Below, piece by piece: positions 1-64,000 of a stretch of 64,000 bases of DNA. The notes under the pieces are model-generated. The model made no database searches. It saw nothing but the letters and a program-made list of their open reading frames with translations, and was not told where the DNA came from. This stretch comes from a virus. The first letter of the stretch is position 1. Every line of letters begins with the position of its first letter. A program made the position numbers and the translations under genes. Location: positions 1 through 64,000 of IMG/VR virus record IMGVR_UViG_3300017991_000092. One strand, 5' to 3'.

Positions 1-819
1 AAACAGGGTCGAGTAATTGTATGGATTCCTGCTATTATGCCTGAGGTTGAAGACACGAAAGGACTATGGGCAAGACCTGGAAATAATCCTGTGGGCGGGA
101 GGAATATGCAAGGAGATTCCGCTCATCATAATATGGGAACATGTTATGTCCCACAAGTGGGTAGTTGGGTTTTTGTATTTTTTGAAGCCGGAAATATTGA
201 TTCGCCATACTATTTTGGTTCTCTTGATATTGGAAATACAAAATCATTACCTGAATGTCAAGACGCAGAATATTGGAATAAATGGGTTGTGTTTAAAAGT
301 CCACAAGGTCGGTGTGTAGTTATTTCTGATGACCCAAATGATGAAAGAATTGAAATTACAGGAAAGAAAAGACAGATTTCAGAACCACCAACTGGAGATG
401 TTCCTTCAGTCTACAATATAGATGATAATCAAACGACTATTTTACTTGATGAAAAATCAGGTCGAGAAAAACTCTTAATCAGGACGTATAAGGGTGATTT
501 CATTCATATTGATATAGACTCTCAAAAGTTACAATGTTTCTTTGAAGGTGATATTGTGATTGAGAGTGGAGGAAGCATTCATATTACTGCTGAAAAGGAC
601 GTAAAAGTAAAAGCAGGAATGAATATGCACCTACAATCTGTTCAAGCTATGCATCAAAAGAGTGGAATGAATACGCATCATGAATCTGGGGCAGAACATC
701 ATACAAAAGTAGCCGGTACTATCAATCGAGATGGGGCGTCAATAAGTGATAACGGCGGGGCAGCTCAACAAGCTGTTGAACCAAATCCAGACCTTCCAGT
801 AGGTGAAAGGAGCACATAA
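1..819 (+). CDS. Baseplate central spike / gp5-like protein (5' end outside window)
   Basis: The reading frame is open from base 1, so the gene starts upstream of the window and at least 272 residues are visible. The first ~130 residues have the OB-fold signature of gp5/VgrG/gpV spike proteins: V-I-V-W-I-P, then 'GSWVFVFFEAG' and 'YYFGSL'. Residues ~150-230 turn into short repeated beta-strand units ('GDIVIESGGSIHITAEKDVKVKAG') typical of the triple-stranded beta-helix that forms the membrane-piercing needle. No lysozyme domain is present in the visible part; the amidase two genes downstream may supply the peptidoglycan-cutting activity. The last base is shared with the next start codon (TAATG), so the two are translationally coupled. 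Family assignment is by motif reading; the missing N-terminus could hold a further domain. Confidence 0.8.
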   Translation, partial: KQGRVIVWIPAIMPEVEDTKGLWARPGNNPVGGRNMQGDSAHHNMGTCYVPQVGSWVFVFFEAGNIDSPYYFGSLDIGNTKSLPECQDAEYWNKWVVFKSPQGRCVVISDDPNDERIEITGKKRQISEPPTGDVPSVYNIDDNQTTILLDEKSGREKLLIRTYKGDFIHIDIDSQKLQCFFEGDIVIESGGSIHITAEKDVKVKAGMNMHLQSVQAMHQKSGMNTHHESGAEHHTKVAGTINRDGASISDNGGAAQQAVEPNPDLPVGERST

Positions 820-1784
820 TGTCTTTATTACCAATACCAGACTTACCACAAGCTCCTGAGCTTCCTGGTGTACCTGATGTGGGTGATATTATTGACGGTG
901 CTGTTGATCAGATTCCTGGAATTTCAGATGTTGTTGGGGACATTGATTGCAACCCTCAAAAGTCATTATGTGATAAATTTAATAACCAACTAGATGATGC
1001 GATAAAGCAAATTGAGAATTTTAGTAATATCTTTCGAGATAAACTCGGTAGAGTCCAAGATAAACTTGAGTCTTTCAAACTAGATATTCCAAGTACAGAA
1101 ATTGATGATCTATCAAAAACTATGGAAGATGAAGCCGCTGCTGCCCTCCCGGACATTGATCCTTGCGATCCAGCAGAAATTTTAAAGACTCTAGAAAATT
1201 GTGGATTGGCGTTTCCCAGTCTTGCTTCTCCAAAACAAATGGAGAAGGATATGAGAGATTGGATGAGTTTTAAATTGAAAAATATATTTGGGGATTTTGA
1301 ATTTCCAGACTTTGATTTTGCGATGCCAGATTTTCCAAGGTTACCATCATTCGAATTACCGGAATTTCAACTCCCAGAATTTTCTATATCTCTTGATTTT
1401 GATGGTTTAGATAACTTGTTAAGTAAGTGGAAATTTCCTGATCTTTTGGGGTCAATGGATGGACTTTTTAACTGCCTTGATTCTATTTGTAAAGACGTTG
1501 ATTTGGACGATAAAATTACTAGAGTGAATAATAGTCTTAGTGGCATGGGAATTTCTGATAGTGGAACATTAGATACAAAACAATTGATGGATAGTGTTGG
1601 TTTATCAGATCTCCATCAAGCTGGTGTTAATAAAGCAAAAAGTACAATGGCAGATCTAAAATCTGCTTATACAAGTGCAGCTGAAAATGGTGCAACTGCA
1701 GTTACTAATCAAACAAAAAATATGGTTGCTCAAACTACACAGCCCGCAGAAGGTGTTATTGCTAAATACAAGTCATTGTTTTAG
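819..1784 (+). CDS. Proline/phenylalanine-rich probable structural protein
   Basis: 321 residues, unrecognised. The N-terminus is built of short Pro-rich repeats (LPIPDLPQAPELPGVPDV). Residues ~165-195 contain 'F-P-D-F' and 'L-P-E-F' repeats that look like an extended beta or fibrous segment. The flanking parts are predicted-helical with heptad-like Leu/Ile spacing and several Cys residues. It overlaps the spike gene by one base and precedes the amidase by five bases. I therefore infer a baseplate or spike-associated virion component, but the sequence shows no specific function. Confidence 0.6.
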   Translation: MSLLPIPDLPQAPELPGVPDVGDIIDGAVDQIPGISDVVGDIDCNPQKSLCDKFNNQLDDAIKQIENFSNIFRDKLGRVQDKLESFKLDIPSTEIDDLSKTMEDEAAAALPDIDPCDPAEILKTLENCGLAFPSLASPKQMEKDMRDWMSFKLKNIFGDFEFPDFDFAMPDFPRLPSFELPEFQLPEFSISLDFDGLDNLLSKWKFPDLLGSMDGLFNCLDSICKDVDLDDKITRVNNSLSGMGISDSGTLDTKQLMDSVGLSDLHQAGVNKAKSTMADLKSAYTSAAENGATAVTNQTKNMVAQTTQPAEGVIAKYKSLF

Positions 1785-1789
1785 GAGTT

Positions 1790-2308
1790 ATGATGAAGAT
1801 ACCTTTAAAACCAAGTCTTCTTAAAATTCGAAGAAAGTCTCCAAGGTGGATTATCCTCCATCATACCGCAGAGATATATGACGATCCTGCAGCAACAGTA
1901 GCAAATACAAAATTTCAAATACCTGCAATTGCAAAAGGAGTACTTGAGAAGAAACAAGGTGATGTAAATTATCACTACATTGTAGATAAAATTGGTGAAG
2001 ACTTTCAACCGATTGTATGTAGACCCTTTGTGTTTATGTGTGACTGGCCAGATATTAGACCTGATGTAAATAATGCCGCTGTTCATATTGCTGTATTAGG
2101 AAATTTTGATTTTAAAGTACCTGAAAAGAGATTGTATGAAATATTATGTTTTAGATTAATTAACCCCATGTTAAAAATGTGGGGACTCTCTCCAAGCCGC
2201 GTCAAATTTCACAGAGACGTGTCAACGGATAAAGATCTTTCCTGTCCTGGCGACTTTATTGATATGGCTGTCGTCCAAGCGATGATAAGACGCTTTGTTA
2301 TTAAGTAG
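1790..2308 (+). CDS. N-acetylmuramoyl-L-alanine amidase (Amidase_2/PGRP fold)
   Basis: 172 residues matching the zinc-dependent amidase type 2 family, which cleaves the bond between MurNAc and the stem peptide. Visible family marks are the first zinc-ligand region 'W-I-I-L-H-H-T-A', the strand 'V-N-Y-H-Y-I-V-D', the 'A-V-H-I-A-V-L-G-N-F-D' segment, 'F-H-R-D-V', and the C-terminal 'D-L-S-C-P-G' that supplies further ligands. No signal peptide or holin-like segment is present. Together with its place right after the spike and a putative baseplate protein, this suggests a virion-associated enzyme used during entry rather than, or as well as, a lysis endolysin. Two consecutive ATG codons follow GGAGTT; either could be the start. 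Confidence 0.85.
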   Translation: MMKIPLKPSLLKIRRKSPRWIILHHTAEIYDDPAATVANTKFQIPAIAKGVLEKKQGDVNYHYIVDKIGEDFQPIVCRPFVFMCDWPDIRPDVNNAAVHIAVLGNFDFKVPEKRLYEILCFRLINPMLKMWGLSPSRVKFHRDVSTDKDLSCPGDFIDMAVVQAMIRRFVIK

Positions 2309-2404
2309 TCTGTTTCTCACCTGTTTGTTTCCATTATAGTAATTTCGATTATATATATAACCTTTATGAGTTTAATGTTATATAAACCATGAAAGGAGAT
2401 GTAT

Positions 2405-3856
2405 ATGCTGTCGTTTGAGAAAGAGAGTTTGAAAAAGTGGAACATGAAAATGGATGATAAACATGTCTTCACACTTAATTTAATGACCTCTTCTATCACA
2501 AATAAATTTAACATTGTTTCTGATTTTATCCAGAATGTGTCCAAAGTTATTGGTCAAGAATTTGATGATTGGTTCTTGGAATTTCTGACAAACTACAAAG
2601 CGAGAAAAGATTTTGCAACTATTGTTGAGAATATTGATAAATTAAAAGGTTTTGTTGATAAGTATATTGACGAAAGTGACCTTGACTTTTCTAAATTTGT
2701 AGATGTAAGTAAAGCAAAAAAAGGAACAATCCTTTTTATGCCTGATGAAATTGAAATGATTATTCGAGCTTCTGGTTATTTGAAATTGTATTCTGTGATT
2801 TCTAATAGTCAGGATATGCAGCTAAGCAGAAAGTTGCATGGTGAAGCTTATAATATGATCATTACGGACATTGTTAAGAGTGAAGTTGCAGCGAAAATTT
2901 TTAACGTTGTAAAAACCAAAACCTACAAATACAATATGACTGACAAGTATATGTGGGAATACATTAAAATGATTCAATGTAAGTCAATAGACGTCCACAC
3001 AGTTGAGATTTTTAACTTTATTATGAACTCCATTCTGGTTCTCTGTGAAGAGGACAAAAACCCAATTACATACTTTGTTGGAGTTGTTGACGAGTCTGTA
3101 AAATGGTTCTTGAGATCTGTATATAAGAAAACGGTCATTTATGACGACTCGATATCTACAGAAGATATTCATGGAATGAACATTGACAATCTCAAGACGT
3201 ATAGTTATAATGATACTCTTGGGAGACTCAAGGGAATCGCATATGAGAAGATTTACCAAGATTTGGATAAGTCGTCTATAATGTTAATTGATGAAGATAA
3301 TGAATCTGATAAAAACATTACAGAATTCCAAAATAGAATTTTAGACGTCGAATTCATTTCTCCATTATGTGATTGTTTAGTATTTCCAATATTATCAAAG
3401 ATGACAAACATTCCTTATACACATTTTACAACATTGTCACCTGAACATGCTACAATACTTTCATTGTATGTAAAACGAATTTTGGAGAAAGTTTTTAAGA
3501 GTGAGTACCCGAATTTGTTTACGCTTCTGGAATATTTCCCAACTACTGCGCCTGCTATTGCAACTACATATAAAATTAAAAATGTAAATGATGATGGTGG
3601 GTTCATTCAAATTCAAAATAACGTTGCGAATTTTTTTGGCTTTTCTACGAAGATTTTACCTTACAAAATTATGAGCTACTTTGTAGGTAGGAGTTCAAGA
3701 GTCAATTTCCAACATGTTTTGACTGGAAAGAAGTTGGGTGGTATCCCTCTTTCTAAAGTGGAGTCAGATGTAGTTAAATTTTATACTCTTTTCTTTTCTG
3801 GAGCTTTGGATGAAAAGATTGAAGAGATGAGAAACTACATGCAAGATGACTTCTAA
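2405..3856 (+). CDS. Hypothetical protein, upstream of RNA polymerase set A
   Basis: 484 residues, acidic and Lys-rich, with no motif I recognise. An AAAGGAG at 2392-2398 sits one base before an in-frame ATG at 2399 and six before the ATG at 2405, so 2405 is the better start. The gene ends just before a strong terminator-like hairpin and is followed by the beta-prime operon. In phiKZ-like phages the multisubunit polymerases carry an extra, phage-specific subunit of about this size. That role is conceivable here from position and length only; I see no sequence evidence for it. Confidence 0.7.
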   Translation: MLSFEKESLKKWNMKMDDKHVFTLNLMTSSITNKFNIVSDFIQNVSKVIGQEFDDWFLEFLTNYKARKDFATIVENIDKLKGFVDKYIDESDLDFSKFVDVSKAKKGTILFMPDEIEMIIRASGYLKLYSVISNSQDMQLSRKLHGEAYNMIITDIVKSEVAAKIFNVVKTKTYKYNMTDKYMWEYIKMIQCKSIDVHTVEIFNFIMNSILVLCEEDKNPITYFVGVVDESVKWFLRSVYKKTVIYDDSISTEDIHGMNIDNLKTYSYNDTLGRLKGIAYEKIYQDLDKSSIMLIDEDNESDKNITEFQNRILDVEFISPLCDCLVFPILSKMTNIPYTHFTTLSPEHATILSLYVKRILEKVFKSEYPNLFTLLEYFPTTAPAIATTYKIKNVNDDGGFIQIQNNVANFFGFSTKILPYKIMSYFVGRSSRVNFQHVLTGKKLGGIPLSKVESDVVKFYTLFFSGALDEKIEEMRNYMQDDF

Positions 3857-3861
3857 AATAA

Positions 3862-3898
3862 TGGGTAGAGTCTTGTCGGGACTCTACCCATTTTCCGT
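3862..3898 (+). terminator. Hairpin terminator after the 484-aa gene
   Basis: A perfect 11-bp stem (3862-3872 with 3880-3890) and a 7-base loop, followed by TTTTCC. It lies six bases after the stop codon of the upstream gene. The downstream string CATTTTCCGT recurs after the hairpin at 59380-59411, suggesting a common terminator design. Confidence 0.75.
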
Positions 3899-3951
3899 TG
3901 TTAATTTTAGAACAAACTTAAAATGTGATACCTTTGTTAAGGAGTTATACA

Positions 3952-4365
3952 ATGACAAAATTACAGGAAAGCTTTGAAATCCTAGAAGAATTACTCCGCC
4001 AGGCTCACGAGTTAATATCTCCTATGACATACCATGATGATCTTGAGAGATTGACCCCACAGTTTATGATGGGTGATATGCAAAAGAATCCTGGATGTTA
4101 TATTAAAATGGATACTGGTCGAAAAACGATGGTGTTTCCTATCTGTAATAGAAATGGAATCAAGACACCACAAATGATCAAGTTCTCTCTAAAGTTAGCA
4201 GCAAGATTAAACGATGCAGATTATGTTGATCAAGAAAGAATTTCAATTGTGATTTCGAAGTTAAATCGTCTTTTAAACAGATATGACAGACCAGTACCAA
4301 AGCCTTCTAGAGCCGCTGGAGTTAAAAGTCTAGCCACACAAAAATTTAATCAATTGATGAAATAA
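3952..4365 (+). CDS. Hypothetical protein
   Basis: 137 residues, mostly helical by composition, with a basic C-terminus. Start chosen at the ATG eight bases after AAGGAG (3940-3945) rather than the upstream in-frame ATG at 3925, which has no ribosome binding site. It is the first gene after the terminator and ends one base before beta-prime starts, so it is probably co-transcribed with RNA polymerase set A. No family recognised. Confidence 0.65.
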   Translation: MTKLQESFEILEELLRQAHELISPMTYHDDLERLTPQFMMGDMQKNPGCYIKMDTGRKTMVFPICNRNGIKTPQMIKFSLKLAARLNDADYVDQERISIVISKLNRLLNRYDRPVPKPSRAAGVKSLATQKFNQLMK

Positions 4366-4366
4366 A

Positions 4367-6706
4367 ATGTTAAGACTTCTGAATACTGATTCTTATGTGA
4401 AAGGTCTTACACCAGTAACGTCGATGACATATACTACTAAAGCTGGTGAGTTTCATGAGGATGGTCTGTTTAGCGAAAAAATTTTTGGGCCTAATGGATC
4501 TCTTGAGAGACGACAAACCTTTTCATATATTGAGTTGAGATCAAAAGTAGTACACCCTGCCGCTTTAAGAATAATTCTCCAGTTAGATAGACGTGTAGAA
4601 AAGTTTTTATCTACCGAAGACTCATTCATTTTGAATAAAGGTCGCCTAGAAGTAGTAGAGACTGGAGGTGTCACTGGAATCAATGAGTTCATCAAATTGT
4701 TTCCAAGGATCAAGTGGAGAGGTGAAACAGACACAAGAGAAAAGTTAATCAAATTTATTGAAAATGAGAAAAAGAAAAAAACTCTTTTCATTGATAAAAT
4801 ACCTGTTATCCCACCTGATTTAAGACCTGCAGTTCTAGGTGAAGATGGAAACTGGATGATTGACGCTCTTAATGACGTATACATTTCAATTATGAGAAGA
4901 GCTGCTCAAGTGAGATCTTCTGGTTCTGGACCTTTATATGATTTATTAAACTATGCATTACAAAATGCAGTTATGGATCATGACAACTATATTCGAACGA
5001 GAATTAATAAGAAACAAGGTCTCATTAGAAGTCAGATGCTTGGTAAGCGTGTAGACTTTTCAGGCAGAGCAGTTATTACACCAAGTCCAAAAATCAACTT
5101 AAATGAACTTGGGGTTCCATTACGTTTGGCAGTTGGTCTCTTTGAACCATTCATATTACATCGCTTGCTTTATTCCGGTAAAGTTAATAGAGAAACTTTA
5201 GCAACACTTGTTGAAGAATTTACAGGGTTGGAATTATCTGTGGATGGCATCAAACGAGTATTGAAAGCTATTAAAGAAAACGATAAAATCCCTGAAGATT
5301 TATATGAGTTATTTTTTGAAGCAACTGATGCTGCAATGGCGGGAAGGGTAGTTGTACTAAAACGTGACCCTGTATTACATACACAAAGTTATATGGCTTA
5401 CTTTCCTGTATTACATAGGGGAAATACATTAGAAATGTCAACACTTCAAGTTGGTGCTCACAATGCTGACTTTGATGGTGACCAAATGGCAGTATTTCAT
5501 CCATTGACAGATGAAGCTCAAAGAGAAGCTAGAGAGAGAATGACACGTCTTACTAGCGGTACATCTTCTTCTCAGTTAGTATTTGAATTATCAAAAGAGA
5601 TGTGGGCGGGTTTATATATCATAACTAAAGATAAAAAGTCATCTAAACCTGCAAAAGCTGTATCTGATGAAGATTTGGAAAATATAACTGACCCATATAT
5701 TCCTGTAAAATATAGAGGAAAGACAACTACAGCAGGAAAAGCAATTTTCAATAGCTGTTTTCCAAAAGGAATGTCATTTCAAACAGGTATTGCATCTAAA
5801 AAATTAACAGGGTCTTTAATACAATTAGCTTTTAAAAAGTATGGTGAACCGGCAACTATTAAAATTGCTAATAAATTGAAACATGTAGCTTTTAAATGGG
5901 CAACTATCACTGCTCCATCAATGACTCTTGATACATTTCAACTTCCAAAATCTGTGTATGTGATTAAAGAAAAGATCAAAACTGCAACTCCAGAAGAAGC
6001 ACAAGATCTTATTGATAAAGCTCAAAAAATTGTAGAGAAAGAATTAAAAGATACAGGGTTTGGTGATTTAGTAGAATCTGGATCTGCTAAAGGTTGGGGT
6101 CAGCCAATGCAGATCCTTGTTTCTAAAGGTGTTATTGCTGATCCTGATGGTAATGTTTTAGATCCTGTAGCTGGTTCATTTGCGGACGGCTTATCAAATG
6201 TTGACTTCTTTAAAGCATCACAGGGCGCAAGAAAAGGTATTATTGACCGTGTTATCAACACGGCGGATACCGGATATATGGCTCGTCGACTTGCATATTT
6301 CCTCAATACTGTAGAAGTTGATCGCACTCTACGAGATTGTAAAACAACCAGGACTCTTGATTTTCTATTAACAGAAGATTTAATAGATCGATTTACTGGT
6401 CGATTCGTTATTAAAAATGGTAAGTTAATGCCATTTGAACAAGCGAAATTGAAATTAGGTGATATTGTTCATTTACGAAGTCCTGTTTTTTGTAGAAGTC
6501 CAAAAATATGTCACACTTGCTATGGGAGATTAATTGAGAGACATAGAACTCCATATGTCGGTATTTTAGCATCACAGATTATTGGAGAGAGAGGGACCCA
6601 GCTAATTATGAAGACATTCCATACAGGTGGTGCTGTAACATTGATTAAACGAGATATGTTAAGTGATATAATTAATAATGATCCATTGTCAGGATTGAAA
6701 AAATAG
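4367..6706 (+). CDS. RNA polymerase set A, beta-prime N-terminal subunit
   Basis: 779 residues of multisubunit RNA polymerase beta-prime. Family landmarks in order: 'G-L-F-S-E-K-I-F-G-P' near the start; 'P-P-D-L-R-P'; 'G-L-I-R-S-Q-M-L-G-K-R-V-D-F-S-G-R-A-V-I'; the absolutely conserved catalytic NADFDGD at residues 366-372, whose Asp residues bind catalytic Mg; 'G-A-R-K-G' and 'T-A-D-T-G-Y' of the bridge helix/trigger loop region; a zinc-site pair C-x6-C-x2-C; and 'F-H-T-G-G' close to the C-terminus. The N-terminal zinc finger of cellular beta-prime is absent. The chain stops about 25 residues after F-H-T-G-G, so the C-terminal third is missing and appears to be supplied by the gene at 6970. 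Splitting of beta-prime is known from phiKZ-related phages. Confidence 0.95.
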   Translation: MLRLLNTDSYVKGLTPVTSMTYTTKAGEFHEDGLFSEKIFGPNGSLERRQTFSYIELRSKVVHPAALRIILQLDRRVEKFLSTEDSFILNKGRLEVVETGGVTGINEFIKLFPRIKWRGETDTREKLIKFIENEKKKKTLFIDKIPVIPPDLRPAVLGEDGNWMIDALNDVYISIMRRAAQVRSSGSGPLYDLLNYALQNAVMDHDNYIRTRINKKQGLIRSQMLGKRVDFSGRAVITPSPKINLNELGVPLRLAVGLFEPFILHRLLYSGKVNRETLATLVEEFTGLELSVDGIKRVLKAIKENDKIPEDLYELFFEATDAAMAGRVVVLKRDPVLHTQSYMAYFPVLHRGNTLEMSTLQVGAHNADFDGDQMAVFHPLTDEAQREARERMTRLTSGTSSSQLVFELSKEMWAGLYIITKDKKSSKPAKAVSDEDLENITDPYIPVKYRGKTTTAGKAIFNSCFPKGMSFQTGIASKKLTGSLIQLAFKKYGEPATIKIANKLKHVAFKWATITAPSMTLDTFQLPKSVYVIKEKIKTATPEEAQDLIDKAQKIVEKELKDTGFGDLVESGSAKGWGQPMQILVSKGVIADPDGNVLDPVAGSFADGLSNVDFFKASQGARKGIIDRVINTADTGYMARRLAYFLNTVEVDRTLRDCKTTRTLDFLLTEDLIDRFTGRFVIKNGKLMPFEQAKLKLGDIVHLRSPVFCRSPKICHTCYGRLIERHRTPYVGILASQIIGERGTQLIMKTFHTGGAVTLIKRDMLSDIINNDPLSGLKK

Positions 6707-6716
6707 TGGAGTTGTT

Positions 6717-6977
6717 ATGAAAACTTTCAGAACTGAATCAAAATATCATGATGACGCGTTAAAACGAGACATCAAAAGAAAAGTAACCGTAGCTGGTGTT
6801 ACATTAGTTGGACTTCCACTTGTTACTATGTACGCACTCTTTCAAGTATATGAAAGACTATTAGCAAAGAAAAAGAAAGCTAAAACTCCAAGAGAAAAGT
6901 CTGAGATCGAATGGAAGATACAAAGACTAGCCAGACGAGCTAAGAAATTAATGGCGAAGGTGAAGAAAAATGGCTAA
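6717..6977 (+). CDS. Small basic membrane protein
   Basis: 86 residues. A single hydrophobic segment (about residues 26-45, V-T-V-A-G-V-T-L-V-G-L-P-L-V-T-M-Y-A-L-F) is flanked by a Lys/Arg-rich N-terminus and a strongly basic helical C-terminus. It is inserted between the two halves of split beta-prime and overlaps the next gene by eight bases. A role in anchoring or packaging the polymerase is possible but not shown. Confidence 0.65.
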   Translation: MKTFRTESKYHDDALKRDIKRKVTVAGVTLVGLPLVTMYALFQVYERLLAKKKKAKTPREKSEIEWKIQRLARRAKKLMAKVKKNG

Positions 6978-7686
6978 GAGTATATCTACATATCTAAAAC
7001 AATCTGGTAATGATCTTGTTGTGTTAAGAGATTGTGTTCTTACTATTGATATGTCCAACTATGATGCCGACAATATGAGAATGGAAGAGAAGATATGGGT
7101 CAAGTCATTGTTAGCAAAAGCGGAGTTTGGAGATCTAATATTTGATATTGTTCTGGATTATCCTGTAGACCTTCATGTATATAAGATGGACAAAGTAGGA
7201 AAAGAATACATCAAACTCCATTATACAGCGAATTCAATTATGCTATCAGTTTCAATTGAAGCCGCTGAATCTAAAGTTCAGATTTCATATGTAGATCGTC
7301 TAATTGGCGGAAAAGAGATCTTAAAAGATGCTTCTCATTTATATAGAAAGTTGTTTGCAGTATATGGCAAACTTTCAAATATGGATTCTGCACACCTAGA
7401 GGTCCTTTGTTCTCAAGTATTAAGAGATAGACAAAATGTCCAAATACCTGCGAGGTTAGGAAAAAAGTGGGATCCTACTTTAGTAAATCTAAAGAAAGTA
7501 GTTTTCTCAGAAGGGTTTATCAATGGGCTTGCATTTGAGAATGTCAATGAAGCAATTAAGACTGGTTTGATATCTGATGAACGAGCCGAACCTAGTATTA
7601 TTGAAAAGGTTATGACAGGTACGTTGGTTGATGATAGACGTGGACAAAAAGGTATGGTAGGAAGTAGACATTATAAAAATAGGTAA
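6970..7686 (+). CDS. RNA polymerase set A, beta-prime C-terminal subunit (split)
   Basis: 238 residues. The central part lines up by eye with the C-terminal region of cellular beta-prime. 'L-Y-R-K-L-F-A-V-Y-G' followed by 'D-S-A-H-L-E-V-L-C-S-Q-V-L-R-D' parallels the bacterial V-Y-x4-V-x-I-x-D-K-H-I-E-V-I-V-R-Q-M-L-R segment. 'F-S-E-G-F-I-N-G-L-A-F-E-N-V-N-E-A-I-K-T-G-L-I' parallels the S-F-I-S-A-A-S-F-Q-E-T-T-x-V-L-T-x-A-A element. It would complete the 779-residue N-terminal subunit, which ends where this homology begins. The first ~80 residues are unassigned. The C-terminal tail is Gly/Arg/Lys-rich. Confidence 0.75.
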   Translation: MAKSISTYLKQSGNDLVVLRDCVLTIDMSNYDADNMRMEEKIWVKSLLAKAEFGDLIFDIVLDYPVDLHVYKMDKVGKEYIKLHYTANSIMLSVSIEAAESKVQISYVDRLIGGKEILKDASHLYRKLFAVYGKLSNMDSAHLEVLCSQVLRDRQNVQIPARLGKKWDPTLVNLKKVVFSEGFINGLAFENVNEAIKTGLISDERAEPSIIEKVMTGTLVDDRRGQKGMVGSRHYKNR

Positions 7687-7690
7687 TGAT

Positions 7691-8473
7691 ATGTTACTAG
7701 AAGAATATCTAGATCATTTACAGGAAATTGAACCAACCACTGCTGCAGGAATAGTAATTGGATCCATGACTTTTTTGATGATTGTAGGTGGTCCAATTCT
7801 GCAAGCACATATGTTAGTGAAAACCTCGAAAAGACACAAGGTTCTAGAAAAGAAACTTAAGGACATACTTCAAGATGGACGAGATTGGAAGATATATATC
7901 ATGAAAGAGAAGCTTCCAAATGCTGGCATTTTAAGTGAAAAACCAGAGATATTTGTAACATCTGGATTGTTTAAGTATGTAACGGATCGAGAAGTGATGG
8001 CTATACTACTCCACGAAGTAGGTCATATCAGGGGGTTTCATGCGACAAAACAAGGGTGGTCTACAGCAATATTAGTCAGTCCCGCCATTGCTGCAGCGAC
8101 AACAACATTATTCAATACCGCAACATTAGTGGCTTCAGCGTTAGCACCACTAGCGGTAATGGCTATTCTATTTACATCACATATGATCATGCTTCCTATG
8201 AGTAGAAGTCATGAATATAAAGCAGATGAACATACAATACGATATGGATATGGAAAGGATCTAGCCTCAGCCCTTAAGAAAATGATAAAAGTTCATCAAA
8301 AAGGACATTCAAAATTATCTAAGAAAATAGCAAGTTATCTTGATCCACATCCGACAGTTGAAAGGCGAGTAGCAAATATATTACTACACGCCTCAACGAT
8401 AAAACTCATTCTAAAAAATACTTTAACTAAATCGGATGTAGTTAAACATCTCGCAAAACTTTGGAAGGGTTAA
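7691..8473 (+). CDS. M48-type zinc metalloprotease, membrane-associated
   Basis: 260 residues resembling HtpX/Oma1-like M48 peptidases. The zinc-binding HEVGH is at residues 108-112, with a downstream Glu in 'H-E-Y-K-A-D-E-H' and 'L-D-P-H-P-T-V-E-R-R' close to the C-terminus, as is typical of the family. Hydrophobic stretches at about residues 19-37 and 125-165 suggest membrane insertion, as in HtpX. It lies inside the set A polymerase operon and could process virion or polymerase proteins, but the substrate is unknown. Confidence 0.85.
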   Translation: MLLEEYLDHLQEIEPTTAAGIVIGSMTFLMIVGGPILQAHMLVKTSKRHKVLEKKLKDILQDGRDWKIYIMKEKLPNAGILSEKPEIFVTSGLFKYVTDREVMAILLHEVGHIRGFHATKQGWSTAILVSPAIAAATTTLFNTATLVASALAPLAVMAILFTSHMIMLPMSRSHEYKADEHTIRYGYGKDLASALKKMIKVHQKGHSKLSKKIASYLDPHPTVERRVANILLHASTIKLILKNTLTKSDVVKHLAKLWKG

Positions 8474-8475
8474 AA

Positions 8476-8820
8476 ATGTATACATATAGAGCTAAGGTAA
8501 CAAGGGTTGTCGACGGTGATACATTCCATGCTGAAGTGGATCTTGGCTTTAAATTAACTATGAAACAAACATTTAGGTTAGCTGAGATTGACACCCCAGA
8601 GACATTTCGACCAAAATCTGAAGCAGAAAGAGCGCATGGACAGCAGGCTAAGGAGTTCGTTAAACGAGCAATTGAAGGAAAGATTGTTACTGTCAAAACG
8701 AAGAAGACGGGAAAGTATGGTAGATATATCGCCTATGTAACTTATGGTGGTGGACTTAGTCTATTACAAGAATTAAGGGACAAAGGATTCGAAAAGAAGG
8801 AATCATATGATACAATTTAA
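8476..8820 (+). CDS. Staphylococcal-nuclease-like (SNase/TNase) domain protein
   Basis: 114 residues covering one SNase OB-fold domain: 'V-V-D-G-D-T-F' and 'R-L-A-E-I-D-T-P-E' near the N-terminus, 'G-Q-Q-A-K-E-F-V' in the middle and 'G-K-Y-G-R-Y-I-A-Y-V' with the conserved Arg/Tyr strand. No signal peptide is visible, unlike secreted nucleases, so it probably acts in the infected cell or is carried in the virion. Start chosen after GGAAGGG. Its last 14 bases overlap the start of beta. Confidence 0.85.
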   Translation: MYTYRAKVTRVVDGDTFHAEVDLGFKLTMKQTFRLAEIDTPETFRPKSEAERAHGQQAKEFVKRAIEGKIVTVKTKKTGKYGRYIAYVTYGGGLSLLQELRDKGFEKKESYDTI

Positions 8821-11800
8821 GTCACTTAAGCAGTATACTCATCTGGTTGATGGAATTCGATTTCCAAAAAATAGGAACGAACCATTTTTACTAGTTTATA
8901 TGAGTGAGAACTCTACGTTGTTAGATGATTATACTAAGTTAAATCTTCGAAGAACCGATGCGCGGTTTGTTATGGTTCCGTTAACTAAGATACCTATTTC
9001 CAGAATGACAGCTGAGTTAAAAAAATTATATAAGACTCAAGGGTTATACGCATATTCTACATCCCAAAAAGTTCCTGAAGGACAGAATTTAATTTACGAT
9101 CTAAGTAACTTTTTGAAAACAATGGACACTACTTATAATGTCAAAACGTACCGACAGCGAGCAGGATTCTTGTTGAAAAATATGTTGTTAAAAGTTGCAA
9201 ATTCATACCCTCCCAACTATCAAAAAATACTAATCTATTCAGTTGATACAACAAAATCTATGAATTCATTTATAGATAGAAAGATATTTCCTTTGTTGAT
9301 TCAATTGAAAAAAGAACCTTTCCAATTTGATCATCTAATTCTTAATACCATTGGTGATGCAACTTCTAGGTATCGTCTTCTAATTAAAGACAGACAATTT
9401 AATTTCAATAGAATTCACCAATTTCTAAAGAAGATTAGGCTATTAGATCCCGAAAAAGAGAAAGAAGAACAATTAGTAAATGCGACTAGTGCGGTCATGA
9501 ATCGAATTGATGCTGACATTGAACCTAGTAACAAAAGTAAAATAAGGGACGCAATTGTTAGATTTTTTAAGAGAAGTCCTAAGTCTTTAGAGAAGGCGAG
9601 TATTGATTCTATAGATGATAATGAAGCTCAGGAAATCGCTACAGCGTCAATTCTATTTAAAGCGAATGGTGATTTGTATAGAGCTAGAAGAACCGCCAAA
9701 TCAATTCCTACAACAAATAAGAAAGCCGCTTTAAAAGTGGTAGATAAACGATATTCTGATGAGCTTTTAAAACCTCATAAAACCGAAACTTTATCTGATG
9801 ATGTAATAGTCCAAGTGGCTAACATTCCAAAAGCTGTAGGGAATAAATCACCGGAGCATATATTTGAGAAACGAAAAATAGACTTTGCAACTAATCTAAA
9901 GAAGGATATGACTAACTCATTTCGAGTTCTCCAGTCAAAAGAGGTCCCATTAAAAGTAGCTAGTGTAAAGATAATACAAAAACCAAGTCGTTCTGGAGAA
10001 TTGCGCAAATCAGATGTTAGTACAATTCAAGTTACTCTTACTGACAAATTTAGAAGAAAACATGTTGTTGATATTGATATTCCTAACGTGGGTGAAGATG
10101 GTACCTTTTATGTAAATGGTAAACGCAAATGTCTCATTAACCAAATAGTACTTTGTCCTATTTCGTTTCCTAAACCTTATGATGCTAAGTTTGAGAGTAG
10201 TTATTCAACTTTCCATATTTGGAGCAAGAGAACCAAAAGAGAACAGTACTTAGAAGGGTATATTGGTTCATACAAACTCCCTCTAATGATACTTCTGGCG
10301 TTTAGTTTTGGTTGGGAAGAAACTCTTAAATTGTATGATATCACTCATGAATTTGTAACAGAGAAACCAAGTAAAGAAGTTGGGTGGAGATATAAATTAG
10401 CTGATGACAGATATCTTATTTTTGGAAATGTTGATACCCCATTAAAGGAGGAAATGTGTCAATCGTTTATCCACGCAAATGTTGCTGCTTATAAACTCAA
10501 TCAAGAATTTGGAACTAAAGAATATTTTAATGATTTGATTATTAAAATAAGTGGGCGTATTAATTCCACCTTCTTAATCGAGTCAAACCTTGAGAATATT
10601 GTTGATCCTGTAGCAAGACAGGTGTTAATCAACCAACAACTACCAAGTGATTTATACCTGATTATGAAATATATGGCTTCAAAGGTAGTAACGGGGTTTA
10701 CACAAAAACGCAATGACATATCAAACCAGCGAATTAGGAACTCTGAGATATTGGTCCATTTGGCACAGAAACAAATACTTGCTGCCTATACCGAATACAA
10801 AGAGCAAGTCCTGGCCGGAAATAAAAAAGCTAATTTTGAGTTGTCACAAACTAAAGTGTTGTCTGATTTTATCAATTCCGAAATTGTTTCTGATATGGAG
10901 TATGCAAATCCTGTAGAAGAGATGGCTACAAAAACAAGGGTCTCTCCTGTTGGAAAGACTATTGGTGGTATTCCAGACAAACAAGCTATCCAAAATGAAG
11001 GTCGAAATGTTCATGATTCTATGTTTGGAAATATTGATACATTAGATACTCCTGAAGGACCAAATGTTGGCATTGTCCAACAATTAACAGTAGACGCATA
11101 CATCACATCAGCTCGAGGACTTATTGCGACAAAGGATATTAAAGAGGGAGAAGACTCTGGCTTACTTTCTACTACTAGTTCGCAAATTCCATTTGTTGAA
11201 AATAACGATGGGAATAGAGTAATGTTCGGATGTAATCAATCTAGACAAGCAATACCTCTTAAAAACCCAGAACCACCAATGATTCAAACGGGATATGAAT
11301 CTATCCTTACTAACGTTTTATCTGATGCGTTTGTAAAGAGAGCGCCTTGTGCTGGAAAGATAAAAGAGATAACAGATGATTTCATTAAAGTAGCTTGTAA
11401 GGGTGGTCCTGCAAAGAAAGTAGATATAATTCCTGTTCATTTGAGATCTGGGTCTGGAAAAGATACTCTCAGTGTTTTTAATCCAAAAGTAAAAGTTGGT
11501 CAATCTGTTGCTAATAATCAAATTATTGCAGAAGGTGCCTGTATATCTCAAGGCACTATTGCTCTTGGTAGGACTCTTTGTGTAGCTTATATGCCTTACA
11601 AAGGTTATAATTTTGAGGACGGAATTGTAATTGCAGAGTCGGTTGCTAAAGAAGAAAAACTAACATCTCTCCATGGAATCATGGAAGAAGTTCTTGTTTC
11701 AAGAGATGATAGAATCACTTTTATGACAGAACTTGGAACAAAAACTAAAAGGGGTGATCCGTTAATTCGTAAGACAATAGGAGAAGTTGAACAACTTATT

Positions 11801-12898
11801 GGTTATGAAGAAGAGGTAGAAGGGGAAGAAATTGTATCAGGACATTTTATCAAAAAATCCCCTGGAGGTGTTGTAGTTGATATTGAAGTGTTTTCAAATG
11901 TTCCAGAAAGTAAATTCCCAGATTTAAAACCTCTCATTCAACGAACAAGATCTCGATATAAAGTTCAACCAAAAGAGAAATTTACAGTTCGTGGTGAAAC
12001 TGTAAAGGGTGTGTTGATTAGATTTAAAGTTGAACAAGAATTACCGATTGGAGTTGGAGATAAATTAACAAATCGACATGGTGCGAAAGGTATTGTATCG
12101 TTGATTGAGAAAGATGAATTGATGCCACGGACTCCTACCGGAGATAAAATTGAAGTAATTTTAAACCCAATCGGTGTTATTGGTAGAATGAACGTTGGAC
12201 AATTATATGAAATGTATGTTGGGTTAATCTCCAGAGAATTAGGTAGAAGGATAATAGCTGGGAAGAGTAAATCAAAAGCTGTAGCTCTGATGAAAAGTGT
12301 CTTACCAAAACTAGATACAACAAAGAATAAAGAATTCAGTAAAACATTAATTCGAAAATTTCAGGGATTGAATGCAACTAAATTTAAACAGTTTATGGAT
12401 CAAGTAAGTCAATCAAATAATATGACGATCCTAGTACCACCATTTAAAGCTCCAAGTTATCCTGAGATACTTTCAGCAATGAAAATGTTGAAATTGAAGC
12501 CGGGTTATAAGTTAAAGCTTCCAGAGTATAACACAACAACAAAACATGAAGTCCCAATCGGATATCAATACATTTTGAAACTCGAACATATTGGAGCTGA
12601 GAAACTGCACGTTAGAAGTACAGGTCCGATAACAAGTAAGACAATGCAACCGACTTCGGGTAAACGAAGAGAGGGTGGTCAGAGAATGGGTGAGTTGGAT
12701 ACATACTCGTTTATATCTTATAATTGTCCAAACTTGTTAGCAGAATTTTTTGGACCACTTTCAGATGACCATGTGACAAAGAATCAAATTTTGTCCGATA
12801 TTATACAGACAGGTAGTGCTCAGTATAGACCACCTAAAGCATCACCTGTCCGAGATTTGTTAAATTCATATTTTGTTTCATTAATGATAGGGAGGTAG
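8807..12898 (+). CDS. RNA polymerase set A, beta subunit with long N-terminal extension
   Basis: 1363 residues. Beta landmarks from about residue 440 onward: 'Y-V-N-G-K-R-K-C-L-I-N-Q' (fork/lobe strand), 'D-T-P-E-G-P-N-V-G' at ~748-756, 'A-Y-M-P-Y-K-G-Y-N-F-E-D-G-I-V-I', 'G-D-K-L-T-N-R-H-G-A-K-G' (~1085-1095) with 'N-P-I-G-V-I-G-R-M-N-V-G-Q', and 'G-G-Q-R-M-G-E-L' (~1290). The first ~400 residues, including a Lys-rich segment at 230-300, do not match cellular beta in my reading and look phage-specific. It is the last polymerase gene of set A. Single-chain beta contrasts with the two-gene beta of phiKZ-like phages. Confidence 0.95.
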   Translation: MIQFKSLKQYTHLVDGIRFPKNRNEPFLLVYMSENSTLLDDYTKLNLRRTDARFVMVPLTKIPISRMTAELKKLYKTQGLYAYSTSQKVPEGQNLIYDLSNFLKTMDTTYNVKTYRQRAGFLLKNMLLKVANSYPPNYQKILIYSVDTTKSMNSFIDRKIFPLLIQLKKEPFQFDHLILNTIGDATSRYRLLIKDRQFNFNRIHQFLKKIRLLDPEKEKEEQLVNATSAVMNRIDADIEPSNKSKIRDAIVRFFKRSPKSLEKASIDSIDDNEAQEIATASILFKANGDLYRARRTAKSIPTTNKKAALKVVDKRYSDELLKPHKTETLSDDVIVQVANIPKAVGNKSPEHIFEKRKIDFATNLKKDMTNSFRVLQSKEVPLKVASVKIIQKPSRSGELRKSDVSTIQVTLTDKFRRKHVVDIDIPNVGEDGTFYVNGKRKCLINQIVLCPISFPKPYDAKFESSYSTFHIWSKRTKREQYLEGYIGSYKLPLMILLAFSFGWEETLKLYDITHEFVTEKPSKEVGWRYKLADDRYLIFGNVDTPLKEEMCQSFIHANVAAYKLNQEFGTKEYFNDLIIKISGRINSTFLIESNLENIVDPVARQVLINQQLPSDLYLIMKYMASKVVTGFTQKRNDISNQRIRNSEILVHLAQKQILAAYTEYKEQVLAGNKKANFELSQTKVLSDFINSEIVSDMEYANPVEEMATKTRVSPVGKTIGGIPDKQAIQNEGRNVHDSMFGNIDTLDTPEGPNVGIVQQLTVDAYITSARGLIATKDIKEGEDSGLLSTTSSQIPFVENNDGNRVMFGCNQSRQAIPLKNPEPPMIQTGYESILTNVLSDAFVKRAPCAGKIKEITDDFIKVACKGGPAKKVDIIPVHLRSGSGKDTLSVFNPKVKVGQSVANNQIIAEGACISQGTIALGRTLCVAYMPYKGYNFEDGIVIAESVAKEEKLTSLHGIMEEVLVSRDDRITFMTELGTKTKRGDPLIRKTIGEVEQLIGYEEEVEGEEIVSGHFIKKSPGGVVVDIEVFSNVPESKFPDLKPLIQRTRSRYKVQPKEKFTVRGETVKGVLIRFKVEQELPIGVGDKLTNRHGAKGIVSLIEKDELMPRTPTGDKIEVILNPIGVIGRMNVGQLYEMYVGLISRELGRRIIAGKSKSKAVALMKSVLPKLDTTKNKEFSKTLIRKFQGLNATKFKQFMDQVSQSNNMTILVPPFKAPSYPEILSAMKMLKLKPGYKLKLPEYNTTTKHEVPIGYQYILKLEHIGAEKLHVRSTGPITSKTMQPTSGKRREGGQRMGELDTYSFISYNCPNLLAEFFGPLSDDHVTKNQILSDIIQTGSAQYRPPKASPVRDLLNSYFVSLMIGR

Positions 12899-12903
12899 TT
12901 ACA

Positions 12904-13224
12904 ATGATTACTGACGCTTACTTAGAGTTCCTAACTGAGCAAGATGAGGGTGAAGAAGAAAAGAAGCCTTTTTATAAAAGAGGATCTTTTTGGAAGAAAG
13001 CTGGCGCTGTTGCTGCATTAGGTGCAGCTGGATACGCTGGTCATAAATATGGTGGAAGAGCAGCAGCTGCGGCTAAAAGTGCTGCAGAGAAAGTTGGACA
13101 ACGAACCGGACTTACCGCCGGCATGAAAGCTATGCGAGCATCGTTGAAAAGTCAGGCAGCTGAGCGAGCAAAAGCTAAGGCTGCCAAAGCCGCTCAAGCT
13201 AAACAACCAGCAACAACGGTATAA
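12904..13224 (+). CDS. Ala/Gly-rich small protein with glycine-zipper-like segment
   Basis: 106 residues. After an acidic N-terminus (D-E-G-E-E-E-K-K) there is a Gly/Ala-rich hydrophobic stretch, 'A-G-A-V-A-A-L-G-A-A-G-Y-A-G-H-K-Y-G-G', then a long Ala/Lys-rich helix. The pattern resembles glycine-zipper membrane segments found in ejected or membrane-associating virion proteins, but this is inference from composition. It follows beta by five bases after GGGAGG. Confidence 0.65.
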   Translation: MITDAYLEFLTEQDEGEEEKKPFYKRGSFWKKAGAVAALGAAGYAGHKYGGRAAAAAKSAAEKVGQRTGLTAGMKAMRASLKSQAAERAKAKAAKAAQAKQPATTV

Positions 13225-13225
13225 T

Positions 13226-13810
13226 ATGGATAGATCTAAAATTCTAATGGGAGCAAGTGTTGCCCCATTGGAGATGGATGATGAGGATCTTTGGGGACAG
13301 CAAGAAGACGCTTCTATCCAGTATGATGTTCTAGAATTAGTTGACGCTATTGATAAGTTAGAGTTTAAGTCTTTATACTTAAACTCAATTAATAATATCA
13401 AAGCAGAAACAGTACCTGCTCAACGAGACTTTTGTCAGAAGTTTCTTATAAAAGTAAAAGAATTATATGATTTTGAGTTTCTCCCACATCCCGAATTAGA
13501 AAACCAAATCGACATGAACAACGTTTATGATCTTTTAGAGTTTCTGAATTTTGGGTGTATACCCTTCCTTGGGGATGTGTGGAGATTCCTCAAAGTCGAT
13601 TTAAGAAAAATTGATGTGATATCTTTCTGCACCCAAAACGAGGATAAAGTTATCTCTGAGATTGAGGACCAGATTCAATCACACGATTATAGCGAGTTAA
13701 TTTCTATATTTCTTAGAACATATAATAAAGAAAGTATGGTAAGTTGGTTTGCGAGAATGACCCAACGTTATAAAATGTTGGTGTTACTAAGAATCGCGGA
13801 AGGGATGTAA
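13226..13810 (+). CDS. Hypothetical protein
   Basis: 194 residues, acidic, helical by composition, no recognisable motif. It starts one base after the preceding stop (TAATATG) and ends one base before the next gene, so it is part of the operon that ends at 14069. Aromatic residues are frequent. Confidence 0.65.
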   Translation: MDRSKILMGASVAPLEMDDEDLWGQQEDASIQYDVLELVDAIDKLEFKSLYLNSINNIKAETVPAQRDFCQKFLIKVKELYDFEFLPHPELENQIDMNNVYDLLEFLNFGCIPFLGDVWRFLKVDLRKIDVISFCTQNEDKVISEIEDQIQSHDYSELISIFLRTYNKESMVSWFARMTQRYKMLVLLRIAEGM

Positions 13811-13811
13811 A

Positions 13812-14069
13812 ATGAGTGAATTTCGAATTGAGTTAAAGAAAGGGTCTGCTAAATTAGTGGCTGACCGAGAAGAACTGGTTGGAGTTTCTGAAACACATGA
13901 AGGTCTTGTATTCAATTTCAAGGGCGGTATGAATGTTGTAATACATGATGATTATATGTCCAGTTCTGTGAAGAAAAGGGTTACTAATGCAGATCGTCAA
14001 TTTGCTGAGGGAAATCTCATTTTTGATATGGATAATCCTCGGGCACCTGTCCTTGTGGACACCACTTAA
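13812..14069 (+). CDS. Small hypothetical protein
   Basis: 85 residues, probably a small beta-rich domain (alternating hydrophobic strands 'G-L-V-F-N-F-K-G-G-M-N-V-V-I-H-D-D-Y'). Last gene of the set A operon; non-coding DNA follows for almost 700 bases apart from small reading frames. Confidence 0.6.
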   Translation: MSEFRIELKKGSAKLVADREELVGVSETHEGLVFNFKGGMNVVIHDDYMSSSVKKRVTNADRQFAEGNLIFDMDNPRAPVLVDTT

Positions 14070-14180
14070 AAATTCTATATAAAAATCAAGATCTATATAT
14101 ATTAATATACAGATAGGAATATTTGTATTTACAGATGTTCCTGAATACCAATCAATTAAAACACAGATAAGGGGATAAGT

Positions 14181-14288
14181 TTGCAATCACATAGTCGATT
14201 TCGAAAAACGGGAGGTATGGGTTTCTTCCGTTGTCATGGAAAGGGGGTGGGGCGACTGGGTCGTTGGGCAATTCAGGTTAACCATTAG
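14181..14288 (+). CDS. Possible small basic peptide (35 aa)
   Basis: A TTG-initiated frame eight bases after AAGGGGATAAG encodes 35 residues rich in Arg, Gly and His. An internal ATG at 14217 follows GGGAGGT and would give 23 residues. Either could be real, but the length is within chance expectation. The surrounding 14070-14180 is AT-rich (TATATATTAATATACAG) and contains no other gene I can see. Confidence 0.3.
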   Translation: MQSHSRFRKTGGMGFFRCHGKGVGRLGRWAIQVNH

Positions 14289-14308
14289 GGCAGCAAGAAG
14301 GGAACGAG

Positions 14309-14485
14309 GTGGCGAAGAAACAGGACGTGAAGAAGCTGAGAAGAAGAGTCATACATTATTATGAGCAGGCAGCGCTACCTGTACTTATTAAAGAAGCGCA
14401 GGATCTTGGACTACGAATTCCGAAAGCCATTTTAATGGAATTTGAAAAAACGCGTCAAGATTCTCCAATGCACAACCAAGGCTAA
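14309..14485 (+). CDS. Small basic helical protein (58 aa)
   Basis: GTG start six bases after GGGAACGAGG. The product begins V-A-K-K-Q-D-V-K-K-L-R-R-R and continues as an amphipathic helix with a Tyr pair and Pro-rich turns, ending in H-N-Q-G. Codon usage matches the neighbouring phage genes. No family recognised; the basic N-terminus suggests nucleic-acid binding, which is only an inference. Confidence 0.5.
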   Translation: MAKKQDVKKLRRRVIHYYEQAALPVLIKEAQDLGLRIPKAILMEFEKTRQDSPMHNQG

Positions 14486-14487
14486 AT

Positions 14488-14532
14488 AACGATAGTGATG
14501 ACCAACCTCGACGTTGGAGATTGCTATTGTAT
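14488..14532 (+). other. Hairpin upstream of the inverted-repeat RNA
   Basis: CGATAGTGA pairs imperfectly with TTGCTATTG around an inner CCAAC/GTTGG stem with loop CTCGAC. It overlaps the candidate promoter at 14514-14542 and could be a terminator remnant for the 58-aa gene or an operator. A second short hairpin (GATCG-A-CGCA with TGCG-ATCG) follows at about 14543-14568. Confidence 0.4.
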
Positions 14533-14542
14533 CGTATATAAT
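14514..14542 (+). promoter_or_regulatory. Sigma70-like promoter candidate
   Basis: TTGGAG (14514-14519), a 17-base spacer and a perfect TATAAT (14537-14542). It precedes the long inverted repeat and the gene at 14765, so a transcript would start near 14549. This would be read by host polymerase. Judged by eye only. Confidence 0.5.
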
Positions 14543-14590
14543 GATCGACGCACCCGACTGCGATCGATGGTTATGTCAAATTTAGACAAT

Positions 14591-14707
14591 GCGAGTCGCT
14601 AGCACTTGACTGCTAGGAACTCCATTCTAATCTTATGTCTAATCCTTAATTGGATTAGGTGTTTGATTGGAATGGGGTTTCTAGTGGTCAAGTGCTGGCG
14701 ACTCACG
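14591..14707 (+). ncRNA. Long imperfect inverted repeat, candidate structured RNA
   Basis: The arm 14591-14648 is complementary over about 50 positions to 14653-14707, with scattered G-U pairs and a few mismatches, around a TTAA-type tip. Matching blocks include GCACTTGAC with GTCAAGTGC, GCGAGTCGC with GCGACTC, and CTAATCC with GGATTAG. A T-rich tract (GTTTTCCGTTTTTGTCGTTTTTCG) follows at about 14717-14741, so promoter, hairpin and T-tract form a plausible transcription unit. It could instead be a leader of the gene at 14765 or a MITE-like relic. Confidence 0.55.
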
Positions 14708-14764
14708 CCTAAACCGTTTTCCGTTTTTGTCGTTTTTCGTTTGAATATTTTCGGGAGGTGCTTA

Positions 14765-15337
14765 ATGAGATTTGTCTCGGCTGAGCAATTTATAGAAAAG
14801 CTTGGCTGCAGGGTCTATCCGATAACACTGATTAAGTTTATGTTGAATAAACGGAGAATTTTACGTTACATTTCAGCAGCGGCAGGTGATGACTTTAAAG
14901 CAGCTAGCTACCAGGTGGGTCCAGAAGGATGCGAAGTATGTGAAAGTAAGAAAGAACAGAATATTCTATGTAGACAACATACATCTATCCATCGTGTTCT
15001 TAATACTGACACAGTAGCATTTGATTTGGATACCAATTTGTACTTCTACAAGAATGAGATTTTTCGTATGGTAGGTAATCGACTTGTAATCGTATATTGT
15101 CCACATACAAAATTGATTATGGGTGAGCTTACCGACGATAAAGTACGGAAGGTAATTCCAATCACTGTAGAAGACCCTAAACTTACCTCCCTTCCTCAAT
15201 ATGCGAATGTTAAGAAATTTATATCTACCGAATTGATGTATAATCATATGAAATGCTGGTTTGACAGGGAGTTTTCAATAGTTACACTTCCAGATAATGG
15301 CGGAAGTAGTAATTGGTGTCTTATTACTAACAGATAG
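14765..15337 (+). CDS. Hypothetical protein with Cys cluster
   Basis: 190 residues. Start chosen at the ATG seven bases after GGGAGG (14754-14759); the longer open frame would run back into the inverted repeat. A C-x2-C plus a following Cys/His ('C-E-V-C-E-S-K-K-E-Q-N-I-L-C-R-Q-H') around residues 58-75 could bind zinc. No family recognised. It begins the replication-type gene block. Confidence 0.65.
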   Translation: MRFVSAEQFIEKLGCRVYPITLIKFMLNKRRILRYISAAAGDDFKAASYQVGPEGCEVCESKKEQNILCRQHTSIHRVLNTDTVAFDLDTNLYFYKNEIFRMVGNRLVIVYCPHTKLIMGELTDDKVRKVIPITVEDPKLTSLPQYANVKKFISTELMYNHMKCWFDREFSIVTLPDNGGSSNWCLITNR

Positions 15338-15350
15338 GAGGATTTAAGAA

Positions 15351-16283
15351 ATGAGTAGTTACGAAGAGTACGCGGGTCTGGGAGAGACCGGGTATGAAGA
15401 TCAAGAGCCAGTAAAGCCGGAGGATGAGTTTTTCCACGCCTTGTATATAGCTGGAAACTCAAGAGAAAACCATGCGGGTATTACTGAGCAATCAGGAAAG
15501 TTGCAGATAAGAGGTGTTGAGTATAATCTAGATGCCATAAATATGGTTATTACCCATGTTAAGAAAGTTCTGGTGAAGTCATCGAGAGATGCAAAGGGCA
15601 GAGAGAAACTGGAATGCTTCAGTTATAAAAAAGAGCCAAGACCTCCGTGGCATGGATTTGAAAATCGAGTATGTGGTTCTAACTCTGCTGAAAGAGCTGC
15701 AGATCAATGGTGCCAAGACTGTCGTGAACAGATTATCGTCGCCGGACTTTATTGTGATGCAAAGGGCAAACCGATCCTCAGCGAGGAGAAGAGACCCATT
15801 TTTATCTTTCTCAGGGGTAAGGGTATGAAATACAGTAATGTATCTGAGTACCTTGGGAGCATGTTTAAGTTGGATCTTGAACCAATGTTCCAACCTGTTA
15901 CGGAAGAGAGCAAAGCGTTTGAGAAGAAAGTTGTGAATAACAAACGATTTGTTACTCAAATTGGAATGGGAAAACAATCCTCGAATTATGGCGATAAAGA
16001 TGTTTTCACTTTGACCAATACGGTTCAACTCGAAAACAAAAACGTACTTGAAGTATTGAAGATTGCGAAGCAGACTCAGGATAAATTCAATGAGAAAATG
16101 GACTGGACAAGGACTCCATCGACAAGTGGATATTCTCCGCAACAAGCTCCTGTTGACCAGTCCAATGTGATTCCTGATTCTGAAGGGGGAGAAGCTCCAA
16201 AGCAACAAGAAGCATCTCCCGCTCAGCAACCACAACAAGCTCCAAAAGACGAGACCTTTAATTTTGAAGACATCAATTTCTAA
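15351..16283 (+). CDS. Candidate single-stranded DNA-binding protein
   Basis: 310 residues. A folded N-terminal two-thirds contains Cys residues 'C-G-S-N-S-A-E-R-A-A-D-Q-W-C-Q-D-C' compatible with a metal site. It is followed by a low-complexity Gln/Pro/Ser-rich linker (~residues 245-298) and a short acidic-aromatic tip ending F-N-F-E-D-I-N-F. A disordered Q/P-rich linker with an acidic, Phe-terminated tail is the hallmark of SSBs (bacterial D-D-D-I-P-F; T4 gp32 also has zinc and an acidic tail). The replication-gene neighbourhood agrees. The OB fold itself cannot be confirmed by reading, so the call is inference. Confidence 0.5.
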   Translation: MSSYEEYAGLGETGYEDQEPVKPEDEFFHALYIAGNSRENHAGITEQSGKLQIRGVEYNLDAINMVITHVKKVLVKSSRDAKGREKLECFSYKKEPRPPWHGFENRVCGSNSAERAADQWCQDCREQIIVAGLYCDAKGKPILSEEKRPIFIFLRGKGMKYSNVSEYLGSMFKLDLEPMFQPVTEESKAFEKKVVNNKRFVTQIGMGKQSSNYGDKDVFTLTNTVQLENKNVLEVLKIAKQTQDKFNEKMDWTRTPSTSGYSPQQAPVDQSNVIPDSEGGEAPKQQEASPAQQPQQAPKDETFNFEDINF

Positions 16284-16479
16284 GGTCACTGATGTAAAAT
16301 GTGTCGATGGAAAACGGCATAAGTGGGATAAAACAATCAAACATTGGGCGTGGTGTAAGAAATGTGGTTCTATAACTAAGTTTCATTATCGCGCTCATCA
16401 TGACAAACCATGGACACGAGTAAAAGAAAAAAGTATGCATGGCAATTATTTGATTGGAATTCCAGAACATTTACTCTAA
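16264..16479 (+). CDS. Small His/Cys-rich protein, probable zinc finger
   Basis: 71 residues from a TTG start inside the 3' end of the SSB-like gene (20-base overlap); no other in-frame start exists before residue 56. Cys and His residues (C-V-D-G-K-R-H near residue 12, W-C-K-K-C around residue 31, H-Y-R-A-H-H) suggest a small zinc-binding fold. Trp/Lys-rich. Function unknown. Confidence 0.5.
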   Translation: MKTSISKVTDVKCVDGKRHKWDKTIKHWAWCKKCGSITKFHYRAHHDKPWTRVKEKSMHGNYLIGIPEHLL

Positions 16480-16492
16480 AGGATGAACCTAT

Positions 16493-16515
16493 GGGAGGGA
16501 CAAGATGTCCCTCCC
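16493..16515 (+). terminator. GC-rich hairpin
   Basis: Perfect 10-bp stem (16493-16502 with 16506-16515) and a 3-base loop, starting 14 bases after a stop codon. There is no U-run after it, so it may be an RNA 3'-end stabiliser or a terminator for a phage polymerase rather than a classical intrinsic terminator. Confidence 0.5.
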
Positions 16516-16534
16516 TTCAGAAAGGATGTTAAAC

Positions 16535-16891
16535 ATGAAGAGCCCTTGCGATGACTGTGTTGTTAGTATAATGTGCACGGCGATGTGTGAGGAAGCTCTA
16601 CCATATTACAAGAGTCTTGCCACTAAAGACCAAACCTTTGACCATGATCATTATTTCCATCGTGTTGAAAAGTATTGGGAGGACAAGGCGAGTGGGGTAG
16701 AGAGTCCCACGTCAATAAGGACAGAAGATTCTAATATAGAGTTACACCCAAAGGAGAAGAACGATGGCAAGAAACGTAGAACAAAAGTACTTCGAAAGAT
16801 TGGACATCGCTGTGCTTCCTATCTCAAAGATAAAGTCCTTAATAAAAGGAGACATCTTGGGAACGCTGAATGCGTGGAGCAGCGGTCGTAA
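16535..16891 (+). CDS. Cys-rich small protein, PCxxCVxxxC family
   Basis: 118 residues from the ATG after AAAGGATG. The N-terminus S-P-C-D-D-C-V-V-S-I-M-C-T-A-M-C is shared in pattern with the proteins at 21837 and 25693 (P-C-x2-C-V-I-K-M-C-C), giving four Cys suited to a zinc or iron-sulfur site. The C-terminal ~42 residues are encoded in a frame that overlaps the ATPase gene by 128 bases and are basic and low in complexity, so they may be a by-product of overlap. Confidence 0.5.
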   Translation: MKSPCDDCVVSIMCTAMCEEALPYYKSLATKDQTFDHDHYFHRVEKYWEDKASGVESPTSIRTEDSNIELHPKEKNDGKKRRTKVLRKIGHRCASYLKDKVLNKRRHLGNAECVEQRS

Positions 16892-17987
16892 TGTTGATAA
16901 ACAATGTTTTCATATAGTCGGACCCGCCGGAGTGGGAAAGACTCAAATTTGTGAACAGATACAAATCGAACTTACCGAAGAATTGAAACAGCCGGTTGAG
17001 ATGATTATGGTCAAATCACCGGTCCTGTCCAGAGATGATTTCATTATCCCATTTCCGATTGTGGATAATGGAAATACATCATTCCGAATGTTATATTCCG
17101 ACTTCGTTCCGAAAGATCCAGATAGTATTGGACTATTTGTGATCGACGAATTCTCAAGAGGTGATCACTCACTTCAACAATTGCTGTGGCAAGTACAAAA
17201 TGAGTATAAGGTCCACTTGTATGATTTTCCAAAGAAGTGGTTTGTTATCTCTATTGATAACCCTGATGACTCTGAATACCAAATGGATACAATGGAAGAC
17301 GCTGCTGGGTTGAGGAGGCAGCTACATCTGTATACTGAGGTTAGTGTTCCAGACTTCTTGTCCCATGCGATGAAGAAGGAGTTCCACCCAACAATTATTC
17401 AATTTATCCAAGCTCATCCGGACTTTCTCTATGACTTTAATGCTCAGAAGGTTGGCGCGGTATTTTCTAACCCAGCAAGTTACGAGAAGTTGTCTGACCA
17501 AATGTGGAAGTTTGAGTTGGGTAGAGGAATTAAAGAAAGTTACAATGAGATAGAGCCACTTGCTGCTGGATTGCTTAATTCCAGTAAAGCAAGAATGTTT
17601 ATCGAGTTCATCCAAGAAGGAAAGGATGTGAACCCAAGAGATATCTTTTATGATTATAAGAAGAAAGTACGTCCGATAATCATAAATCTCAAAAGAGAAA
17701 AAGATAATGCCACTCTTGGAAATATTATGACTGGGTTCTTGACCTTTGTGACATCGGAACGTCCGACTCATACAACAAAGAAAATTAAGGATAATGTCTC
17801 TCAGTTTTTGGTTGATATGCCTATTGATACTTCGGCAATCTTTATGTCATCTCTTGATGGTATGGAGAGGACTTCACCAGAGTTTGTATACATGGCGGAA
17901 TTCCATCGAGCATTGTTGGAACATGGTGATACATACCGTGTACACTTTTATGAAAAGGCGATCCAAGCAGCTGAAAATGGGAGGTAG
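16764..17987 (+). CDS. MoxR-type AAA+ ATPase
   Basis: 407 residues. Walker A 'G-P-A-G-V-G-K-T' is at ~52-60 and Walker B 'L-F-V-I-D-E-F-S' at ~125-132, followed by a Gln/Leu-rich stretch and 'S-I-D-N-P' sensor-like residues, as in MoxR/RavA AAA+ proteins. The next gene encodes a VWA/metallopeptidase-like partner two bases downstream, the classic MoxR-VWA pairing in which the ATPase remodels or loads metal into a client complex. Start chosen at the ATG after AAAGGAGAAG. In phages such pairs are common but their client is unknown. Confidence 0.8.
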   Translation: MARNVEQKYFERLDIAVLPISKIKSLIKGDILGTLNAWSSGRNVDKQCFHIVGPAGVGKTQICEQIQIELTEELKQPVEMIMVKSPVLSRDDFIIPFPIVDNGNTSFRMLYSDFVPKDPDSIGLFVIDEFSRGDHSLQQLLWQVQNEYKVHLYDFPKKWFVISIDNPDDSEYQMDTMEDAAGLRRQLHLYTEVSVPDFLSHAMKKEFHPTIIQFIQAHPDFLYDFNAQKVGAVFSNPASYEKLSDQMWKFELGRGIKESYNEIEPLAAGLLNSSKARMFIEFIQEGKDVNPRDIFYDYKKKVRPIIINLKREKDNATLGNIMTGFLTFVTSERPTHTTKKIKDNVSQFLVDMPIDTSAIFMSSLDGMERTSPEFVYMAEFHRALLEHGDTYRVHFYEKAIQAAENGR

Positions 17988-17989
17988 GT

Positions 17990-19276
17990 ATGGAACAAAG
18001 CGAGAGATTACGAGAATTAGTAGCTGTGATGACATTTCAAAACAGTTACTGGGGTTATCTCTTTGCTAGGATTCGTCGAGTTGAAGATTCAAATCTTCCA
18101 TCAATTATGGGTGTTAGTCCAAATTCGGACGGAACTATTTCATTAAGATTTCATCCGGAGTTAGTAAGAGATACAGATGATGAAAATTTGAAATGGATCC
18201 TTGAGCATGAAGGAATGCATGTATTGAATAAACATATTCCAAGGCTCTTAACTATCTTAGCCAATGAGGTTGATCAGAAGCGAGAAATGGCTAAGATGGC
18301 AGTTTGGAATATTGCTGCGGATTGTGCAGTTAACGTGGCTATTGCAATACCCAAAATCTTAAAGATTGGTGGGAGACCATGGACTGGTCAACATCCAGAC
18401 TTATATGGACTACCAGACGATAGATCGACTGAGTATTATTTCTCCAAACTAATGAGTGAATACGATTCAATGGAGTCGGAAGGTGGAGAAGGTTCAGGAG
18501 AAGATTTGTTTGGTATGGCTGACGATGTAGATGACCATGGCTCATGGGGTAACGTAACAAAACAAGTAACAGATGTTGGATCTTTAGCAAGAAAGATTGA
18601 CGGATATACAAAGAAGATAATCAAAGAATCTTTGAAAGCTGCTGGTAGGAATCGTGGTACAATACCCGGTCATATTATGGAGCTTATTGAGTCTGCTCTT
18701 GAACCTCCAAAGGTCCCGTATTACCAATTAATCCGGCGACTTATAAGAGGCTCAAAAATGAGCAAATTCAAACGAGCATTCACAAAGGTGAATCGAAAAC
18801 GAACTTATGTGTTTACAATCGGAGAACTAAATATCCCTCAAATCTCGCCGTTTCCAGGGAGAACCAGAGACTTTACATTCAATATCTGTGTCCTAATTGA
18901 TACCTCCGGAAGTATGTCACCGGATGATATTAAAGAAGGTCTCTCAGGAGTTAAGAACATAATCGAGAATGATAGACATTGTAAGTTGACCGTTCTTGAG
19001 AATGATACACATCTCCAAAAAGAGTACGAATGTAAAAAGATTCGTGATATTGATTTTGAAGTAAAAGGTCGTGGTGGAACTATACTCGAACCAGGACTGA
19101 GAAGAGCGAGAGAATTGAGACCGGATGTAACCTTATGTTTTACAGATGGTTACTGTGATGATATTAACACTTTACCCAGAAAGATACTTCCTCGAAAGTT
19201 AATCTGGGCGATCCAACAAAATGGTACAGCTGAACATGTGAATAAAACTGGATACATAGTGAGGATTGAAAAATGA
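17990..19276 (+). CDS. VWA-like protein with metallopeptidase-type domain (DUF2201-like)
   Basis: 428 residues. The N-terminal half carries H-E-G-M-H at ~73-77, a zinc-binding HExxH, followed by 'N-I-A-A-D-C-A-V-N' as in the putative metallopeptidase domain of DUF2201 proteins. The C-terminal half has the VWA MIDAS motif 'L-I-D-T-S-G-S-M' at ~301-308 and 'C-F-T-D-G-Y'. The two domains are joined by a charged Gly/Asp-rich loop. It is the expected partner of the MoxR ATPase just upstream. Whether it cleaves proteins is not established for the family. Confidence 0.8.
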   Translation: MEQSERLRELVAVMTFQNSYWGYLFARIRRVEDSNLPSIMGVSPNSDGTISLRFHPELVRDTDDENLKWILEHEGMHVLNKHIPRLLTILANEVDQKREMAKMAVWNIAADCAVNVAIAIPKILKIGGRPWTGQHPDLYGLPDDRSTEYYFSKLMSEYDSMESEGGEGSGEDLFGMADDVDDHGSWGNVTKQVTDVGSLARKIDGYTKKIIKESLKAAGRNRGTIPGHIMELIESALEPPKVPYYQLIRRLIRGSKMSKFKRAFTKVNRKRTYVFTIGELNIPQISPFPGRTRDFTFNICVLIDTSGSMSPDDIKEGLSGVKNIIENDRHCKLTVLENDTHLQKEYECKKIRDIDFEVKGRGGTILEPGLRRARELRPDVTLCFTDGYCDDINTLPRKILPRKLIWAIQQNGTAEHVNKTGYIVRIEK

Positions 19277-19506
19277 TACCAGAATGGGGATGTTTCAAAG
19301 GGTTAACGTTTATGTGACTTCCACTTCAATATTGGCTACGTGTTAGCGAATTGGCGTTTATAGTCTGGGCTGTTTTTATGATCTTTACATTTACAATGAT
19401 TTACCAACTCATAAAGATGGGCGCAAATGAATTTGGCGTAACGAAGTGGGAATTTATCAAGGACATGTTCAAGGAGACGTATGGATGGATATGGAAAAAG
19501 AAATAG
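19273..19506 (+). pseudogene. Small membrane protein gene interrupted by an in-frame TGA
   Basis: ATG overlaps the upstream stop (ATGA). After 14 codons (M-I-P-E-W-G-C-F-K-G-L-T-F-M) a TGA at 19315-19317 interrupts the frame, which then continues for 62 sense codons to a TAG. The continuation starts L-P-L-Q-Y-W-L-R-V and holds a clear transmembrane segment (L-A-F-I-V-W-A-V-F-M-I-F-T-F) and an amphipathic basic tail. A TGG-to-TGA change would explain the break. Alternatives are internal TTG initiation, read-through, or sequencing error. Confidence 0.5.
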
Positions 19507-19898
19507 CAAATAAAATCATGCTACTTGGTAAGTGGAGCAATCCGAAACCAGGAACCGGAGCTTCTGTTATGTATCGTGCAGCTTGTGATTGTACCGATCC
19601 TGATTGTGATATCACAATAGATATGGAATATGACCCAGATTTTGGTATGATAGATCTCATGTTTTATAAAGATGTTCATACGTTTGACGAAGTATGGGAC
19701 CCAGAAACTGGAGCAGATCATATTCGCAATATCATAGGACGAATCAAGAAAGCACTAAAATTGATCTTTACTGGGCGATTAAAAATGGAAGAGTCGTTCC
19801 ATATCCAAGGTGAAGACCAAATTGATGGATGGATAGAAGCTCTACGAAAGGGGAAGGAGTTCATATTAGAGGACTTAAGAAAGATGCAAGAGGAGTAG
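19485..19898 (+). CDS. Hypothetical protein
   Basis: 137 residues from the ATG eight bases after AAGGAG (19471-19476); it overlaps the interrupted gene upstream by 22 bases. Acidic, with 'C-D-C-T-D-P-D-C-D' (three Cys, four Asp) near residue 30 that may bind a metal. No family recognised. It directly precedes the topoisomerase ATPase subunit. Confidence 0.65.
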   Translation: MDMEKEIANKIMLLGKWSNPKPGTGASVMYRAACDCTDPDCDITIDMEYDPDFGMIDLMFYKDVHTFDEVWDPETGADHIRNIIGRIKKALKLIFTGRLKMEESFHIQGEDQIDGWIEALRKGKEFILEDLRKMQEE

Positions 19899-19900
19899 AT

Positions 19901-21691
19901 ATGGCACAATATACTGCGAAAGATATAAGAACGCTTAATCCAATGGAGCAGATACGTCTCTCTCCAGGTATGTGGATTGGTCCTACAGAAGATCCACACC
20001 ACCTAATTGAAGAGGCGTTGGATAATGCTCTGGATGAAGCTCAAGGAGGACACGTGTCAATAATCGCTGTGAATATTGACACAAAGAATAATGTCTGTGC
20101 AGTTATAGATAATGGAAGAGGTATTCCAATATCTGACAATACTCCTGTAAAGATTTCTACTGAGTTATTCTCAGGAGCAAAATTCCAGGACAAAAAGACT
20201 GCATATGAAATAGCGAGTGGTCTTCATGGTGTTGGTCTTGTTGCTGTGAATGCTTTGAGTACAGATTACGAAGTAGACATTTACAGGAATGGTAAGCATG
20301 GATATTTCCTTTTTAAAGATGGGAAGTTGAAAAAGAAGTACATTAAACCATTCAAAAGTGAAAAACCTTTTTCAACGAAGATTCAATTCAAACCAAACCC
20401 AAAAACATTTGAAAGTACAATTCCGGATCTAGATCGAATAAGGAGACGGTTGAGTACAGCATCTGCGGAGATGGGGAAAAAGATTTCTTTTGTATTACAG
20501 GTAGATAACAAGAAAGAGGTATTCAAATTATCTCTAACGGATCACTTTGGACAGCATTGTTTAAATAATGGAGAAGAGAATACGGGTATAGCTGGATTGA
20601 AATCGTCCATAACACCTGAAGCATTTAATGTTCTCTTGTCATATTCTTTGAATGGTAGTATGACTCCAAAGGTTTTGTCATCTGTAAATCTTCTTCCGGT
20701 CGACTCAGGTGGGACACACGTCAATTGTTTTTACGATATTTTGAGAGAGTTCTTCTCTGCGAAAGCAAAGAAAGCGGGATATCGTTTCCTTCCAAATGAT
20801 TGTCTGATTGGTCTGAGAGCATATTTAATGCTCAGTCTAAGAGAACCAAAGTTCTCAAGTCAGACAAAAGAGAAACTTACCAACAGAAAAACTGACATGG
20901 AGAAATTGTCAGCTCAACTCAAAACACAAATCGAAACCTACTTTACAAAACACGGGGACAAATTAGAACTGCTACTCCAGCGTTTCGCAGACTATCGAGC
21001 GCGACTGGAAGCGAAGAAGATCAAAACCGCACCCAACGGAAAGAGAGTAGCTACGAAATTCACAAAGCTGAGAGACTGTACGTCAAAAATGGGTGAACTG
21101 TTTATAGTAGAAGGAGATTCAGCAGGCGGCGGTTTTGTATCTTGTCGTGATCCAAGGAAGCATGCAATCTTACCTTTGAGAGGAAAAATTCCTTCAGCTG
21201 CAAGTGCGAAAGACATCTTAAAGAATAAGGAAATTGGAGAACTGATTCAGTCGTTAGGAACGGGTGTTGGACCTACTTTCAATTTGAAGAATTTGAAGTA
21301 TAATAAGATTATATGTGCTACAGATGCTGACGAGGATGGGTATCATATTCTCTGTCTTGTTACTCTGGTTTTAGCAGTTCTAGTCCCCGAAGTCATTAAA
21401 GCTGGTAAGTATTATTTCGTCCAGACTCCACTGTGGGCTATAAATGAAAGAAAAACATTTACCCCAATCTGGACAGATGAAGAACTTACAAAAGCGAGAG
21501 AAGCAAATCGACATCTAACTCGACTCAAAGGGTTGGGTGAATTGAATCCTGACCAATTGAAAGTTGTTACGATTGACTCAACAAGAAAACTTGTACCGAT
21601 TCCATACACAAAGAATCTCGGAAAGATCATAAAACTCTTTTCGGACTCAAGTCAAAAACGAAAACTTCTAGAAGGAAAATGGAAAGTATAG
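19901..21691 (+). CDS. Type IIA DNA topoisomerase, ATPase/TOPRIM subunit (GyrB/ParE/gp39-60-like)
   Basis: 596 residues. GHKL ATPase motifs: 'E-E-A-L-D-N-A-L-D-E' (~38-47), 'I-D-N-G-R-G-I-P', 'G-L-H-G-V-G-L' near residue 109, and 'G-G-T-H'. The C-terminal TOPRIM domain shows 'I-V-E-G-D-S-A-G-G' (~401-409), 'P-L-R-G-K-I' and 'D-A-D-E-D-G' (~475-480), which bind the Mg needed for strand cleavage. It works with the cleavage subunit at 22019 to pass duplex DNA and relieve torsion in replication. T4 splits this region into genes 39 and 60; here it is one gene. Start chosen after GAGGAG. Confidence 0.93.
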   Translation: MAQYTAKDIRTLNPMEQIRLSPGMWIGPTEDPHHLIEEALDNALDEAQGGHVSIIAVNIDTKNNVCAVIDNGRGIPISDNTPVKISTELFSGAKFQDKKTAYEIASGLHGVGLVAVNALSTDYEVDIYRNGKHGYFLFKDGKLKKKYIKPFKSEKPFSTKIQFKPNPKTFESTIPDLDRIRRRLSTASAEMGKKISFVLQVDNKKEVFKLSLTDHFGQHCLNNGEENTGIAGLKSSITPEAFNVLLSYSLNGSMTPKVLSSVNLLPVDSGGTHVNCFYDILREFFSAKAKKAGYRFLPNDCLIGLRAYLMLSLREPKFSSQTKEKLTNRKTDMEKLSAQLKTQIETYFTKHGDKLELLLQRFADYRARLEAKKIKTAPNGKRVATKFTKLRDCTSKMGELFIVEGDSAGGGFVSCRDPRKHAILPLRGKIPSAASAKDILKNKEIGELIQSLGTGVGPTFNLKNLKYNKIICATDADEDGYHILCLVTLVLAVLVPEVIKAGKYYFVQTPLWAINERKTFTPIWTDEELTKAREANRHLTRLKGLGELNPDQLKVVTIDSTRKLVPIPYTKNLGKIIKLFSDSSQKRKLLEGKWKV

Positions 21692-21700
21692 GAGGTGTAA

Positions 21701-21862
21701 ATGTCCCAGAAGAGAAAAAATAGCACCCCAGCTAGGACCCGGTATAATGCTGAGAAGAGATGGGAAGTCAATAAACTGAAAAAACAAGAGAAGCACAAAA
21801 AACGTGTGGAGAAGAAGGCTCAAAGGAAAAAGGACCGTGAAAATACTGAATCCATGTCGTAA
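21701..21862 (+). CDS. Small highly basic protein (53 aa)
   Basis: ATG six bases after GGAGGT encodes 53 residues, about 40% Lys/Arg, with a long charged helix (K-L-K-K-Q-E-K-H-K-K-R-V-E-K-K). It is translationally coupled to the topoisomerase gene. Likely nucleic-acid binding by charge only. Its 3' end overlaps the start of the next small gene. Confidence 0.55.
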   Translation: MSQKRKNSTPARTRYNAEKRWEVNKLKKQEKHKKRVEKKAQRKKDRENTESMS

Positions 21863-22007
21863 TTGTGTGATCAAAATGTGTTGTACATGTCGGTGTCCTG
21901 ATCGTCGGGATTACTGGGATACGAGAGAAAATTTTTCTTGGTGGATAGCTCACGCTTGTAAGTGGGTTGCAACGATTAATATCATTTATATATTCTTTGT
22001 AAAATGA
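21837..22007 (+). CDS. Cys-rich small membrane protein, PCxxCVIKMCC family
   Basis: 56 residues from a GTG five bases after AAAGGAAAAAGG. The N-terminus N-P-C-R-N-C-V-I-K-M-C-C-T-C-R-C is nearly identical in pattern to the gene at 25693 and similar to 16535. The C-terminal third is hydrophobic (A-T-I-N-I-I-Y-I-F-F-V), a probable membrane anchor. The Cys set suggests metal binding; no function known. Confidence 0.55.
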   Translation: MKILNPCRNCVIKMCCTCRCPDRRDYWDTRENFSWWIAHACKWVATINIIYIFFVK

Positions 22008-22018
22008 GAGGGAGATAA

Positions 22019-23347
22019 ATGGATCAGTTAATACCGCAGTGGTATAGAAGATATGGCGAGTATGTGAACTCATTTAGATCCTTCCCGTTAAAAGACGATG
22101 GTTTGAAACCTGTTGAAAGAAGACTTTTAATTACCGCTTATTTAGTTGCTCGTGATAAGCGAGTTAAGTCAGCTAGTGTGGATGGAACTTGTATTGCGAA
22201 ATACCATCCACATGGTTCATGTTATGGAACTATTGTACAGTTGGTCAAAAATGGTTTTCTTGAAGGTCAAGGAAATTTTGGAAATAGCTTGGGAGTAGAT
22301 CCATCACCTCCAGCAGCTATGAGATACACAGAGTGTAAGCTACCAAAGTCCACCCTTGATATGGCTTTTAAGTACATTAAACATGTTCCATACATCGAAG
22401 GTGAACTCAGTAATGAGGAACCTGCATTTCTACCAACAATGTTTCCATTCTGTCTTATGGGAAGGGAGTACACTCAAGGAATTGGATTTGGTTTTAGAAC
22501 CTACGTTCCTTGTTACCGTCTTGAAGATCTTCATAAGAGACTTATGTTTCTTTTGAAGGTCAGAAAGACCAAACCAACAATTCGACCCATAACCGATTGT
22601 CAAATCCTGTCTCCGGATACTGAGTTGGAAACTTTGCTAACGACCGGTAAAGCTACGATAAAGGTTAAAGGAGTTATCGTAATAACCAAAACACACTGCA
22701 AAGCAAGACTCAAATCTTGGCCACCGGGTAGACGATTCGAGTCCATTCTGGGTAAATTCAAAAAAGAACTTGAGAACAACGACATTGGTTTTATCGACCA
22801 ATCGAATGATGAGGTCGGTACAGCAATAGATTTTACAGTCTTGAAGCAAAGAAATCGAGATAAAATCTTCAGCTCATTTGTGAAGAAACTCGAAGCCGCT
22901 GTAACCGGAACTATTTCATTTGAAGCTATTACGGTTGATAGGAATAGTCATGTGAATCTAACCTCAGTAGATGAAATGCTCCTTGGGACATATGTAAATT
23001 TCAAGGAAGTAAATGAAGCCATGCTGAAATATGAAATTCAAAAGAATAACTCCATGATTAAAGAGTTGCAAGATTTGGAGAAAATTAGAGCTCCATTATC
23101 TGCAATTCTAAAACAGACACCTGGTAGACTTACAAAGAAATTACTTGAAAAGTCTATTAAGTTTATCTCTGATAAGTCTGGAGTTCCCGTAAAGACAGTT
23201 AAGGAGTTGATAGCAAAATATCATATTCAAAAACTCTTAACAGTTGATACGGATACAGGTGAATTAAGACAAAAAGGAAAGGAACTAACGAGTTCCTTAA
23301 AGAATATTGACCAGTTTGTACTGAGTCAATATGACGCGGTAAAATAG
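22019..23347 (+). CDS. Type IIA DNA topoisomerase, DNA-cleavage subunit (GyrA/ParC/gp52-like)
   Basis: 442 residues, the size of T4 gp52, without the GyrA C-terminal pinwheel. Motifs: 'D-G-L-K-P-V-E-R-R' at the N-terminus, 'Y-H-P-H-G' (helix-turn-helix/cleavage domain), 'G-Q-G-N-F-G' and 'A-A-M-R-Y-T-E' with the catalytic Tyr at residue 103, which forms the covalent link to DNA. The C-terminal half is a coiled-coil tower. It pairs with the subunit at 19901, from which it is separated by two tiny genes. Confidence 0.93.
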   Translation: MDQLIPQWYRRYGEYVNSFRSFPLKDDGLKPVERRLLITAYLVARDKRVKSASVDGTCIAKYHPHGSCYGTIVQLVKNGFLEGQGNFGNSLGVDPSPPAAMRYTECKLPKSTLDMAFKYIKHVPYIEGELSNEEPAFLPTMFPFCLMGREYTQGIGFGFRTYVPCYRLEDLHKRLMFLLKVRKTKPTIRPITDCQILSPDTELETLLTTGKATIKVKGVIVITKTHCKARLKSWPPGRRFESILGKFKKELENNDIGFIDQSNDEVGTAIDFTVLKQRNRDKIFSSFVKKLEAAVTGTISFEAITVDRNSHVNLTSVDEMLLGTYVNFKEVNEAMLKYEIQKNNSMIKELQDLEKIRAPLSAILKQTPGRLTKKLLEKSIKFISDKSGVPVKTVKELIAKYHIQKLLTVDTDTGELRQKGKELTSSLKNIDQFVLSQYDAVK

Positions 23348-23355
23348 GAGGAGAT

Positions 23356-23949
23356 ATGTATGAGGAACTTCAGAAGTGGGTAAATGAAAATGTCCCTGAT
23401 GATAAACTCATTTGGAAACGAGGACTTGGTGACCAGGTGATGTTTGTCAGGGATAAGATCCCAGCAATCTTGGCGAGATCATCCGAAGAGTATCGGGGAA
23501 TCAAAGAACGAATTATGGTTGTCAGTACTCACCATTCAAAGTCAGTATGTCTTCCAGTGTATCGTCTTGAATGGTTCGACTATACATTCACGATGCGATA
23601 CAATTTCTATAATTGGATAGTATCTGTAAGGACACCGTATGGAAAACCATTCTATAACATTGACTGGCTAGGAATGATTACCTCGGAGGATAAGGATATC
23701 AATTCCGTATATTGTGAAGGGTTCTCAAAAGATGATGTCTATGGAGCCTACAAAGATGGAGAGAGAAAGTTTACAATTTCTCTATACGATAACTATGAAC
23801 TCTATACATTCTTTAAAGTCATAAAGAATTGGGTAGTAAAGGAGGAAGCTAAACGTGTACAGAATCAGGCGAATTTATCATGTGACGATGGGTCACAGAC
23901 TGAGCAAACATCTGGGTCTGTGCCAGAACTTTCACGGGCACAATGTTGA
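23356..23949 (+). CDS. Hypothetical protein overlapping queD
   Basis: 197 residues, aromatic-rich (many Tyr, Phe, Trp), no recognised family. It follows the topoisomerase by eight bases after GGAGGAG. The last 31 residues are read from the 95 bases shared with queD in another frame and are low in complexity, so the functional part is probably the first ~165 residues. Confidence 0.6.
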   Translation: MYEELQKWVNENVPDDKLIWKRGLGDQVMFVRDKIPAILARSSEEYRGIKERIMVVSTHHSKSVCLPVYRLEWFDYTFTMRYNFYNWIVSVRTPYGKPFYNIDWLGMITSEDKDINSVYCEGFSKDDVYGAYKDGERKFTISLYDNYELYTFFKVIKNWVVKEEAKRVQNQANLSCDDGSQTEQTSGSVPELSRAQC

Positions 23950-24286
23950 ATTTGAAATATCATTGTCAGCTCCATCATTGAATGATAATGATATGATTAT
24001 GGACTTTTCAGAATTAAAAGAGATTGGTGAGAACATATTTGAAATGATGGATCACGCCACACTCTTTAATCCCACAGATGAAAATCTTAAGTTCTTTCAA
24101 GAGCATGGATTCAAGACATTGACATTTCCGACGAAAGCGAATGAGGATCCGACTGCTGAGGTAACATGTAAGTGGGTGTACAGGATTTTTCGCGCGGGTT
24201 TGGACGAGCGAGGTCTTGAAGATGTTACTATTGACTTTGTTCGTATGTGGGAAAACAAGAACTCAATGGCGGAGTACAGTGAATAA
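23855..24286 (+). CDS. queD: 6-carboxy-5,6,7,8-tetrahydropterin synthase (QueD/PTPS family)
   Basis: 143 residues. It converts 7,8-dihydroneopterin triphosphate to 6-carboxytetrahydropterin in 7-deazaguanine (preQ0) synthesis. The zinc ligands are visible: H14 in 'M-G-H-R-L' and H27/H29 in 'C-Q-N-F-H-G-H-N', with the catalytic Cys at 23. Further marks are 'M-D-F-S-E-L-K', 'M-D-H-A-T-L', 'P-T-A-E-V' and a C-terminal Glu. The GTG start lies seven bases after AAAGGAGG (23840-23847) inside the upstream gene. FolE2, which makes its substrate, is at 47634. QueE and QueC were not found in the window. Paralogues can act in biopterin synthesis, but the Cys favours QueD. Confidence 0.85.
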   Translation: MYRIRRIYHVTMGHRLSKHLGLCQNFHGHNVEFEISLSAPSLNDNDMIMDFSELKEIGENIFEMMDHATLFNPTDENLKFFQEHGFKTLTFPTKANEDPTAEVTCKWVYRIFRAGLDERGLEDVTIDFVRMWENKNSMAEYSE

Positions 24287-25692
24287 TGTTAAAGTTTAAG
24301 AGAAGATCAGGGATCATCATTCCACGGGAGTACGAGCAGTATGATTTCTACCAGATGATCCTGAAGCATTTAACGAGACGTCAACAAAACTACAACTCAC
24401 CAGACTTTGTAGTCAACCAATTCTTTTCACAGTCAGATAAGTTTCTGACCATTCCTAGATTCTTCCCATTACAAAATTACATAGAGTGCGGGTATGTCGA
24501 CGCCCAGCATGAAGGACAAGATATTGATATTGAACACAAGATAACTCCAAGAAATGAAACACAAGAAAAGACAATGGAGTTTATGTGTAACAATGACAAT
24601 GGGATTATCCAGCTGGGTCCAGGAATGGGAAAGACAGTAATCAGTATTTATATGATTGCGAAAAAGAAAAAGAAGACTTTTATTCTGGTGCATCGAGATT
24701 CTCTCGATAAACAATGGCGCAAACGACTCATCGAGCATTCTTCTCTTAAAGAAAAGGATATTGCTTTACTAACAACTGCAAAATTGGAAGAGCATTTGCA
24801 ATATCCAGTCGTAATTGCTACAACACAAACGTTTACGTCAATACTCAAACGACGTAGAATGGACTTCCTTATCGAGTTAGATAAAGCAAACATCGGGGTA
24901 TTTATCGGAGATGAGGTTCATACTACGGTAGGTGCTCCCACATTTAGTCAGTGTTCCATACACATGCCATCTAAGGTGACGTTCGGACTTAGCGCCACTC
25001 CCTACAGATGGGATGGGAACACTGACATTATCGAGTACCATCTTGGAGATGTCTTTGGAATTGATGACGATTCTGATACTATGTCTGCGGATGTAACTAT
25101 TCTACTCTCTGACTATGGTATTGATTCTCCAAGGAGGTACAAATACTTACATTGGGAAGGTCAGTTTCAGCGCTCGCGATACCTTAACATTATGAAAAAC
25201 TCAACGACCTTTATGACTTTGGTAAAAGCAATGATTAGAAGATTACAAGATCGAAATCTTTTGGTCATTTGTGAGCGAGTTAAGAAACTGATCGACCCTT
25301 TGTATGATTGGTCGAAACATCCAGATAAGAAGAAATTTATAGCTGGTTCGCCATTATCAAATTTGGAAAGTCAGTTAACATTCTCAACTCCAGGTAAGAT
25401 ACGAGATGGTATTGATGCTCCATGGAAGGATACATTAATTATTACATCACCTGTTAGAAATATTGAACAGTTGAGTGGTCGAGTGATTCGAACAAAACCT
25501 GGAAAGAAACAACCAGTTATAATTGATATGGTTGATTATGGGTGTCCAGATATGTCTCGTCAAACTTATAGTAGAATTAAATACTACAAAAAGAAAGGAT
25601 GGAAGATAAGGTACATATTTGTCAATCCTGTTAACATGCAAAAACATGAGATGGAGGAAGACGAAGCTCTTCGAATCATCAAAGGAGAGTAG
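24286..25692 (+). CDS. SF2 helicase, UvsW-like
   Basis: 468 residues. Motif I 'G-P-G-M-G-K-T' (~110-116), motif Ia near 'L-V-H-R-D-S-L', motif II 'G-D-E-V-H' (~208-212), motif III 'S-A-T-P' and motif VI 'Q-L-S-G-R-V-I-R' define a superfamily 2 helicase. Size and context (next to SbcC/D homologues) match T4 UvsW, an ATP-dependent enzyme that unwinds branched DNA and R-loops and drives the origin-to-recombination switch. The N-terminal ~90 residues correspond to the DNA-recognition region but were not matched in detail. Start ATG shares a base with the queD stop. Confidence 0.85.
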   Translation: MLKFKRRSGIIIPREYEQYDFYQMILKHLTRRQQNYNSPDFVVNQFFSQSDKFLTIPRFFPLQNYIECGYVDAQHEGQDIDIEHKITPRNETQEKTMEFMCNNDNGIIQLGPGMGKTVISIYMIAKKKKKTFILVHRDSLDKQWRKRLIEHSSLKEKDIALLTTAKLEEHLQYPVVIATTQTFTSILKRRRMDFLIELDKANIGVFIGDEVHTTVGAPTFSQCSIHMPSKVTFGLSATPYRWDGNTDIIEYHLGDVFGIDDDSDTMSADVTILLSDYGIDSPRRYKYLHWEGQFQRSRYLNIMKNSTTFMTLVKAMIRRLQDRNLLVICERVKKLIDPLYDWSKHPDKKKFIAGSPLSNLESQLTFSTPGKIRDGIDAPWKDTLIITSPVRNIEQLSGRVIRTKPGKKQPVIIDMVDYGCPDMSRQTYSRIKYYKKKGWKIRYIFVNPVNMQKHEMEEDEALRIIKGE

Positions 25693-25887
25693 ATGCGACG
25701 ACCCAATCCTTATGGTATTGGTCCAGTTCCAATATTTGATCCATGTGAAAAATGTGTGATTAAAATGTGTTGCTCATATCTTTGTGAAGAGAAGATCAAA
25801 TATGAAGGAGCAAAAGTACCACCAATAAAAACTAGAGTATACACGAAAGGAAAAAGAATAAAATGCGTAAAAAAGCGGATTTCGTAA
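25693..25887 (+). CDS. Cys-rich small protein, PCxxCVIKMCC family
   Basis: 64 residues, starting immediately after the helicase stop. The segment D-P-C-E-K-C-V-I-K-M-C-C-S-Y-L-C at ~16-31 repeats the pattern at 21837 and 16535; the C-terminus is Lys-rich. A metal-binding role is inferred from the Cys spacing. It overlaps the next gene by 25 bases. Confidence 0.6.
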   Translation: MRRPNPYGIGPVPIFDPCEKCVIKMCCSYLCEEKIKYEGAKVPPIKTRVYTKGKRIKCVKKRIS

Positions 25888-26198
25888 CCAACAGTAGTTC
25901 GACGTCATATATCTTGACGGATAAGGAAGGTAGAATTGATCCACAGGGTAAGATGTTGATCGATTTGAAGAAGCAAGCGGATCTGACTGTGATTACGACA
26001 GAGATCTTGGACGAAATTGAGAAAAATGGATTCTATAAAATTGGTCAGTATTCCAGAATTGAACTGGATGAAGGTGAACTTGAAAACGCCAGATTTGTGT
26101 TGTCGCACGGCGAGAAGGTTTACTGGATTGATGTATATGACGATCCAGCATGGTTTATTCCCAGTGGAGTAGTTGCTCAATGTGTAAATGATTATTAG
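25863..26198 (+). CDS. FVTNSSS-tag family protein 1
   Basis: 111 residues. The first 17 residues, M-R-K-K-A-D-F-V-T-N-S-S-S-T-S-Y-I, belong to a tag shared by nine proteins in this window. The rest is an acidic alpha/beta-looking domain with no recognised family and no resemblance to the other members by eye. It is nine bases upstream of the second member, whose tag is identical in protein but differs at many synonymous positions. Confidence 0.75.
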   Translation: MRKKADFVTNSSSTSYILTDKEGRIDPQGKMLIDLKKQADLTVITTEILDEIEKNGFYKIGQYSRIELDEGELENARFVLSHGEKVYWIDVYDDPAWFIPSGVVAQCVNDY

Positions 26199-26206
26199 GA
26201 GGGGAA

Positions 26207-26563
26207 ATGAGAAAGAAAGCTGATTTTGTAACGAATAGTTCGTCAACATCTTATATTGTGCATATTCCAGTTGATTTTACCTTGGATGCACATACAGAAG
26301 ATATCAAGCAGTCGATTCTTGATTGGGATGGAGAAGTGAATGAAAAACGAATTGAGAAAGTAAAAGATCAGCTCCATGAGTTGATGAACTTGAGTGGTCG
26401 AATGTATGAGTATGATAATCGCATTGAGATGGTAGCGCTGAGGGATCTATTCCATAAACTAGATTTCATAATTGATGGAATTGATGTCGGATCTGATATG
26501 GGCGTACTTGTAAATATTAACACACTCAAGGCAAGACAAAAGATCGAAAAGATCGGAGCTTAA
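26207..26563 (+). CDS. FVTNSSS-tag family protein 2
   Basis: 118 residues. The tag M-R-K-K-A-D-F-V-T-N-S-S-S-T-S-Y-I is identical to that of the gene just upstream, then the sequences diverge completely after residue 17; this body is helical and acidic. Preceded by AGGAGGGG, so well translated. Function unknown. Confidence 0.75.
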   Translation: MRKKADFVTNSSSTSYIVHIPVDFTLDAHTEDIKQSILDWDGEVNEKRIEKVKDQLHELMNLSGRMYEYDNRIEMVALRDLFHKLDFIIDGIDVGSDMGVLVNINTLKARQKIEKIGA

Positions 26564-26564
26564 T

Positions 26565-27569
26565 ATGAAAGCTATTGTAATAGCGGACATCCATTTGAGT
26601 ATGTACTCAAATGATCCAGTGGTTGAAGGGATCTCCATGAGACTGTTCTATTTGAATAGTGTCTTGAGAAGAATCGCAGACTATGCGATTAAACATAAAA
26701 TTGATATCATCATAATTGCTGGTGATATCTATCACACAAAGAGTTCTATCCATGCGGTTGCTCAGGACGTTCTTCTTGAATATGTGAGAGACTATCAGGA
26801 TCTTCTCTTTTATGTAATTGATGGAAACCATGATATGTCTTCCAAGTCTGGTAAGGGAGTGTCTGGGTTAAAGTGTTTGGACAATGAACCAAATGTGTAT
26901 ATGATGCACGAGCCAACGATGGTCGAGAACATCTTCTTTGTTCCGTGGAATGCGAAAACGATGGTTGAGACTGTGAAGAATGGACAAGCTGATTATCTGA
27001 TATCTCATTTCGGATTAAATGAAGCGATGTTGAATAGCGGAATCTCAATTATTTCTGATCTTGGAATGAAGGATCTGGCGCATTATAAATGGTGTCTTCT
27101 TGGACATTATCACATGCCACAAGAGTTAGGGAATGTGATAATTCCAGGATCAATTATCCAGTTGGATTGGGGCGAGAAGCATGAGGAGAAACGATTTATA
27201 ATTCTTGACACAGATAAGCATACGTGGAAGTCTGTTCCTACACAGGGTTATGTTGAACACCATGCACTTGAACTTACAGATGAAAATAAAGAAGATGTTC
27301 TCAAACTCGCGCGTAAGTTGAAAGACAAGGGCCATCAAGTTAAGATTAATCGAATGACAGTCGGTGTAGATATGGCTGAATTGCAGGATGAGTTTGTGGT
27401 AGTTGATAAAGTCGAGAAGGATATCACAAATCGTGGTATTGACTCATCCATGTCAATGTCTGATATCTTCAAGAGATATATGGAGATTGAAGGAATACCA
27501 AAAGAGAAGTGGCCTGCATATGAAGCTATGGCGGTGAAAATTGTGAATACAGCAAGGGAGGGTTTATGA
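26565..27569 (+). CDS. SbcD/Mre11-like nuclease subunit (gp47-like)
   Basis: 334 residues. Calcineurin-like phosphoesterase motifs: 'I-A-D-I-H-L' (residues 5-10), 'I-A-G-D-I-Y-H' , 'D-G-N-H-D', 'I-S-H-F-G-L' and 'L-L-G-H-Y-H' coordinate the two Mn ions. It acts with the SbcC homologue at 28367 to process DNA ends and hairpins in recombination and replication, as T4 gp47/gp46 do. Two small genes separate the pair here. It overlaps the next gene by four bases. Confidence 0.9.
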   Translation: MKAIVIADIHLSMYSNDPVVEGISMRLFYLNSVLRRIADYAIKHKIDIIIIAGDIYHTKSSIHAVAQDVLLEYVRDYQDLLFYVIDGNHDMSSKSGKGVSGLKCLDNEPNVYMMHEPTMVENIFFVPWNAKTMVETVKNGQADYLISHFGLNEAMLNSGISIISDLGMKDLAHYKWCLLGHYHMPQELGNVIIPGSIIQLDWGEKHEEKRFIILDTDKHTWKSVPTQGYVEHHALELTDENKEDVLKLARKLKDKGHQVKINRMTVGVDMAELQDEFVVVDKVEKDITNRGIDSSMSMSDIFKRYMEIEGIPKEKWPAYEAMAVKIVNTAREGL

Positions 27570-28081
27570 AATTCCAAGTAAAATTTGAGGCTCCTGGTGA
27601 CGGAAGATTGACAGAGGAACCTCCTGGAGAGATTGGAATTGACATGGTGGATATGATTAGAGATGAACTCAATCGACCAAATCTTGACGTAGATCTGATT
27701 AATGGAGAGATTCAATGTCCAAGATATCGTTCATCTTACTATGTCAATGTTACTGAAGCAACAGCGAGAACCATCTCATTATTCTCGGGAAGAAACAAGG
27801 TAACAGTTAAAGTTCCAGATAGCTATCTGTCAAAATATGAGAACTTTATCTTTCGTGAAACCTTCTATGATCCGGTGAATAATGTTCTTGAAATGTTTCG
27901 GGTATGGGTATTACGGCGACCAAAAAAATTGACTTGTGTATTTCCCCACTATGAACTAAACGAACAGTGGTTGATTGAGGATTGGAAGGAAGCTGGATGT
28001 CCTCTCAAGTGGGGATTCAATGGGGAAAATGGTTCGAACGCAAAGAAGTTAGCGGAGAAGAAGAATGGGAAAAAAAGTTGA
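27566..28081 (+). CDS. Hypothetical protein
   Basis: 171 residues, starting in the stop of the SbcD homologue after AGGGAGGG. Mixed beta strands with a basic C-terminus (K-K-L-A-E-K-K-N-G-K-K). No recognised family. Its placement between sbcD and sbcC homologues suggests a link to DNA-end processing, but that is only positional. Confidence 0.65.
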   Translation: MKFQVKFEAPGDGRLTEEPPGEIGIDMVDMIRDELNRPNLDVDLINGEIQCPRYRSSYYVNVTEATARTISLFSGRNKVTVKVPDSYLSKYENFIFRETFYDPVNNVLEMFRVWVLRRPKKLTCVFPHYELNEQWLIEDWKEAGCPLKWGFNGENGSNAKKLAEKKNGKKS

Positions 28082-28367
28082 TCTAGGTGGGACAGAAAAA
28101 GGAGCGCCACCTCAAAAACAAAAGATGATCTATTTTGGTATACCCACAACCATTGCGATGATGATGGACATATACACATACGAACCTGCAAAGAGATATG
28201 TTGACGCAATGAAACAAACTCTACTCAGTTCTGTAAGTCTCAAAGAGTTGAGAAAAGAGATTTGTACAATGTTTGGTATGAAGAGTATGAGAAAACTCAA
28301 AAAGCAACGAGAGAACCAGGCGAAAATCTTAACTGCGATCTTTGGTGATCGTATATGGGGTGAATGA
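28065..28367 (+). CDS. Small hypothetical protein
   Basis: 100 residues; basic, helical C-terminal half (M-R-K-L-K-K-Q-R-E-N-Q-A-K). Overlaps its upstream neighbour by 17 bases and the sbcC homologue by a few. No family recognised. Confidence 0.6.
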   Translation: MGKKVDLGGTEKGAPPQKQKMIYFGIPTTIAMMMDIYTYEPAKRYVDAMKQTLLSSVSLKELRKEICTMFGMKSMRKLKKQRENQAKILTAIFGDRIWGE

Positions 28368-30568
28368 TGAAAAAAGTTACCTTTCTGAAACAAGGAATGG
28401 AGAACTTTTGTAACCATATCGAACCAATGGAATTGGAGTTTGGAGAAGGTCAACTGGTTCTGGTTACAGGTCCAAATGGAGCAGGAAAGACTTCTCTATT
28501 CCAAGCACTTCCATATACGTTATATGGTCAGTGTGAGAAAGGAAGAGGGGATGATGTTCTTAATGACAAAACTGAAAAGAATTGTCATACATGGACCGAG
28601 TTCGATATTGATGGTCAAGGGTATCGAGTAGATAGATATGTTAAGTATACAAGGCTCGGAAATACTGTAACATTAACAAGGAAAGGAGAAAAACGCCCAT
28701 ACAAGAAAGGTCATAAAGAAGTAGTACCAGAAGTTGAAAGACTTCTAGTTCCATATAAACTCTTTATGAATACTTTACTATTTTCTCAAAAAGTGAAAAC
28801 ATTCTTTACCGACTTAACTGATTCTCAGCAAAAAGAAATCTTTCGAAAGATCCTCACTCTTGATGATTATGTATTATACCATCAGGGCGCCGGAGTTGAA
28901 GAAAGAGATATTGAGAATAGAATCATTGAGTTGATAGGAATGACGAGTGTTAATGAACAGTTGTTAGTTGATGCAGAGCAACAACTTAAACAGACTAACC
29001 AAGCAATGATGGATTTCTATCGACAAAAAGGAGAGGAGATTGAAACTCTTACTCGACAAATCGAAGCTAGAAAGACAATTGTTGCCAATGGATCTGCTCA
29101 TTGGGAAAGTTTTGTCAAGCAAAACTTGGATGACAAACTTGCTAATGTTAGCAGTCGCATTGGGTTTGCAAGTCAGAAGTTTAACAATGTTGCGAAAGAG
29201 TTGGATGCAATAGTTGAGAAAATTGAATCTCAAGCTGGATGGAAAGAAGCTGAACTTGAGGGCGCGGCAGCTACAGCTAGAACAAAAGCTGAACAAGAGT
29301 TAAGTGAGCAACGTCACAAGATAAATGCAGAGTGGCAACCAAAAGATGAAGAATTTGAGAAGGAGAGAGAACTACTTATACACAAGAAACATTCAGCGGA
29401 GAAGCAACAGGCATCAACTCATACAGAAATGCTATCAACTAAGAAGCTAATTGGAGAATTAGAGGAAAGTTTAGAAATGGAAGCTCCTGTATGTCCAACG
29501 TGTCTTCAGGATATTACAGATGAATCAAAAAAGAAAATCCAAGAGCAAGTGGATTTTACATTTGATCGGATGGAGAAATTACGAGGGTTCTATGAGCAAC
29601 TTACTGAAGAAATTTACGAATGGGACTCAAAACTTTCAGATTTAGCTTCTAAAAGAAATGAGTGGAAGGAGCAAAAAAATAAGAAAATAGAAAAAGCGGT
29701 AGATGAGAACACAAAAACTCTAACATCTATTAACGCTAGACTCCAGAATGCAATGGTGAAATTGGAGATCGTCGTAAAAGAACAAAAAGAGGCAGCAATC
29801 GCTGAAAGCGCTAAAGAGAAAGCAAAATATTCTCTGCAGGTTGACGAACTTCAAATGGAAAAAGATGGAGTTGTGAAATTGATTGAAGCTAGAGAAGAAG
29901 CTCTCAGAACTTTAAATGAGAGTAAGTCGCAATTGTCTTTAGCGGAACAGGCTCTTAAGTCGAAAGAGGAAGAAGAGTTTGACAAGTCTCTTCTTAAATC
30001 CTTAGAAGAAAAAATTAAGGAATGTAAGAAGAATATTGTTGACTATAAAAAGAATCTTGAAGAGTTGAGAGAGCAAAAGGTTATGGCAGAGTTCTGGAGA
30101 AAAGGGTTCTCACCCTCCGGGATTCAAAGTATGTTAATTGATGACGCAATACCATTCATGAATGAGAAGATTACTCATTATATGGATAAGCTGTCTAATG
30201 GTCGATACCAGGTCAAATTTGATACACTGAAACCCACAAAAGATGGAAAGGTCTTTAGAGATAAGATTTATGTTGAACTCTTTGACACCTTTACTCACTC
30301 TGATGCACGGGTAAAATTCTCAGGTGGTCAAGAGAGATTAGTAGATATTGGAACAATCTTAACACTTTGCGATCTACAAAGTATGATACAAGATGTTGAA
30401 TTCAATATCCTACTGTTTGACGAAATCTTCGATGCTCTAGATGACAATAACATTGCTCAAGTTGCGAATCTTATTAAAAGGGTCTCAATGAATAAGTGGA
30501 TTGGTGTAATTTCACATCGACATATTGACCAGATAGAAGCAGACGAGGTATTGGAATTCAGGGGGTGA
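28367..30568 (+). CDS. SbcC/Rad50-like ATPase (gp46-like)
   Basis: 733 residues (a preceding ATG at 28364 would add one). ABC-type SMC-like ATPase: Walker A 'G-P-N-G-A-G-K-T' at ~34-41, long coiled coils, a central zinc-hook C-P-T-C at ~376-379, ABC signature 'F-S-G-G-Q-E-R' at ~650, and Walker B 'L-L-F-D-E-I-F-D' at ~681. The split ATPase halves come together around the coiled coil and gate the SbcD nuclease at 26565. Length is near T4 gp46 and shorter than bacterial SbcC. Confidence 0.92.
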   Translation: MKKVTFLKQGMENFCNHIEPMELEFGEGQLVLVTGPNGAGKTSLFQALPYTLYGQCEKGRGDDVLNDKTEKNCHTWTEFDIDGQGYRVDRYVKYTRLGNTVTLTRKGEKRPYKKGHKEVVPEVERLLVPYKLFMNTLLFSQKVKTFFTDLTDSQQKEIFRKILTLDDYVLYHQGAGVEERDIENRIIELIGMTSVNEQLLVDAEQQLKQTNQAMMDFYRQKGEEIETLTRQIEARKTIVANGSAHWESFVKQNLDDKLANVSSRIGFASQKFNNVAKELDAIVEKIESQAGWKEAELEGAAATARTKAEQELSEQRHKINAEWQPKDEEFEKERELLIHKKHSAEKQQASTHTEMLSTKKLIGELEESLEMEAPVCPTCLQDITDESKKKIQEQVDFTFDRMEKLRGFYEQLTEEIYEWDSKLSDLASKRNEWKEQKNKKIEKAVDENTKTLTSINARLQNAMVKLEIVVKEQKEAAIAESAKEKAKYSLQVDELQMEKDGVVKLIEAREEALRTLNESKSQLSLAEQALKSKEEEEFDKSLLKSLEEKIKECKKNIVDYKKNLEELREQKVMAEFWRKGFSPSGIQSMLIDDAIPFMNEKITHYMDKLSNGRYQVKFDTLKPTKDGKVFRDKIYVELFDTFTHSDARVKFSGGQERLVDIGTILTLCDLQSMIQDVEFNILLFDEIFDALDDNNIAQVANLIKRVSMNKWIGVISHRHIDQIEADEVLEFRG

Positions 30569-30575
30569 TTATGTT

Positions 30576-30731
30576 ATGTGGTTTATTAAATCTCCACCCG
30601 GACTAGAAGCTGCTGCAGGAATTTTGAACGGGGTTATAGCAACGTTTTATCTACTTGTTATAATCGTTGGATTTTACTTTATCGGGTTAACATTTTGGGA
30701 GGTTCTATGCGTCGTAAGTGCGATTTCGTGA
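30576..30731 (+). CDS. Small membrane protein (51 aa)
   Basis: ATG seven bases after GGGGGTGA; an ATG at 30571 in another frame is closed after ten codons. The product has one long hydrophobic segment (I-L-N-G-V-I-A-T-F-Y-L-L-V-I-I-V-G-F-Y-F). It overlaps the next gene by 25 bases. Function unknown. Confidence 0.5.
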   Translation: MWFIKSPPGLEAAAGILNGVIATFYLLVIIVGFYFIGLTFWEVLCVVSAIS

Positions 30732-31303
30732 CAAATAGTAGCTCCGTGAGTTTCGTCTTGAAAGGTAAGGCTTGTGGTAGGGTTCCGACCATAGCTGATG
30801 ATCTTCCAAAACTTCTTAGAGAAAGATTTCCTAGAAGTGACCATTATCCAGAAGAGGGCGCTGTAGTATATGCTAGCTCCTATGCGATAGTGAAGGATGG
30901 TGTTCCATCTGAAGATGATGAGGATGCTCCACAGGGTAGTTATGAAATGACCCTTATAAATACCCATGATTGGGATGAAGAACATGACGATGTAGTTGGT
31001 GTCACGGCGATTACCATTAATGTAGTAAGCCCTCTTATCTATGTTCGAAATCATCCGGTTATTATGGATAGGGTGTTGTTTCTTCTAAATCAAATTCTTC
31101 CAAAAGATTCTCATGGCGAATTGTACTTCGCTCAAATGCCTACAGAAATGGAAGGTGGGGGATTAGATGGTGGTGATCCAATGGGACCGTATGAATGGTC
31201 ATTTGATATCTTGAGGTGTGAAACTAAATCTGGAAAGATAAAAATTAAAGATGGAAACCCACGGGGTTATGTGAAATGGGTGAAATGTAAGGAGGAGCAA
31301 TGA
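30707..31303 (+). CDS. FVTNSSS-tag family protein 3
   Basis: 198 residues, start at the ATG four bases after GGGAGGT. The tag reads M-R-R-K-C-D-F-V-T-N-S-S-S-V-S-F-V. The body is acidic with several strands and no recognised family; it is the longest member in the window. Gly/Asp-rich loop near residue 150. Confidence 0.75.
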   Translation: MRRKCDFVTNSSSVSFVLKGKACGRVPTIADDLPKLLRERFPRSDHYPEEGAVVYASSYAIVKDGVPSEDDEDAPQGSYEMTLINTHDWDEEHDDVVGVTAITINVVSPLIYVRNHPVIMDRVLFLLNQILPKDSHGELYFAQMPTEMEGGGLDGGDPMGPYEWSFDILRCETKSGKIKIKDGNPRGYVKWVKCKEEQ

Positions 31304-31656
31304 TTAAAAAGAAAACTACCGAAATGACAAGAGTTGCTCCTGATTGGGAAGTGTCAATCAAAAGAGCTGAGAATGGATTCATTGTTACCAGTTATGAAGA
31401 GATGCATGGTTGTGATGATGATAACCAAATCTACAAGAAGGCTCAATATGTAATTGAAGATGGAGCATTCTTTGAAGAAATCGAATCGCTTTCTGCAGAG
31501 TACCAGAGTCTGATAGATGACCATGATGTAGCAATGTATTTTCTATTACATCATATTGCTGAGCACTTTGGATGTCACTACAGTAAGCATAAGAAAATTA
31601 ACTTGTATGTCGACTTCGTAGTGAAGGAGGACGATGATGGGATGGAGAGAAAGTAG
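31300..31656 (+). CDS. Hypothetical protein
   Basis: 118 residues, acidic, with His-rich 'L-L-H-H-I-A-E-H-F-G-C-H-Y' near residue 88 that could bind metal. Starts within the stop of the preceding gene after GGAGG and overlaps the next gene by 20 bases. No family recognised. Confidence 0.6.
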   Translation: MIKKKTTEMTRVAPDWEVSIKRAENGFIVTSYEEMHGCDDDNQIYKKAQYVIEDGAFFEEIESLSAEYQSLIDDHDVAMYFLLHHIAEHFGCHYSKHKKINLYVDFVVKEDDDGMERK

Positions 31657-31906
31657 ATATGGCTTTCACATATCTGAATACAATGGAGTTTGGAAGTGGA
31701 CAGTAAGGGACCAACATGGCGTAGAACTTGCGATGAGTCCACGACATGGGTTTGCATCTGCTGATGCTGCAGTCGAAGCAGTGAAAGAACTCATAAATTT
31801 TATCATTGACAATGGGTTCAATATCCCTGTAACCGTGTACAAAGAAGGATTGGAGAATGATAGACAAAATACAAATAGTGAGTTGGCTACTGACGCGGCG
31901 GTGTAA
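31637..31906 (+). CDS. Small protein resembling DUF1508/YegP-like fold
   Basis: 89 residues. The pattern 'Y-G-F-H-I-S-E-Y-N-G-V-W-K-W-T-V-R-D-Q-H-G-V-E-L-A' followed by 'G-F-A-S-A-D-A-A-V-E-A-V-K-E-L' resembles the strand-strand-helix unit of YegP-like domains (F-x-L-x-A-x-N-G-E-V-I-A-T-S-E, then S-K-x-x-A-x-x-G-I-x-S-V). Weak, by-eye match. The last 50 bases overlap the radical SAM gene. Confidence 0.5.
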   Translation: MGWRESRYGFHISEYNGVWKWTVRDQHGVELAMSPRHGFASADAAVEAVKELINFIIDNGFNIPVTVYKEGLENDRQNTNSELATDAAV

Positions 31907-32891
31907 CCTCAAATGTTCCTATTGTGCGATTACCAGGAACTATAAAGGAAAACCAGATCAGTATCCTGATATGAAGCACTACTTGGAAAATGAGATGGAC
32001 ACCAAAACAGTGATTGAAATTCTCAGGAGAATAAAGGCTCATAACCCAGATGCATTCCATATTCTTTATGGGGGCGAGCCGCTCTTGAGAAAAGATCTTC
32101 CGGAGATTGTGAACTTCTGTAACTCAGAAGATATCCATTACACAATCATAACCAATAACTCTGACGAGGTCCAACCATTACTGGAAAAACTCTTGGTTGA
32201 GACCGACTACGTAACTGGTTTGACATCTTCTGTAGATCCTCTAGTTGAATCTGAGGACCCTGAATCCGACCGTTATAAGAAATGTGTCGCAGGGTTTAAT
32301 CGGTTGGGAGAATACAGAGATGTCATTAAAGATGTCGTTGCTGAAATAACCGTTGATAATAACAACGTTGGACATCTTTATAATCTTGTTGCTATGCTCA
32401 CAAAGATGGGAGTTAATAGCGATATAACTTTCATTGATATTGCGAAGAGTCCGTACTATGACTTTTCAAATGTTACAGATGAAGGACTGTTGGTTCCCCA
32501 ATCGGATGAGTTGAGTCTACAATTTGATAAGATTATAGATGATAAACTCGACGTACATATGGCGGATAAACTACTCCCAGAAATCTTTAAAATCTTACCG
32601 TCGGATATGGATTGTGGTATTGAAAACAATATCCATAACATGACCATTGACGCAGATGGATCAGTAAGATTATGTTTGAGAATTCGAGGAGTACAAACTC
32701 CAAAATTTAAAGCAATTGATCAGTTTTCACCCGATGGAAAACTTATGGCTGCATCTCTTAGAAAGTTCATAAAGCATGATAAAGACATATACTGTAGGGG
32801 TTGTAATTGGACCTGTATGTTGATGTCACGGATGCTTTCAAGGAGAAAAGATACAGTCCAGAATCTAGTCCATCGGGATAGGAGGAAATGA
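31857..32891 (+). CDS. Radical SAM protein with SPASM-like C-terminus
   Basis: 344 residues. C16-x3-C20-x2-C23 (R-C-N-L-K-C-S-Y-C) binds the SAM-cleaving 4Fe-4S cluster, and 'Y-G-G-E-P-L-L' follows as the SAM-binding GGE motif. The C-terminus has Cys residues around 'M-T-I-D-A-D-G-S-V-R-L-C' and 'C-R-G-C-N-W-T-C', typical of SPASM auxiliary-cluster domains, which act mostly on peptides or proteins. A substrate is not evident; the small upstream proteins are possible targets. A second radical SAM gene is at 55161. Confidence 0.82.
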   Translation: MIDKIQIVSWLLTRRCNLKCSYCAITRNYKGKPDQYPDMKHYLENEMDTKTVIEILRRIKAHNPDAFHILYGGEPLLRKDLPEIVNFCNSEDIHYTIITNNSDEVQPLLEKLLVETDYVTGLTSSVDPLVESEDPESDRYKKCVAGFNRLGEYRDVIKDVVAEITVDNNNVGHLYNLVAMLTKMGVNSDITFIDIAKSPYYDFSNVTDEGLLVPQSDELSLQFDKIIDDKLDVHMADKLLPEIFKILPSDMDCGIENNIHNMTIDADGSVRLCLRIRGVQTPKFKAIDQFSPDGKLMAASLRKFIKHDKDIYCRGCNWTCMLMSRMLSRRKDTVQNLVHRDRRK

Positions 32892-33196
32892 TGGCAGACA
32901 GAATAACCACTGCTCTCACTTTTCTAGATAGGATTAGAGAAGAGGGAGAAGTTACAATTAAGTTCCGAAAGAAGGATGGAGCCGAAAGGATTATGAGATG
33001 TACTTTGGATATGGAGAAAGTTCCAGTCGCACAAAGACCACAGTCGGTAAATCTCGCAAAGATCTTACGGCTATTGAACACCCATAAGATCCTACATGTT
33101 TATGATATGGATGTGGGTGATTGGAGAAGTGTCCCATTCGATAGAACTGAATGGTTAGAGACGACAGACCAAAGGAGGTACAAAATTGGCGGATAA
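32891..33196 (+). CDS. SH3-like beta-barrel protein (DUF2693-like)
   Basis: 101 residues; ATG-ATG after GGAGG, second chosen for spacing. The motif 'V-T-I-K-F-R-K-K-D-G-A-E-R-I-M-R-C-T-L' with a C-terminal 'V-Y-D-M-D-V-G-D-W-R-S-V-P-F-D' is the pattern of a small phage family annotated as SH3-like barrels (DUF2693). Probably a regulatory or nucleic-acid-binding protein; no function established. Confidence 0.6.
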   Translation: MADRITTALTFLDRIREEGEVTIKFRKKDGAERIMRCTLDMEKVPVAQRPQSVNLAKILRLLNTHKILHVYDMDVGDWRSVPFDRTEWLETTDQRRYKIGG

Positions 33197-33392
33197 AGTA
33201 GATGACCTGTCAATAGAAGTATTTACCAATGTTGACATTGTTCCATATCTAAAATACCATGCAGAGAACAACCCAAATGTTTTAGATGTGGGTGCATTTG
33301 CGATAGCAGTTTTTAAAAATATGAAAGACTTCATAAAGGAGAATTACGGGGAGGTGATAGAGGATGGGAGTGTACCTGGACGAGATTCTTGA
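33186..33392 (+). CDS. Small hypothetical protein
   Basis: 68 residues from a TTG start seven bases after AAAGGAGG, overlapping the previous gene by 11 bases and the next by 29. Acidic, helical; no family recognised. Confidence 0.55.
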   Translation: MADKVDDLSIEVFTNVDIVPYLKYHAENNPNVLDVGAFAIAVFKNMKDFIKENYGEVIEDGSVPGRDS

Positions 33393-33729
33393 ATCAGTGA
33401 AGAAGAATCCAGTGGCGGAACAACTGAGGATTATATGTGACAAGATTTTTGCTGAAGAGATCCATCATCCGAAGTTATATAGAGGTCCACAAGGACCAAA
33501 TATATTTCTATCTCTTCCAGCTGTTAAAGAAGAGACTGGAATGTGTGATACTCATTACGTTTGTCTAGAACGAGAAGCAATGAATAGGTTCATTGTTAGT
33601 CATTGGATCAAGGGAAAGAAATCAGAATCGCCTTTAAAAAGAGTCAAAGTATGGCCTGTTAGAGCAGACACGTCAAAAAAGATTCTAAAGGAGTTTGGGG
33701 CGAAACTGTTATTTGTGAAAGGAGAATAG
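33364..33729 (+). CDS. Hypothetical protein
   Basis: 121 residues, ATG after GGGAGGTGATAGAGG. No known motif; the sequence 'L-Y-R-G-P-Q-G-P-N-I-F-L-S-L-P' lies in the middle. It ends five bases before the E2-like gene, so it may belong to the ubiquitin-like operon. Confidence 0.6.
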   Translation: MGVYLDEILESVKKNPVAEQLRIICDKIFAEEIHHPKLYRGPQGPNIFLSLPAVKEETGMCDTHYVCLEREAMNRFIVSHWIKGKKSESPLKRVKVWPVRADTSKKILKEFGAKLLFVKGE

Positions 33730-33734
33730 AGATT

Positions 33735-36224
33735 ATGGAAGAGATTGTTATGAATCCATACTTTGCCAGCTTGGTAATCTCTGATGAATCAAGCGACACT
33801 TCAGACAAAACTAAAAAAACATTCACTCCATTTAAACGGCTTAAATTGATAGATACGCCGGACTTTTTTCGTGGAATGAATGGTACCCACATGGAGAGGG
33901 AAATTCTTCCGAGGAATTGCAGAATTGTACATGACCTTCCCAATACCAGTGAGAAAATAGTTGTTATTGAGGAAGAGCCGGGTGTCCGGAATCTGAGATT
34001 TGCTGTTGGATTCCAGGGGACTTTAGACTCGCTAAAAAATGCTGGTTATGATGATATGTACCAGTATCTCAGCGAAAATGTAAAGAGTAGAAATGGAGAA
34101 TATACCTTGCAGGTGTCAATGCCATTTGTAGTAGTGGTTATGTTTATTCAAAACTACATTGCCACTTCAGTGCAAGTATTCTTTCGAATGCGACCCCTTA
34201 CAAGTTATTCTGATTCTCTGTACTATGCAAACCTCCTCAACATTCCAGACAGTCAGTATATATGTCTTGGTAATCGACCCCCAAGTTATCGTGAACCAGA
34301 TAATCTCTATGATGCTTGTACTATTGAGCTTGAAAGATTCTGGAACACAGCATATAACATGGATTACTACCACAACTACAAGATGTATGAGCGGGATGTT
34401 CCGGAAGTCTGTAATCCGCTTGTGTGGCATTATAATACTGTGATTGATCCCATGTTTATCTACACAGTTCCGTGGATCATCTATCCTAAAACGATAGGTG
34501 AAACAATAGATGATATGGCGGGTGGTAGAACACAAGGAATCCCATCATACGACAAACTAAGGGAGATATTCTATCGACCAATCAAAGCACAAACAAGACA
34601 CAAAACCCACTATAAAAATACAGCTCAAGAGTTAGCTATTAAAAATAGTTACCTTTGTGTTGGGGATAACATTACAATAGGAAAGAAAGAATACATTGTT
34701 GCATCTTTTGTCGGTACTCCTGGTCATAGACCTACGAGGGTAATCCTACAGGGTGCTGATGGGAAAACGACAGAAGTATCCATTACACAAAAATTCAAAA
34801 ATGAAATCCAGAAGCAGAGATCTGCATCGAAAGAAGTCAAGTCGGTTCAGATTGGTGATCAGAAGATCAGTACCAATGACTTGATTGTGATCAAGTCAAG
34901 ATATGCTGGAAAGATTTTTAAGAAGGTACATGTAATTCGAGTCGCCAGAGATGGTAAAATAGAAGCAAGACTTGGTAGTGATTACTATCTTCTTGAGAAT
35001 TTGGAATTCGATGTTGTGGATATGTCTAACGTTGAAGTTAACGGGATTAAGGTTGACGCAAATAAGACCTATGTTATCCTGAAAGCGGATTATGGTCAAG
35101 GTCCTACGTTCCAAAAGTATGACGTAAAGCTTGACAGTTTTGATTCCAATGGGGCTAACATGAGAGCCTTGTTTAAGAATGTTATGACCGGAAGTAGGAT
35201 TGCAATTGATCTAAATCCAACAGGTACGCCAGTATATAAGTTGTCGGATAGTAAAGACACTTATATAACACCTCCTGTATTTAGATATGCCGACTCTCTT
35301 GTAACCAACTGGAAAGACGGTGGTGTTGATGGTTATGGTCTCATTCCTGGTGAAGGAATAGTGGCCTACGATGGCGGTGGTTATTATAGAGATTATAAAA
35401 GGACTACCGCAAAGAGTAATATCCTGAGCGAGGATAAAACTGAGATTCATATTCCTAGCTTCGATGGAGATATTTACTTCAAAGTTGGGGATGCTGTAGT
35501 TCATGCGGACTGGAACAATCCTGAGAACATGTTGAAAGTCTGCACTATTGCTCTGTTTAAAGAGCAACTTGGGTCGTTGTATATTGTCATGACGACTCTT
35601 GATGGAAAAGAAGTATTTGAAACCGAGTTCATTGATTTTGAACGAGGACGGATCAGACCTGGTACTGTCCGACACATTGTAGCAAAATGGGATAAATGGA
35701 AAGCTGGTGATAAACTTAGAGCAAAAGTTGGTCGTATTCCAGCATTTCCAAAGAAGGATGTCAACACAATCGTTGGGTTCTTACCTGATACAGGTAGAGA
35801 TATCCCTCAAATTTTGATGTCAAACGGGTGTACCCTCTGGATGGACGAAGAGACGATGAACAACTTTGAAGTCCTTCGTAGGGGAACAGCTGCTTGTGCA
35901 AAGCAGAAAAATGCTCCAATGCAACTGGACAAAATTAAGTGGCAACCGGGCGATCTGGTGGTAAGGGATGGTTCGATTGGAATGATTAACCGGCATGAAG
36001 GAAGACGGTCCTTGAGAGTGACTGTTACTGAAAGGAGGGCAGGCTTTACGTACAATTATCCAACAAGGAAAAACTTAGTCAGGTATGGTTTCCTGATACC
36101 AAGACGGACGCAACAACATCAATACATGGGAACTGGATTTCCTGTATTTCCTAACTTCCATGGTTGGTATACTGTTGCGGAAAGGAGTCCAATGCATGTA
36201 TCGGAGGACGTGAACAATGTTTAA
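33735..36224 (+). CDS. E2-like (Prok-E2/PRTRC-B-type) protein with beta-barrel repeats
   Basis: 829 residues. Residues ~85-220 follow the pattern I know from bacterial E2-like proteins of PRTRC-type loci (Prok-E2_D). A hydrophobic strand 'M-P-F-V-V-V-V-M-F' leads into 'V-Q-V-F-F-R-M-R-P-L-T', then 'L-Y-Y-A-N-L-L-N-I-P-D' and 'Y-I-C-L-G' with a Cys at 177 in the catalytic position, then a Phe/Trp/Tyr-rich helix. The remaining ~550 residues look like a string of small SH3/KOW-type beta barrels (repeated G-D-x-V/I openings), possibly binding nucleic acid or protein. It is followed, with overlap, by JAMM, E1 and Ubl genes, which strongly supports a role in conjugation. The family match is by eye. 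Confidence 0.6.
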   Translation: MEEIVMNPYFASLVISDESSDTSDKTKKTFTPFKRLKLIDTPDFFRGMNGTHMEREILPRNCRIVHDLPNTSEKIVVIEEEPGVRNLRFAVGFQGTLDSLKNAGYDDMYQYLSENVKSRNGEYTLQVSMPFVVVVMFIQNYIATSVQVFFRMRPLTSYSDSLYYANLLNIPDSQYICLGNRPPSYREPDNLYDACTIELERFWNTAYNMDYYHNYKMYERDVPEVCNPLVWHYNTVIDPMFIYTVPWIIYPKTIGETIDDMAGGRTQGIPSYDKLREIFYRPIKAQTRHKTHYKNTAQELAIKNSYLCVGDNITIGKKEYIVASFVGTPGHRPTRVILQGADGKTTEVSITQKFKNEIQKQRSASKEVKSVQIGDQKISTNDLIVIKSRYAGKIFKKVHVIRVARDGKIEARLGSDYYLLENLEFDVVDMSNVEVNGIKVDANKTYVILKADYGQGPTFQKYDVKLDSFDSNGANMRALFKNVMTGSRIAIDLNPTGTPVYKLSDSKDTYITPPVFRYADSLVTNWKDGGVDGYGLIPGEGIVAYDGGGYYRDYKRTTAKSNILSEDKTEIHIPSFDGDIYFKVGDAVVHADWNNPENMLKVCTIALFKEQLGSLYIVMTTLDGKEVFETEFIDFERGRIRPGTVRHIVAKWDKWKAGDKLRAKVGRIPAFPKKDVNTIVGFLPDTGRDIPQILMSNGCTLWMDEETMNNFEVLRRGTAACAKQKNAPMQLDKIKWQPGDLVVRDGSIGMINRHEGRRSLRVTVTERRAGFTYNYPTRKNLVRYGFLIPRRTQQHQYMGTGFPVFPNFHGWYTVAERSPMHVSEDVNNV

Positions 36225-37395
36225 TGTATGGATCAACGACGGTACAACTGAAATGCCTACTGACGATATTCTATATATCGTAGCGAAAGATGGGATATTC
36301 TTAAAGAAGAAATTAGGTTTCTTTGAGAGTATTGCGAAAGTGGACCAAATGTCTATTTTGAAAGATGTAGATCCTTATGCGACGATGGACATTAAACCAA
36401 TACCAAGAAAGAAATTTGCTCAAATCATTTCATTCTATCGTGAAGTGGCTAAGCAATTTTCTGGTGAGGCGATGACCATTTTACATTATAACCCGAAACG
36501 AAAAAGGTTTAGAATTGAAATCCCTGACCAGGAAGTTTCGGGTGGTGGTGTTGGATGGGAAAGTTTGGAAAGCTACAAGGGTTATGTTCGAATCGGTTCA
36601 ATTCATAGCCACAATCATATGTCCGCTTTCCACTCAGGAACGGATGATAACGACGAATTCAATTGGGATGGAATTCATATCACGATTGGAAAAGTCGGGA
36701 ATCCAAATGTTGACATTTCAGCGTCATTAGTGTTTAACGGAACCAGGTTCATGATTGACCCATGTGATTATGTAGAAGACTTGGAAATGGTAGAATCCGA
36801 GGCTTCATATGTAGGTCCAAAGACCTATAAATGGGAAGGTAATAAGCTGGTACCAGCAAACGACGCTGCTAAGAAAACAGTTACATTAGGATATCGAATC
36901 AAAAATGAAAGGGCTAAGGAAAGGAAATTCCCTTCTACCTGGTTGAAGAATGTGAGTAAATGGATGCCGAGAACTCAACCAAATCAGGGAATTTATTCAG
37001 GTGGTGTCAATGGTATTGTTGGACCGGCTCGACAACCATGGCAGCATAATCCACATGGAAATCCTTATTGGGGAAGGTTCCATCAAGGTCGTCATAATGG
37101 TCGACAAGCTCTCTTGAGACGACAATTTAATACAGGAAATAATCATGATCAGGTCGCTGCTCAGGAAGGAGTCAGTTTTGACACAGCTTATGAACCCGGG
37201 GATCCAATGGATTGGGATCCATGTGAAAACTGTCCGTATTGCAACTATAAATCCAACCAGTTGCTTATGGATCTTATTAACCAGTTGGATTTGGATGAGG
37301 ACCAGTTAGCACAGCTTGGGCTTACTGAAGAAGAAGATGACAATCCATTAGCGGGTGAATACGATGGAGGTGAAGTGTATGTTGGGGGACCGTAG
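36217..37395 (+). CDS. JAMM/JAB metallopeptidase (PRTRC-A-type deubiquitinase-like)
   Basis: 392 residues. The JAMM signature H-x-H-x7-S-x2-D is exact: H130-S-H132, S140 and D143, with E84 in 'S-G-E-A-M' as the likely catalytic Glu. JAMM enzymes remove ubiquitin-like proteins from targets or process their C-termini. The C-terminal ~200 residues are basic, Gly/Asn/Gln-rich, then carry a Cys pair set (C-E-N-C-P-Y-C) and an acidic tail, unlike minimal JAB domains. It overlaps the E2-like gene by eight bases and E1 by 17. Confidence 0.85.
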   Translation: MFNVWINDGTTEMPTDDILYIVAKDGIFLKKKLGFFESIAKVDQMSILKDVDPYATMDIKPIPRKKFAQIISFYREVAKQFSGEAMTILHYNPKRKRFRIEIPDQEVSGGGVGWESLESYKGYVRIGSIHSHNHMSAFHSGTDDNDEFNWDGIHITIGKVGNPNVDISASLVFNGTRFMIDPCDYVEDLEMVESEASYVGPKTYKWEGNKLVPANDAAKKTVTLGYRIKNERAKERKFPSTWLKNVSKWMPRTQPNQGIYSGGVNGIVGPARQPWQHNPHGNPYWGRFHQGRHNGRQALLRRQFNTGNNHDQVAAQEGVSFDTAYEPGDPMDWDPCENCPYCNYKSNQLLMDLINQLDLDEDQLAQLGLTEEEDDNPLAGEYDGGEVYVGGP

Positions 37396-38074
37396 AATCA
37401 AAATTGTTGGATTGGGCGGAATCGGTTCTGCATTATGTGATAACCTATGCAGATTTCTAAACCATCAACCCACCCGCTGTAGACTTGTACTAATTGATGG
37501 TGATGACTACGAGATTAAAAATAAAGCTCGCCAGTCATTTAATCAGTTGGGAAACAAGGCGAGGGTAAAATGTACAGAAATGAGATTGTCCCATGAGAAT
37601 ATCTCGTTTGACGATGTTGCTGAATATCTAACACCGTCAAATATTGGGGAGTACATTCAAGAAGATGACGTTGTGTTTCTGTGTGTAGATAACCATAAAA
37701 CGAGAAAAGTGGTTTCTGATCATGCAAAGACACTTGAAAACGTTATTGTGATTTCTGGTGGTAATGAATACACAGACGGAAATGTGCAAATCTTTATTAG
37801 AGAAGGAGGTGAAAATAAAACACCGTCGTTGTCAGATTACCATCCGGAGATCGCCCACCCTGGTGATAAGTCACCAGATGAAATGAGCTGTGAAGAGTTG
37901 GCGAACTCTGAGCCACAATTGTTATTTGCAAATCTTTCTGTGGCTACAATTATGTGTTGGACTTTCTACAATATTCTTGAAGGAAAGTTGGCGCAGAACA
38001 GCTCAGAAGTATATTTCGACATGTTGAAAATGAATACGCTAGCAAAACAACGAAAACCTAGAGCTCAAAAGTAA
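37379..38074 (+). CDS. E1-like ubiquitin-activating ThiF-family enzyme (PRTRC type)
   Basis: 231 residues from the ATG after GGAGGTGA. Rossmann 'G-L-G-G-I-G-S' at 11-17, 'L-I-D-G-D-D-Y-E-I-K-N-K-A-R-Q-S-F' (the E1 D-x-D...E-x-x-N-x-x-R-Q segment), 'C-V-D-N-H-K-T-R' and the late 'Y-H-P-E-I-A-H-P' then 'M-S-C-E-E' with C171 as probable catalytic Cys. These match PRTRC-system ThiF proteins, which adenylate the C-terminal Gly of a ubiquitin-like partner and pass it on as a thioester. It ends 15 bases before the Ubl gene. Confidence 0.85.
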   Translation: MLGDRRIKIVGLGGIGSALCDNLCRFLNHQPTRCRLVLIDGDDYEIKNKARQSFNQLGNKARVKCTEMRLSHENISFDDVAEYLTPSNIGEYIQEDDVVFLCVDNHKTRKVVSDHAKTLENVIVISGGNEYTDGNVQIFIREGGENKTPSLSDYHPEIAHPGDKSPDEMSCEELANSEPQLLFANLSVATIMCWTFYNILEGKLAQNSSEVYFDMLKMNTLAKQRKPRAQK

Positions 38075-38089
38075 GGAGGATTGAAACAA

Positions 38090-38572
38090 ATGGGTACATT
38101 TAAAAGAGAGACATTGGAAGCTAAGACGGTTGTGGAACTCAGGGACATTCTTCGCAAGAAACAAATTAAAGGGATGATGAAGAAACCCAAGAGACAAATT
38201 ATCAATGCGATCATGGATTCCCAGAAGGGTGCGGTTCCTGCAGCTGCAGTGGCGAAACCTTCCAAAGCTTCTCCCAAGTCCACTGGACCGGTTACCAAAA
38301 TGTCTCTGACAATGGACAGTGAATTGACGAAGCCTGGTGCTCGATTCGGTAACAGAACCAAGACGACCGTCCGTGTTTCCTGTGGTGCTTCTTCTGGTGA
38401 CTTTCCGGTTTGCGGTAAGAGCGTCGGCGCTGTTGCGAACTTCCTGCGCGAAGTCCTCAATGTCGATAAGCTCGCTGAGGGTCTTGTCAACGGTGAAAAA
38501 GTCTCTGAGGACTATGTTCTCCGTGAAGGGGATACCCTCGAATACATCAAACCTGCTGGCCGCAAGGGCTAG
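38090..38572 (+). CDS. SAP-ubiquitin-like (beta-grasp) fusion protein
   Basis: 160 residues, start at the ATG nine bases after AAGGAGGA. Residues ~10-45 (V-V-E-L-R-D-I-L-R-K-K-Q-I-K-G then K-K-P-K-R-Q-I-I-N-A-I) fit the SAP helix-turn-helix DNA-binding motif. An Ala/Pro/Lys/Ser linker (~46-90) leads to a beta-grasp-like domain (92-160) that includes 'K-L-A-E-G-L-V-N-G-E-K-V', 'L-R-E-G-D-T-L-E-Y-I' and ends G-R-K-G, like PRTRC protein C (ending near G-T-K-G). The C-terminal Gly would be the site activated by E1. Codons here are C-ending and Leu CTC/CTG-rich, unlike its neighbours, which suggests very high expression. Confidence 0.7.
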   Translation: MGTFKRETLEAKTVVELRDILRKKQIKGMMKKPKRQIINAIMDSQKGAVPAAAVAKPSKASPKSTGPVTKMSLTMDSELTKPGARFGNRTKTTVRVSCGASSGDFPVCGKSVGAVANFLREVLNVDKLAEGLVNGEKVSEDYVLREGDTLEYIKPAGRKG

Positions 38573-38582
38573 AGCGTAGTTA

Positions 38583-38608
38583 GTGGGGGTGGGGAAACTC
38601 ACCCCCAC
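38583..38608 (+). terminator. GC-rich hairpin after the ubiquitin-like gene
   Basis: 9-bp stem (38583-38591 with 38600-38608), loop of 8, starting 11 bases after the Ubl stop. No U-run follows; the next ribosome binding site starts six bases later. It may end or stabilise the abundant Ubl message. Confidence 0.5.
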
Positions 38609-38625
38609 ATCCCGGAGGTGAAAAC

Positions 38626-39165
38626 ATGGAAGAAGAAGTTCGAGTGGTCGAGGAAACTGATGAGCACTATTTAATTGAGAAGTTAGATGGATCAATGGTG
38701 AAGGCTTATAAGATTGACCAGCGAGATATTGTTGCGGCTCATATAGCTGGAGTTAATAAAATCGCAAAAGCTTTAGAACCAAGAGATGTAATGCATCTCG
38801 TTCATCTTATTGAAAATATTCTGAATTTTGAACCGACGATTTCAGAGTATTTGGATATGGCTACGAATCTTGGTAATGTTATTGGTGACCTCTACGATAG
38901 AGTTGGAAATCCAAATCTTTTACATCATCCACATAAAAACATACACCCGGAATGTTATGGAACTGCACAGACTCTTAGAGATGAATGTGTCAAGCTGCTA
39001 AAGTTATTGTGGGAGGTGTTAGAAGAGCAAGAGAGAGGAAATCGTATTGGCGACGTGAGATATAGTGTAGCTGAAATGACCAGGATAGTACTTTATGTTG
39101 CTAACCATCAAATTAAGTTCTCAAGACAAAGAGAGTGTACATATACGACAACAAAAATCTCTTGA
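38626..39165 (+). CDS. Hypothetical protein in the ubiquitin-like cluster
   Basis: 179 residues, mostly helical, His-rich centre ('L-L-H-H-P-H-K-N-I-H-P-E-C'). Preceded by GGAGGTG. No family recognised. It sits between the Ubl and the second E1 and so may be part of the same system. Confidence 0.6.
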   Translation: MEEEVRVVEETDEHYLIEKLDGSMVKAYKIDQRDIVAAHIAGVNKIAKALEPRDVMHLVHLIENILNFEPTISEYLDMATNLGNVIGDLYDRVGNPNLLHHPHKNIHPECYGTAQTLRDECVKLLKLLWEVLEEQERGNRIGDVRYSVAEMTRIVLYVANHQIKFSRQRECTYTTTKIS

Positions 39166-39205
39166 TTTATGAACCCGTTTATTATAGAAAGGGGTATTAT
39201 GTGAA

Positions 39206-40096
39206 ATGGCGAATAGTATCGTTGTAATCGGGTTAGGCTCGCTGGGAGGTTTCTTTGCAGAAAATATCTCAAAGCTTGACGGGGTGAAACGCCTCATTCT
39301 TGTTGACCCGGATATTGTCGAGAAGAAAAATCTGAAAAATTCTATTTACAGAAAGAGAGATGTTGGAAAAGGAAAGGTTGATGCGCTTGCTGATATTCTA
39401 GAATTCAGTCTAGATGGGAGCATCGAAATCATAAAAATCTTTAAGGAGTTTAAGGAGGGAGAGACACAACTACCAGAAGCAGATTTGGTGTTTGATTGTA
39501 GGGATGTTCTATGTAGCAGGGGTGGTTACATAGATGTGAAGATGTACATTTCTTTCCGAACGTTAGTCGTCGACTGTCAAAAACATGTTAATATTCCAAA
39601 CACACGACGTGGAAGATATGTAGACCATGTTACCAAGAATGATATTCGAAATGCAGCATTTAACGCATTTCTTCTAGTGTATAGTAAGAAGATTTATGAT
39701 TTGATGCGACAACAGACAGTACATACAATCCAGTTGGACGATTATCGAGAAGGTGTAAACCAAAGTCTTGAGTTGGTACAGAGTAAAAATGACTTGGTAT
39801 ATGAAAGTCAGAATGGAGAAGAGAAATTAGTAAATCTCCATGAGAATCTAGTACCAATTCTTGAAGCCAATAAAAAACAGGATCTGAATGTGATTATTGG
39901 TGAAAAGCAAAATGTTTCACAAAAGTTAATGAAAATTCCATGTTCTGAGATGAGGGACCAATTCGACGTGATTAGGGTTTTCTCTGAGTTAGCAAGGAAC
40001 ATTCCATTGTCGTATGATAGGTATCTAATTCGAGTATTATATCTAAAGAAGGAAGGTATATATATCGAATTGCTACCCAGCACAGGAGCTGCATAA
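39206..40096 (+). CDS. Second E1-like ThiF-family protein
   Basis: 296 residues. 'V-V-I-G-L-G-S-L-G-G-F' (Rossmann), then 'L-V-D-P-D-I-V-E-K-K-N-L-K-N-S-I-Y' and 'D-V-G-K-G-K-V-D-A-L', the standard adenylating-enzyme segment with D-x-D, V-E-x2-N-L and G-K-x-K-x2-A. 'F-D-C-R-D' contains the Asp that binds Mg-ATP. The sequence is only distantly like the E1 at 37379; the catalytic Cys is not obvious. It is followed one base later by a candidate E2-like protein. Confidence 0.8.
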   Translation: MANSIVVIGLGSLGGFFAENISKLDGVKRLILVDPDIVEKKNLKNSIYRKRDVGKGKVDALADILEFSLDGSIEIIKIFKEFKEGETQLPEADLVFDCRDVLCSRGGYIDVKMYISFRTLVVDCQKHVNIPNTRRGRYVDHVTKNDIRNAAFNAFLLVYSKKIYDLMRQQTVHTIQLDDYREGVNQSLELVQSKNDLVYESQNGEEKLVNLHENLVPILEANKKQDLNVIIGEKQNVSQKLMKIPCSEMRDQFDVIRVFSELARNIPLSYDRYLIRVLYLKKEGIYIELLPSTGAA

Positions 40097-40097
40097 A

Positions 40098-40511
40098 ATG
40101 GGAGAACAATTCACAGTTGAGGTGAATAGTCCGATAGTCCCTGTTTCACTTATCTGGAATCAACAACTTTATGAGATTGTCGGCGTTCACCCAAGTTATG
40201 TGATGAATAAATATACAGTACACGTCGACGACTCTAGAAACATTACGGAATTGTACATCTGGAACTCGTTCCACCCAAACGCAGGCAATGCAACCAATGA
40301 ACAAGTTCCTATTTCACAACCGCCGAGAATGAGTAAGTTCTGTTTACCACCAGAGTTAATAGGAACTCATTTTGAGCTTCCTGATACTACTTACTTTTTA
40401 GAGCAATTTGTTCTAAATCGGTGGTACCTTGATAATCCACATCACTATCCAAATCCTATCCATTACAAAACTGAACCAGACATAGGAGGGCAACATGTTG
40501 GGAGAATTTGA
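40098..40511 (+). CDS. Candidate second E2-like protein
   Basis: 137 residues. A beta-rich N-terminus leads into 'L-Y-I-W-N-S-F-H-P-N-A-G' and, about 18 residues on, 'K-F-C-L-P-P-E-L', followed by a helical C-terminus. H-P-N followed by a catalytic 'C-L' is the E2 active-site flap pattern, although canonical E2s have a much shorter gap. Its position directly after an E1-like gene is suggestive. Treat as a hypothesis; a structure prediction would settle it. Confidence 0.4.
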   Translation: MGEQFTVEVNSPIVPVSLIWNQQLYEIVGVHPSYVMNKYTVHVDDSRNITELYIWNSFHPNAGNATNEQVPISQPPRMSKFCLPPELIGTHFELPDTTYFLEQFVLNRWYLDNPHHYPNPIHYKTEPDIGGQHVGRI

Positions 40512-40788
40512 AAAAGCTCTTGAGCAAAGAGTTGAGAGCTTGGTGGACAAGCGAATTGAAGAACTAGACCTTGCGACAAAATCAAATGTCGAAGAAGAAA
40601 TTGTTGCTCGGATTGAGGAAGCGGAAGATGAATCTCTTAAAAAGATCAGGAGAACTGTAAGAGAAACAATTACTCAAGTAATTGCTTCGGAGATCAAGAG
40701 ACACTTGATTTTCTTAGCAGAGAAATTGGACTCAATGCCTTTGGGTCCAAGAATTTCAAAAATCTTCAAAGAGTTGAAGGAGGAGTAA
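40495..40788 (+). CDS. Small coiled-coil protein
   Basis: 97 residues of charged amphipathic helix (Glu/Lys/Arg with regular Leu/Ile/Val), ATG seven bases after GGAGGGC, overlapping its neighbour by 17 bases and touching the set B beta-prime gene. Could be a polymerase-associated or ubiquitin-cluster protein; nothing in the sequence decides. Confidence 0.6.
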   Translation: MLGEFEKALEQRVESLVDKRIEELDLATKSNVEEEIVARIEEAEDESLKKIRRTVRETITQVIASEIKRHLIFLAEKLDSMPLGPRISKIFKELKEE

Positions 40789-40789
40789 T

Positions 40790-43501
40790 ATGCCATCTTT
40801 GTTAAACTATAACCAGTTCTGTGAAGAACTAAAAGAAGTTACAACAACAAAGATTATTGACAAGAAGAAGTTCCATGCTGAAGGTCTGTTCTCTGAACAG
40901 ATCTTTGGTCCTGTTAAGAACTATACTTGTCAATGTGGGACATATTATGGAATCTCTGGAGCAGGTGGTACGTGTAAAGATTGTGGGGTCGACGTTGTAA
41001 ATAGTAATGAACGACGTCGAAGATTTGCTAAAATTGTATTACCAATACCAGTGGTCAATCCAGTCTTTTATGATCTGTTGATTGACCTTGGTGGTAATAT
41101 GATTAAAGATGCGATCACCCAATTGCTTAGAGATGAAAAAAGTGTCCTATATTGGCATGAGGATGAAGAAGAATTTAGGATCACAGATGAGGAAAATATA
41201 GAAGCTGGTACCGAGATTTTTAGAGGTACCGCTGCTGTCAAAGAAATGATCCAAGTTCTTGCAGATAAACTTGCGGAAGAAGACGCTGAGGGATGGGATA
41301 TAGTTCTCGATAATATCGATCAATTGGTTATAGAATATGTCATTGTATTACCTCCGGACCTAAGACCTGCATCTAGAGGTGTTACACAAAATGACCAAGT
41401 GGTTGATAAAATCAATAGATTCTATACTCAGATCCTAACAAAGAAAGAAGCTATGAGGGATACAATTTTGGATGTCAGACGAGATCCAACTTTGTATTAC
41501 AGCTATGCAAAACAACTCCAGAAGGATGTCAATGAGTTATACACGCATATTCTTGATAAGTTGTCAAAAAAGGAAGGGTTGATTCGCGGAAATATTCTTG
41601 GGAAGAGAATAGATTTCTCGGGTCGAGCTGTCATTGTGCCATCACCGACACTCAATTTTGATGAGTGCTCACTTCCGTATGCTATGTTTCTAGAATTATT
41701 CAAACTGAGAATTGCTAAAAAGTTAATTCAGTTGGAAAAATTCAAACTTCTGAATGACGCCATTGACTTTGTAGATGAATGTATAGAGCTGAAAATTCCG
41801 GTTCTATTTAAGATCTGTGAAGAGATGGCGGAAGGTGAAGTATGTTTGTTAAATAGACAACCCTCGCTCCACAAATTAAGCATGTTGGGATACTACATTA
41901 AAGTATCTTTGGATAATGTAATTAAGATACACCCATTGTCATGTCCACCATTCAATGCTGACTTTGATGGTGACCAGATGGCGGTATACATCCCAATCAC
42001 ACCGGAGTCAAAACAAGAAGTAATTGATAAACTCCTGGTTACTAGAAATTTAAGTAACCCATCAAATGGAAGTTTGTCAACTGTTCCAAGCCAAGATATG
42101 GTTCTTGGAGTTTACTCATTAACAACTGGATACTTCAAAGAATTTAGTGCCTTGATAGATTGTAAAGGAGAGCAAATAACTGAAGGTATGAAACTTTTCA
42201 ACGATTGCTTACCTGAAGATTATCCTCTTGTAAATGAGTCTGTTGGTGGAAAACGTTTGGTAGAAATACTGAACGATATAAACACAAGATACGAACCTGA
42301 AGAAGTAATACGAGTCCTTGATAACATTAAATTTCTTGGGTTTAAGTACTCAACATTATTTGGTGCAACTCTTTCTCTGAACCATTGTTATATGGAAGAG
42401 GCGGTGAACATCAGGGAAGGGTTATATGAGAGTGACTCGATTGTTGAACAGGTGAGTAAAGTATCAGGCGATGAAACAACTCAATTACTGAAAGACAACT
42501 TCCATTATTCTTATATGATTGAGTCTGGAGCAAGAGGTAGTTGGGATCAGGTTCGACAAATAGTCTTAACCAGAGGGTTTATCTCAAACTTTAATGGCGA
42601 GATTATTACAGAACCTATCAAGAATAGTTTCATCAGAGGATTAACCCAAAAAGAGTTCTTCAACTCTACGTATGGTAGTAGAAAAGGTCTCCTTGACGTT
42701 GCGTTGAACACTGGAACTTCAGGTTACCTTTCTAGAAAATTAATCTTCGCTTGCGCAAATCTCCAGATAGATCAAAGTTTGGATGATTGCGGAACCCAAG
42801 ACTTTCTTGATGTGTATGTTGATACACCAAAGAAAGCAAAAATGTTGGTTGGTAAATGGATGAAGACTGATGGTGGACTCATGTTAATTACCGAAGACAA
42901 TTGTATGACTTTGGTCAGCGAGTTGATCCAAGTTAGGAGTCCAATCTTATGTCAATCGGAAAGATTATGTTGTAAATGTTACGGTGAGTTGTATAAGACT
43001 CTTGATACAAGATTTGTAGGAGTTATAGCAGCGCAATCCCTTGGAGAATGTAATACTCAGTTAGTATTGAGAACATTCCATACGAGTGGTGTAGCACAGC
43101 TAAATAAGGACAACGATGCAGAAGATATGAAGCAACAAGATATTGTTAGTGATCTATCAACTGTATCCAGACTCCTACACCAGTTCAATAAGAGTACAAA
43201 ATATGATGAGTTGACTCATAATCTTTTCACAAATTACAACCATCGACGTACAATACATCATACACATTTTGAGTGTGTTGTGTCACAGCTTATGTGGAGT
43301 GGAGTTCAAAAGTGGAGATTGGTAAAAGATCGAGACAAAGCAAAGCTTGAATTCCACAGTGTCCAGACAGTTCCATCTTATGAATCGTGGTTGATGGGAC
43401 TGGCGTTTTCAAATCCAAAGAAACACATCATTAAAGGTATCTTACATTCTGGTTTGTATAAGGGTGTAATGGACAAGATCTTATGTGGTGAAAGCGTATA
43501 A
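40790..43501 (+). CDS. RNA polymerase set B, beta-prime subunit (single chain)
   Basis: 903 residues. Contains the N-terminal zinc finger C-Q-C-x12-C-K-D-C missing from set A, 'P-P-D-L-R-P', 'G-L-I-R-G-N-I-L-G-K-R-I-D-F-S-G-R-A-V-I', catalytic NADFDGD at 389-395, 'N-R-Q-P-S-L-H', the bridge-helix/trigger-loop region with 'G-S-R-K-G' and 'N-T-G-T-S-G-Y', and 'A-A-Q-S-L-G-E-C-N-T-Q-L' with 'F-H-T-S-G'. It then continues through a shortened C-terminal part including 'H-F-E-C-V-V-S-Q-L-M' and 'A-F-S-N-P-K-K-H-I-I-K-G-I'. It is therefore complete in one chain. Likely the polymerase made during infection; partner beta is immediately downstream. Confidence 0.95.
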   Translation: MPSLLNYNQFCEELKEVTTTKIIDKKKFHAEGLFSEQIFGPVKNYTCQCGTYYGISGAGGTCKDCGVDVVNSNERRRRFAKIVLPIPVVNPVFYDLLIDLGGNMIKDAITQLLRDEKSVLYWHEDEEEFRITDEENIEAGTEIFRGTAAVKEMIQVLADKLAEEDAEGWDIVLDNIDQLVIEYVIVLPPDLRPASRGVTQNDQVVDKINRFYTQILTKKEAMRDTILDVRRDPTLYYSYAKQLQKDVNELYTHILDKLSKKEGLIRGNILGKRIDFSGRAVIVPSPTLNFDECSLPYAMFLELFKLRIAKKLIQLEKFKLLNDAIDFVDECIELKIPVLFKICEEMAEGEVCLLNRQPSLHKLSMLGYYIKVSLDNVIKIHPLSCPPFNADFDGDQMAVYIPITPESKQEVIDKLLVTRNLSNPSNGSLSTVPSQDMVLGVYSLTTGYFKEFSALIDCKGEQITEGMKLFNDCLPEDYPLVNESVGGKRLVEILNDINTRYEPEEVIRVLDNIKFLGFKYSTLFGATLSLNHCYMEEAVNIREGLYESDSIVEQVSKVSGDETTQLLKDNFHYSYMIESGARGSWDQVRQIVLTRGFISNFNGEIITEPIKNSFIRGLTQKEFFNSTYGSRKGLLDVALNTGTSGYLSRKLIFACANLQIDQSLDDCGTQDFLDVYVDTPKKAKMLVGKWMKTDGGLMLITEDNCMTLVSELIQVRSPILCQSERLCCKCYGELYKTLDTRFVGVIAAQSLGECNTQLVLRTFHTSGVAQLNKDNDAEDMKQQDIVSDLSTVSRLLHQFNKSTKYDELTHNLFTNYNHRRTIHHTHFECVVSQLMWSGVQKWRLVKDRDKAKLEFHSVQTVPSYESWLMGLAFSNPKKHIIKGILHSGLYKGVMDKILCGESV

Positions 43502-43503
43502 CG

Positions 43504-43510
43504 AAGGAGG
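43504..43510 (+). promoter_or_regulatory. Ribosome binding site deciding a TTG start of set B beta
   Basis: AAGGAGG lies seven bases before the TTG at 43518 and just after the beta-prime stop. The upstream in-frame GTG codons (43485, 43488) have no such site, so TTG is the more probable start. Confidence 0.6.
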
Positions 43511-43517
43511 TTGGATC

Positions 43518-46500
43518 TTGAACATCATTAATCCGCACTACAAATTGCGTGAACAGAACATTTTCTCCATAAGAGACCAAGAATATGCAGCGCTCCTAGA
43601 GACAGTAAGACAAATTCTAATCCCGGCTGAAGAGCTGGGATTTGAACTTACTGACTGTAGGATAAAAGATTCGAGGTTCTCAACTGGAGAGATTTCTAGA
43701 ACTTTAAAACAGAACCTAGTCATTCGATTACAAAAGGGAGCGTCAAAGATTGACCTCTCAATGCAAATTCCAAAGCTCGTTGATGGGAATTATATCATCA
43801 TAAACGGGAGGAAGAAAATTCCCCAATTTCAATTGTTTGATATTCCAGTTGTTACAAGGGGAAAGAGTATCAAAATCAGGACTAATGTAGCGACAATTAT
43901 GATCATTGAGCAGAAGGAAGCTCCCTTTACATACATCAGTATTCTTGGGAGAAAAGTCCCGTTGTTTCTGGTTATCTTTGGTTACTATGGAATTGAGCCT
44001 GTTGCGCAGAGGTTTAATCTTCCAACACTTCAAGTAAGCGATACCAACCTGGACACAATGTATGACCGACTGCTTTATGACATGAAAATGTTCTATGATA
44101 GTTCTCGGGGTACTACACAAGATGATATCATCAAAGAAATTGGTAGATATTACTCAAAGTACAATGCTAGAGTTAAGGGTGAAGATTTGATGTATGCTCT
44201 TGACTTAATCCTTGATACAGATGTAATGTCTGCTTGCTTCTTTAGGACCGGGTCCATTCTAGAAGAGATTCTAGATGTAATGCAAAACGGTCCATTGGAT
44301 GATACGTTAATTACAAACAAGAGGATTCGATGTTTTGAGTATGTCATCCTCGCAAAGGTCTCTAAAGCTGTATTTGATCTCTGTATGTCAAATCGTACAG
44401 CTAGACAACCGAAATTCAATGTAAACTCAACTGCGATTTTATCTGAGTGTAATGTATCGGATATAGTCCAGTTTGACTTTTCTATTAATCCAATCGACGA
44501 GCTGACCAAACTAAGTAGAACTAGTCTTGTAGGTCCTGGTGGTTTTAACAGACAAAATGTACCAGAGCATCTAAGAGATATTATGCCTACAATGTTTGGA
44601 CGGTTATGTCCAGTTGACACACCTGACCGAGATAATTGTGGAGTTCTCCAGAACTTAGTTCCAAATGCAATTTTAGATGACAATTTAAAGTTTTCTGAAG
44701 AGTATTTGGAGAAACAACCAATCTCAATAGCGGTGTCAATGGTTCCATTTCTTGAGCACGATGACCAAACTCGACTCCAGATGTCAGCTTCACAGATGCG
44801 TCAAAGTATTATGTTAAAGAACTTCGACCAACCAATGATCCAGTCTGGTTGTGAAGGGTTGTATACAGACAAGACACAATTTGTAAAGGTAGCAAAGAAA
44901 AATGGAGAAGTCGTACATCTCGATCACAACTATCTCATCTTGCTTTATGATGACAAGACCGTAGATATATTCGATATCTCATATCGAAAGATTTACATCT
45001 CAAACCTTGATGTATACAAAGTTTATGTACAACAAGGGGATAAAGTCAAAGCAGGAGATATTCTGGCTGAGAGTTATTTTACAGATAATGGAAAGATTAA
45101 CATTGGTAAAAACCTGTTAACTGCTGTTGCGGAATACTATGGGTATAACTATGAGGATGGAATTGTCCTATCTGATAGAGTTGTAAAAGAGGGAATGTTC
45201 ACATCTGTACATTTCATAGATTTATCCTTTACCCTTCCGCCAAATAAAGTTCTCCTAAGTCTTTCACAAGATGAGTATAAACCCCTTCCAGGTGTAAGGG
45301 AAAGGGTTTCTAAAGGAGAACCATATATGATTACCAAGGAAATGCCTTCTATACAGATGGATTACAAAAGCATTTTTAAGAAGGAACGTCCGGTATTAGC
45401 TAAATCGGATATGATTATCACCGAGGTAAACATGTTTGCAAACTCATGGAATAAAGAAATACCACAGTTTGATAAATGGATGGAAAAGAAGTTAACGCAA
45501 CAGCAAAAGCAAGAAGAGAAAATTGCTAACATCGTTGGGGAATATCTTTCCAAAGAAGATACAACTAGATTCGTAAGGGATCATGATCTTGCGAAATATG
45601 GAAATATTGGAAAGTATAAATTCAAAGGTGAATACATTAACGGTGTCCGAGTAGAGATGTTTGGAATCTTCTTCCGACCAATCCAAATCGGTGACAAAAT
45701 TGGAAATCGTCATGGGAATAAGGGAGTTGTATCTACTATTGTACCACAAGAGAAAATGCCACAACTACCTGATGGGCGACACGTAGATATTTGTATTAAT
45801 CCGCTTGGTATTATAAGCCGGATGAATATTGGGCAAGTTTATGAACTCCATTTAGGCATGGCTCTATATGACTTGAGGGAAACTCTGAAAGCAATTCTTG
45901 ATGGACGGGAAAAGAATTCAGCAGAATTAGATGACGCAAAACGTCAAGAACTTGCAAAAAGATTTCTCCTTGGATTTATTGAGTTGGTTGATAAAACTGA
46001 CGAACATTGGTATTATGACCAATATGTAGAACATCTTCCAGAAACTATCGACGAGAAGTTTATTGATAACATTGTTCTCCTACAACCTCCATTTGAGTCG
46101 ATGAATATGTCTGAGATGAAGGAAGCATTGGAGTACACAGGCACAAAGTTTGAGTACCCACTATTTGAACCGATGGCTGGACAGAACATTCAGAATGAGA
46201 TTGCTGTGGGTTATTTGTACTTCTTTAAGATGGTACACATTGCTGAGACTCGTCTTGCTGCAAGAGGAATTGGATCCTACACAAGGAAGACACTTCAACC
46301 TTTAGCAGGAAGAAAGAATCGAGGCGGTCAGAGAATGGGTGAAATGGAAACAGGGTGTCTCATTGGACATGACGCTCCAGTTAACTTAGCAGAATGTCTG
46401 ACAACCAAGTCAGATTGTACTGATAAGAAGAACCAATATATCCGAGATGAAATTGACACGGGTATGAAACTGGAAGAGGAAGGTGACAATGTAGCAGAAT

Positions 46501-46550
46501 CTGTCAAACTTCTGAAAGCGTATCTTACGACAATAGGAGTAAGGATGTGA
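43518..46550 (+). CDS. RNA polymerase set B, beta subunit
   Basis: 1010 residues from TTG. Landmarks: '[14 protein letters not shown]' at ~364-377 (the cellular T-P-E-G-P-N is altered to T-P-D-R-D-N), '[14 protein letters not shown]', '[12 protein letters not shown]' (~725-736), '[13 protein letters not shown]', and 'G-G-Q-R-M-G-E-M-E' (~935-943). It lacks the 400-residue N-terminal extension of the set A beta. The gene follows beta-prime directly; the pair forms the catalytic core of the second polymerase. Confidence 0.94.
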
Positions 46551-47008
46551 ACAATTTGAGAAATTGTCCGGACTGTGGAGTAAAACCTGGCCAGATTCAT
46601 AAAGACAATTGTGACGTCGAAAGATGCTCTGTCTGTGGGGGTCAAACTCTTACTTGTGGTGGATGTGGTGGCCATGATATGGAGTTTGCAAAATGGACAG
46701 GGATCTGGCCAGGCGCAGCTGAAAGTGAATTTTTAGGAATTAATCTAAACGAATTTTACGAAAGAGGATATCATAAAATCTTCTTTGTGAAAGCTGAAGT
46801 TCAATATTATGAGGGGAAGGGTTTTCGAGAACAGCATTTCGATTACCCTCTAAATATTGAACAACGACTGAAGGGAGGTTGTGAAACTAATGAGAAGAGC
46901 CATCTATGCAGGGAGCTTCGATCCAGCAACGATGGGTCACATATGGATGATCAAGGAGGGTGCTCGGTTGTTCGACGAACTGATAGTAGTGATCGGGGAC
47001 AATCCTGA
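46547..47008 (+). CDS. Cys-rich zinc-binding protein
   Basis: 153 residues from a GTG overlapping the beta stop. The N-terminus has three Cys pairs: '[12 protein letters not shown]', 'C-S-V-C-G' and 'C-G-G-C-G-G-H', a pattern seen in small bacterial and phage zinc-ribbon proteins. The last 40 residues are encoded in the 119 bases shared with the CoaD-like gene and are low in complexity, so they may be non-functional. Confidence 0.55.
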
Positions 47009-47378
47009 GAAAACGTATATGTTCTCAGAAGAAGAGAGGCTCCATATCTTACAAGTGTGCACTGAAAGTATACCAAACGTATCTATTAAGTTCTTAAGGA
47101 AGAAGTATCTAGCAGATTTTGCGAAGTACGAAGCAGCATATTATCTATTGCGGGGTATAAGATCCTCAAGTGATTATGCTTATGAGAAAATCATGAGATA
47201 TATCAATGAGGATCTGCACCCAGCATTAGTGACTGTATTTCTCATCCCTCCAAAAGAATATGTTGAAGTAAGCTCCAGTCTGATTAAGGGATTGGTTGGT
47301 CCTGAGGGATGGGAGAGTGTTACAGCTAGGTATCTTCCTGCAGTTGCACATACGATGTTAAAGGAGAAGGTGAAATGA
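46890..47378 (+). CDS. Phosphopantetheine adenylyltransferase-like nucleotidyltransferase (CoaD-like)
   Basis: 162 residues. '[11 protein letters not shown]' (T/HxGH nucleotidyltransferase motif), 'R-L-H-I-L', '[14 protein letters not shown]' and 'V-S-S-S-L-I-K' match CoaD along its whole length, and CoaD is about 160 residues. The family transfers AMP from ATP to 4'-phosphopantetheine to form dephospho-CoA. In a phage it could support CoA or NAD-type cofactor supply, or act on another substrate. Start at ATG chosen over the GTG at 46881, which is too close to GGAGG. Confidence 0.8.
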
Positions 47379-47755
47379 TTGAAATGTTTCAGCATACAAC
47401 AGAACAGCTTGAACGTGATTATGACTCTGTTAAGACAGCAATAGTTCTTGCGTTGGTTAACGAGGGTTATATGACACAAGATGAGGCCGACGAATGGTGC
47501 ACAACACATACAATCATTCTTCGAAAGAAAAGCATCTTTCGTACCTTTACAAATAGGTTTAAGAAAAAGAAGGGTGTAGAAAAAGGACAATATATGCTAG
47601 TTGTAAAACTAGTAGAACCAAAGGAGGAAAAGGATGCAGAAAGACATAACGGAGGGAACGATGAAGCTTCCGGACATACAAACCTCAAAACCAAAGATTC
47701 AAAGACCTCTTCGTCAAGTGGGAGTGGAGAGTGTTGTGGTACCATTTTCCCTTGA
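47375..47755 (+). CDS. Hypothetical protein overlapping folE2
   Basis: 126 residues. First ~85 residues look folded; the C-terminal ~40 (Gly/Asn/Ser/Thr-rich) are read from the 122 bases shared with folE2 in another frame. ATG overlaps the CoaD-like stop. No family recognised. Confidence 0.55.
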   Translation: MIEMFQHTTEQLERDYDSVKTAIVLALVNEGYMTQDEADEWCTTHTIILRKKSIFRTFTNRFKKKKGVEKGQYMLVVKLVEPKEEKDAERHNGGNDEASGHTNLKTKDSKTSSSSGSGECCGTIFP

Positions 47756-48527
47756 ACTGAAATCTGGGGGATTTAGATCGATGGCGGCGAATGTTTCTAT
47801 GAGAACAAACCTTGACTCTGACGTCAAAGGAATCTCAATGTCGAGGTTGATTCGGACTCTTCGTAAATATTTAGATCTGCCCTTGAAGAAAAAATTGATA
47901 AGACAGATCTTATCAGACTTAAATAGGAATGTGGGTACAACGAAAAGTTATATGAGATTTGATTTTGAACTTCCACTTCCTAGAAAGTCGGCGAAGTCAG
48001 ATTACCAATTCCCAATCTTTCATAAGTGTATGTTTGAAGGTCATTTAGTTCCGGACGTGGATAGCTTTGATGGAGATAAGTTCCGATTCTTTCAAGGTGT
48101 AACAGTCCAATATGCGAGTTACTGTCCATGTTCTGCTGAGTTATGTGCAGATTTAAACTCAAGGGGAAGAGTAGGTTTTCCACATGCTCAGAGGTCCTTC
48201 GCTCATATCGTTACTGAGAAAGAGATGAATGGTGATCACTACGTTTGGTTGGAGGATATAATTGATTGCGTAACTAAAGCGATCCCGACGATTCCATACC
48301 CAATAATCAAACGTGAAGATGAACAAGAAATAGCAAGGATCGCAGGTGCAAATCCGATCTTCGTGGAAGATGCTATCCGAGCAATAAGTGAGCAATTAGA
48401 CGCTCTGCCGGGTGTTCGCGACTGGATAGTTAAGTGTATTCATGAGGAAAGTATTCACACCAGCGAAGCAATTGCGGTTAATTGGAAAGGTATAGACGGT
48501 GGGTTTAATTACCGATCCTTTCTTTAG
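47634..48527 (+). CDS. folE2: GTP cyclohydrolase I type B (FolE2)
   Basis: 297 residues. It hydrolyses GTP to 7,8-dihydroneopterin triphosphate, the precursor of folate and 7-deazaguanine. Family marks: 'V-G-V-E-S-V' near the start, 'A-N-V-S-M-R', 'R-L-I-R-T-L', the metal site Cys in 'Y-C-P-C-S-A-E-L', 'P-H-A-Q-R-S' and the C-terminal 'E-E-S-I-H-T-S-E-A'. Two starts are possible: 47634 after AAAGGAGG and 47661 after GGAGGG. With QueD at 23855 it gives the first two steps of preQ0 synthesis, possibly for modified phage DNA or host tRNA queuosine; no transglycosylase is visible here. Confidence 0.88.
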   Translation: MQKDITEGTMKLPDIQTSKPKIQRPLRQVGVESVVVPFSLELKSGGFRSMAANVSMRTNLDSDVKGISMSRLIRTLRKYLDLPLKKKLIRQILSDLNRNVGTTKSYMRFDFELPLPRKSAKSDYQFPIFHKCMFEGHLVPDVDSFDGDKFRFFQGVTVQYASYCPCSAELCADLNSRGRVGFPHAQRSFAHIVTEKEMNGDHYVWLEDIIDCVTKAIPTIPYPIIKREDEQEIARIAGANPIFVEDAIRAISEQLDALPGVRDWIVKCIHEESIHTSEAIAVNWKGIDGGFNYRSFL

Positions 48528-48535
48528 GAGATGAA

Positions 48536-49198
48536 ATGATGATAGGGGAATATAGTTTAGGGTCTTTAATAGATCCGAGTAAAATCAAAGAAAAAGAACT
48601 GATTCTGATTTTGAAAGAACTTGAGAATCGGAATTGTTGGATTTGTACAGACCCGGTTACCTCTTTGAAGAACCCTAAATGTGGAGATGATTGTTGGTTC
48701 ACGTCAAAGAGTAATTGTTATCCAGACAAACCATTTACGAAAGGAAATAGAATTGGTTGTCGAAGTAAATTTGCTGAACTCCTTGGAATTGATAAACTCG
48801 TCCAGGAAGTGGGAAGATCACAATTAGTATATCTTTTCAAGCATCTGGAGCTTGGATGGAGAATGCCTCAAAAACCGCAAATTGATATATTCGGCAACGA
48901 ATGTGATCCAGATAAACCTTGGATACTCCATCATTATATACATCGATTTGATGATCTACATCAAGTGAGATGTACCTGGAGAGAACATAAAACGTTAGAT
49001 GCAATGTGCAGACGAGGCGACTTAACTCTGATAAACATATTGCTCAAGACGAGAGAACGTAGTCCGGATTTAGAACCAGGAGTAATCCTATCAAAATCAC
49101 AACGAGAAGAGTATTACAGGTGTTGGAAACAAAATGGCAACGGCGTCTGGGGTTTGAAGGAAAACAAAGTTGATGTATTCCAGAATCTCTGGAAATAA
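48536..49198 (+). CDS. Cys/His-rich hypothetical protein
   Basis: 220 residues. N-terminal 'C-W-I-C-T-D-P-V' and 'C-G-D-D-C-W' plus two more Cys could form a zinc site, and 'L-H-H-Y-I-H-R-F-D-D' follows. An HNH-like or recognition role is imaginable but no known nuclease motif is complete. ATG-ATG after AGGAG. Confidence 0.6.
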   Translation: MMIGEYSLGSLIDPSKIKEKELILILKELENRNCWICTDPVTSLKNPKCGDDCWFTSKSNCYPDKPFTKGNRIGCRSKFAELLGIDKLVQEVGRSQLVYLFKHLELGWRMPQKPQIDIFGNECDPDKPWILHHYIHRFDDLHQVRCTWREHKTLDAMCRRGDLTLINILLKTRERSPDLEPGVILSKSQREEYYRCWKQNGNGVWGLKENKVDVFQNLWK

Positions 49199-49210
49199 GA
49201 AGAGGGTGAA

Positions 49211-49465
49211 ATGATAAAACTATGGGGAGTTATACTTATAGTCAATGCATTCTCTCTTGGTCTGTTTGCGTCAGTAAATAACTGGGGTAGATGGAGCGGA
49301 ATCTGCGCTGGTCTCCTTGTAGGTGTGGGTGTAAATATAATCCTCATGGATATTGGAGTATGGAAGTCACTTGAGAGAAAAATTTTCAAATGGTTGGACA
49401 AGATCCAATTTGAAAAGAGAATGAAGTTTTACTGGTTGGTCGCAAAAGAATTTTTCAAACCATAG
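49211..49465 (+). CDS. Small membrane protein
   Basis: 84 residues with two hydrophobic segments (about 3-22 and 29-47) and a basic cytoplasmic-type tail. First of three consecutive small membrane genes. Function unknown; lysis or membrane remodelling are possibilities, and no signature decides. Confidence 0.6.
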   Translation: MIKLWGVILIVNAFSLGLFASVNNWGRWSGICAGLLVGVGVNIILMDIGVWKSLERKIFKWLDKIQFEKRMKFYWLVAKEFFKP

Positions 49466-49474
49466 GAGGTGGAA

Positions 49475-49759
49475 ATGGACATTGTAGATAAACTGTCAAA
49501 GGGAACCATCAAAACGTGGGAATGGTCTTGGAGAACTGTAGGTAACATATGGAATGGGTGGCCGCAACACAAAAAAGTTGGTGCTATAATCATCGTAACG
49601 GGCATAGTACTTGGGGTTCTGGTCTCAATACTTTTGGTCAATCGAGTGATTGGATCTTTCCTTGCAGGTATTGTAGCTGGACTGGGCATCCAAATGTTTA
49701 TGGGGGATCAGAAAAATGAACAAAAAGATGCGCTTGGGTCTGATATTGATGCTTGTTAG
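49475..49759 (+). CDS. Small membrane protein
   Basis: 94 residues, ATG after AGGAGGTGG. Two hydrophobic segments, 'V-G-A-I-I-I-V-T-G-I-V-L-G-V-L-V-S-I-L-L' and 'V-I-G-S-F-L-A-G-I-V-A-G-L-G-I', with a Trp-rich N-terminus. Overlaps the next small gene by 44 bases. Confidence 0.6.
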   Translation: MDIVDKLSKGTIKTWEWSWRTVGNIWNGWPQHKKVGAIIIVTGIVLGVLVSILLVNRVIGSFLAGIVAGLGIQMFMGDQKNEQKDALGSDIDAC

Positions 49760-49871
49760 TATTCCAACTGGGACATATGGTATGTTGGAGATAGATCCAA
49801 TTTATTTAGTTTCGGGACTTCTCTTTGGAGTTGGCGCCTATCTCTTATATAAGGGAGGTGGTAATCGGTGA
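49716..49871 (+). CDS. Small membrane protein (51 aa)
   Basis: ATG after GGGGGATC; begins M-N-K-K-M-R-L-G-L-I-L-M-L-V-S and holds a second hydrophobic segment (Y-L-V-S-G-L-L-F-G-V-G-A-Y-L-L-Y). Its stop overlaps the next start (TGATG). Confidence 0.5.
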   Translation: MNKKMRLGLILMLVSIPTGTYGMLEIDPIYLVSGLLFGVGAYLLYKGGGNR

Positions 49872-50191
49872 TGTTGACTGGAAGACCAACATATAACACT
49901 TTCTTGGACAAAATCACCAAAGCTGATCTACTCATTGAGATTACAGATGGTGAAGCAAGAATTATTAAAAATCGTCGGGGTCACACTGAAAAATTCAACA
50001 CAAATGACATTGTAGAGTTGATTATGCATGTGTTTAGTATTGACTTGGGAATTGACTTCTTTACGGATGCTTTTAAAGTTGATCTTGGAGAAACATTCAC
50101 AGAGTTGATGGTCAGACATATGCCTGAAGGGAGTGGTCGAGATAAAAAATGTACTGCGATTAGAAAATTATGGAATCCCAATAGGGTCTGA
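49871..50191 (+). CDS. Hypothetical protein
   Basis: 106 residues, ATG 12 bases after GGGAGGTGG; a GTG three bases earlier is also possible. Soluble, acidic/basic mix, no recognised family. Confidence 0.6.
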   Translation: MLTGRPTYNTFLDKITKADLLIEITDGEARIIKNRRGHTEKFNTNDIVELIMHVFSIDLGIDFFTDAFKVDLGETFTELMVRHMPEGSGRDKKCTAIRKLWNPNRV

Positions 50192-50225
50192 TCAATGGGA
50201 TGTTTGTCAACCTTATGGAAATAGG

Positions 50226-50531
50226 ATGTTAAAATGGAATCCAGAACCGTACGAGTATAGATTTCAATACAAATGGGTTGAACCAAATTCACATCCTAAT
50301 CTAAATATCCAGCAAGGTGATATCATTAAAATATCTAGACATTTGGATAAACCACGATACGCACAGGGACAATATGGTGTGATCATTGATAGATACGTAC
50401 GAGAGAAATACAAAGGTACTACTTATCGAGATCACTGTTTTGTAATCATGTTGATTTCAGGTCCTAACAAGGGACACGCATTCAGATTTCCTGCTAGCAA
50501 AGGTGGGAAAATTGAGAAGACTGTCTTCTAG
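50226..50531 (+). CDS. Hypothetical protein, possible small beta-barrel
   Basis: 101 residues. 'Q-G-D-I-I-K-I-S-R-H' and 'G-Q-Y-G-V-I-I-D-R-Y-V' resemble the strands of SH3/KOW-like barrels. The frame is open upstream to a GTG at 50133 that overlaps the preceding gene but is badly spaced from its AAGGGA, so I prefer 50226; the start is uncertain. Confidence 0.5.
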   Translation: MLKWNPEPYEYRFQYKWVEPNSHPNLNIQQGDIIKISRHLDKPRYAQGQYGVIIDRYVREKYKGTTYRDHCFVIMLISGPNKGHAFRFPASKGGKIEKTVF

Positions 50532-50541
50532 GAGGAATTGA

Positions 50542-51033
50542 ATGGAAGTCAAAAAAATCTACTTGGGTTATCCTCAGTATTACTCTATGTTATTTGAGTT
50601 TCTGAGGAGAAAATATGAAAAGGAAGTTACAGCGTGGGGGGTTTATCCGAAACCAAAATTCGTCCACGGTATACCAAGAGGTGGAGTTGCTATCGCTCTT
50701 CATCTATCCCATGCTCTTGGTCTTGAGTATGTAGAAAAGTTTGCAGATATTCTATATACGCATAGAGATGGTGTTATTTATACTCTTACAGAAGAGGATA
50801 AGAAATACCTCCTTGTTGTGGATGATGTATCTGACACCGGTAAGACATTTCTTGAGTTCTTTGAATGTATGAACCACAAAAGATTTCTTACCTTTACTTT
50901 ATACGTGAAACCCCACACGAAATACTTTCCAACGATGTACTGTGAAGAAACAAGTGATTGGATTGTATTTCCTTGGGAAAAAGTTGATGAAAAACCTAAT
51001 AGGGAAATGTATGAGCACTTAGGAGGAGAATGA
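50542..51033 (+). CDS. Phosphoribosyltransferase (type I PRTase)
   Basis: 163 residues. The PRPP-binding loop 'V-V-D-D-V-S-D-T-G-K-T' is exact for type I PRTases, and 'H-G-I-P-R-G-G-V-A-I-A' is the upstream pyrophosphate loop. Enzymes of this size (Hpt/Gpt-like) salvage purine bases to nucleotides. The base specificity cannot be read; in the context of FolE2 and QueD a deazapurine substrate is an idea only. Confidence 0.85.
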   Translation: MEVKKIYLGYPQYYSMLFEFLRRKYEKEVTAWGVYPKPKFVHGIPRGGVAIALHLSHALGLEYVEKFADILYTHRDGVIYTLTEEDKKYLLVVDDVSDTGKTFLEFFECMNHKRFLTFTLYVKPHTKYFPTMYCEETSDWIVFPWEKVDEKPNREMYEHLGGE

Positions 51034-51035
51034 AA

Positions 51036-52187
51036 ATGACGGAAAGAAAGCATGTAGCAAAGACGTTGAAGGAAGTTTTAGATCACCCAGTTATGAAAAT
51101 GGTATTGGACAAGACAGTCCCTCCATTTGAGATTGTGAAGGCAGTGGAAGGTTGGTGGAGTTTTGATATGTACTCAAGGAAACCCGGACCAGCAATAGTA
51201 GATGGGATTTTCAAAGGTACCGATCTGGATCTCGCATGTTTCCTGATGACGATTGCGGAACGAGGCGCTGTGATCAATATCCCTACGTATAAGTCGATGC
51301 GTCCAAAGACGATTAAGGAAGGTCAGAGAGTTTCGTCTTCTACCAATCGTCATGGTCCGATTGTGAATCTGACGTCCAACAAAGACGTTTTCTCATTTGG
51401 AATCAGGATCAAGGACGCCAATGTTATGACAACTGACAGTGTAGGAGATTATAGAACCTACTCACTTACCGATCCGTCAGGGACATGGTATAGTGGATGG
51501 AACCGGATTGAGTGGGATCCTTCTGCAGAAGAAAACAAATTCCTGTTCGAGAATTCATTGTGGACAGGAAACCGCGTTGTCTTTAAGAACTTTGTGCATC
51601 CCAACAGATGGACAAGTCTTTACGGTAAGCATTATTTTATTACTAAAGCTCTCATTGAGAGGCTTACCGATCAAGCGAAGGATTATTTCGCTCAGATGAA
51701 GAGAATGCAAAAGGCAGGAATCCAATTCCCAGAAACTGGTGATGGTGCGCCGACCAAGTGGCCAAAGCAAGATCGGGAACAAGGTAAGTCAGTTAAGTTT
51801 CGATCTCTACAAGTCGAGGTTGACATCCCGCCGTACGAGGGAGAATATCCAGTGTTTAAGGATACCCAGGAAGATTTGGTCAGGTTAGATGGATGGAGAA
51901 GACTTCTCAATAACTCCATTATTCCTAATCTCAGGTTTGCAACCAGGGCGACAGAGTTGGCTTTCTTCCTCCATGGTATACAAGACGGTGTTGAAAGAAA
52001 ACCCGCATGGATCGCTGGAGGAACAAAGTGGGAGAAGGATTATGTACCAAAAGGCAAAAGAACCAAGTGGGATCGACTTGTACTGCTCCAACCTAGTGTT
52101 GGTGAAAGAGCAGTCGCGATCCGGAAACGGATTCGTGAAAAGTCAGAAATTATGGCTATGGATTACCAAGGGGGAATCAATGGATAA
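51036..52187 (+). CDS. Hypothetical protein
   Basis: 383 residues; the ATG at 51036 is seven bases after AGGAGGAG, better than the ATG at 51030. Trp-rich and basic, no recognised motif. Codon use includes more GTC, GAC, TTC and CGT than neighbours, which may mean higher expression. It overlaps the next gene by eight bases. Confidence 0.65.
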   Translation: MTERKHVAKTLKEVLDHPVMKMVLDKTVPPFEIVKAVEGWWSFDMYSRKPGPAIVDGIFKGTDLDLACFLMTIAERGAVINIPTYKSMRPKTIKEGQRVSSSTNRHGPIVNLTSNKDVFSFGIRIKDANVMTTDSVGDYRTYSLTDPSGTWYSGWNRIEWDPSAEENKFLFENSLWTGNRVVFKNFVHPNRWTSLYGKHYFITKALIERLTDQAKDYFAQMKRMQKAGIQFPETGDGAPTKWPKQDREQGKSVKFRSLQVEVDIPPYEGEYPVFKDTQEDLVRLDGWRRLLNNSIIPNLRFATRATELAFFLHGIQDGVERKPAWIAGGTKWEKDYVPKGKRTKWDRLVLLQPSVGERAVAIRKRIREKSEIMAMDYQGGING

Positions 52188-52542
52188 ACAGACGTTGATC
52201 CAGTTGTATCTAAAAGAGAGGGAGTATGAGAAAAGAGTGTTTGGATCGTATGAGGACAATCCAAACCTCAACGTAGCAAGTTTCCTTCAGTTCATTGAAG
52301 AGACATTAGAGAAAGCAAAGTCGTCATACGCGAACAAATGGGAAAATAGTCTCCCTCCGTGGTTAATCGGGTGTAGAGAAGCAAAAAATAATACGGCTGC
52401 ACCTGTCCTCACATATGAATATCTCATAAAAATTATGGCTTTAGCAGGCGCTGCTCTTGAAGCATATGCAGTAGTGAATGTTGATGAGTGGCGCCGTTTA
52501 TTCGAAGTTAATCCAAAGTGGCAAGAGGAGGATATTACATGA
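52180..52542 (+). CDS. Hypothetical protein
   Basis: 120 residues from the ATG after AAGGGGGAATCA; the longer open frame reaching back to 51889 is a shadow of the upstream gene. Helical with an Ala-rich C-terminal helix; 'D-N-P-N-L-N-V-A-S-F-L-Q-F-I' and 'L-P-P-W-L-I-G-C-R-E-A' are its most distinctive segments. Similar short proteins occur in phages, but I cannot name a family. Confidence 0.6.
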   Translation: MDKQTLIQLYLKEREYEKRVFGSYEDNPNLNVASFLQFIEETLEKAKSSYANKWENSLPPWLIGCREAKNNTAAPVLTYEYLIKIMALAGAALEAYAVVNVDEWRRLFEVNPKWQEEDIT

Positions 52543-52841
52543 TCAAGGACCAAGACGGGAATGAAGTTCCCGAAGAAGTAGTAGAACAAATCAAGAGTTC
52601 TATTGAAGTGCCAAGACTCACAGGTGAAGGTGATCTTACTGTTGAGAATAGCAACAGTGTAGACCTAGGGTCTGATGCGAAGAAAGTTGAGGAACCCGAA
52701 CCAGAGGAGAAGGAGAAACAAGAAACTCCGCTACCTTCTATTGGTGACAAATTCATGCTGAACGGTCACGAGTATAAGGTGGTATATATTAATGAGGGTA
52801 AGCGAAGATTCTCTTGCGTACCTTGCAAGGGGGTGTACTAG
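52539..52841 (+). CDS. Hypothetical protein with acidic linker
   Basis: 100 residues, starting in the ATGA overlap with the gene above. Acidic low-complexity centre (E-E-P-E-P-E-E-K-E-K) followed by a compact C-terminal unit 'G-D-K-F-M-L-N-G-H-E-Y-K-V-V-Y-I-N-E-G-K-R-R-F', a small beta-barrel-like pattern. Confidence 0.6.
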   Translation: MIKDQDGNEVPEEVVEQIKSSIEVPRLTGEGDLTVENSNSVDLGSDAKKVEEPEPEEKEKQETPLPSIGDKFMLNGHEYKVVYINEGKRRFSCVPCKGVY

Positions 52842-52859
52842 AAGGAGGGAATAGAAGAA

Positions 52860-53600
52860 ATGAACGATAATTTGGCTCAAATGATCGACGAGACCGACGT
52901 TCCTGTGCAAGAAGAAACAGCTCTTGATTTAGAGGATACAACTCCCTCTGAGCAGGATACTGAGGAAGAAGAAGATCGACATGAGATTAGCACGGTCCCG
53001 TTGTCTGAATGGTTTTCTAAAAATCATCAGAACTTTCCGAATGTGAATCCGGTAAAGGTTTCAATTCGAGATGTTGATCCAGATGCCACTTTGATATTCT
53101 CTGTGGAGAATACAAAAGATATAAAGAATGATGAGGGTCGTCTGGTGAGAGAGATTGAAATCTTTAAGAAGGCGAAGACATTTCCTGTACTGAATCTTCC
53201 AGGTCATACAATGAATGTCTTCAATAACGGGTTCGTAATTGTGTATGATTGCGGTCAGGGAAGATTCTTGAAGTGTTATGGCGTCAAGACAGGTTTGATT
53301 ACACAGTATTGTATCAGTGTTGATGGAAGTTTGATTCCGTATTCCAAGACAAAATTGAAAAAGAAAGATACTGGTCTTGATATGGTCGAACCAGATATGA
53401 CTGCTATTCAAGAGAGTCTTGGAAACGAACTGGATGCAGAAGGTTTGCAAATCCAGTATAAGCAAGTACAAAAGTCAATTGATGACATTACCACAAAGGC
53501 GGATGCAATTAAATGGATGACTGACAAAGCGAAGGAAGTCACTGATATTAACCATTTGATGCAGATCGACGATGTGTTGATGTGGTTGGCGTCATCCTAG
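52860..53600 (+). CDS. Hypothetical protein
   Basis: 246 residues. Very acidic N-terminus (E-T-A-L-D-L-E-D then D-T-E-E-E-E-D), a beta-rich centre and a helical C-terminus. ATG after GGAGG. No family recognised. It ends an operon segment, because a strong hairpin follows. Confidence 0.6.
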   Translation: MNDNLAQMIDETDVPVQEETALDLEDTTPSEQDTEEEEDRHEISTVPLSEWFSKNHQNFPNVNPVKVSIRDVDPDATLIFSVENTKDIKNDEGRLVREIEIFKKAKTFPVLNLPGHTMNVFNNGFVIVYDCGQGRFLKCYGVKTGLITQYCISVDGSLIPYSKTKLKKKDTGLDMVEPDMTAIQESLGNELDAEGLQIQYKQVQKSIDDITTKADAIKWMTDKAKEVTDINHLMQIDDVLMWLASS

Positions 53601-53622
53601 ACGTCGACACCTCCTCCCATAA

Positions 53623-53651
53623 GGGCGGGTAGACTAGTCACCTACCCGCCC
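53623..53651 (+). terminator. GC-rich hairpin
   Basis: Perfect 10-bp stem (53623-53632 with 53642-53651), 9-base loop containing ACTAGT, starting 22 bases after a stop codon. No U-run follows. Probably a terminator or RNA 3' end. Confidence 0.55.
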
Positions 53652-53669
53652 GACTCCAAAAGGTGAAAT

Positions 53670-54392
53670 ATGGACATAAACAAATCATGTCGCCTCGTCC
53701 TTCGGAATGTGTACTCATATGATATATCTTCTTGTCATTATGTAATTATGGAGAGGCTAGGATTTGATATGTCACAAATTCCAAAGGATGATAAGCAAGA
53801 AAGAAACACACAAATTGGAAAGTTAATGAGAGACAATCCTAGGTTGACCGCAGCTCTTAGGAACACGACAGAGTCAACGATTAGTTCGTATCTTACATTG
53901 AATGGGATTAGTGAGGACGATCTAATATTGCGAGCATATGATGGGTTTGTTTCTAGTAAACTGTTGGAAAAAACAACTTCACAATATATCCCACTAGAGT
54001 TACGTCATGTATTTGAGTACATGGTTATAGCATCTAATCGCCAGAAGTTTATAGCATGGGGAGGTGAATCTATCATCAAAGGGGTTCCCCATAGATATGA
54101 GGCGATGGATAAGATGTTTACAAAACTCCTACTTCTTAGAAACACGGACAAAGAAGCAACATTTACAAGACTTCAAAAGATCAAAGACGAAGTCGTAATT
54201 GGAGATGATAAAGCTCTATTTTGCATTCCAATAAAAAATAAGAAGTTTATCATCTTCTTAAAGGGTTATGGGGAAACTGAGATCTCAGAGTCATTAGTCA
54301 ATTTAATTGACATATCTGATATTGACAAACAACGATATTATGACTTCTATCTTCGACCATTTTGTGAGTCGATTGTATTAGAGGAAGCGTGA
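53670..54392 (+). CDS. Hypothetical protein, possible minimal family-B polymerase-like palm
   Basis: 240 residues. Several segments recall PolB palm motifs: 'Y-D-I-S-S-C-H-Y' (D18; compare motif A D-x-x-S-L-Y-P), 'I-G-K-L-M-R-D-N-P-R-L-T-A-A-L-R-N-T' in the place of motif B, 'L-R-A-Y-D-G-F-V-S' (Y90-D91; compare motif C Y-x-D-T-D), and 'R-Q-K-F-I-A-W-G-G-E-S-I-I-K-G-V' like the K-K-x-Y...K-G segment that follows motif C. There is no exonuclease domain and motif C lacks the second Asp. The resemblance is by eye and may be fortuitous. Confidence 0.4.
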   Translation: MDINKSCRLVLRNVYSYDISSCHYVIMERLGFDMSQIPKDDKQERNTQIGKLMRDNPRLTAALRNTTESTISSYLTLNGISEDDLILRAYDGFVSSKLLEKTTSQYIPLELRHVFEYMVIASNRQKFIAWGGESIIKGVPHRYEAMDKMFTKLLLLRNTDKEATFTRLQKIKDEVVIGDDKALFCIPIKNKKFIIFLKGYGETEISESLVNLIDISDIDKQRYYDFYLRPFCESIVLEEA

Positions 54393-54404
54393 AAGGAGGT
54401 TAAG

Positions 54405-55148
54405 ATGTGGTCATGTTTGAAGGACCAACTTCTAGCTATTCTCTGTGTAGTTCTATTTAGTTTCATGTGTGCTGCTTGCGATTCATACTCTGAGGGTGAT
54501 GAGCTAGCAAACAAAGCATTTGAAAAAATGACTGAACAGGAGAAAACATACTACAGTAAAGTTCAAGACGCGTGGGGAGAGAAGTATCTCACATTTATAA
54601 GGGCTGCTATTCGAAAGAGAATGTACAAACCAGATGAGTCATCTATTCCGTTTGGAGATATTCCTAAACTTATAGTATCTACAAATGATGTGACAATGAC
54701 AATTGAAGAATCATGGACAGGAGACACAAGAAAGAGACGAGGCGCAAATAAGTTTAGTGAAATTGATGGTAGGTGGTATGACAAGATTCGAACTCTTGCT
54801 ACAGGCGGCGAGAAGGAAGACTCTTGGAAGAAACAATCTTACAAACCTGCTAAACAAGAACCGCCGCCAGTTTCAGAACCAATGTATGTTGACTCGTTTG
54901 TAGTATCTTCACCGCCACCAAGGGTAGAGGAATTCGAAGAGGGTGTTCAATATGATATGGACGATCTTCTTCCTGATGATGAATATCTGGATTTAAAACT
55001 ACAGATTTCTAAATGTCCTTTGGCGAAGGCTTATCTGTCAAAGGTAGTGAGGAGTGGTCGACCGATTACCCTGAAGGATAGGGATGTAATGGTTGAAAAA
55101 GCTCTATATTGCAAGAGTGTTGCGTTGAACAATTCATTTGCGGAATAG
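54405..55148 (+). CDS. Probable lipoprotein or membrane-anchored protein
   Basis: 247 residues. The N-terminus has a hydrophobic core 'L-L-A-I-L-C-V-V-L-F-S-F-M' followed by C-A-A-C25-D, an imperfect lipobox. A charged domain, a Pro-rich segment (~160-185) and an acidic region follow. Start after AAAGGAGG. Export in the host envelope is inferred; the function is unknown. Confidence 0.6.
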   Translation: MWSCLKDQLLAILCVVLFSFMCAACDSYSEGDELANKAFEKMTEQEKTYYSKVQDAWGEKYLTFIRAAIRKRMYKPDESSIPFGDIPKLIVSTNDVTMTIEESWTGDTRKRRGANKFSEIDGRWYDKIRTLATGGEKEDSWKKQSYKPAKQEPPPVSEPMYVDSFVVSSPPPRVEEFEEGVQYDMDDLLPDDEYLDLKLQISKCPLAKAYLSKVVRSGRPITLKDRDVMVEKALYCKSVALNNSFAE

Positions 55149-55160
55149 AAAGGATAAGGT

Positions 55161-56156
55161 ATGATTAAGGAAATCAAAACAAGTAAATATAGGATTTCAT
55201 TTAACACAGAAACCGGGGAAGAAGAATTGGAAGGGATTAATGGAAACGACGATCCCTTTTCTCTGGAATTTCCGAGTATGCTGGACATTGGAATTATGGG
55301 TAGCTGTCCGAATAAATGTAAGATGTGTTACCAAGGAGATAAGGTGGAGCCACATATGACTCTGGATCTGTTCAAACAAATCATTGACGAAGCAAAAGAT
55401 GGTACATGTCAATGTGCGTTGGGTGGTCGTGGAGATCCAAATCTTCATCCGCAATTCGAGGAGATCATTAAATACGCATGTGAAAATGGTGTGATTCCAA
55501 ACTACACTACCAGCGGTAATGGTCTTACAGATGAACAAATAGAATCATCCAAAAAGTATTGCGGAGCTGTTGCTGTTAGCGACTATGGAAAGGAGTTCAC
55601 ATTCTCAGCTTTAAACAGACTGATGGATGCAGAAGTCAAAACAAATATTCATCTAGTCTTTTCTGCGCCAAACTTCATGAAGTCGATAGCCATTTTAGAT
55701 GGTCAAGATGCATGGAGTGGTCGTGTCAATATAGAGAAGTTAAATGCTGTGATATTTCTCTTGTTTAAGCCACAAGGTCGTGGTAGAGATTTGGAGAAAT
55801 GGATTCCAACTGATCTCATGCTGGAATTATTCAGCTATGGAATTGCACTTCCAAAAACGAAATTTAAAGTTGGGATGGATAGCTGCTTAGTAAACCATAT
55901 CATGAGGTTTAGAAAACTCAACAAGTTGGAACAGGAGTACGTTGACACTTGTGAGGGTGCAAGGATGAGTTGTTACATTACACCAGATGGGAGACTTGTT
56001 CCTTGTTCATTTGGAAACCATGATGAATATGGAAGTGATATTAAACATCACGGAATAAGGAGAGTATGGAATGACGGACTTGCATTCAAAGGATTCAGAA
56101 AGACTCTTAGATCAAGACCAAATCAATGCCCTTTTGAAACGGACGGTTGGCGTTAG
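55161..56156 (+). CDS. Radical SAM protein with SPASM-like C-terminus
   Basis: 331 residues. C49-x3-C53-x2-C56 in 'C-P-N-K-C-K-M-C-Y-Q' binds the radical SAM cluster, 'G-G-R-G-D-P' takes the SAM-binding position, and the C-terminal 'C-E-G-A-R-M-S-C-Y-I-T-P-D-G-R-L-V-P-C-S-F' with a further Cys resembles a SPASM domain for auxiliary clusters. It is not QueE, which is shorter and lacks this domain. The product of the reaction is unknown. Overlaps the next gene by 86 bases. Confidence 0.8.
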   Translation: MIKEIKTSKYRISFNTETGEEELEGINGNDDPFSLEFPSMLDIGIMGSCPNKCKMCYQGDKVEPHMTLDLFKQIIDEAKDGTCQCALGGRGDPNLHPQFEEIIKYACENGVIPNYTTSGNGLTDEQIESSKKYCGAVAVSDYGKEFTFSALNRLMDAEVKTNIHLVFSAPNFMKSIAILDGQDAWSGRVNIEKLNAVIFLLFKPQGRGRDLEKWIPTDLMLELFSYGIALPKTKFKVGMDSCLVNHIMRFRKLNKLEQEYVDTCEGARMSCYITPDGRLVPCSFGNHDEYGSDIKHHGIRRVWNDGLAFKGFRKTLRSRPNQCPFETDGWR

Positions 56157-56343
56157 AGCAATTGGTCATGGGTTGATTGGTCTTGGAAAAGGATTAGCTT
56201 CCCTTGGTATTTGCGCAGTAGCACTATATGTCATCAAATATCATTATGAAGATATAAGTCTATTTTGGACAGCGGTGATGGGAGGTGGTCTTATCGCGGG
56301 CATTTGGAAGTTTGATTGGGATTGGAATGGAGGGATATTTTAA
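56071..56343 (+). CDS. Small membrane protein
   Basis: 90 residues, ATG ten bases after AAGGAGAG. An N-terminal charged helix is followed by a Gly-rich hydrophobic region ('I-G-H-G-L-I-G-L-G-K-G-L-A-S-L-G-I') and a second segment. Overlaps the radical SAM gene by 86 bases. Function unknown. Confidence 0.55.
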   Translation: MTDLHSKDSERLLDQDQINALLKRTVGVRAIGHGLIGLGKGLASLGICAVALYVIKYHYEDISLFWTAVMGGGLIAGIWKFDWDWNGGIF

Positions 56344-56355
56344 AAGGAAAGAAAA

Positions 56356-56634
56356 ATGAAGAAAAAACTAGACTTTGTTACCAACAGTTCGTCATCCAGT
56401 TTCGTAATAAGTTTATGTGATCTATCTCCAGTCCAGCAATTTGCTATCATGAATTATAAAGATTTTTGTGAATGTTTGGGTTGGGATGATTTCTATATGG
56501 CTGGCGACGACAACTGGAACATCGTATCTGGCGTATCCGAAATAAAGGGTACTACTTTCATGGACAATTTTGATATGTACCAGTTCTTCGAGAGACTTGG
56601 AATTGACATGGAGAAAGTGAGGTGGAGTTCATGA
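56356..56634 (+). CDS. FVTNSSS-tag family protein 4
   Basis: 92 residues. Tag M-K-K-K-L-D-F-V-T-N-S-S-S-S-S-F-V; the short acidic, aromatic-rich body is unlike the other members. First of four tag proteins in direct tandem (56356-57921). Confidence 0.75.
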   Translation: MKKKLDFVTNSSSSSFVISLCDLSPVQQFAIMNYKDFCECLGWDDFYMAGDDNWNIVSGVSEIKGTTFMDNFDMYQFFERLGIDMEKVRWSS

Positions 56635-56999
56635 GAAAGAGATTAGACTTTGTTACCAACAGCTCAACTTGTAGTTTTCTAATCGTTGGATGGGAGTTGC
56701 ATAAAAGTCAACTTCCGGACAAATATAAAGACGAAGATGGTTACTTCGATTGGGAACGGACAATGGATGACCAGGAGAGATTACATATTGAGGTTATGTT
56801 AGGTCGTGAGATGGGCGCCAAAGATGACGACCATATGATTGTTGGTGTTGACTGGGGTGGTGGAGATATTGAAGATGATACCAAAGAAATCGCTATGAAA
56901 GATCTCCTTGAAGTCCAAAACAATGGTGAAATCAGAGAACTTTTTGGGATTCCAAACGGCGTAGATGCGTCTGTATTTTTCGGAATAAGGATGTGTTAA
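56631..56999 (+). CDS. FVTNSSS-tag family protein 5
   Basis: 122 residues from the ATG after GAGGTGGA, overlapping the previous stop. The tag is the most diverged: M-R-K-R-L-D-F-V-T-N-S-S-T-C-S-F-L. Body rich in Asp and Glu (D-D-D-H-M-I-V-G-V-D-W-G-G-G-D-I-E-D-D). Confidence 0.75.
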   Translation: MRKRLDFVTNSSTCSFLIVGWELHKSQLPDKYKDEDGYFDWERTMDDQERLHIEVMLGREMGAKDDDHMIVGVDWGGGDIEDDTKEIAMKDLLEVQNNGEIRELFGIPNGVDASVFFGIRMC

Positions 57000-57000
57000 C

Positions 57001-57552
57001 ATGAAACGAAAAGCCGATTTCGTAACTAATAGTTCGAGTACATCATTTACATTTATATTCAAAGGAACTGATAAGAAACATCTCTTTGATCTTCTCCTAG
57101 CCAGAAAACAACTATTTGATCTACATTACGAGTCTGAGTGGGATGATGAAGGAACAGTTCATGAATGCACCGTAGAGGATGTGATTGCTGCACTTGACAA
57201 GTTCTTGAGTGGCAGACTCTCCAGTCTGGACTTTAGTGGAAAGGTTGAATATATCAATGACCTTCTAGCTAGGAGGACTGCAGATATTCGATCTTGGGAA
57301 GAAATGTATGAGGATGATGTGGAGGATTGGGAGCAGAAGTGGATTACTGATAGTATCTCTGAGATAAAACAAATCATCGGATTAATTAAGGGCGCTAAAG
57401 ATCGAGGTCTTCTCTCAGTCGTTCAAATGGGTTTTGGAGATAACCACGGCGAAGTTTGGGGCGATGGACTCGGAGTCGTAATGGATTATAAAGGAAGGAG
57501 GATATTTGTGAATGACGACGATCTCGTCATATTTACAGAACAAAATAGGTGA
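57001..57552 (+). CDS. FVTNSSS-tag family protein 6
   Basis: 183 residues. Tag M-K-R-K-A-D-F-V-T-N-S-S-S-T-S-F-T followed by an acidic, helical body and a C-terminal strand-rich part ('V-V-M-D-Y-K-G-R-R-I-F-V'). No known family. Confidence 0.75.
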   Translation: MKRKADFVTNSSSTSFTFIFKGTDKKHLFDLLLARKQLFDLHYESEWDDEGTVHECTVEDVIAALDKFLSGRLSSLDFSGKVEYINDLLARRTADIRSWEEMYEDDVEDWEQKWITDSISEIKQIIGLIKGAKDRGLLSVVQMGFGDNHGEVWGDGLGVVMDYKGRRIFVNDDDLVIFTEQNR

Positions 57553-57555
57553 TTC

Positions 57556-57921
57556 ATGAAAAAGAAAGCAGATTTCGTAACTAATAGTTCCTCAGCGTCA
57601 TTTGTGATGATCTTGCAAGCTACAAATGAGAATATTGATGTTGAGGACTTTCGAAAGAACTTTAACGAGTACTTAGAACACTATATGAAAGAAACTACGT
57701 ACTCAAGAGAAGGTAAGAACAACATGCACTTTTGGGAAGCACTCCAGGTTCATGCTGGAGCCGTTCCAGGTGTTTTCAAGGTGTTAGATGGTACGTCAAT
57801 GTACAATTGTCAAGATGACATTCCAAGGTACATGAGAGATATGTTAGTGAGACATCACATTGGCGGATTTTTGGATTACGGGTTTAAACTAATTGACTTT
57901 TCAGTCGAACGAGACAGTTAA
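57556..57921 (+). CDS. FVTNSSS-tag family protein 7
   Basis: 121 residues. Tag M-K-K-K-A-D-F-V-T-N-S-S-S-A-S-F-V, then a mixed body with aromatic residues. Last of the four tandem members; a highly expressed-looking gene follows. Confidence 0.75.
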   Translation: MKKKADFVTNSSSASFVMILQATNENIDVEDFRKNFNEYLEHYMKETTYSREGKNNMHFWEALQVHAGAVPGVFKVLDGTSMYNCQDDIPRYMRDMLVRHHIGGFLDYGFKLIDFSVERDS

Positions 57922-57932
57922 AGGAGGAGAAA

Positions 57933-58694
57933 ATGGCGAACAAAAAACCCGCGCTACATGAAGTACTGGCTGTTGTTGGTGACCTCAAGGGAGCCAAGGA
58001 TAAAATTAAGATTGAAACTGAGAACACATTCAGAAAGAATGTTTCTCTTTTCCAAGGATCTTCCAGACGACTCGAAATGTTCGAGGACTCCAGAAAACAG
58101 GAGGAAATGTCTGAGTCCAAATCTCTTACCACTACGGTAATGGAGAAGCTGACTTACATGAAGAAATCCTTCATTAAGTTCTGGGACGCCAAGGTCCAGA
58201 AAGAAGGAACTGCACAGTTGGCGCAAGCTGACATTGTTGTTGATGGGGAAACCCTAGCAACAAATATTCCTGTGTATTTTCTTTTGGAACTCGAGACGGA
58301 GTTGAAAGAACTGAGACGAGTTCTTGATGCTATTCCTACTCTGGCTCAGGGACCTACCTGGATCGAGGATCCTACGGAACGAGCTGGGGTTTATAAAGCT
58401 CAGGATTCTACCATCACAATGAAGACTGAAAAGAGATATCAGCACAATGTGATGGTACCTGCTACCGAACATCACCCTGCTCAGGTCCGCGAATGGACTG
58501 AGGATGTTCCTGTTGGTCGTTATGTGGCTGACCAGTGGAGTGGAATGATGTCTTCTGCTGAGAAATCTGCATTGATCGCAAGACTTGACAAACTATACCG
58601 CGCTGTTAAGAAAGCGAGACAGCGAGCAAATACCCAAGAAGTTGTCAAGGGGAACATTGGAGCAGTCTTGTTCAAATACATTCTGGGTGAATAG
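57933..58694 (+). CDS. Conserved protein of unknown function, probably highly expressed
   Basis: 253 residues, ATG after AAAGGAGGAG. It resembles a widespread uncharacterised phage and bacterial family (I believe DUF7873): 'H-E-V-L-A-V-V-G-D-L-K', 'A-D-I-V-V-D-G', 'A-I-P-T-L', 'A-T-E-H-H-P-A-Q' and 'E-D-V-P-V-G-R-Y' are its marks, with a C-terminal 'K-K-A-R-Q-R-A-N'. Codon use is enriched in C-ending codons relative to neighbours, suggesting strong expression. No function is known to me. Confidence 0.7.
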   Translation: MANKKPALHEVLAVVGDLKGAKDKIKIETENTFRKNVSLFQGSSRRLEMFEDSRKQEEMSESKSLTTTVMEKLTYMKKSFIKFWDAKVQKEGTAQLAQADIVVDGETLATNIPVYFLLELETELKELRRVLDAIPTLAQGPTWIEDPTERAGVYKAQDSTITMKTEKRYQHNVMVPATEHHPAQVREWTEDVPVGRYVADQWSGMMSSAEKSALIARLDKLYRAVKKARQRANTQEVVKGNIGAVLFKYILGE

Positions 58695-58708
58695 AAAGGA
58701 GATAGAAC

Positions 58709-58843
58709 ATGGGATTCTTTGAAGCGATTTGGTGGATCATCAAGAGCTTTGTAACATTCAATACGGATCTTTATTCCGACGAGCTCATTCGTCGAGCCAA
58801 CATCAGGTTTGAGAAAGAGCAGAGAATGAAGGGTTACAGATAA
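58709..58843 (+). CDS. Small protein (44 aa)
   Basis: ATG seven bases after AAAGGAGA; product begins M-G-F-F-E-A-I-W-W-I-I-K-S-F-V and ends in a charged helix. The amphipathic N-terminus may associate with membrane. It is the last gene before the structured non-coding locus. Confidence 0.55.
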   Translation: MGFFEAIWWIIKSFVTFNTDLYSDELIRRANIRFEKEQRMKGYR

Positions 58844-58861
58844 AGTCGTGAAACCATTTTT

Positions 58862-58911
58862 ACAGGTTAGAACATATTATAAATGGAAGAGTTTATAATC
58901 GACTAACCTGT
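58862..58911 (+). other. Two-tiered hairpin at the start of the non-coding locus
   Basis: Outer 9-bp stem ACAGGTTAG/CTAACCTGT (58862-58870 with 58903-58911) and inner 8-bp stem ATTATAAA/TTTATAAT (58876-58883 with 58892-58899), both perfect, loop TGGAAGAG. A purine-rich GAGGAG follows. Could be a terminator, RNA-processing site or part of the ncRNA below. Confidence 0.6.
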
Positions 58912-58980
58912 AGAGGAGAACACTTATGAAATAACAGTTTAACATTGCTGGTTAAGCTTATACTTATACTTATCATCTAC

Positions 58981-59084
58981 GCGGCATGAGGCTCACATTA
59001 AATATGATAAATACTCAGAGAAGGGGGTTATAAAAATTAGATGAAACCCCCGGAGAGTTTATAAACGGGCCCTTGAGCAGCCGC
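58981..59084 (+). ncRNA. Structured RNA domain upstream of the permuted tRNA
   Basis: GCGGC (58981-58985) and GCTCA (58991-58995) pair with GCCGC (59080-59084) and TGAGC (59074-59078), closing a domain with an inner GGGGGTT/AACCCCC stem (59023-59029 with 59045-59051). Repeats of CTTATACTTAT lie just before (about 58957-58973) and after (59084-59094). No coding gene fits. It may be the flanking part of an intron-like or processing RNA around the tRNA. Confidence 0.45.
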
Positions 59085-59162
59085 TTATACTTATCTTATT
59101 GCACCAGCCAAACTTATCACGCATTCAACTGTTGACACATGGTGCTGTGACTCAAACAATTT

Positions 59163-59261
59163 ACCTCGGTTGTCGGTTCAAGTCCGACCTGGGCGGCCAT
59201 AATAGTATCAAAATGTTGGTATTATTATGAACGCCCAGTACCTCAATGGAAGAGGAGAGGT
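59163..59261 (+). tRNA. Circularly permuted tRNA (3' half precedes 5' half)
   Basis: The 3' half comes first: anticodon-stem strand ACCTC (59163-59167), GGTT, T-stem GTCGG, T-loop TTCAAGT, CCGAC, acceptor CTGGGCG (59189-59195), discriminator G and encoded CCA (59197-59199). A 32-base linker, forming an 11-bp hairpin with loop AAAATGTT, follows. Then comes the 5' half: acceptor CGCCCAG (59232-59238), TA, D-stem CCTC, loop AATGGAA, GAGG, A, and anticodon-stem strand GAGGT (59257-59261). All seven acceptor and five anticodon-stem pairs are perfect, and U8, A14, G18-G19, A21, T54-T55-C56 and A58 are in place. The anticodon is not readable because the loop halves are interrupted. Confidence 0.72.
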
Positions 59262-59379
59262 CAGTGTCCTACTGAAGTCCAGTATTCATAGATGCGATAG
59301 TTGGGTGGATATTCGGGTGTTCGCACCCACTTGCATTATATGCTTGAAACATATAAATGGATGATGAATATAAACGACA

Positions 59380-59416
59380 GGGGGAGTAGAGAAGGTGATC
59401 TCTACTCCCCCATTTT
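59380..59416 (+). terminator. Strong hairpin terminator after the permuted tRNA
   Basis: Perfect 13-bp stem (59380-59392 with 59399-59411), loop AGGTGA, then ATTTTCCGT. It shares the trailing CATTTTCCGT with the terminator at 3862. Between the tRNA and this hairpin (59262-59379) lie two smaller stems: GGGTG-TTCG-CACCC near 59315-59328 and TTATATG/CATATAA near 59337-59357. Confidence 0.75.
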
Positions 59417-59433
59417 CCGTCGGAGGGAATCTT

Positions 59434-59808
59434 ATGGAAGAAGAATACCACCATATCATTGGTGTTAGAACTGTACGCGCTGATAGCGGAAGACCAAAGT
59501 TATCATGCGACTTTGTAATCACAATTACGCCAGACCAAATTACTAAATCCCGCCTTGCTGAATCAATGTACAAAAACAAGTTATGGAAAACCACTTACCG
59601 AGAAGCGATTGAAGCGGTGGGTTTACAAGAGTTGGATGCTGCACTTTGGGCTTCCAAAATCAGAGCCAGTTCAAATATGATGACAATTCACAAATTTGTA
59701 ACAAACTTTGAAATGACTAGAGAGGATTTTGATATCTTTGTACAAGCTGCGAATGTGTCAGATGGAACTCTTAAGAAACTCATGGATGGAAAGATTGGAG
59801 GTGGTTAA
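59434..59808 (+). CDS. Hypothetical protein
   Basis: 124 residues from the ATG after GGAGGG; first gene after the RNA locus. Helical, no family recognised. Confidence 0.65.
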   Translation: MEEEYHHIIGVRTVRADSGRPKLSCDFVITITPDQITKSRLAESMYKNKLWKTTYREAIEAVGLQELDAALWASKIRASSNMMTIHKFVTNFEMTREDFDIFVQAANVSDGTLKKLMDGKIGGG

Positions 59809-59810
59809 AG

Positions 59811-60065
59811 ATGTGGGGTAGAATAACAACTGAATGTCCTGAATGTAGCGAGGAAGCTTCAGATATCTATAGAGTGGGTGATTGTAAATATATTGTATGT
59901 ACTCATTGTGGCTTAGTGATATATGCTGAGGAAACATACATAGTTCGTAATGCCTTACATCTCGATAGACTAAAAGGACTTACACCAGATAACATTACAC
60001 TTAACGACTTTGAGACAGTTTCTGAAGGAACAAGTGGATCAATCTTTATCGGACAAGAATGTTAG
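59811..60065 (+). CDS. Zinc-ribbon protein
   Basis: 84 residues. 'C-P-E-C' (residues 9-12) and 'C-T-H-C-G-L-V-I' (~31-38) form a TFIIB-like zinc ribbon with the typical C-G-L-V-x knuckle. Similar ribbons are at 61108 and 61818. Might be a transcription or nucleic-acid factor; inference only. Confidence 0.7.
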   Translation: MWGRITTECPECSEEASDIYRVGDCKYIVCTHCGLVIYAEETYIVRNALHLDRLKGLTPDNITLNDFETVSEGTSGSIFIGQEC

Positions 60066-60076
60066 GGGAGGGAAGG

Positions 60077-60484
60077 ATGAAAAGGAAAGCTGATTTTGTT
60101 ACAAACTCAAGTAGTACTTCTTTTATTGCGATGGGGGTTGAATTTAATATCCCTGACGAAATGAAACAAACTGCGTTTGACAGAGCAGTTGCGTGGCATA
60201 AAGAAAAGGGATATAGCTTTGACTATAAGTCTGTAGATGAACTCTTTGAATCTGATTACGAAGGAATTGAAGCAGTTAGGTCGATGCTCGAAGAGTTGGG
60301 TCTTGAATGTGATTCCGACCCGTATGGTGATAGGGAATTGTTCGTAGGAATGCACCCGCAAAAAATGAATGATGACGAAACACTACGTGAATTCAAACAA
60401 CGAATTCTTGATCTTCTTAACCAGTTTGGAAAATTTACAATGGAGGACATTGGTTGGTTGGAAGATTGTAGATGGGATGGATAA
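60077..60484 (+). CDS. FVTNSSS-tag family protein 8
   Basis: 135 residues from the ATG after GGGAGGGAAGG. Tag M-K-R-K-A-D-F-V-T-N-S-S-S-T-S-F-I, then an acidic helical body with 'D-P-Y-G-D-R-E-L-F-V-G'. No known family. Confidence 0.75.
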   Translation: MKRKADFVTNSSSTSFIAMGVEFNIPDEMKQTAFDRAVAWHKEKGYSFDYKSVDELFESDYEGIEAVRSMLEELGLECDSDPYGDRELFVGMHPQKMNDDETLREFKQRILDLLNQFGKFTMEDIGWLEDCRWDG

Positions 60485-60496
60485 AAGGAGAATAGC

Positions 60497-61108
60497 ATGG
60501 AACCAGTAGTATTAAATATCGCAGCTGGAAAAATGGACCCGTTGGGATTGAAGTCGCCCCCAGCCCACTATGTGGTAAATCTTGACACGATGTATTATAG
60601 AGCATCTTCTCCAGAAGATGTTGAAAGTATCTACAGTTTATGGATACGTCAAGTTCCACATATTGACAGGAAAAAGATAGTACATTGTAATGAGGATGCG
60701 TTCAGGTTTATGGAACGAACTAAACTTCAATTTGACGTCATTACTTGCTATCGATTTCTTGAACATGTGAGTTTTACACAAGTTCCATATTTCATCTATC
60801 TTATGTCGACATGTCTTAAGATAGGCGGAATTGTGGACATCATTGTTCCGAATTATACAACGTTGGCGAGAATGGTTATTAATGAGGTACCTGGTGGTCC
60901 GAATTTTGAAGCGGACAACATATTACTGACTACCGAGTTACTCAATGAGCCCGGATGTCCTCATGCGTCAATATGGACAGCCCTTCGAGCAAAATATTTC
61001 TTCCATCTCGAGGGGAGATTTGAAGTAATCAATGAGACAATTACAGAGAGTTTCGAATATGATGGACGAGATATCTATCTCAGATTTCAAGCGAGGAGGA
61101 TTCGATAA
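60497..61108 (+). CDS. SAM-dependent methyltransferase-like protein
   Basis: 203 residues. 'L-N-I-A-A-G-K' at the N-terminus is the SAM-binding motif I, 'V-N-L-D' a likely motif II, and 'F-D-V-I-T-C-Y-R-F-L-E-H-V' the motif around post-I/III of class I methyltransferases. 'G-G-I-V-D-I-I-V-P-N' is a later strand. The substrate is unknown; DNA-methylase catalytic motifs (N-P-P-Y, P-C-Q) are not seen, so a small molecule, glycan or RNA target is as likely. Confidence 0.7.
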   Translation: MEPVVLNIAAGKMDPLGLKSPPAHYVVNLDTMYYRASSPEDVESIYSLWIRQVPHIDRKKIVHCNEDAFRFMERTKLQFDVITCYRFLEHVSFTQVPYFIYLMSTCLKIGGIVDIIVPNYTTLARMVINEVPGGPNFEADNILLTTELLNEPGCPHASIWTALRAKYFFHLEGRFEVINETITESFEYDGRDIYLRFQARRIR

Positions 61109-61308
61109 TGGAACAATCACATTGGATTATCGATCCCACTTGCAGTAGATGTAATGGAATGGCGGAACGAGTATATGTAAGTCCAACGAAAAGAACAATT
61201 ACCTGCTTCGACTGTGGGTTAGTTAGAGTTGAAGAATTGCGGACGTGGGAATGCACATTAGAATACTTTCCTGAAGGGAGTTCAAATGGCGAAAAAGAAG
61301 CAGCCTAA
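61108..61308 (+). CDS. Zinc-ribbon protein
   Basis: 66 residues. 'C-S-R-C' (12-15) and 'C-F-D-C-G-L-V' (~33-39) give a TFIIB-like ribbon related in pattern to the protein at 59811. ATG shares a base with the methyltransferase stop; overlaps the next gene by 23 bases. Confidence 0.65.
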   Translation: MEQSHWIIDPTCSRCNGMAERVYVSPTKRTITCFDCGLVRVEELRTWECTLEYFPEGSSNGEKEAA

Positions 61309-61612
61309 GAAGCAAGGCGTTTGTAAACGTTGTGGAGCAGATATACGAAACACAAATCGACTGGTATTCTGTTCAGATAGATGCTCCCAAATTTGGTTTC
61401 GTGACAACCACAAAAAGGAAAGAAATAAATACAAAAAGAAAAACTATATGGACTTTAAAAATGGGAAATCATGGGTTGCATGCAAATGTCCCAAGTGTGA
61501 AAAGATTCATAAGGTTAAAATGAAGTGGATCGGAAATGGAATGCCGAGAAAATTCTGTAAGAAGTGCATTACACATCTTGGTCAGATTTACAGCGGAGCG
61601 ATTGCTGCATAG
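61286..61612 (+). CDS. Double zinc-finger basic protein
   Basis: 108 residues, about a quarter Lys/Arg. 'C-K-R-C-G-A-D-I' with 'F-C-S-D-R-C' makes one site and 'C-K-C-P-K-C' with 'F-C-K-K-C' a second. The first pattern resembles small bacterial zinc fingers (C-x2-C-G...F-C-S-x2-C). Probably nucleic-acid binding. Confidence 0.65.
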   Translation: MAKKKQPKKQGVCKRCGADIRNTNRLVFCSDRCSQIWFRDNHKKERNKYKKKNYMDFKNGKSWVACKCPKCEKIHKVKMKWIGNGMPRKFCKKCITHLGQIYSGAIAA

Positions 61613-61624
61613 GTTAGCTGGGAT

Positions 61625-61793
61625 CCTACCTGTACACGGCCTCTGCAGGTAGGTTGCATGGGGGTTTCATGCCACGTCTGCTAGCTATGCGTGAGTCACA
61701 GATAGTCCCGTGCGTAAAGTTGTTTTGCTACTGTGACGTCCTTTGGGAAAGATGCTCGGGGGTCTAATCCTTTAACAATAGCTAGTAACCCCC
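61625..61793 (+). ncRNA. Second structured RNA candidate
   Basis: No gene lies between 61613 and 61817, but paired segments are dense. CCTACCTG/CAGGTAGG is at 61625-61632 with 61646-61653, and GCATG/CATGC at 61656-61660 with 61668-61672. The long-range pair CTAGCTAT/ATAGCTAG is at 61681-61688 with 61778-61785; it encloses GTCACAG/CTGTGAC (61695-61701 with 61731-61737). GGGGGT/ACCCCC (61758-61763 with 61788-61793) crosses it as a possible pseudoknot. GC content is higher than in the genes around it. I recognise no known RNA family. Confidence 0.55.
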
Positions 61794-61817
61794 AACTTCT
61801 TATGAAAAGGAGTGAAT

Positions 61818-61964
61818 ATGTTTAAATGGTTAAAGAAATTGTTTAAGAAAAAACCATCTATATATGATTCGCCAATGATGTGTCCAGATTGTGGTTGTGA
61901 TATGTTGATGGTTGCAGATCCAGAAGTTCACTGGAAATGTATTGGTTGTAAGAGAGGATGGTAG
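61818..61964 (+). CDS. Small zinc-ribbon protein (48 aa)
   Basis: ATG seven bases after AAAAGGAG. Basic N-terminus M-F-K-W-L-K-K-L-F-K-K-K, then C-P-D-C-G-C and C-I-G-C-K-R forming a zinc ribbon. Third ribbon in 2 kb. Ends one base before the HD gene. Confidence 0.6.
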   Translation: MFKWLKKLFKKKPSIYDSPMMCPDCGCDMLMVADPEVHWKCIGCKRGW

Positions 61965-61965
61965 A

Positions 61966-62460
61966 ATGAATGAAATCGACTGGGATGATCCCATAGTTCT
62001 AGCAGAACAATCAGAAGAGTTGCGGCTGTCTCACGCAATAGCGATCGCAGCTGAAGCTCATAAGTATACACTTGATAAAGGAGGACGCCCATATATACTC
62101 CACCCACTTACAGTTATGTTTCGATTTACTGATCCTATTGATCAAATGGCAGCTGTACTACACGATCTCATAGAAGATACATCCTATACTCTTGATGATT
62201 TATGGAGATTTGGTTTTGGAATACAGGTCGTAAATACGGTAGATGCGTTGACAAGACGAGAAGGTGAAACTGTAAGGGAGTATTATGATAGATTGAAAGG
62301 AGATGAAAGAGCAGTAAGAATTAAGATGGAAGATCTAAGTCACAATATGGAGGTGATAAGATTTAAAAGAATGTTAGAAAAGAAGGACATTAACCGACTC
62401 AAAATGTACCATAAGATGTGGTTAGAACTATGGACATTCAAGGAAGGAGTGATAGCTTGA
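61966..62460 (+). CDS. HD-domain hydrolase, SpoT/MESH-like (p)ppGpp hydrolase candidate
   Basis: 164 residues. 'A-A-E-A-H' (H32), 'G-G-R-P-Y-I-L-H-P-L' (H46), 'A-A-V-L-H-D-L-I-E-D-T' (H66-D67, E70-D71) and a later 'D-R-L-K-G' fit the hydrolase half of RelA/SpoT enzymes, which removes pyrophosphate from (p)ppGpp using Mn. The synthetase half is absent. Such a small alarmone hydrolase could blunt the host stringent response. Start at ATG eight bases after GAGAGGA; the longer frame from 61912 is the shadow of the small gene upstream. Confidence 0.8.
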   Translation: MNEIDWDDPIVLAEQSEELRLSHAIAIAAEAHKYTLDKGGRPYILHPLTVMFRFTDPIDQMAAVLHDLIEDTSYTLDDLWRFGFGIQVVNTVDALTRREGETVREYYDRLKGDERAVRIKMEDLSHNMEVIRFKRMLEKKDINRLKMYHKMWLELWTFKEGVIA

Positions 62461-62825
62461 AAAAGAAACTTGATTTCGTAACCAACTCATCATCTACATC
62501 TTTTATCATTGGAGATATGAGAGGTGACATTGATGACGCAATTGGGAAGGTGACCATTACAGTAAATCTCCGAGACTTCCTGGAGAAATCAATCGAAACA
62601 AGAGAGGAACTCCACGACTTTTGGGAATACTGGTATGGGGATTTTGAAACTCGAACAGAGGACTACGAAAAGTGTTGTAAGATTATTGACGATGGCGGTG
62701 TAATCCACGTCCTCAACGTCAGTAATGAGGGAGAGGTAATAGAGGCAGTCATTCAAGATGAAGGATTGAATGACATGGATTTGCCAGATCATATTATTGT
62801 GATTCAAGGAGAAGGAGGTTATTAG
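62457..62825 (+). CDS. FVTNSSS-tag family protein 9
   Basis: 122 residues from a TTG within the HD stop (TTGA), after AAGGAGTGA. Tag M-K-K-K-L-D-F-V-T-N-S-S-S-T-S-F-I; acidic body with several strands. The tag fixes the start here, since an upstream frame is open but unsupported. Confidence 0.7.
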   Translation: MKKKLDFVTNSSSTSFIIGDMRGDIDDAIGKVTITVNLRDFLEKSIETREELHDFWEYWYGDFETRTEDYEKCCKIIDDGGVIHVLNVSNEGEVIEAVIQDEGLNDMDLPDHIIVIQGEGGY

Positions 62826-62826
62826 A

Positions 62827-64000
62827 ATGTCGAAGATACCTGGAATGGACGACATGGATCCAATGGAAGCAGTAAAGAAAGCAAAGGAAATCAAGGACGA
62901 GGCTATTGGAAGAGTGAAAAAGAAAGGGAAGAGATGGTTGGTGATCACAGGTTGTGTCATCATAGCGCTGTTTGTAGCACCATTCATTTGTACAACGGTT
63001 GAAAGAGGTACTTACCACATCAAACAGACAGCGATCTTTGGTACAATGTACGCAAAGACTAGTCCTGGTATCTGGTTGCAACTATGGGGTGATATCGATG
63101 TGTGGCCTAAAGCTTTCACATTCTTCTTTACCCATGACAAGGATACCGACTCTGATACCCACGGAGACCTTTCTATGGAAGTTCGATTTGTAGATGGGTC
63201 GAAGTGTAAGATCTCAGGGACCGCTCGTGTTGTGATGCCAACAGATGAAGATACCGCCTTGACGTTGGTTACAGAACACAACTATAAAACCTGGAAACAG
63301 GTAAGAGATCTCTTAATCCGACCGACAATTCGTAATGCTCTCAGAATGACCGCAAATATGATGACAGCTCAAGAGAGTTATTCATCCAAACGAATTAACT
63401 ACAACGAGTGGGCTAGAGACCAAATTGAGAACGGGTTGTACCAGACAATGGATGAAAGTCGTCTCGTCGAGGATCTGGTTTCAGGAGATAAGGTTATGAA
63501 GACGTTTAAGGTAATTAAACGTGAACCTGCGATTGATGAGAAAACTGGAAAACAAATGGTAGATAATGAGGGAAATCTCATGTGGGGTGTACCTCTTTAT
63601 CAAAAGAACCCGTTGGAAGGGACTGGCATTCATCTTGAAAACTTTGAGGTAAAATCCTTTGAGTATGCTGATAAGGTGAAAGATCAGATTGCTACACAAC
63701 AGGAAGCCTTTATGGCGGTTGCTACTGCTAAAGCAAAGAAGCAAGAAGCGGAACAGCGTAAGCTCCAAATTGAGGCTGAAGGTAAAACAGAAGTAGCGAA
63801 AGCTAAATACGAGGAAGAACAAATCAAGGTTCGTGCTGTGGTTGTAGCTGAAAGGGAGAAAGAAGTTCGTGAGTTGAACGCAGCGAGGGATAAGAACGTA
63901 GCAGTGATTGCTGGTAAACAAAGGAAAGAAGTTGCTGCTCTGGACAAAGCTGCTGCTGAGCTGAACAAGAAAAAGAATATCCTTGACGGTGAGGGTATCG
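62827..64000 (+). CDS. SPFH/band-7 (stomatin/flotillin-like) membrane protein, 3' end outside window
   Basis: Open from ATG 62827 to the window edge, 391 codons visible. A Lys-rich N-terminus is followed by one transmembrane helix (about residues 40-58, L-V-I-T-G-C-V-I-I-A-L-F-V-A-P-F-I). Next comes an SPFH-like domain ('V-E-R-G-T-Y-H-I', 'V-W-P-K-A-F-T-F', 'L-L-I-R-P-T-I-R-N-A-L'), then a long Glu/Ala/Lys coiled coil (residues ~280 onward) as in flotillin/prohibitin proteins that form ring cages on membranes. Phage SPFH proteins are known from large genomes; their role is unsettled. Confidence 0.8.
   Translation, partial: MSKIPGMDDMDPMEAVKKAKEIKDEAIGRVKKKGKRWLVITGCVIIALFVAPFICTTVERGTYHIKQTAIFGTMYAKTSPGIWLQLWGDIDVWPKAFTFFFTHDKDTDSDTHGDLSMEVRFVDGSKCKISGTARVVMPTDEDTALTLVTEHNYKTWKQVRDLLIRPTIRNALRMTANMMTAQESYSSKRINYNEWARDQIENGLYQTMDESRLVEDLVSGDKVMKTFKVIKREPAIDEKTGKQMVDNEGNLMWGVPLYQKNPLEGTGIHLENFEVKSFEYADKVKDQIATQQEAFMAVATAKAKKQEAEQRKLQIEAEGKTEVAKAKYEEEQIKVRAVVVAEREKEVRELNAARDKNVAVIAGKQRKEVAALDKAAAELNKKKNILDGEGI

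Follow-up and report, generated by a model that had tools for sequence, protein, structure and literature searches.

A likely PRTRC-type ubiquitin-like conjugation operon beside the RNA polymerase genes of large tailed phages

Bacterial ubiquitin-like (Ubl) conjugation has so far been known mainly as a form of host defense. The window, i.e., the whole 64,000-nucleotide stretch analyzed (positions 1 to 64,000 of IMG/VR record IMGVR_UViG_3300017991_000092), encodes between positions 33735 and 40511 an E2-type protein, a JAMM peptidase, an E1 (E1a), a Ubl ending in G-R-K-G, a second E1-like protein (E1b), and a small HPN...Cys protein. All of these genes are open frames at the coordinates given below and, like every feature described here, lie on the plus strand. 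Their order and strand are repeated in 64 further non-redundant loci, in all of which the operon is located upstream of the phage RNA polymerase (RNAP) β′ and β genes, and the kept order and residues are far above chance. Alignments comprised these loci and the window (n = 65 at most), and the active-site residues of E1a, the JAMM peptidase, and the E2 are invariant across 57 to 65 aligned sequences. In light of the shared parts, active sites, synteny, and inheritance with RNAP, we consider it likely that one clade of large tailed phages possesses, as a core operon, a phage-core variant of a complete PRTRC-type (Iyer "6d") Ubl conjugation system.

Components of the operon

The 829-amino-acid (aa) E2-type protein (33735 to 36224) consists of a Prok-E2_D/PRTRC_B-like N-terminal domain (residues ~40 to 260), which contains Asn169 and Cys177, and a ~560-aa extension that is specific to the jumbo-phage clade. 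As recorded in the first-pass annotation, Cys177 sits in an I-C-L-G context, more fully Y-I-C-L-G, and N169, C177, W203, and N208 are conserved in all 57 aligned sequences. The Pfam Prok-E2_D model gave a value of 0.085 for this protein. The profile comparison of its N terminus with Prok-E2 families that had been proposed earlier bore out the assignment, with an hhalign match to nine PRTRC_B/Prok-E2_D proteins of 96.9% (E = 2e-10) in which the Cys is aligned; controls were negative, indicating that the match is specific. The domain lacks the classical E2 histidine, and no conserved His was seen downstream of Cys177 in the alignment (n = 57), where W203 and N208 are the invariant positions. No GenBank phage was matched in a tblastn search with the 829-aa sequence.

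The 392-aa JAMM/JAB metallopeptidase (36217 to 37395) matches the NCBIfam PRTRC_A model TIGR03735 over residues 20 to 176 (E = 4.9e-11), although the match does not reach the curated cut-off. The exact HxHx7SxxD motif reported previously is present as H130-S-H132-x7-S140-x-x-D143, and E84, H130, H132, S140, and D143 are conserved in 64/64 sequences. E1a (37355 to 38074; alternative start, 37379) is a ThiF/PRTRC_ThiF-type activating enzyme (Pfam ThiF, 1.3e-19), and its match to the PRTRC_ThiF model TIGR03736 (E = 6.2e-11) likewise falls short of the curated cut-off. The catalytic-type Cys noted earlier is present in an M-S-C-E-E-L context, but its number changes from 171, as counted from the ATG at 37379, to 179, as counted from the GTG at 37355. 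C179, R59, Q60, and D112 are conserved in all 65 sequences, and the invariant Cys was lined up by eye with the S-C-S motif of PRTRC ThiF.

The Ubl (38090 to 38572) combines an N-terminal Rho_N/SAP-like domain (about 38114 to 38224), Rho_N-type domains being nucleic-acid binding, with a C-terminal ThiS/TGS-like β-grasp domain (about 38354 to 38569) that ends in A-G-R-K-G. The ATG at 38090 is the more likely start compared with the TTG at 38081, since most relatives and the model match begin there. Rho_N was matched in 15 of 20 members (best, 3.8e-13) and TGS in 14, and the expected relationship with ThiS was recovered in 9. The G-R-K-G ending read in the first pass is part of a G-x-K-G motif found in 64/64 loci, about one-third of which carry variable residues after it; these extensions imply precursor trimming and, together with tandem Ubls in relatives, fit a predicted maturation of the Ubl by a peptidase. 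When the Ubl was compared directly with PRTRC_C by hhalign, the match was 42% (E = 2.6e-4) and included the GxKG tail, and Ubls from minimal cassettes (see below) form a bridge, matching both PRTRC_C (80.9%; E = 1.2e-5) and the phage Ubl (99.8%). A match to DUN1 (0.001) in a PDB search with a short Ubl profile was taken as chance.

E1b (39206 to 40096) has an E1 Rossmann domain (ThiF, 8.4e-14), and its AF2 model (pLDDT, 83) has Foldseek matches to Cap2, UBA5, and ThiF. A second E1 gene is thus present as first annotated, and the protein retains GxGxxG and Lys57, with Asp100 in 59/65 sequences, but the NxxRQ Arg is absent and no conserved Cys occupies the E1 catalytic position (alignment, n = 65), so that E1b looks catalytically degenerate; a conserved Cys98 lies in a D-C-R-D motif. 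From the AF2 model and secondary structure, its C-terminal domain (about 39884 to 40093) is predicted to fold as strand-strand-helix-strand-strand and ends in T-G-A-A, and this tail is conserved across loci. Homology of this domain with the Ubl was considered and was not supported by sequence comparison, with only the predicted topology suggesting kinship.

The 137-aa protein (40098 to 40511) was proposed as a second candidate E2. Its motif (HPN59-61 and Cys82) stands up, with the H and C aligned in 62/62 sequences, a spacing of 9 from the HPN N to the Cys in 49, and failure of the pattern in 5; a fold match does not. No significant similarity to E2_D, PRTRC_B, or PDB profiles emerged, the best PDB profile match being with an E2 and falling on the motif (E = 0.3), and there was no E2 among the listed Foldseek matches of its AF2 model (pLDDT, 91) in PDB or BFVD. 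Weak matches to prion domains were taken as chance. E1b and the 137-aa protein probably constitute an auxiliary arm.

Conserved setting, selection, and inheritance

The genes for RNAP β′ (40790 to 43501) and β (43485 to 46550), recognized by PHROGs RNAP, are always 3′ of the operon. On its 5′ side, a radical SAM protein (31857 to 32891; Pfam Radical_SAM, 4.5e-13) is found in the same order in 56/64 loci, followed by a 102-aa WYL_2/Sm-like SH3 barrel protein (32888 to 33196; Pfam WYL_2, 7.8e-6) that is also conserved in order; it is uncertain if either of these syntenic neighbors belongs to the tagging system. A conserved 121-aa protein (p121; 33364 to 33729) is encoded directly 5′ of the E2 gene and occurs in 49/64 loci. 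Family searches with it gave no match, and profile comparison did not support p121 as an additional E2 or Ubl. Within the operon, a 179-aa protein (p179; 38626 to 39165) is present in ~10/64 loci. PHROGs and NCBIfam gave only noise for the E2, p121, p179, and 137-aa proteins.

The operon genes are under purifying selection, with median dN/dS values of about 0.10 to 0.31, compared with 0.11 for RNAP. Distance correlations with RNAP β′ were 0.58 to 0.85 for E1a, JAMM, Ubl, E1b, and E2 (permutation maximum, 0.29), and the 137-aa gene tracks the RNAP phylogeny weakly (0.35); the operon genes are thus mostly inherited with RNAP. Among 12 large records, TerL was found in 10 and an integrase in none. 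The earlier view that a phage carries a PRTRC-type E1/E2/JAMM/Ubl set was upheld.

Proposed mechanism and alternative explanations

We propose that the JAMM peptidase would cut Ubl precursors to ...G-x-K-G, whereupon E1a would adenylate the terminal Gly and load the Ubl on Cys179. The Ubl would then be transferred from E1a to Cys177 of the E2 domain and joined covalently to a target chosen by the clade-specific E2 extension, and the JAMM peptidase would likewise remove the tag. Because the Ubl bears a Rho_N domain and the operon is fixed beside RNAP, the tag is suggested to act on nucleic-acid complexes; from the same neighborhood and domain, phage or host RNAP is possibly the target. The C-terminal ubiquitin-like fold of E1b may recruit the 137-aa protein as a second E2, as UFD domains do. 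For mass spectrometry, a Gly-Lys-Arg-Gly remnant on Lys had been proposed earlier; the tryptic remnant of a ...GRKG tail would instead be a single Gly (+57.02), which has the same mass as carbamidomethyl. Counting against conjugation are the GxKG rather than GG tail, the E2_D domain without a classical His, and the lack of an identified E3 candidate. It is improbable, although conceivable, that there are two linked pathways, one with the GxKG Ubl, E1a, and the large E2 and another in which the E1b C terminus (T-G-A-A) is a modifier served by a minimal HPN...Cys E2. If true, this would be a phage-encoded two-modifier system on RNAP, for which we know of no parallel.

The first-pass annotation suggested counter-defense or virion assembly as the purpose; RNAP adjacency, the Rho_N domain, and the distance from the terminase favor transcription or nucleic-acid complexes at least as much. 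A counter-defense function, in which the cascade tags and disables host defense proteins or the JAMM peptidase strips host Bil/CBASS-type tags off phage proteins, is plausible insofar as bacteria turn Ubl conjugation against phages, according to PMC10097602 and to Hor 2024 (via PMC12660748). However, anti-defense genes are usually patchy, whereas this operon is core, syntenic, and largely vertical with RNAP, and tag removal needs no whole E1/E2/Ubl set; we regard this explanation as unlikely, though not far-fetched. It is distinctly improbable that, in virion assembly or maturation, structural proteins receive the Ubl or are processed under its direction: tail-assembly TAPI/TAPK proteins do join a Ubl and a JAB domain in phages (PMC1779556), but the operon sits with RNAP and replication genes, ~30 kb from TerL.

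The ThiS/TGS-like β-grasp fold, the ThiF-like E1a, and a QueD-like gene carried by the phage would also suit a sulfur-carrier pathway, in which E1a thiocarboxylates the Ubl like ThiS, MoaD, or Urm1 and the sulfur passes, for example, to tRNA or another base modification. With an E2-type protein (invariant Cys) and a JAMM peptidase as fixed partners, a GxKG rather than GG tail, and no sulfurtransferase among the operon genes in Pfam and NCBIfam searches, this is very unlikely. Delivery of tagged host or phage proteins to a protease, suggested only by analogy with ubiquitin, has hardly any likelihood, as ClpP was found in 0/12 and a proteasome-like protein in 1/12 phage records, and host proteases would be required. 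As read here, the genes for activation, transfer, and removal are a core jumbo-phage operon fixed beside the phage's own RNAP, which offers a testable case of a virus with its own predicted ubiquitin-like chemistry.

Relation to known systems

The literature searched contained no earlier account of a Ubl-tagging operon belonging to the core genome of a phage, and ThiF, JAB, and Ubl conjugation go unmentioned in an overview from 2021 that compares jumbo phages (PMC7824862). The bacterial PRTRC plasmid cassette comprises proteins A, B, C, E, F, ThiF, and ParB, of which the phage operon shares the PRTRC_A JAMM, the PRTRC_B E2, the PRTRC_ThiF E1, and a Ubl ending in GxKG. The match in order claimed earlier holds for B-A-ThiF but not for the Ubl, which is downstream in the phage operon, whereas PRTRC_C is upstream in bacteria. 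The phage operon further differs in the Rho_N fusion of its Ubl, an E2 about three times longer, the added E1b and 137-aa protein, and the RNAP neighborhood. PRTRC_E/F had no match among the operon proteins, nor did ParB (TIGR03734) in the 80.8-kb record, itself incomplete. No PRTRC biochemistry was found in the literature searched, and the phage operon may help to give these uncharacterized systems a function.

Iyer, Burroughs, and Aravind (2006) described the bacterial operon type 6d with a Ub-like protein, JAB, E1, E2, and a helical protein (PMC1779556). The phage operon has its defining features, namely, a stand-alone Ub-like protein with a C-terminal Gly, an E1, a JAB, and an E2 with a conserved Cys, so that four core parts are common to both, and neither E2 has the classical His. 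The 6d E2, however, has an absolutely conserved His downstream of the Cys, which the phage E2 lacks. The E2 extension, E1b, and the HPN protein are additions of the phage class, as is its linkage to RNAP.

Among cultivated phages, Bacillus phage vB_BauM_KLEB27-3 and Vibrio phage D69 encode PRTRC-like E2_D, JAMM, and E1 proteins as well as Ubls whose tails are GxKG, and these phages may serve as models. Theirs is a minimal cassette with tandem Ubls (4x or 3x) and an E1 only ~30% identical, and no E1b or 137-aa protein was noticed in the neighborhood. Recent common ancestry with the Bacillus phage system was rejected, since an E1 tree that included this phage and left out the Vibrio phage E1 places it among plasmid-type E1s, outside the clade. 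CBASS Cap2/Cap3 and Bil use the same E1/E2/JAMM chemistry, and the E1b fold matches Cap2 and UBA5, but these are host-encoded defenses with other E2 and Ubl (or substrate) families, on the opposite side of the conflict. Finally, the TAPI-TAPK tail-assembly proteins of lambda and T1 resemble the operon in pairing a phage Ubl with a JAB domain; they act without E1 or E2 and belong to the tail module, whereas the operon described here belongs to the RNAP module.

Enzymes of the putative conjugation operon

All of the genes that the first-pass annotation had listed for the operon (window 33735-40511, plus strand) are present, and together they amount to a full and conserved complement of components for the activation, transfer, and removal of a ubiquitin-like protein (Ubl). 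Conjugation by the encoded proteins is inferred from their families. In profile searches, the first E1 (E1a) matches ThiF and PRTRC_ThiF, and the JAMM peptidase matches PRTRC_A. The Pfam match of the 829-aa E2 is weak (0.085, residues 124 to 228); however, the assignment is clear because a specific match was obtained when residues 1 to 270 of 21 phage E2s were compared as a profile with nine PRTRC_B/E2_D proteins (96.9% probability; E value of 2e-10), with no match for the unrelated profile pairs used as controls. In the profile alignment, Cys177 falls on the conserved Cys of PRTRC_B/E2_D, and Asn169 is located eight residues upstream, the same spacing as that between the HPN Asn and the catalytic Cys of classical E2s.

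The ThiF match of the second E1-like protein, E1b, is confined to its N-terminal part. The Rossmann glycines and Lys57 are retained in this protein, but the arginine of NxxRQ is missing; the conserved cysteine, Cys98, sits in a D-C-R-D nucleotide motif and not at the E1 catalytic position. Foldseek matched an AF2 model (pLDDT of 83) to E1 enzymes, including Cap2, UBA5, and ThiF. The modeled C terminus is a strand-strand-helix-strand-strand domain, with a predicted element order that is that of a ubiquitin-like fold; no link between this domain and the Ubl was found by sequence profiles. Most members have a T-G-A/G-A tail. Among 19 members of the 137-aa protein, only Pro15, the HPN motif, and Cys82 are invariant. 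In the model, the HPN motif follows a strand and Cys82 precedes a helix, at a spacing like that of UBC E2s. Its best PDB profile match was to an E2 at the HPN motif (E value of 0.3), but no E2 was among the Foldseek matches listed for the model, and we regard this protein as no more than a candidate E2.

The Ubl and its predicted maturation

The Ubl has two domains, with matches to Rho_N in 15 of 20 members (best, 3.8e-13), TGS in 14, and ThiS in 9. The tail is typically E-F-x-K-x-x-G-x-K-G, with G, K, and G invariant (64/64), and bacterial PRTRC_C proteins end in GTKG. In about a third of the loci, residues follow the KG, most commonly a single Cys but also YK, R, LL, or VILTK, and in L110 some 65 residues. 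Locus L015 encodes two Ubls in tandem, Bacillus phage KLEB27-3 encodes four, each ending in GVKG (L038:1718-2425), and Vibrio phage D69 encodes three units ending in GTKG (L039:3385-4176), the latter two loci being annotated as hypothetical. These extensions and the KG ends of the tandem copies fit a model in which the neighboring JAMM peptidase would cut the precursors directly behind the KG.

In G008 and G009, the contigs of loci L105 and L109, the Rho_N-type N-terminal domain appears to be duplicated. At L024:10730-11956, one frame joins a Ubl-like N terminus to E1b without a GxKG tail, which is either a true fusion or a sequence error.

Phage context, distribution, and inheritance

The gene content of the record (80,832 bases, of which the window covers 1-64000), including baseplate and terminase genes, identifies its source as a large tailed phage. 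Topoisomerase II, SbcD-like, and helicase genes are also present. Of 12 related large records, some of up to 277 kb, 10 yielded TerL, and a search of this record and 11 related ones for integrase gave none. Two separate RNA polymerase (RNAP) beta'/beta-like gene sets (window 4367-6706, 8807-12898, 40790-43501, and 43485-46550) probably represent virion and nonvirion polymerases. Elsewhere in the window are a QueD-like 6-pyruvoyl-tetrahydropterin synthase gene (23855-24286), a second radical SAM protein, with a SPASM domain (55161-56156), and a strong match to DUF7873 (57933-58694; 7.8e-71). Another class 1 phage record (G004, the contig of L106) has a proteasome-like open frame of 178 aa on the minus strand (43161-43673).

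The related loci, gathered by two viral scans, one genome scan, and local profile searches, fall into two classes. Class 1, the kind found here, comprises 64 further nonredundant loci. Each of these is followed directly by phage RNAP beta'/beta and shows, with few exceptions, the order radical SAM-p102-p121-E2-JAMM-E1a-Ubl-(p179)-E1b-137-aa protein-beta'-beta. Class 2 consists of E2-JAMM-E1-Ubl only (L042-L083, L123-L127, and L131-L137) and occurs on contigs assigned by binning to Patescibacteria, Methylomirabilota, Lentisphaerae, Chloroflexi, and other groups, as well as on huge viral contigs of up to 527 kb, some carrying terminase. A single clade of the E1 tree (support of 0.95) holds almost all of the class 1 loci, together with two loci on contigs that end before the RNAP region; L049 and one further class 1 locus are placed beside class 2. 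Binning had placed three class 1 phage contigs (L049, L041, and L040) in genomes of Woesearchaeota, Thermoplasmatales, and Heimdallarchaeota; this is probably an error, as L049 and L041 both carry phage RNAP and contig 2 of the L049 genome carries terminase.

Median dN/dS values were 0.10 to 0.15 for E1a, Ubl, E1b, the 137-aa protein, and JAMM, 0.11 for RNAP beta', and 0.31 for E2, the last from four pairs only. Patristic distances correlated with those of RNAP beta' at 0.85 for E2, 0.80 for Ubl, 0.76 for E1a, 0.67 for JAMM, and 0.58 for E1b. The 137-aa protein reached only 0.35, and the values from 200 permutations went no higher than 0.29. On the basis of these correlations and dN/dS values, the core is an old phage operon, mostly vertically inherited, and not recent cargo.

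Possible roles and known systems

As the operon adjoins RNAP genes and the Ubl carries a Rho_N domain, our first, tentative guess is that the system functions in transcription or in nucleic-acid complexes. It may instead act in counter-defense or in assembly, as the first-pass annotation had proposed. A role in degradation would depend on the host, since ClpP was found in none of 12 phage records and a proteasome-like protein in only one.

A 2021 overview of jumbo phages makes no mention of such a conjugation system, and no description was found in the further literature searched, to which our claim of novelty is limited. Among known systems, type 6d operons were predicted in 2006 to encode Ubl conjugation systems (PMC1779556), and type II CBASS employs Ubl-type conjugation for defense (PMC10097602).
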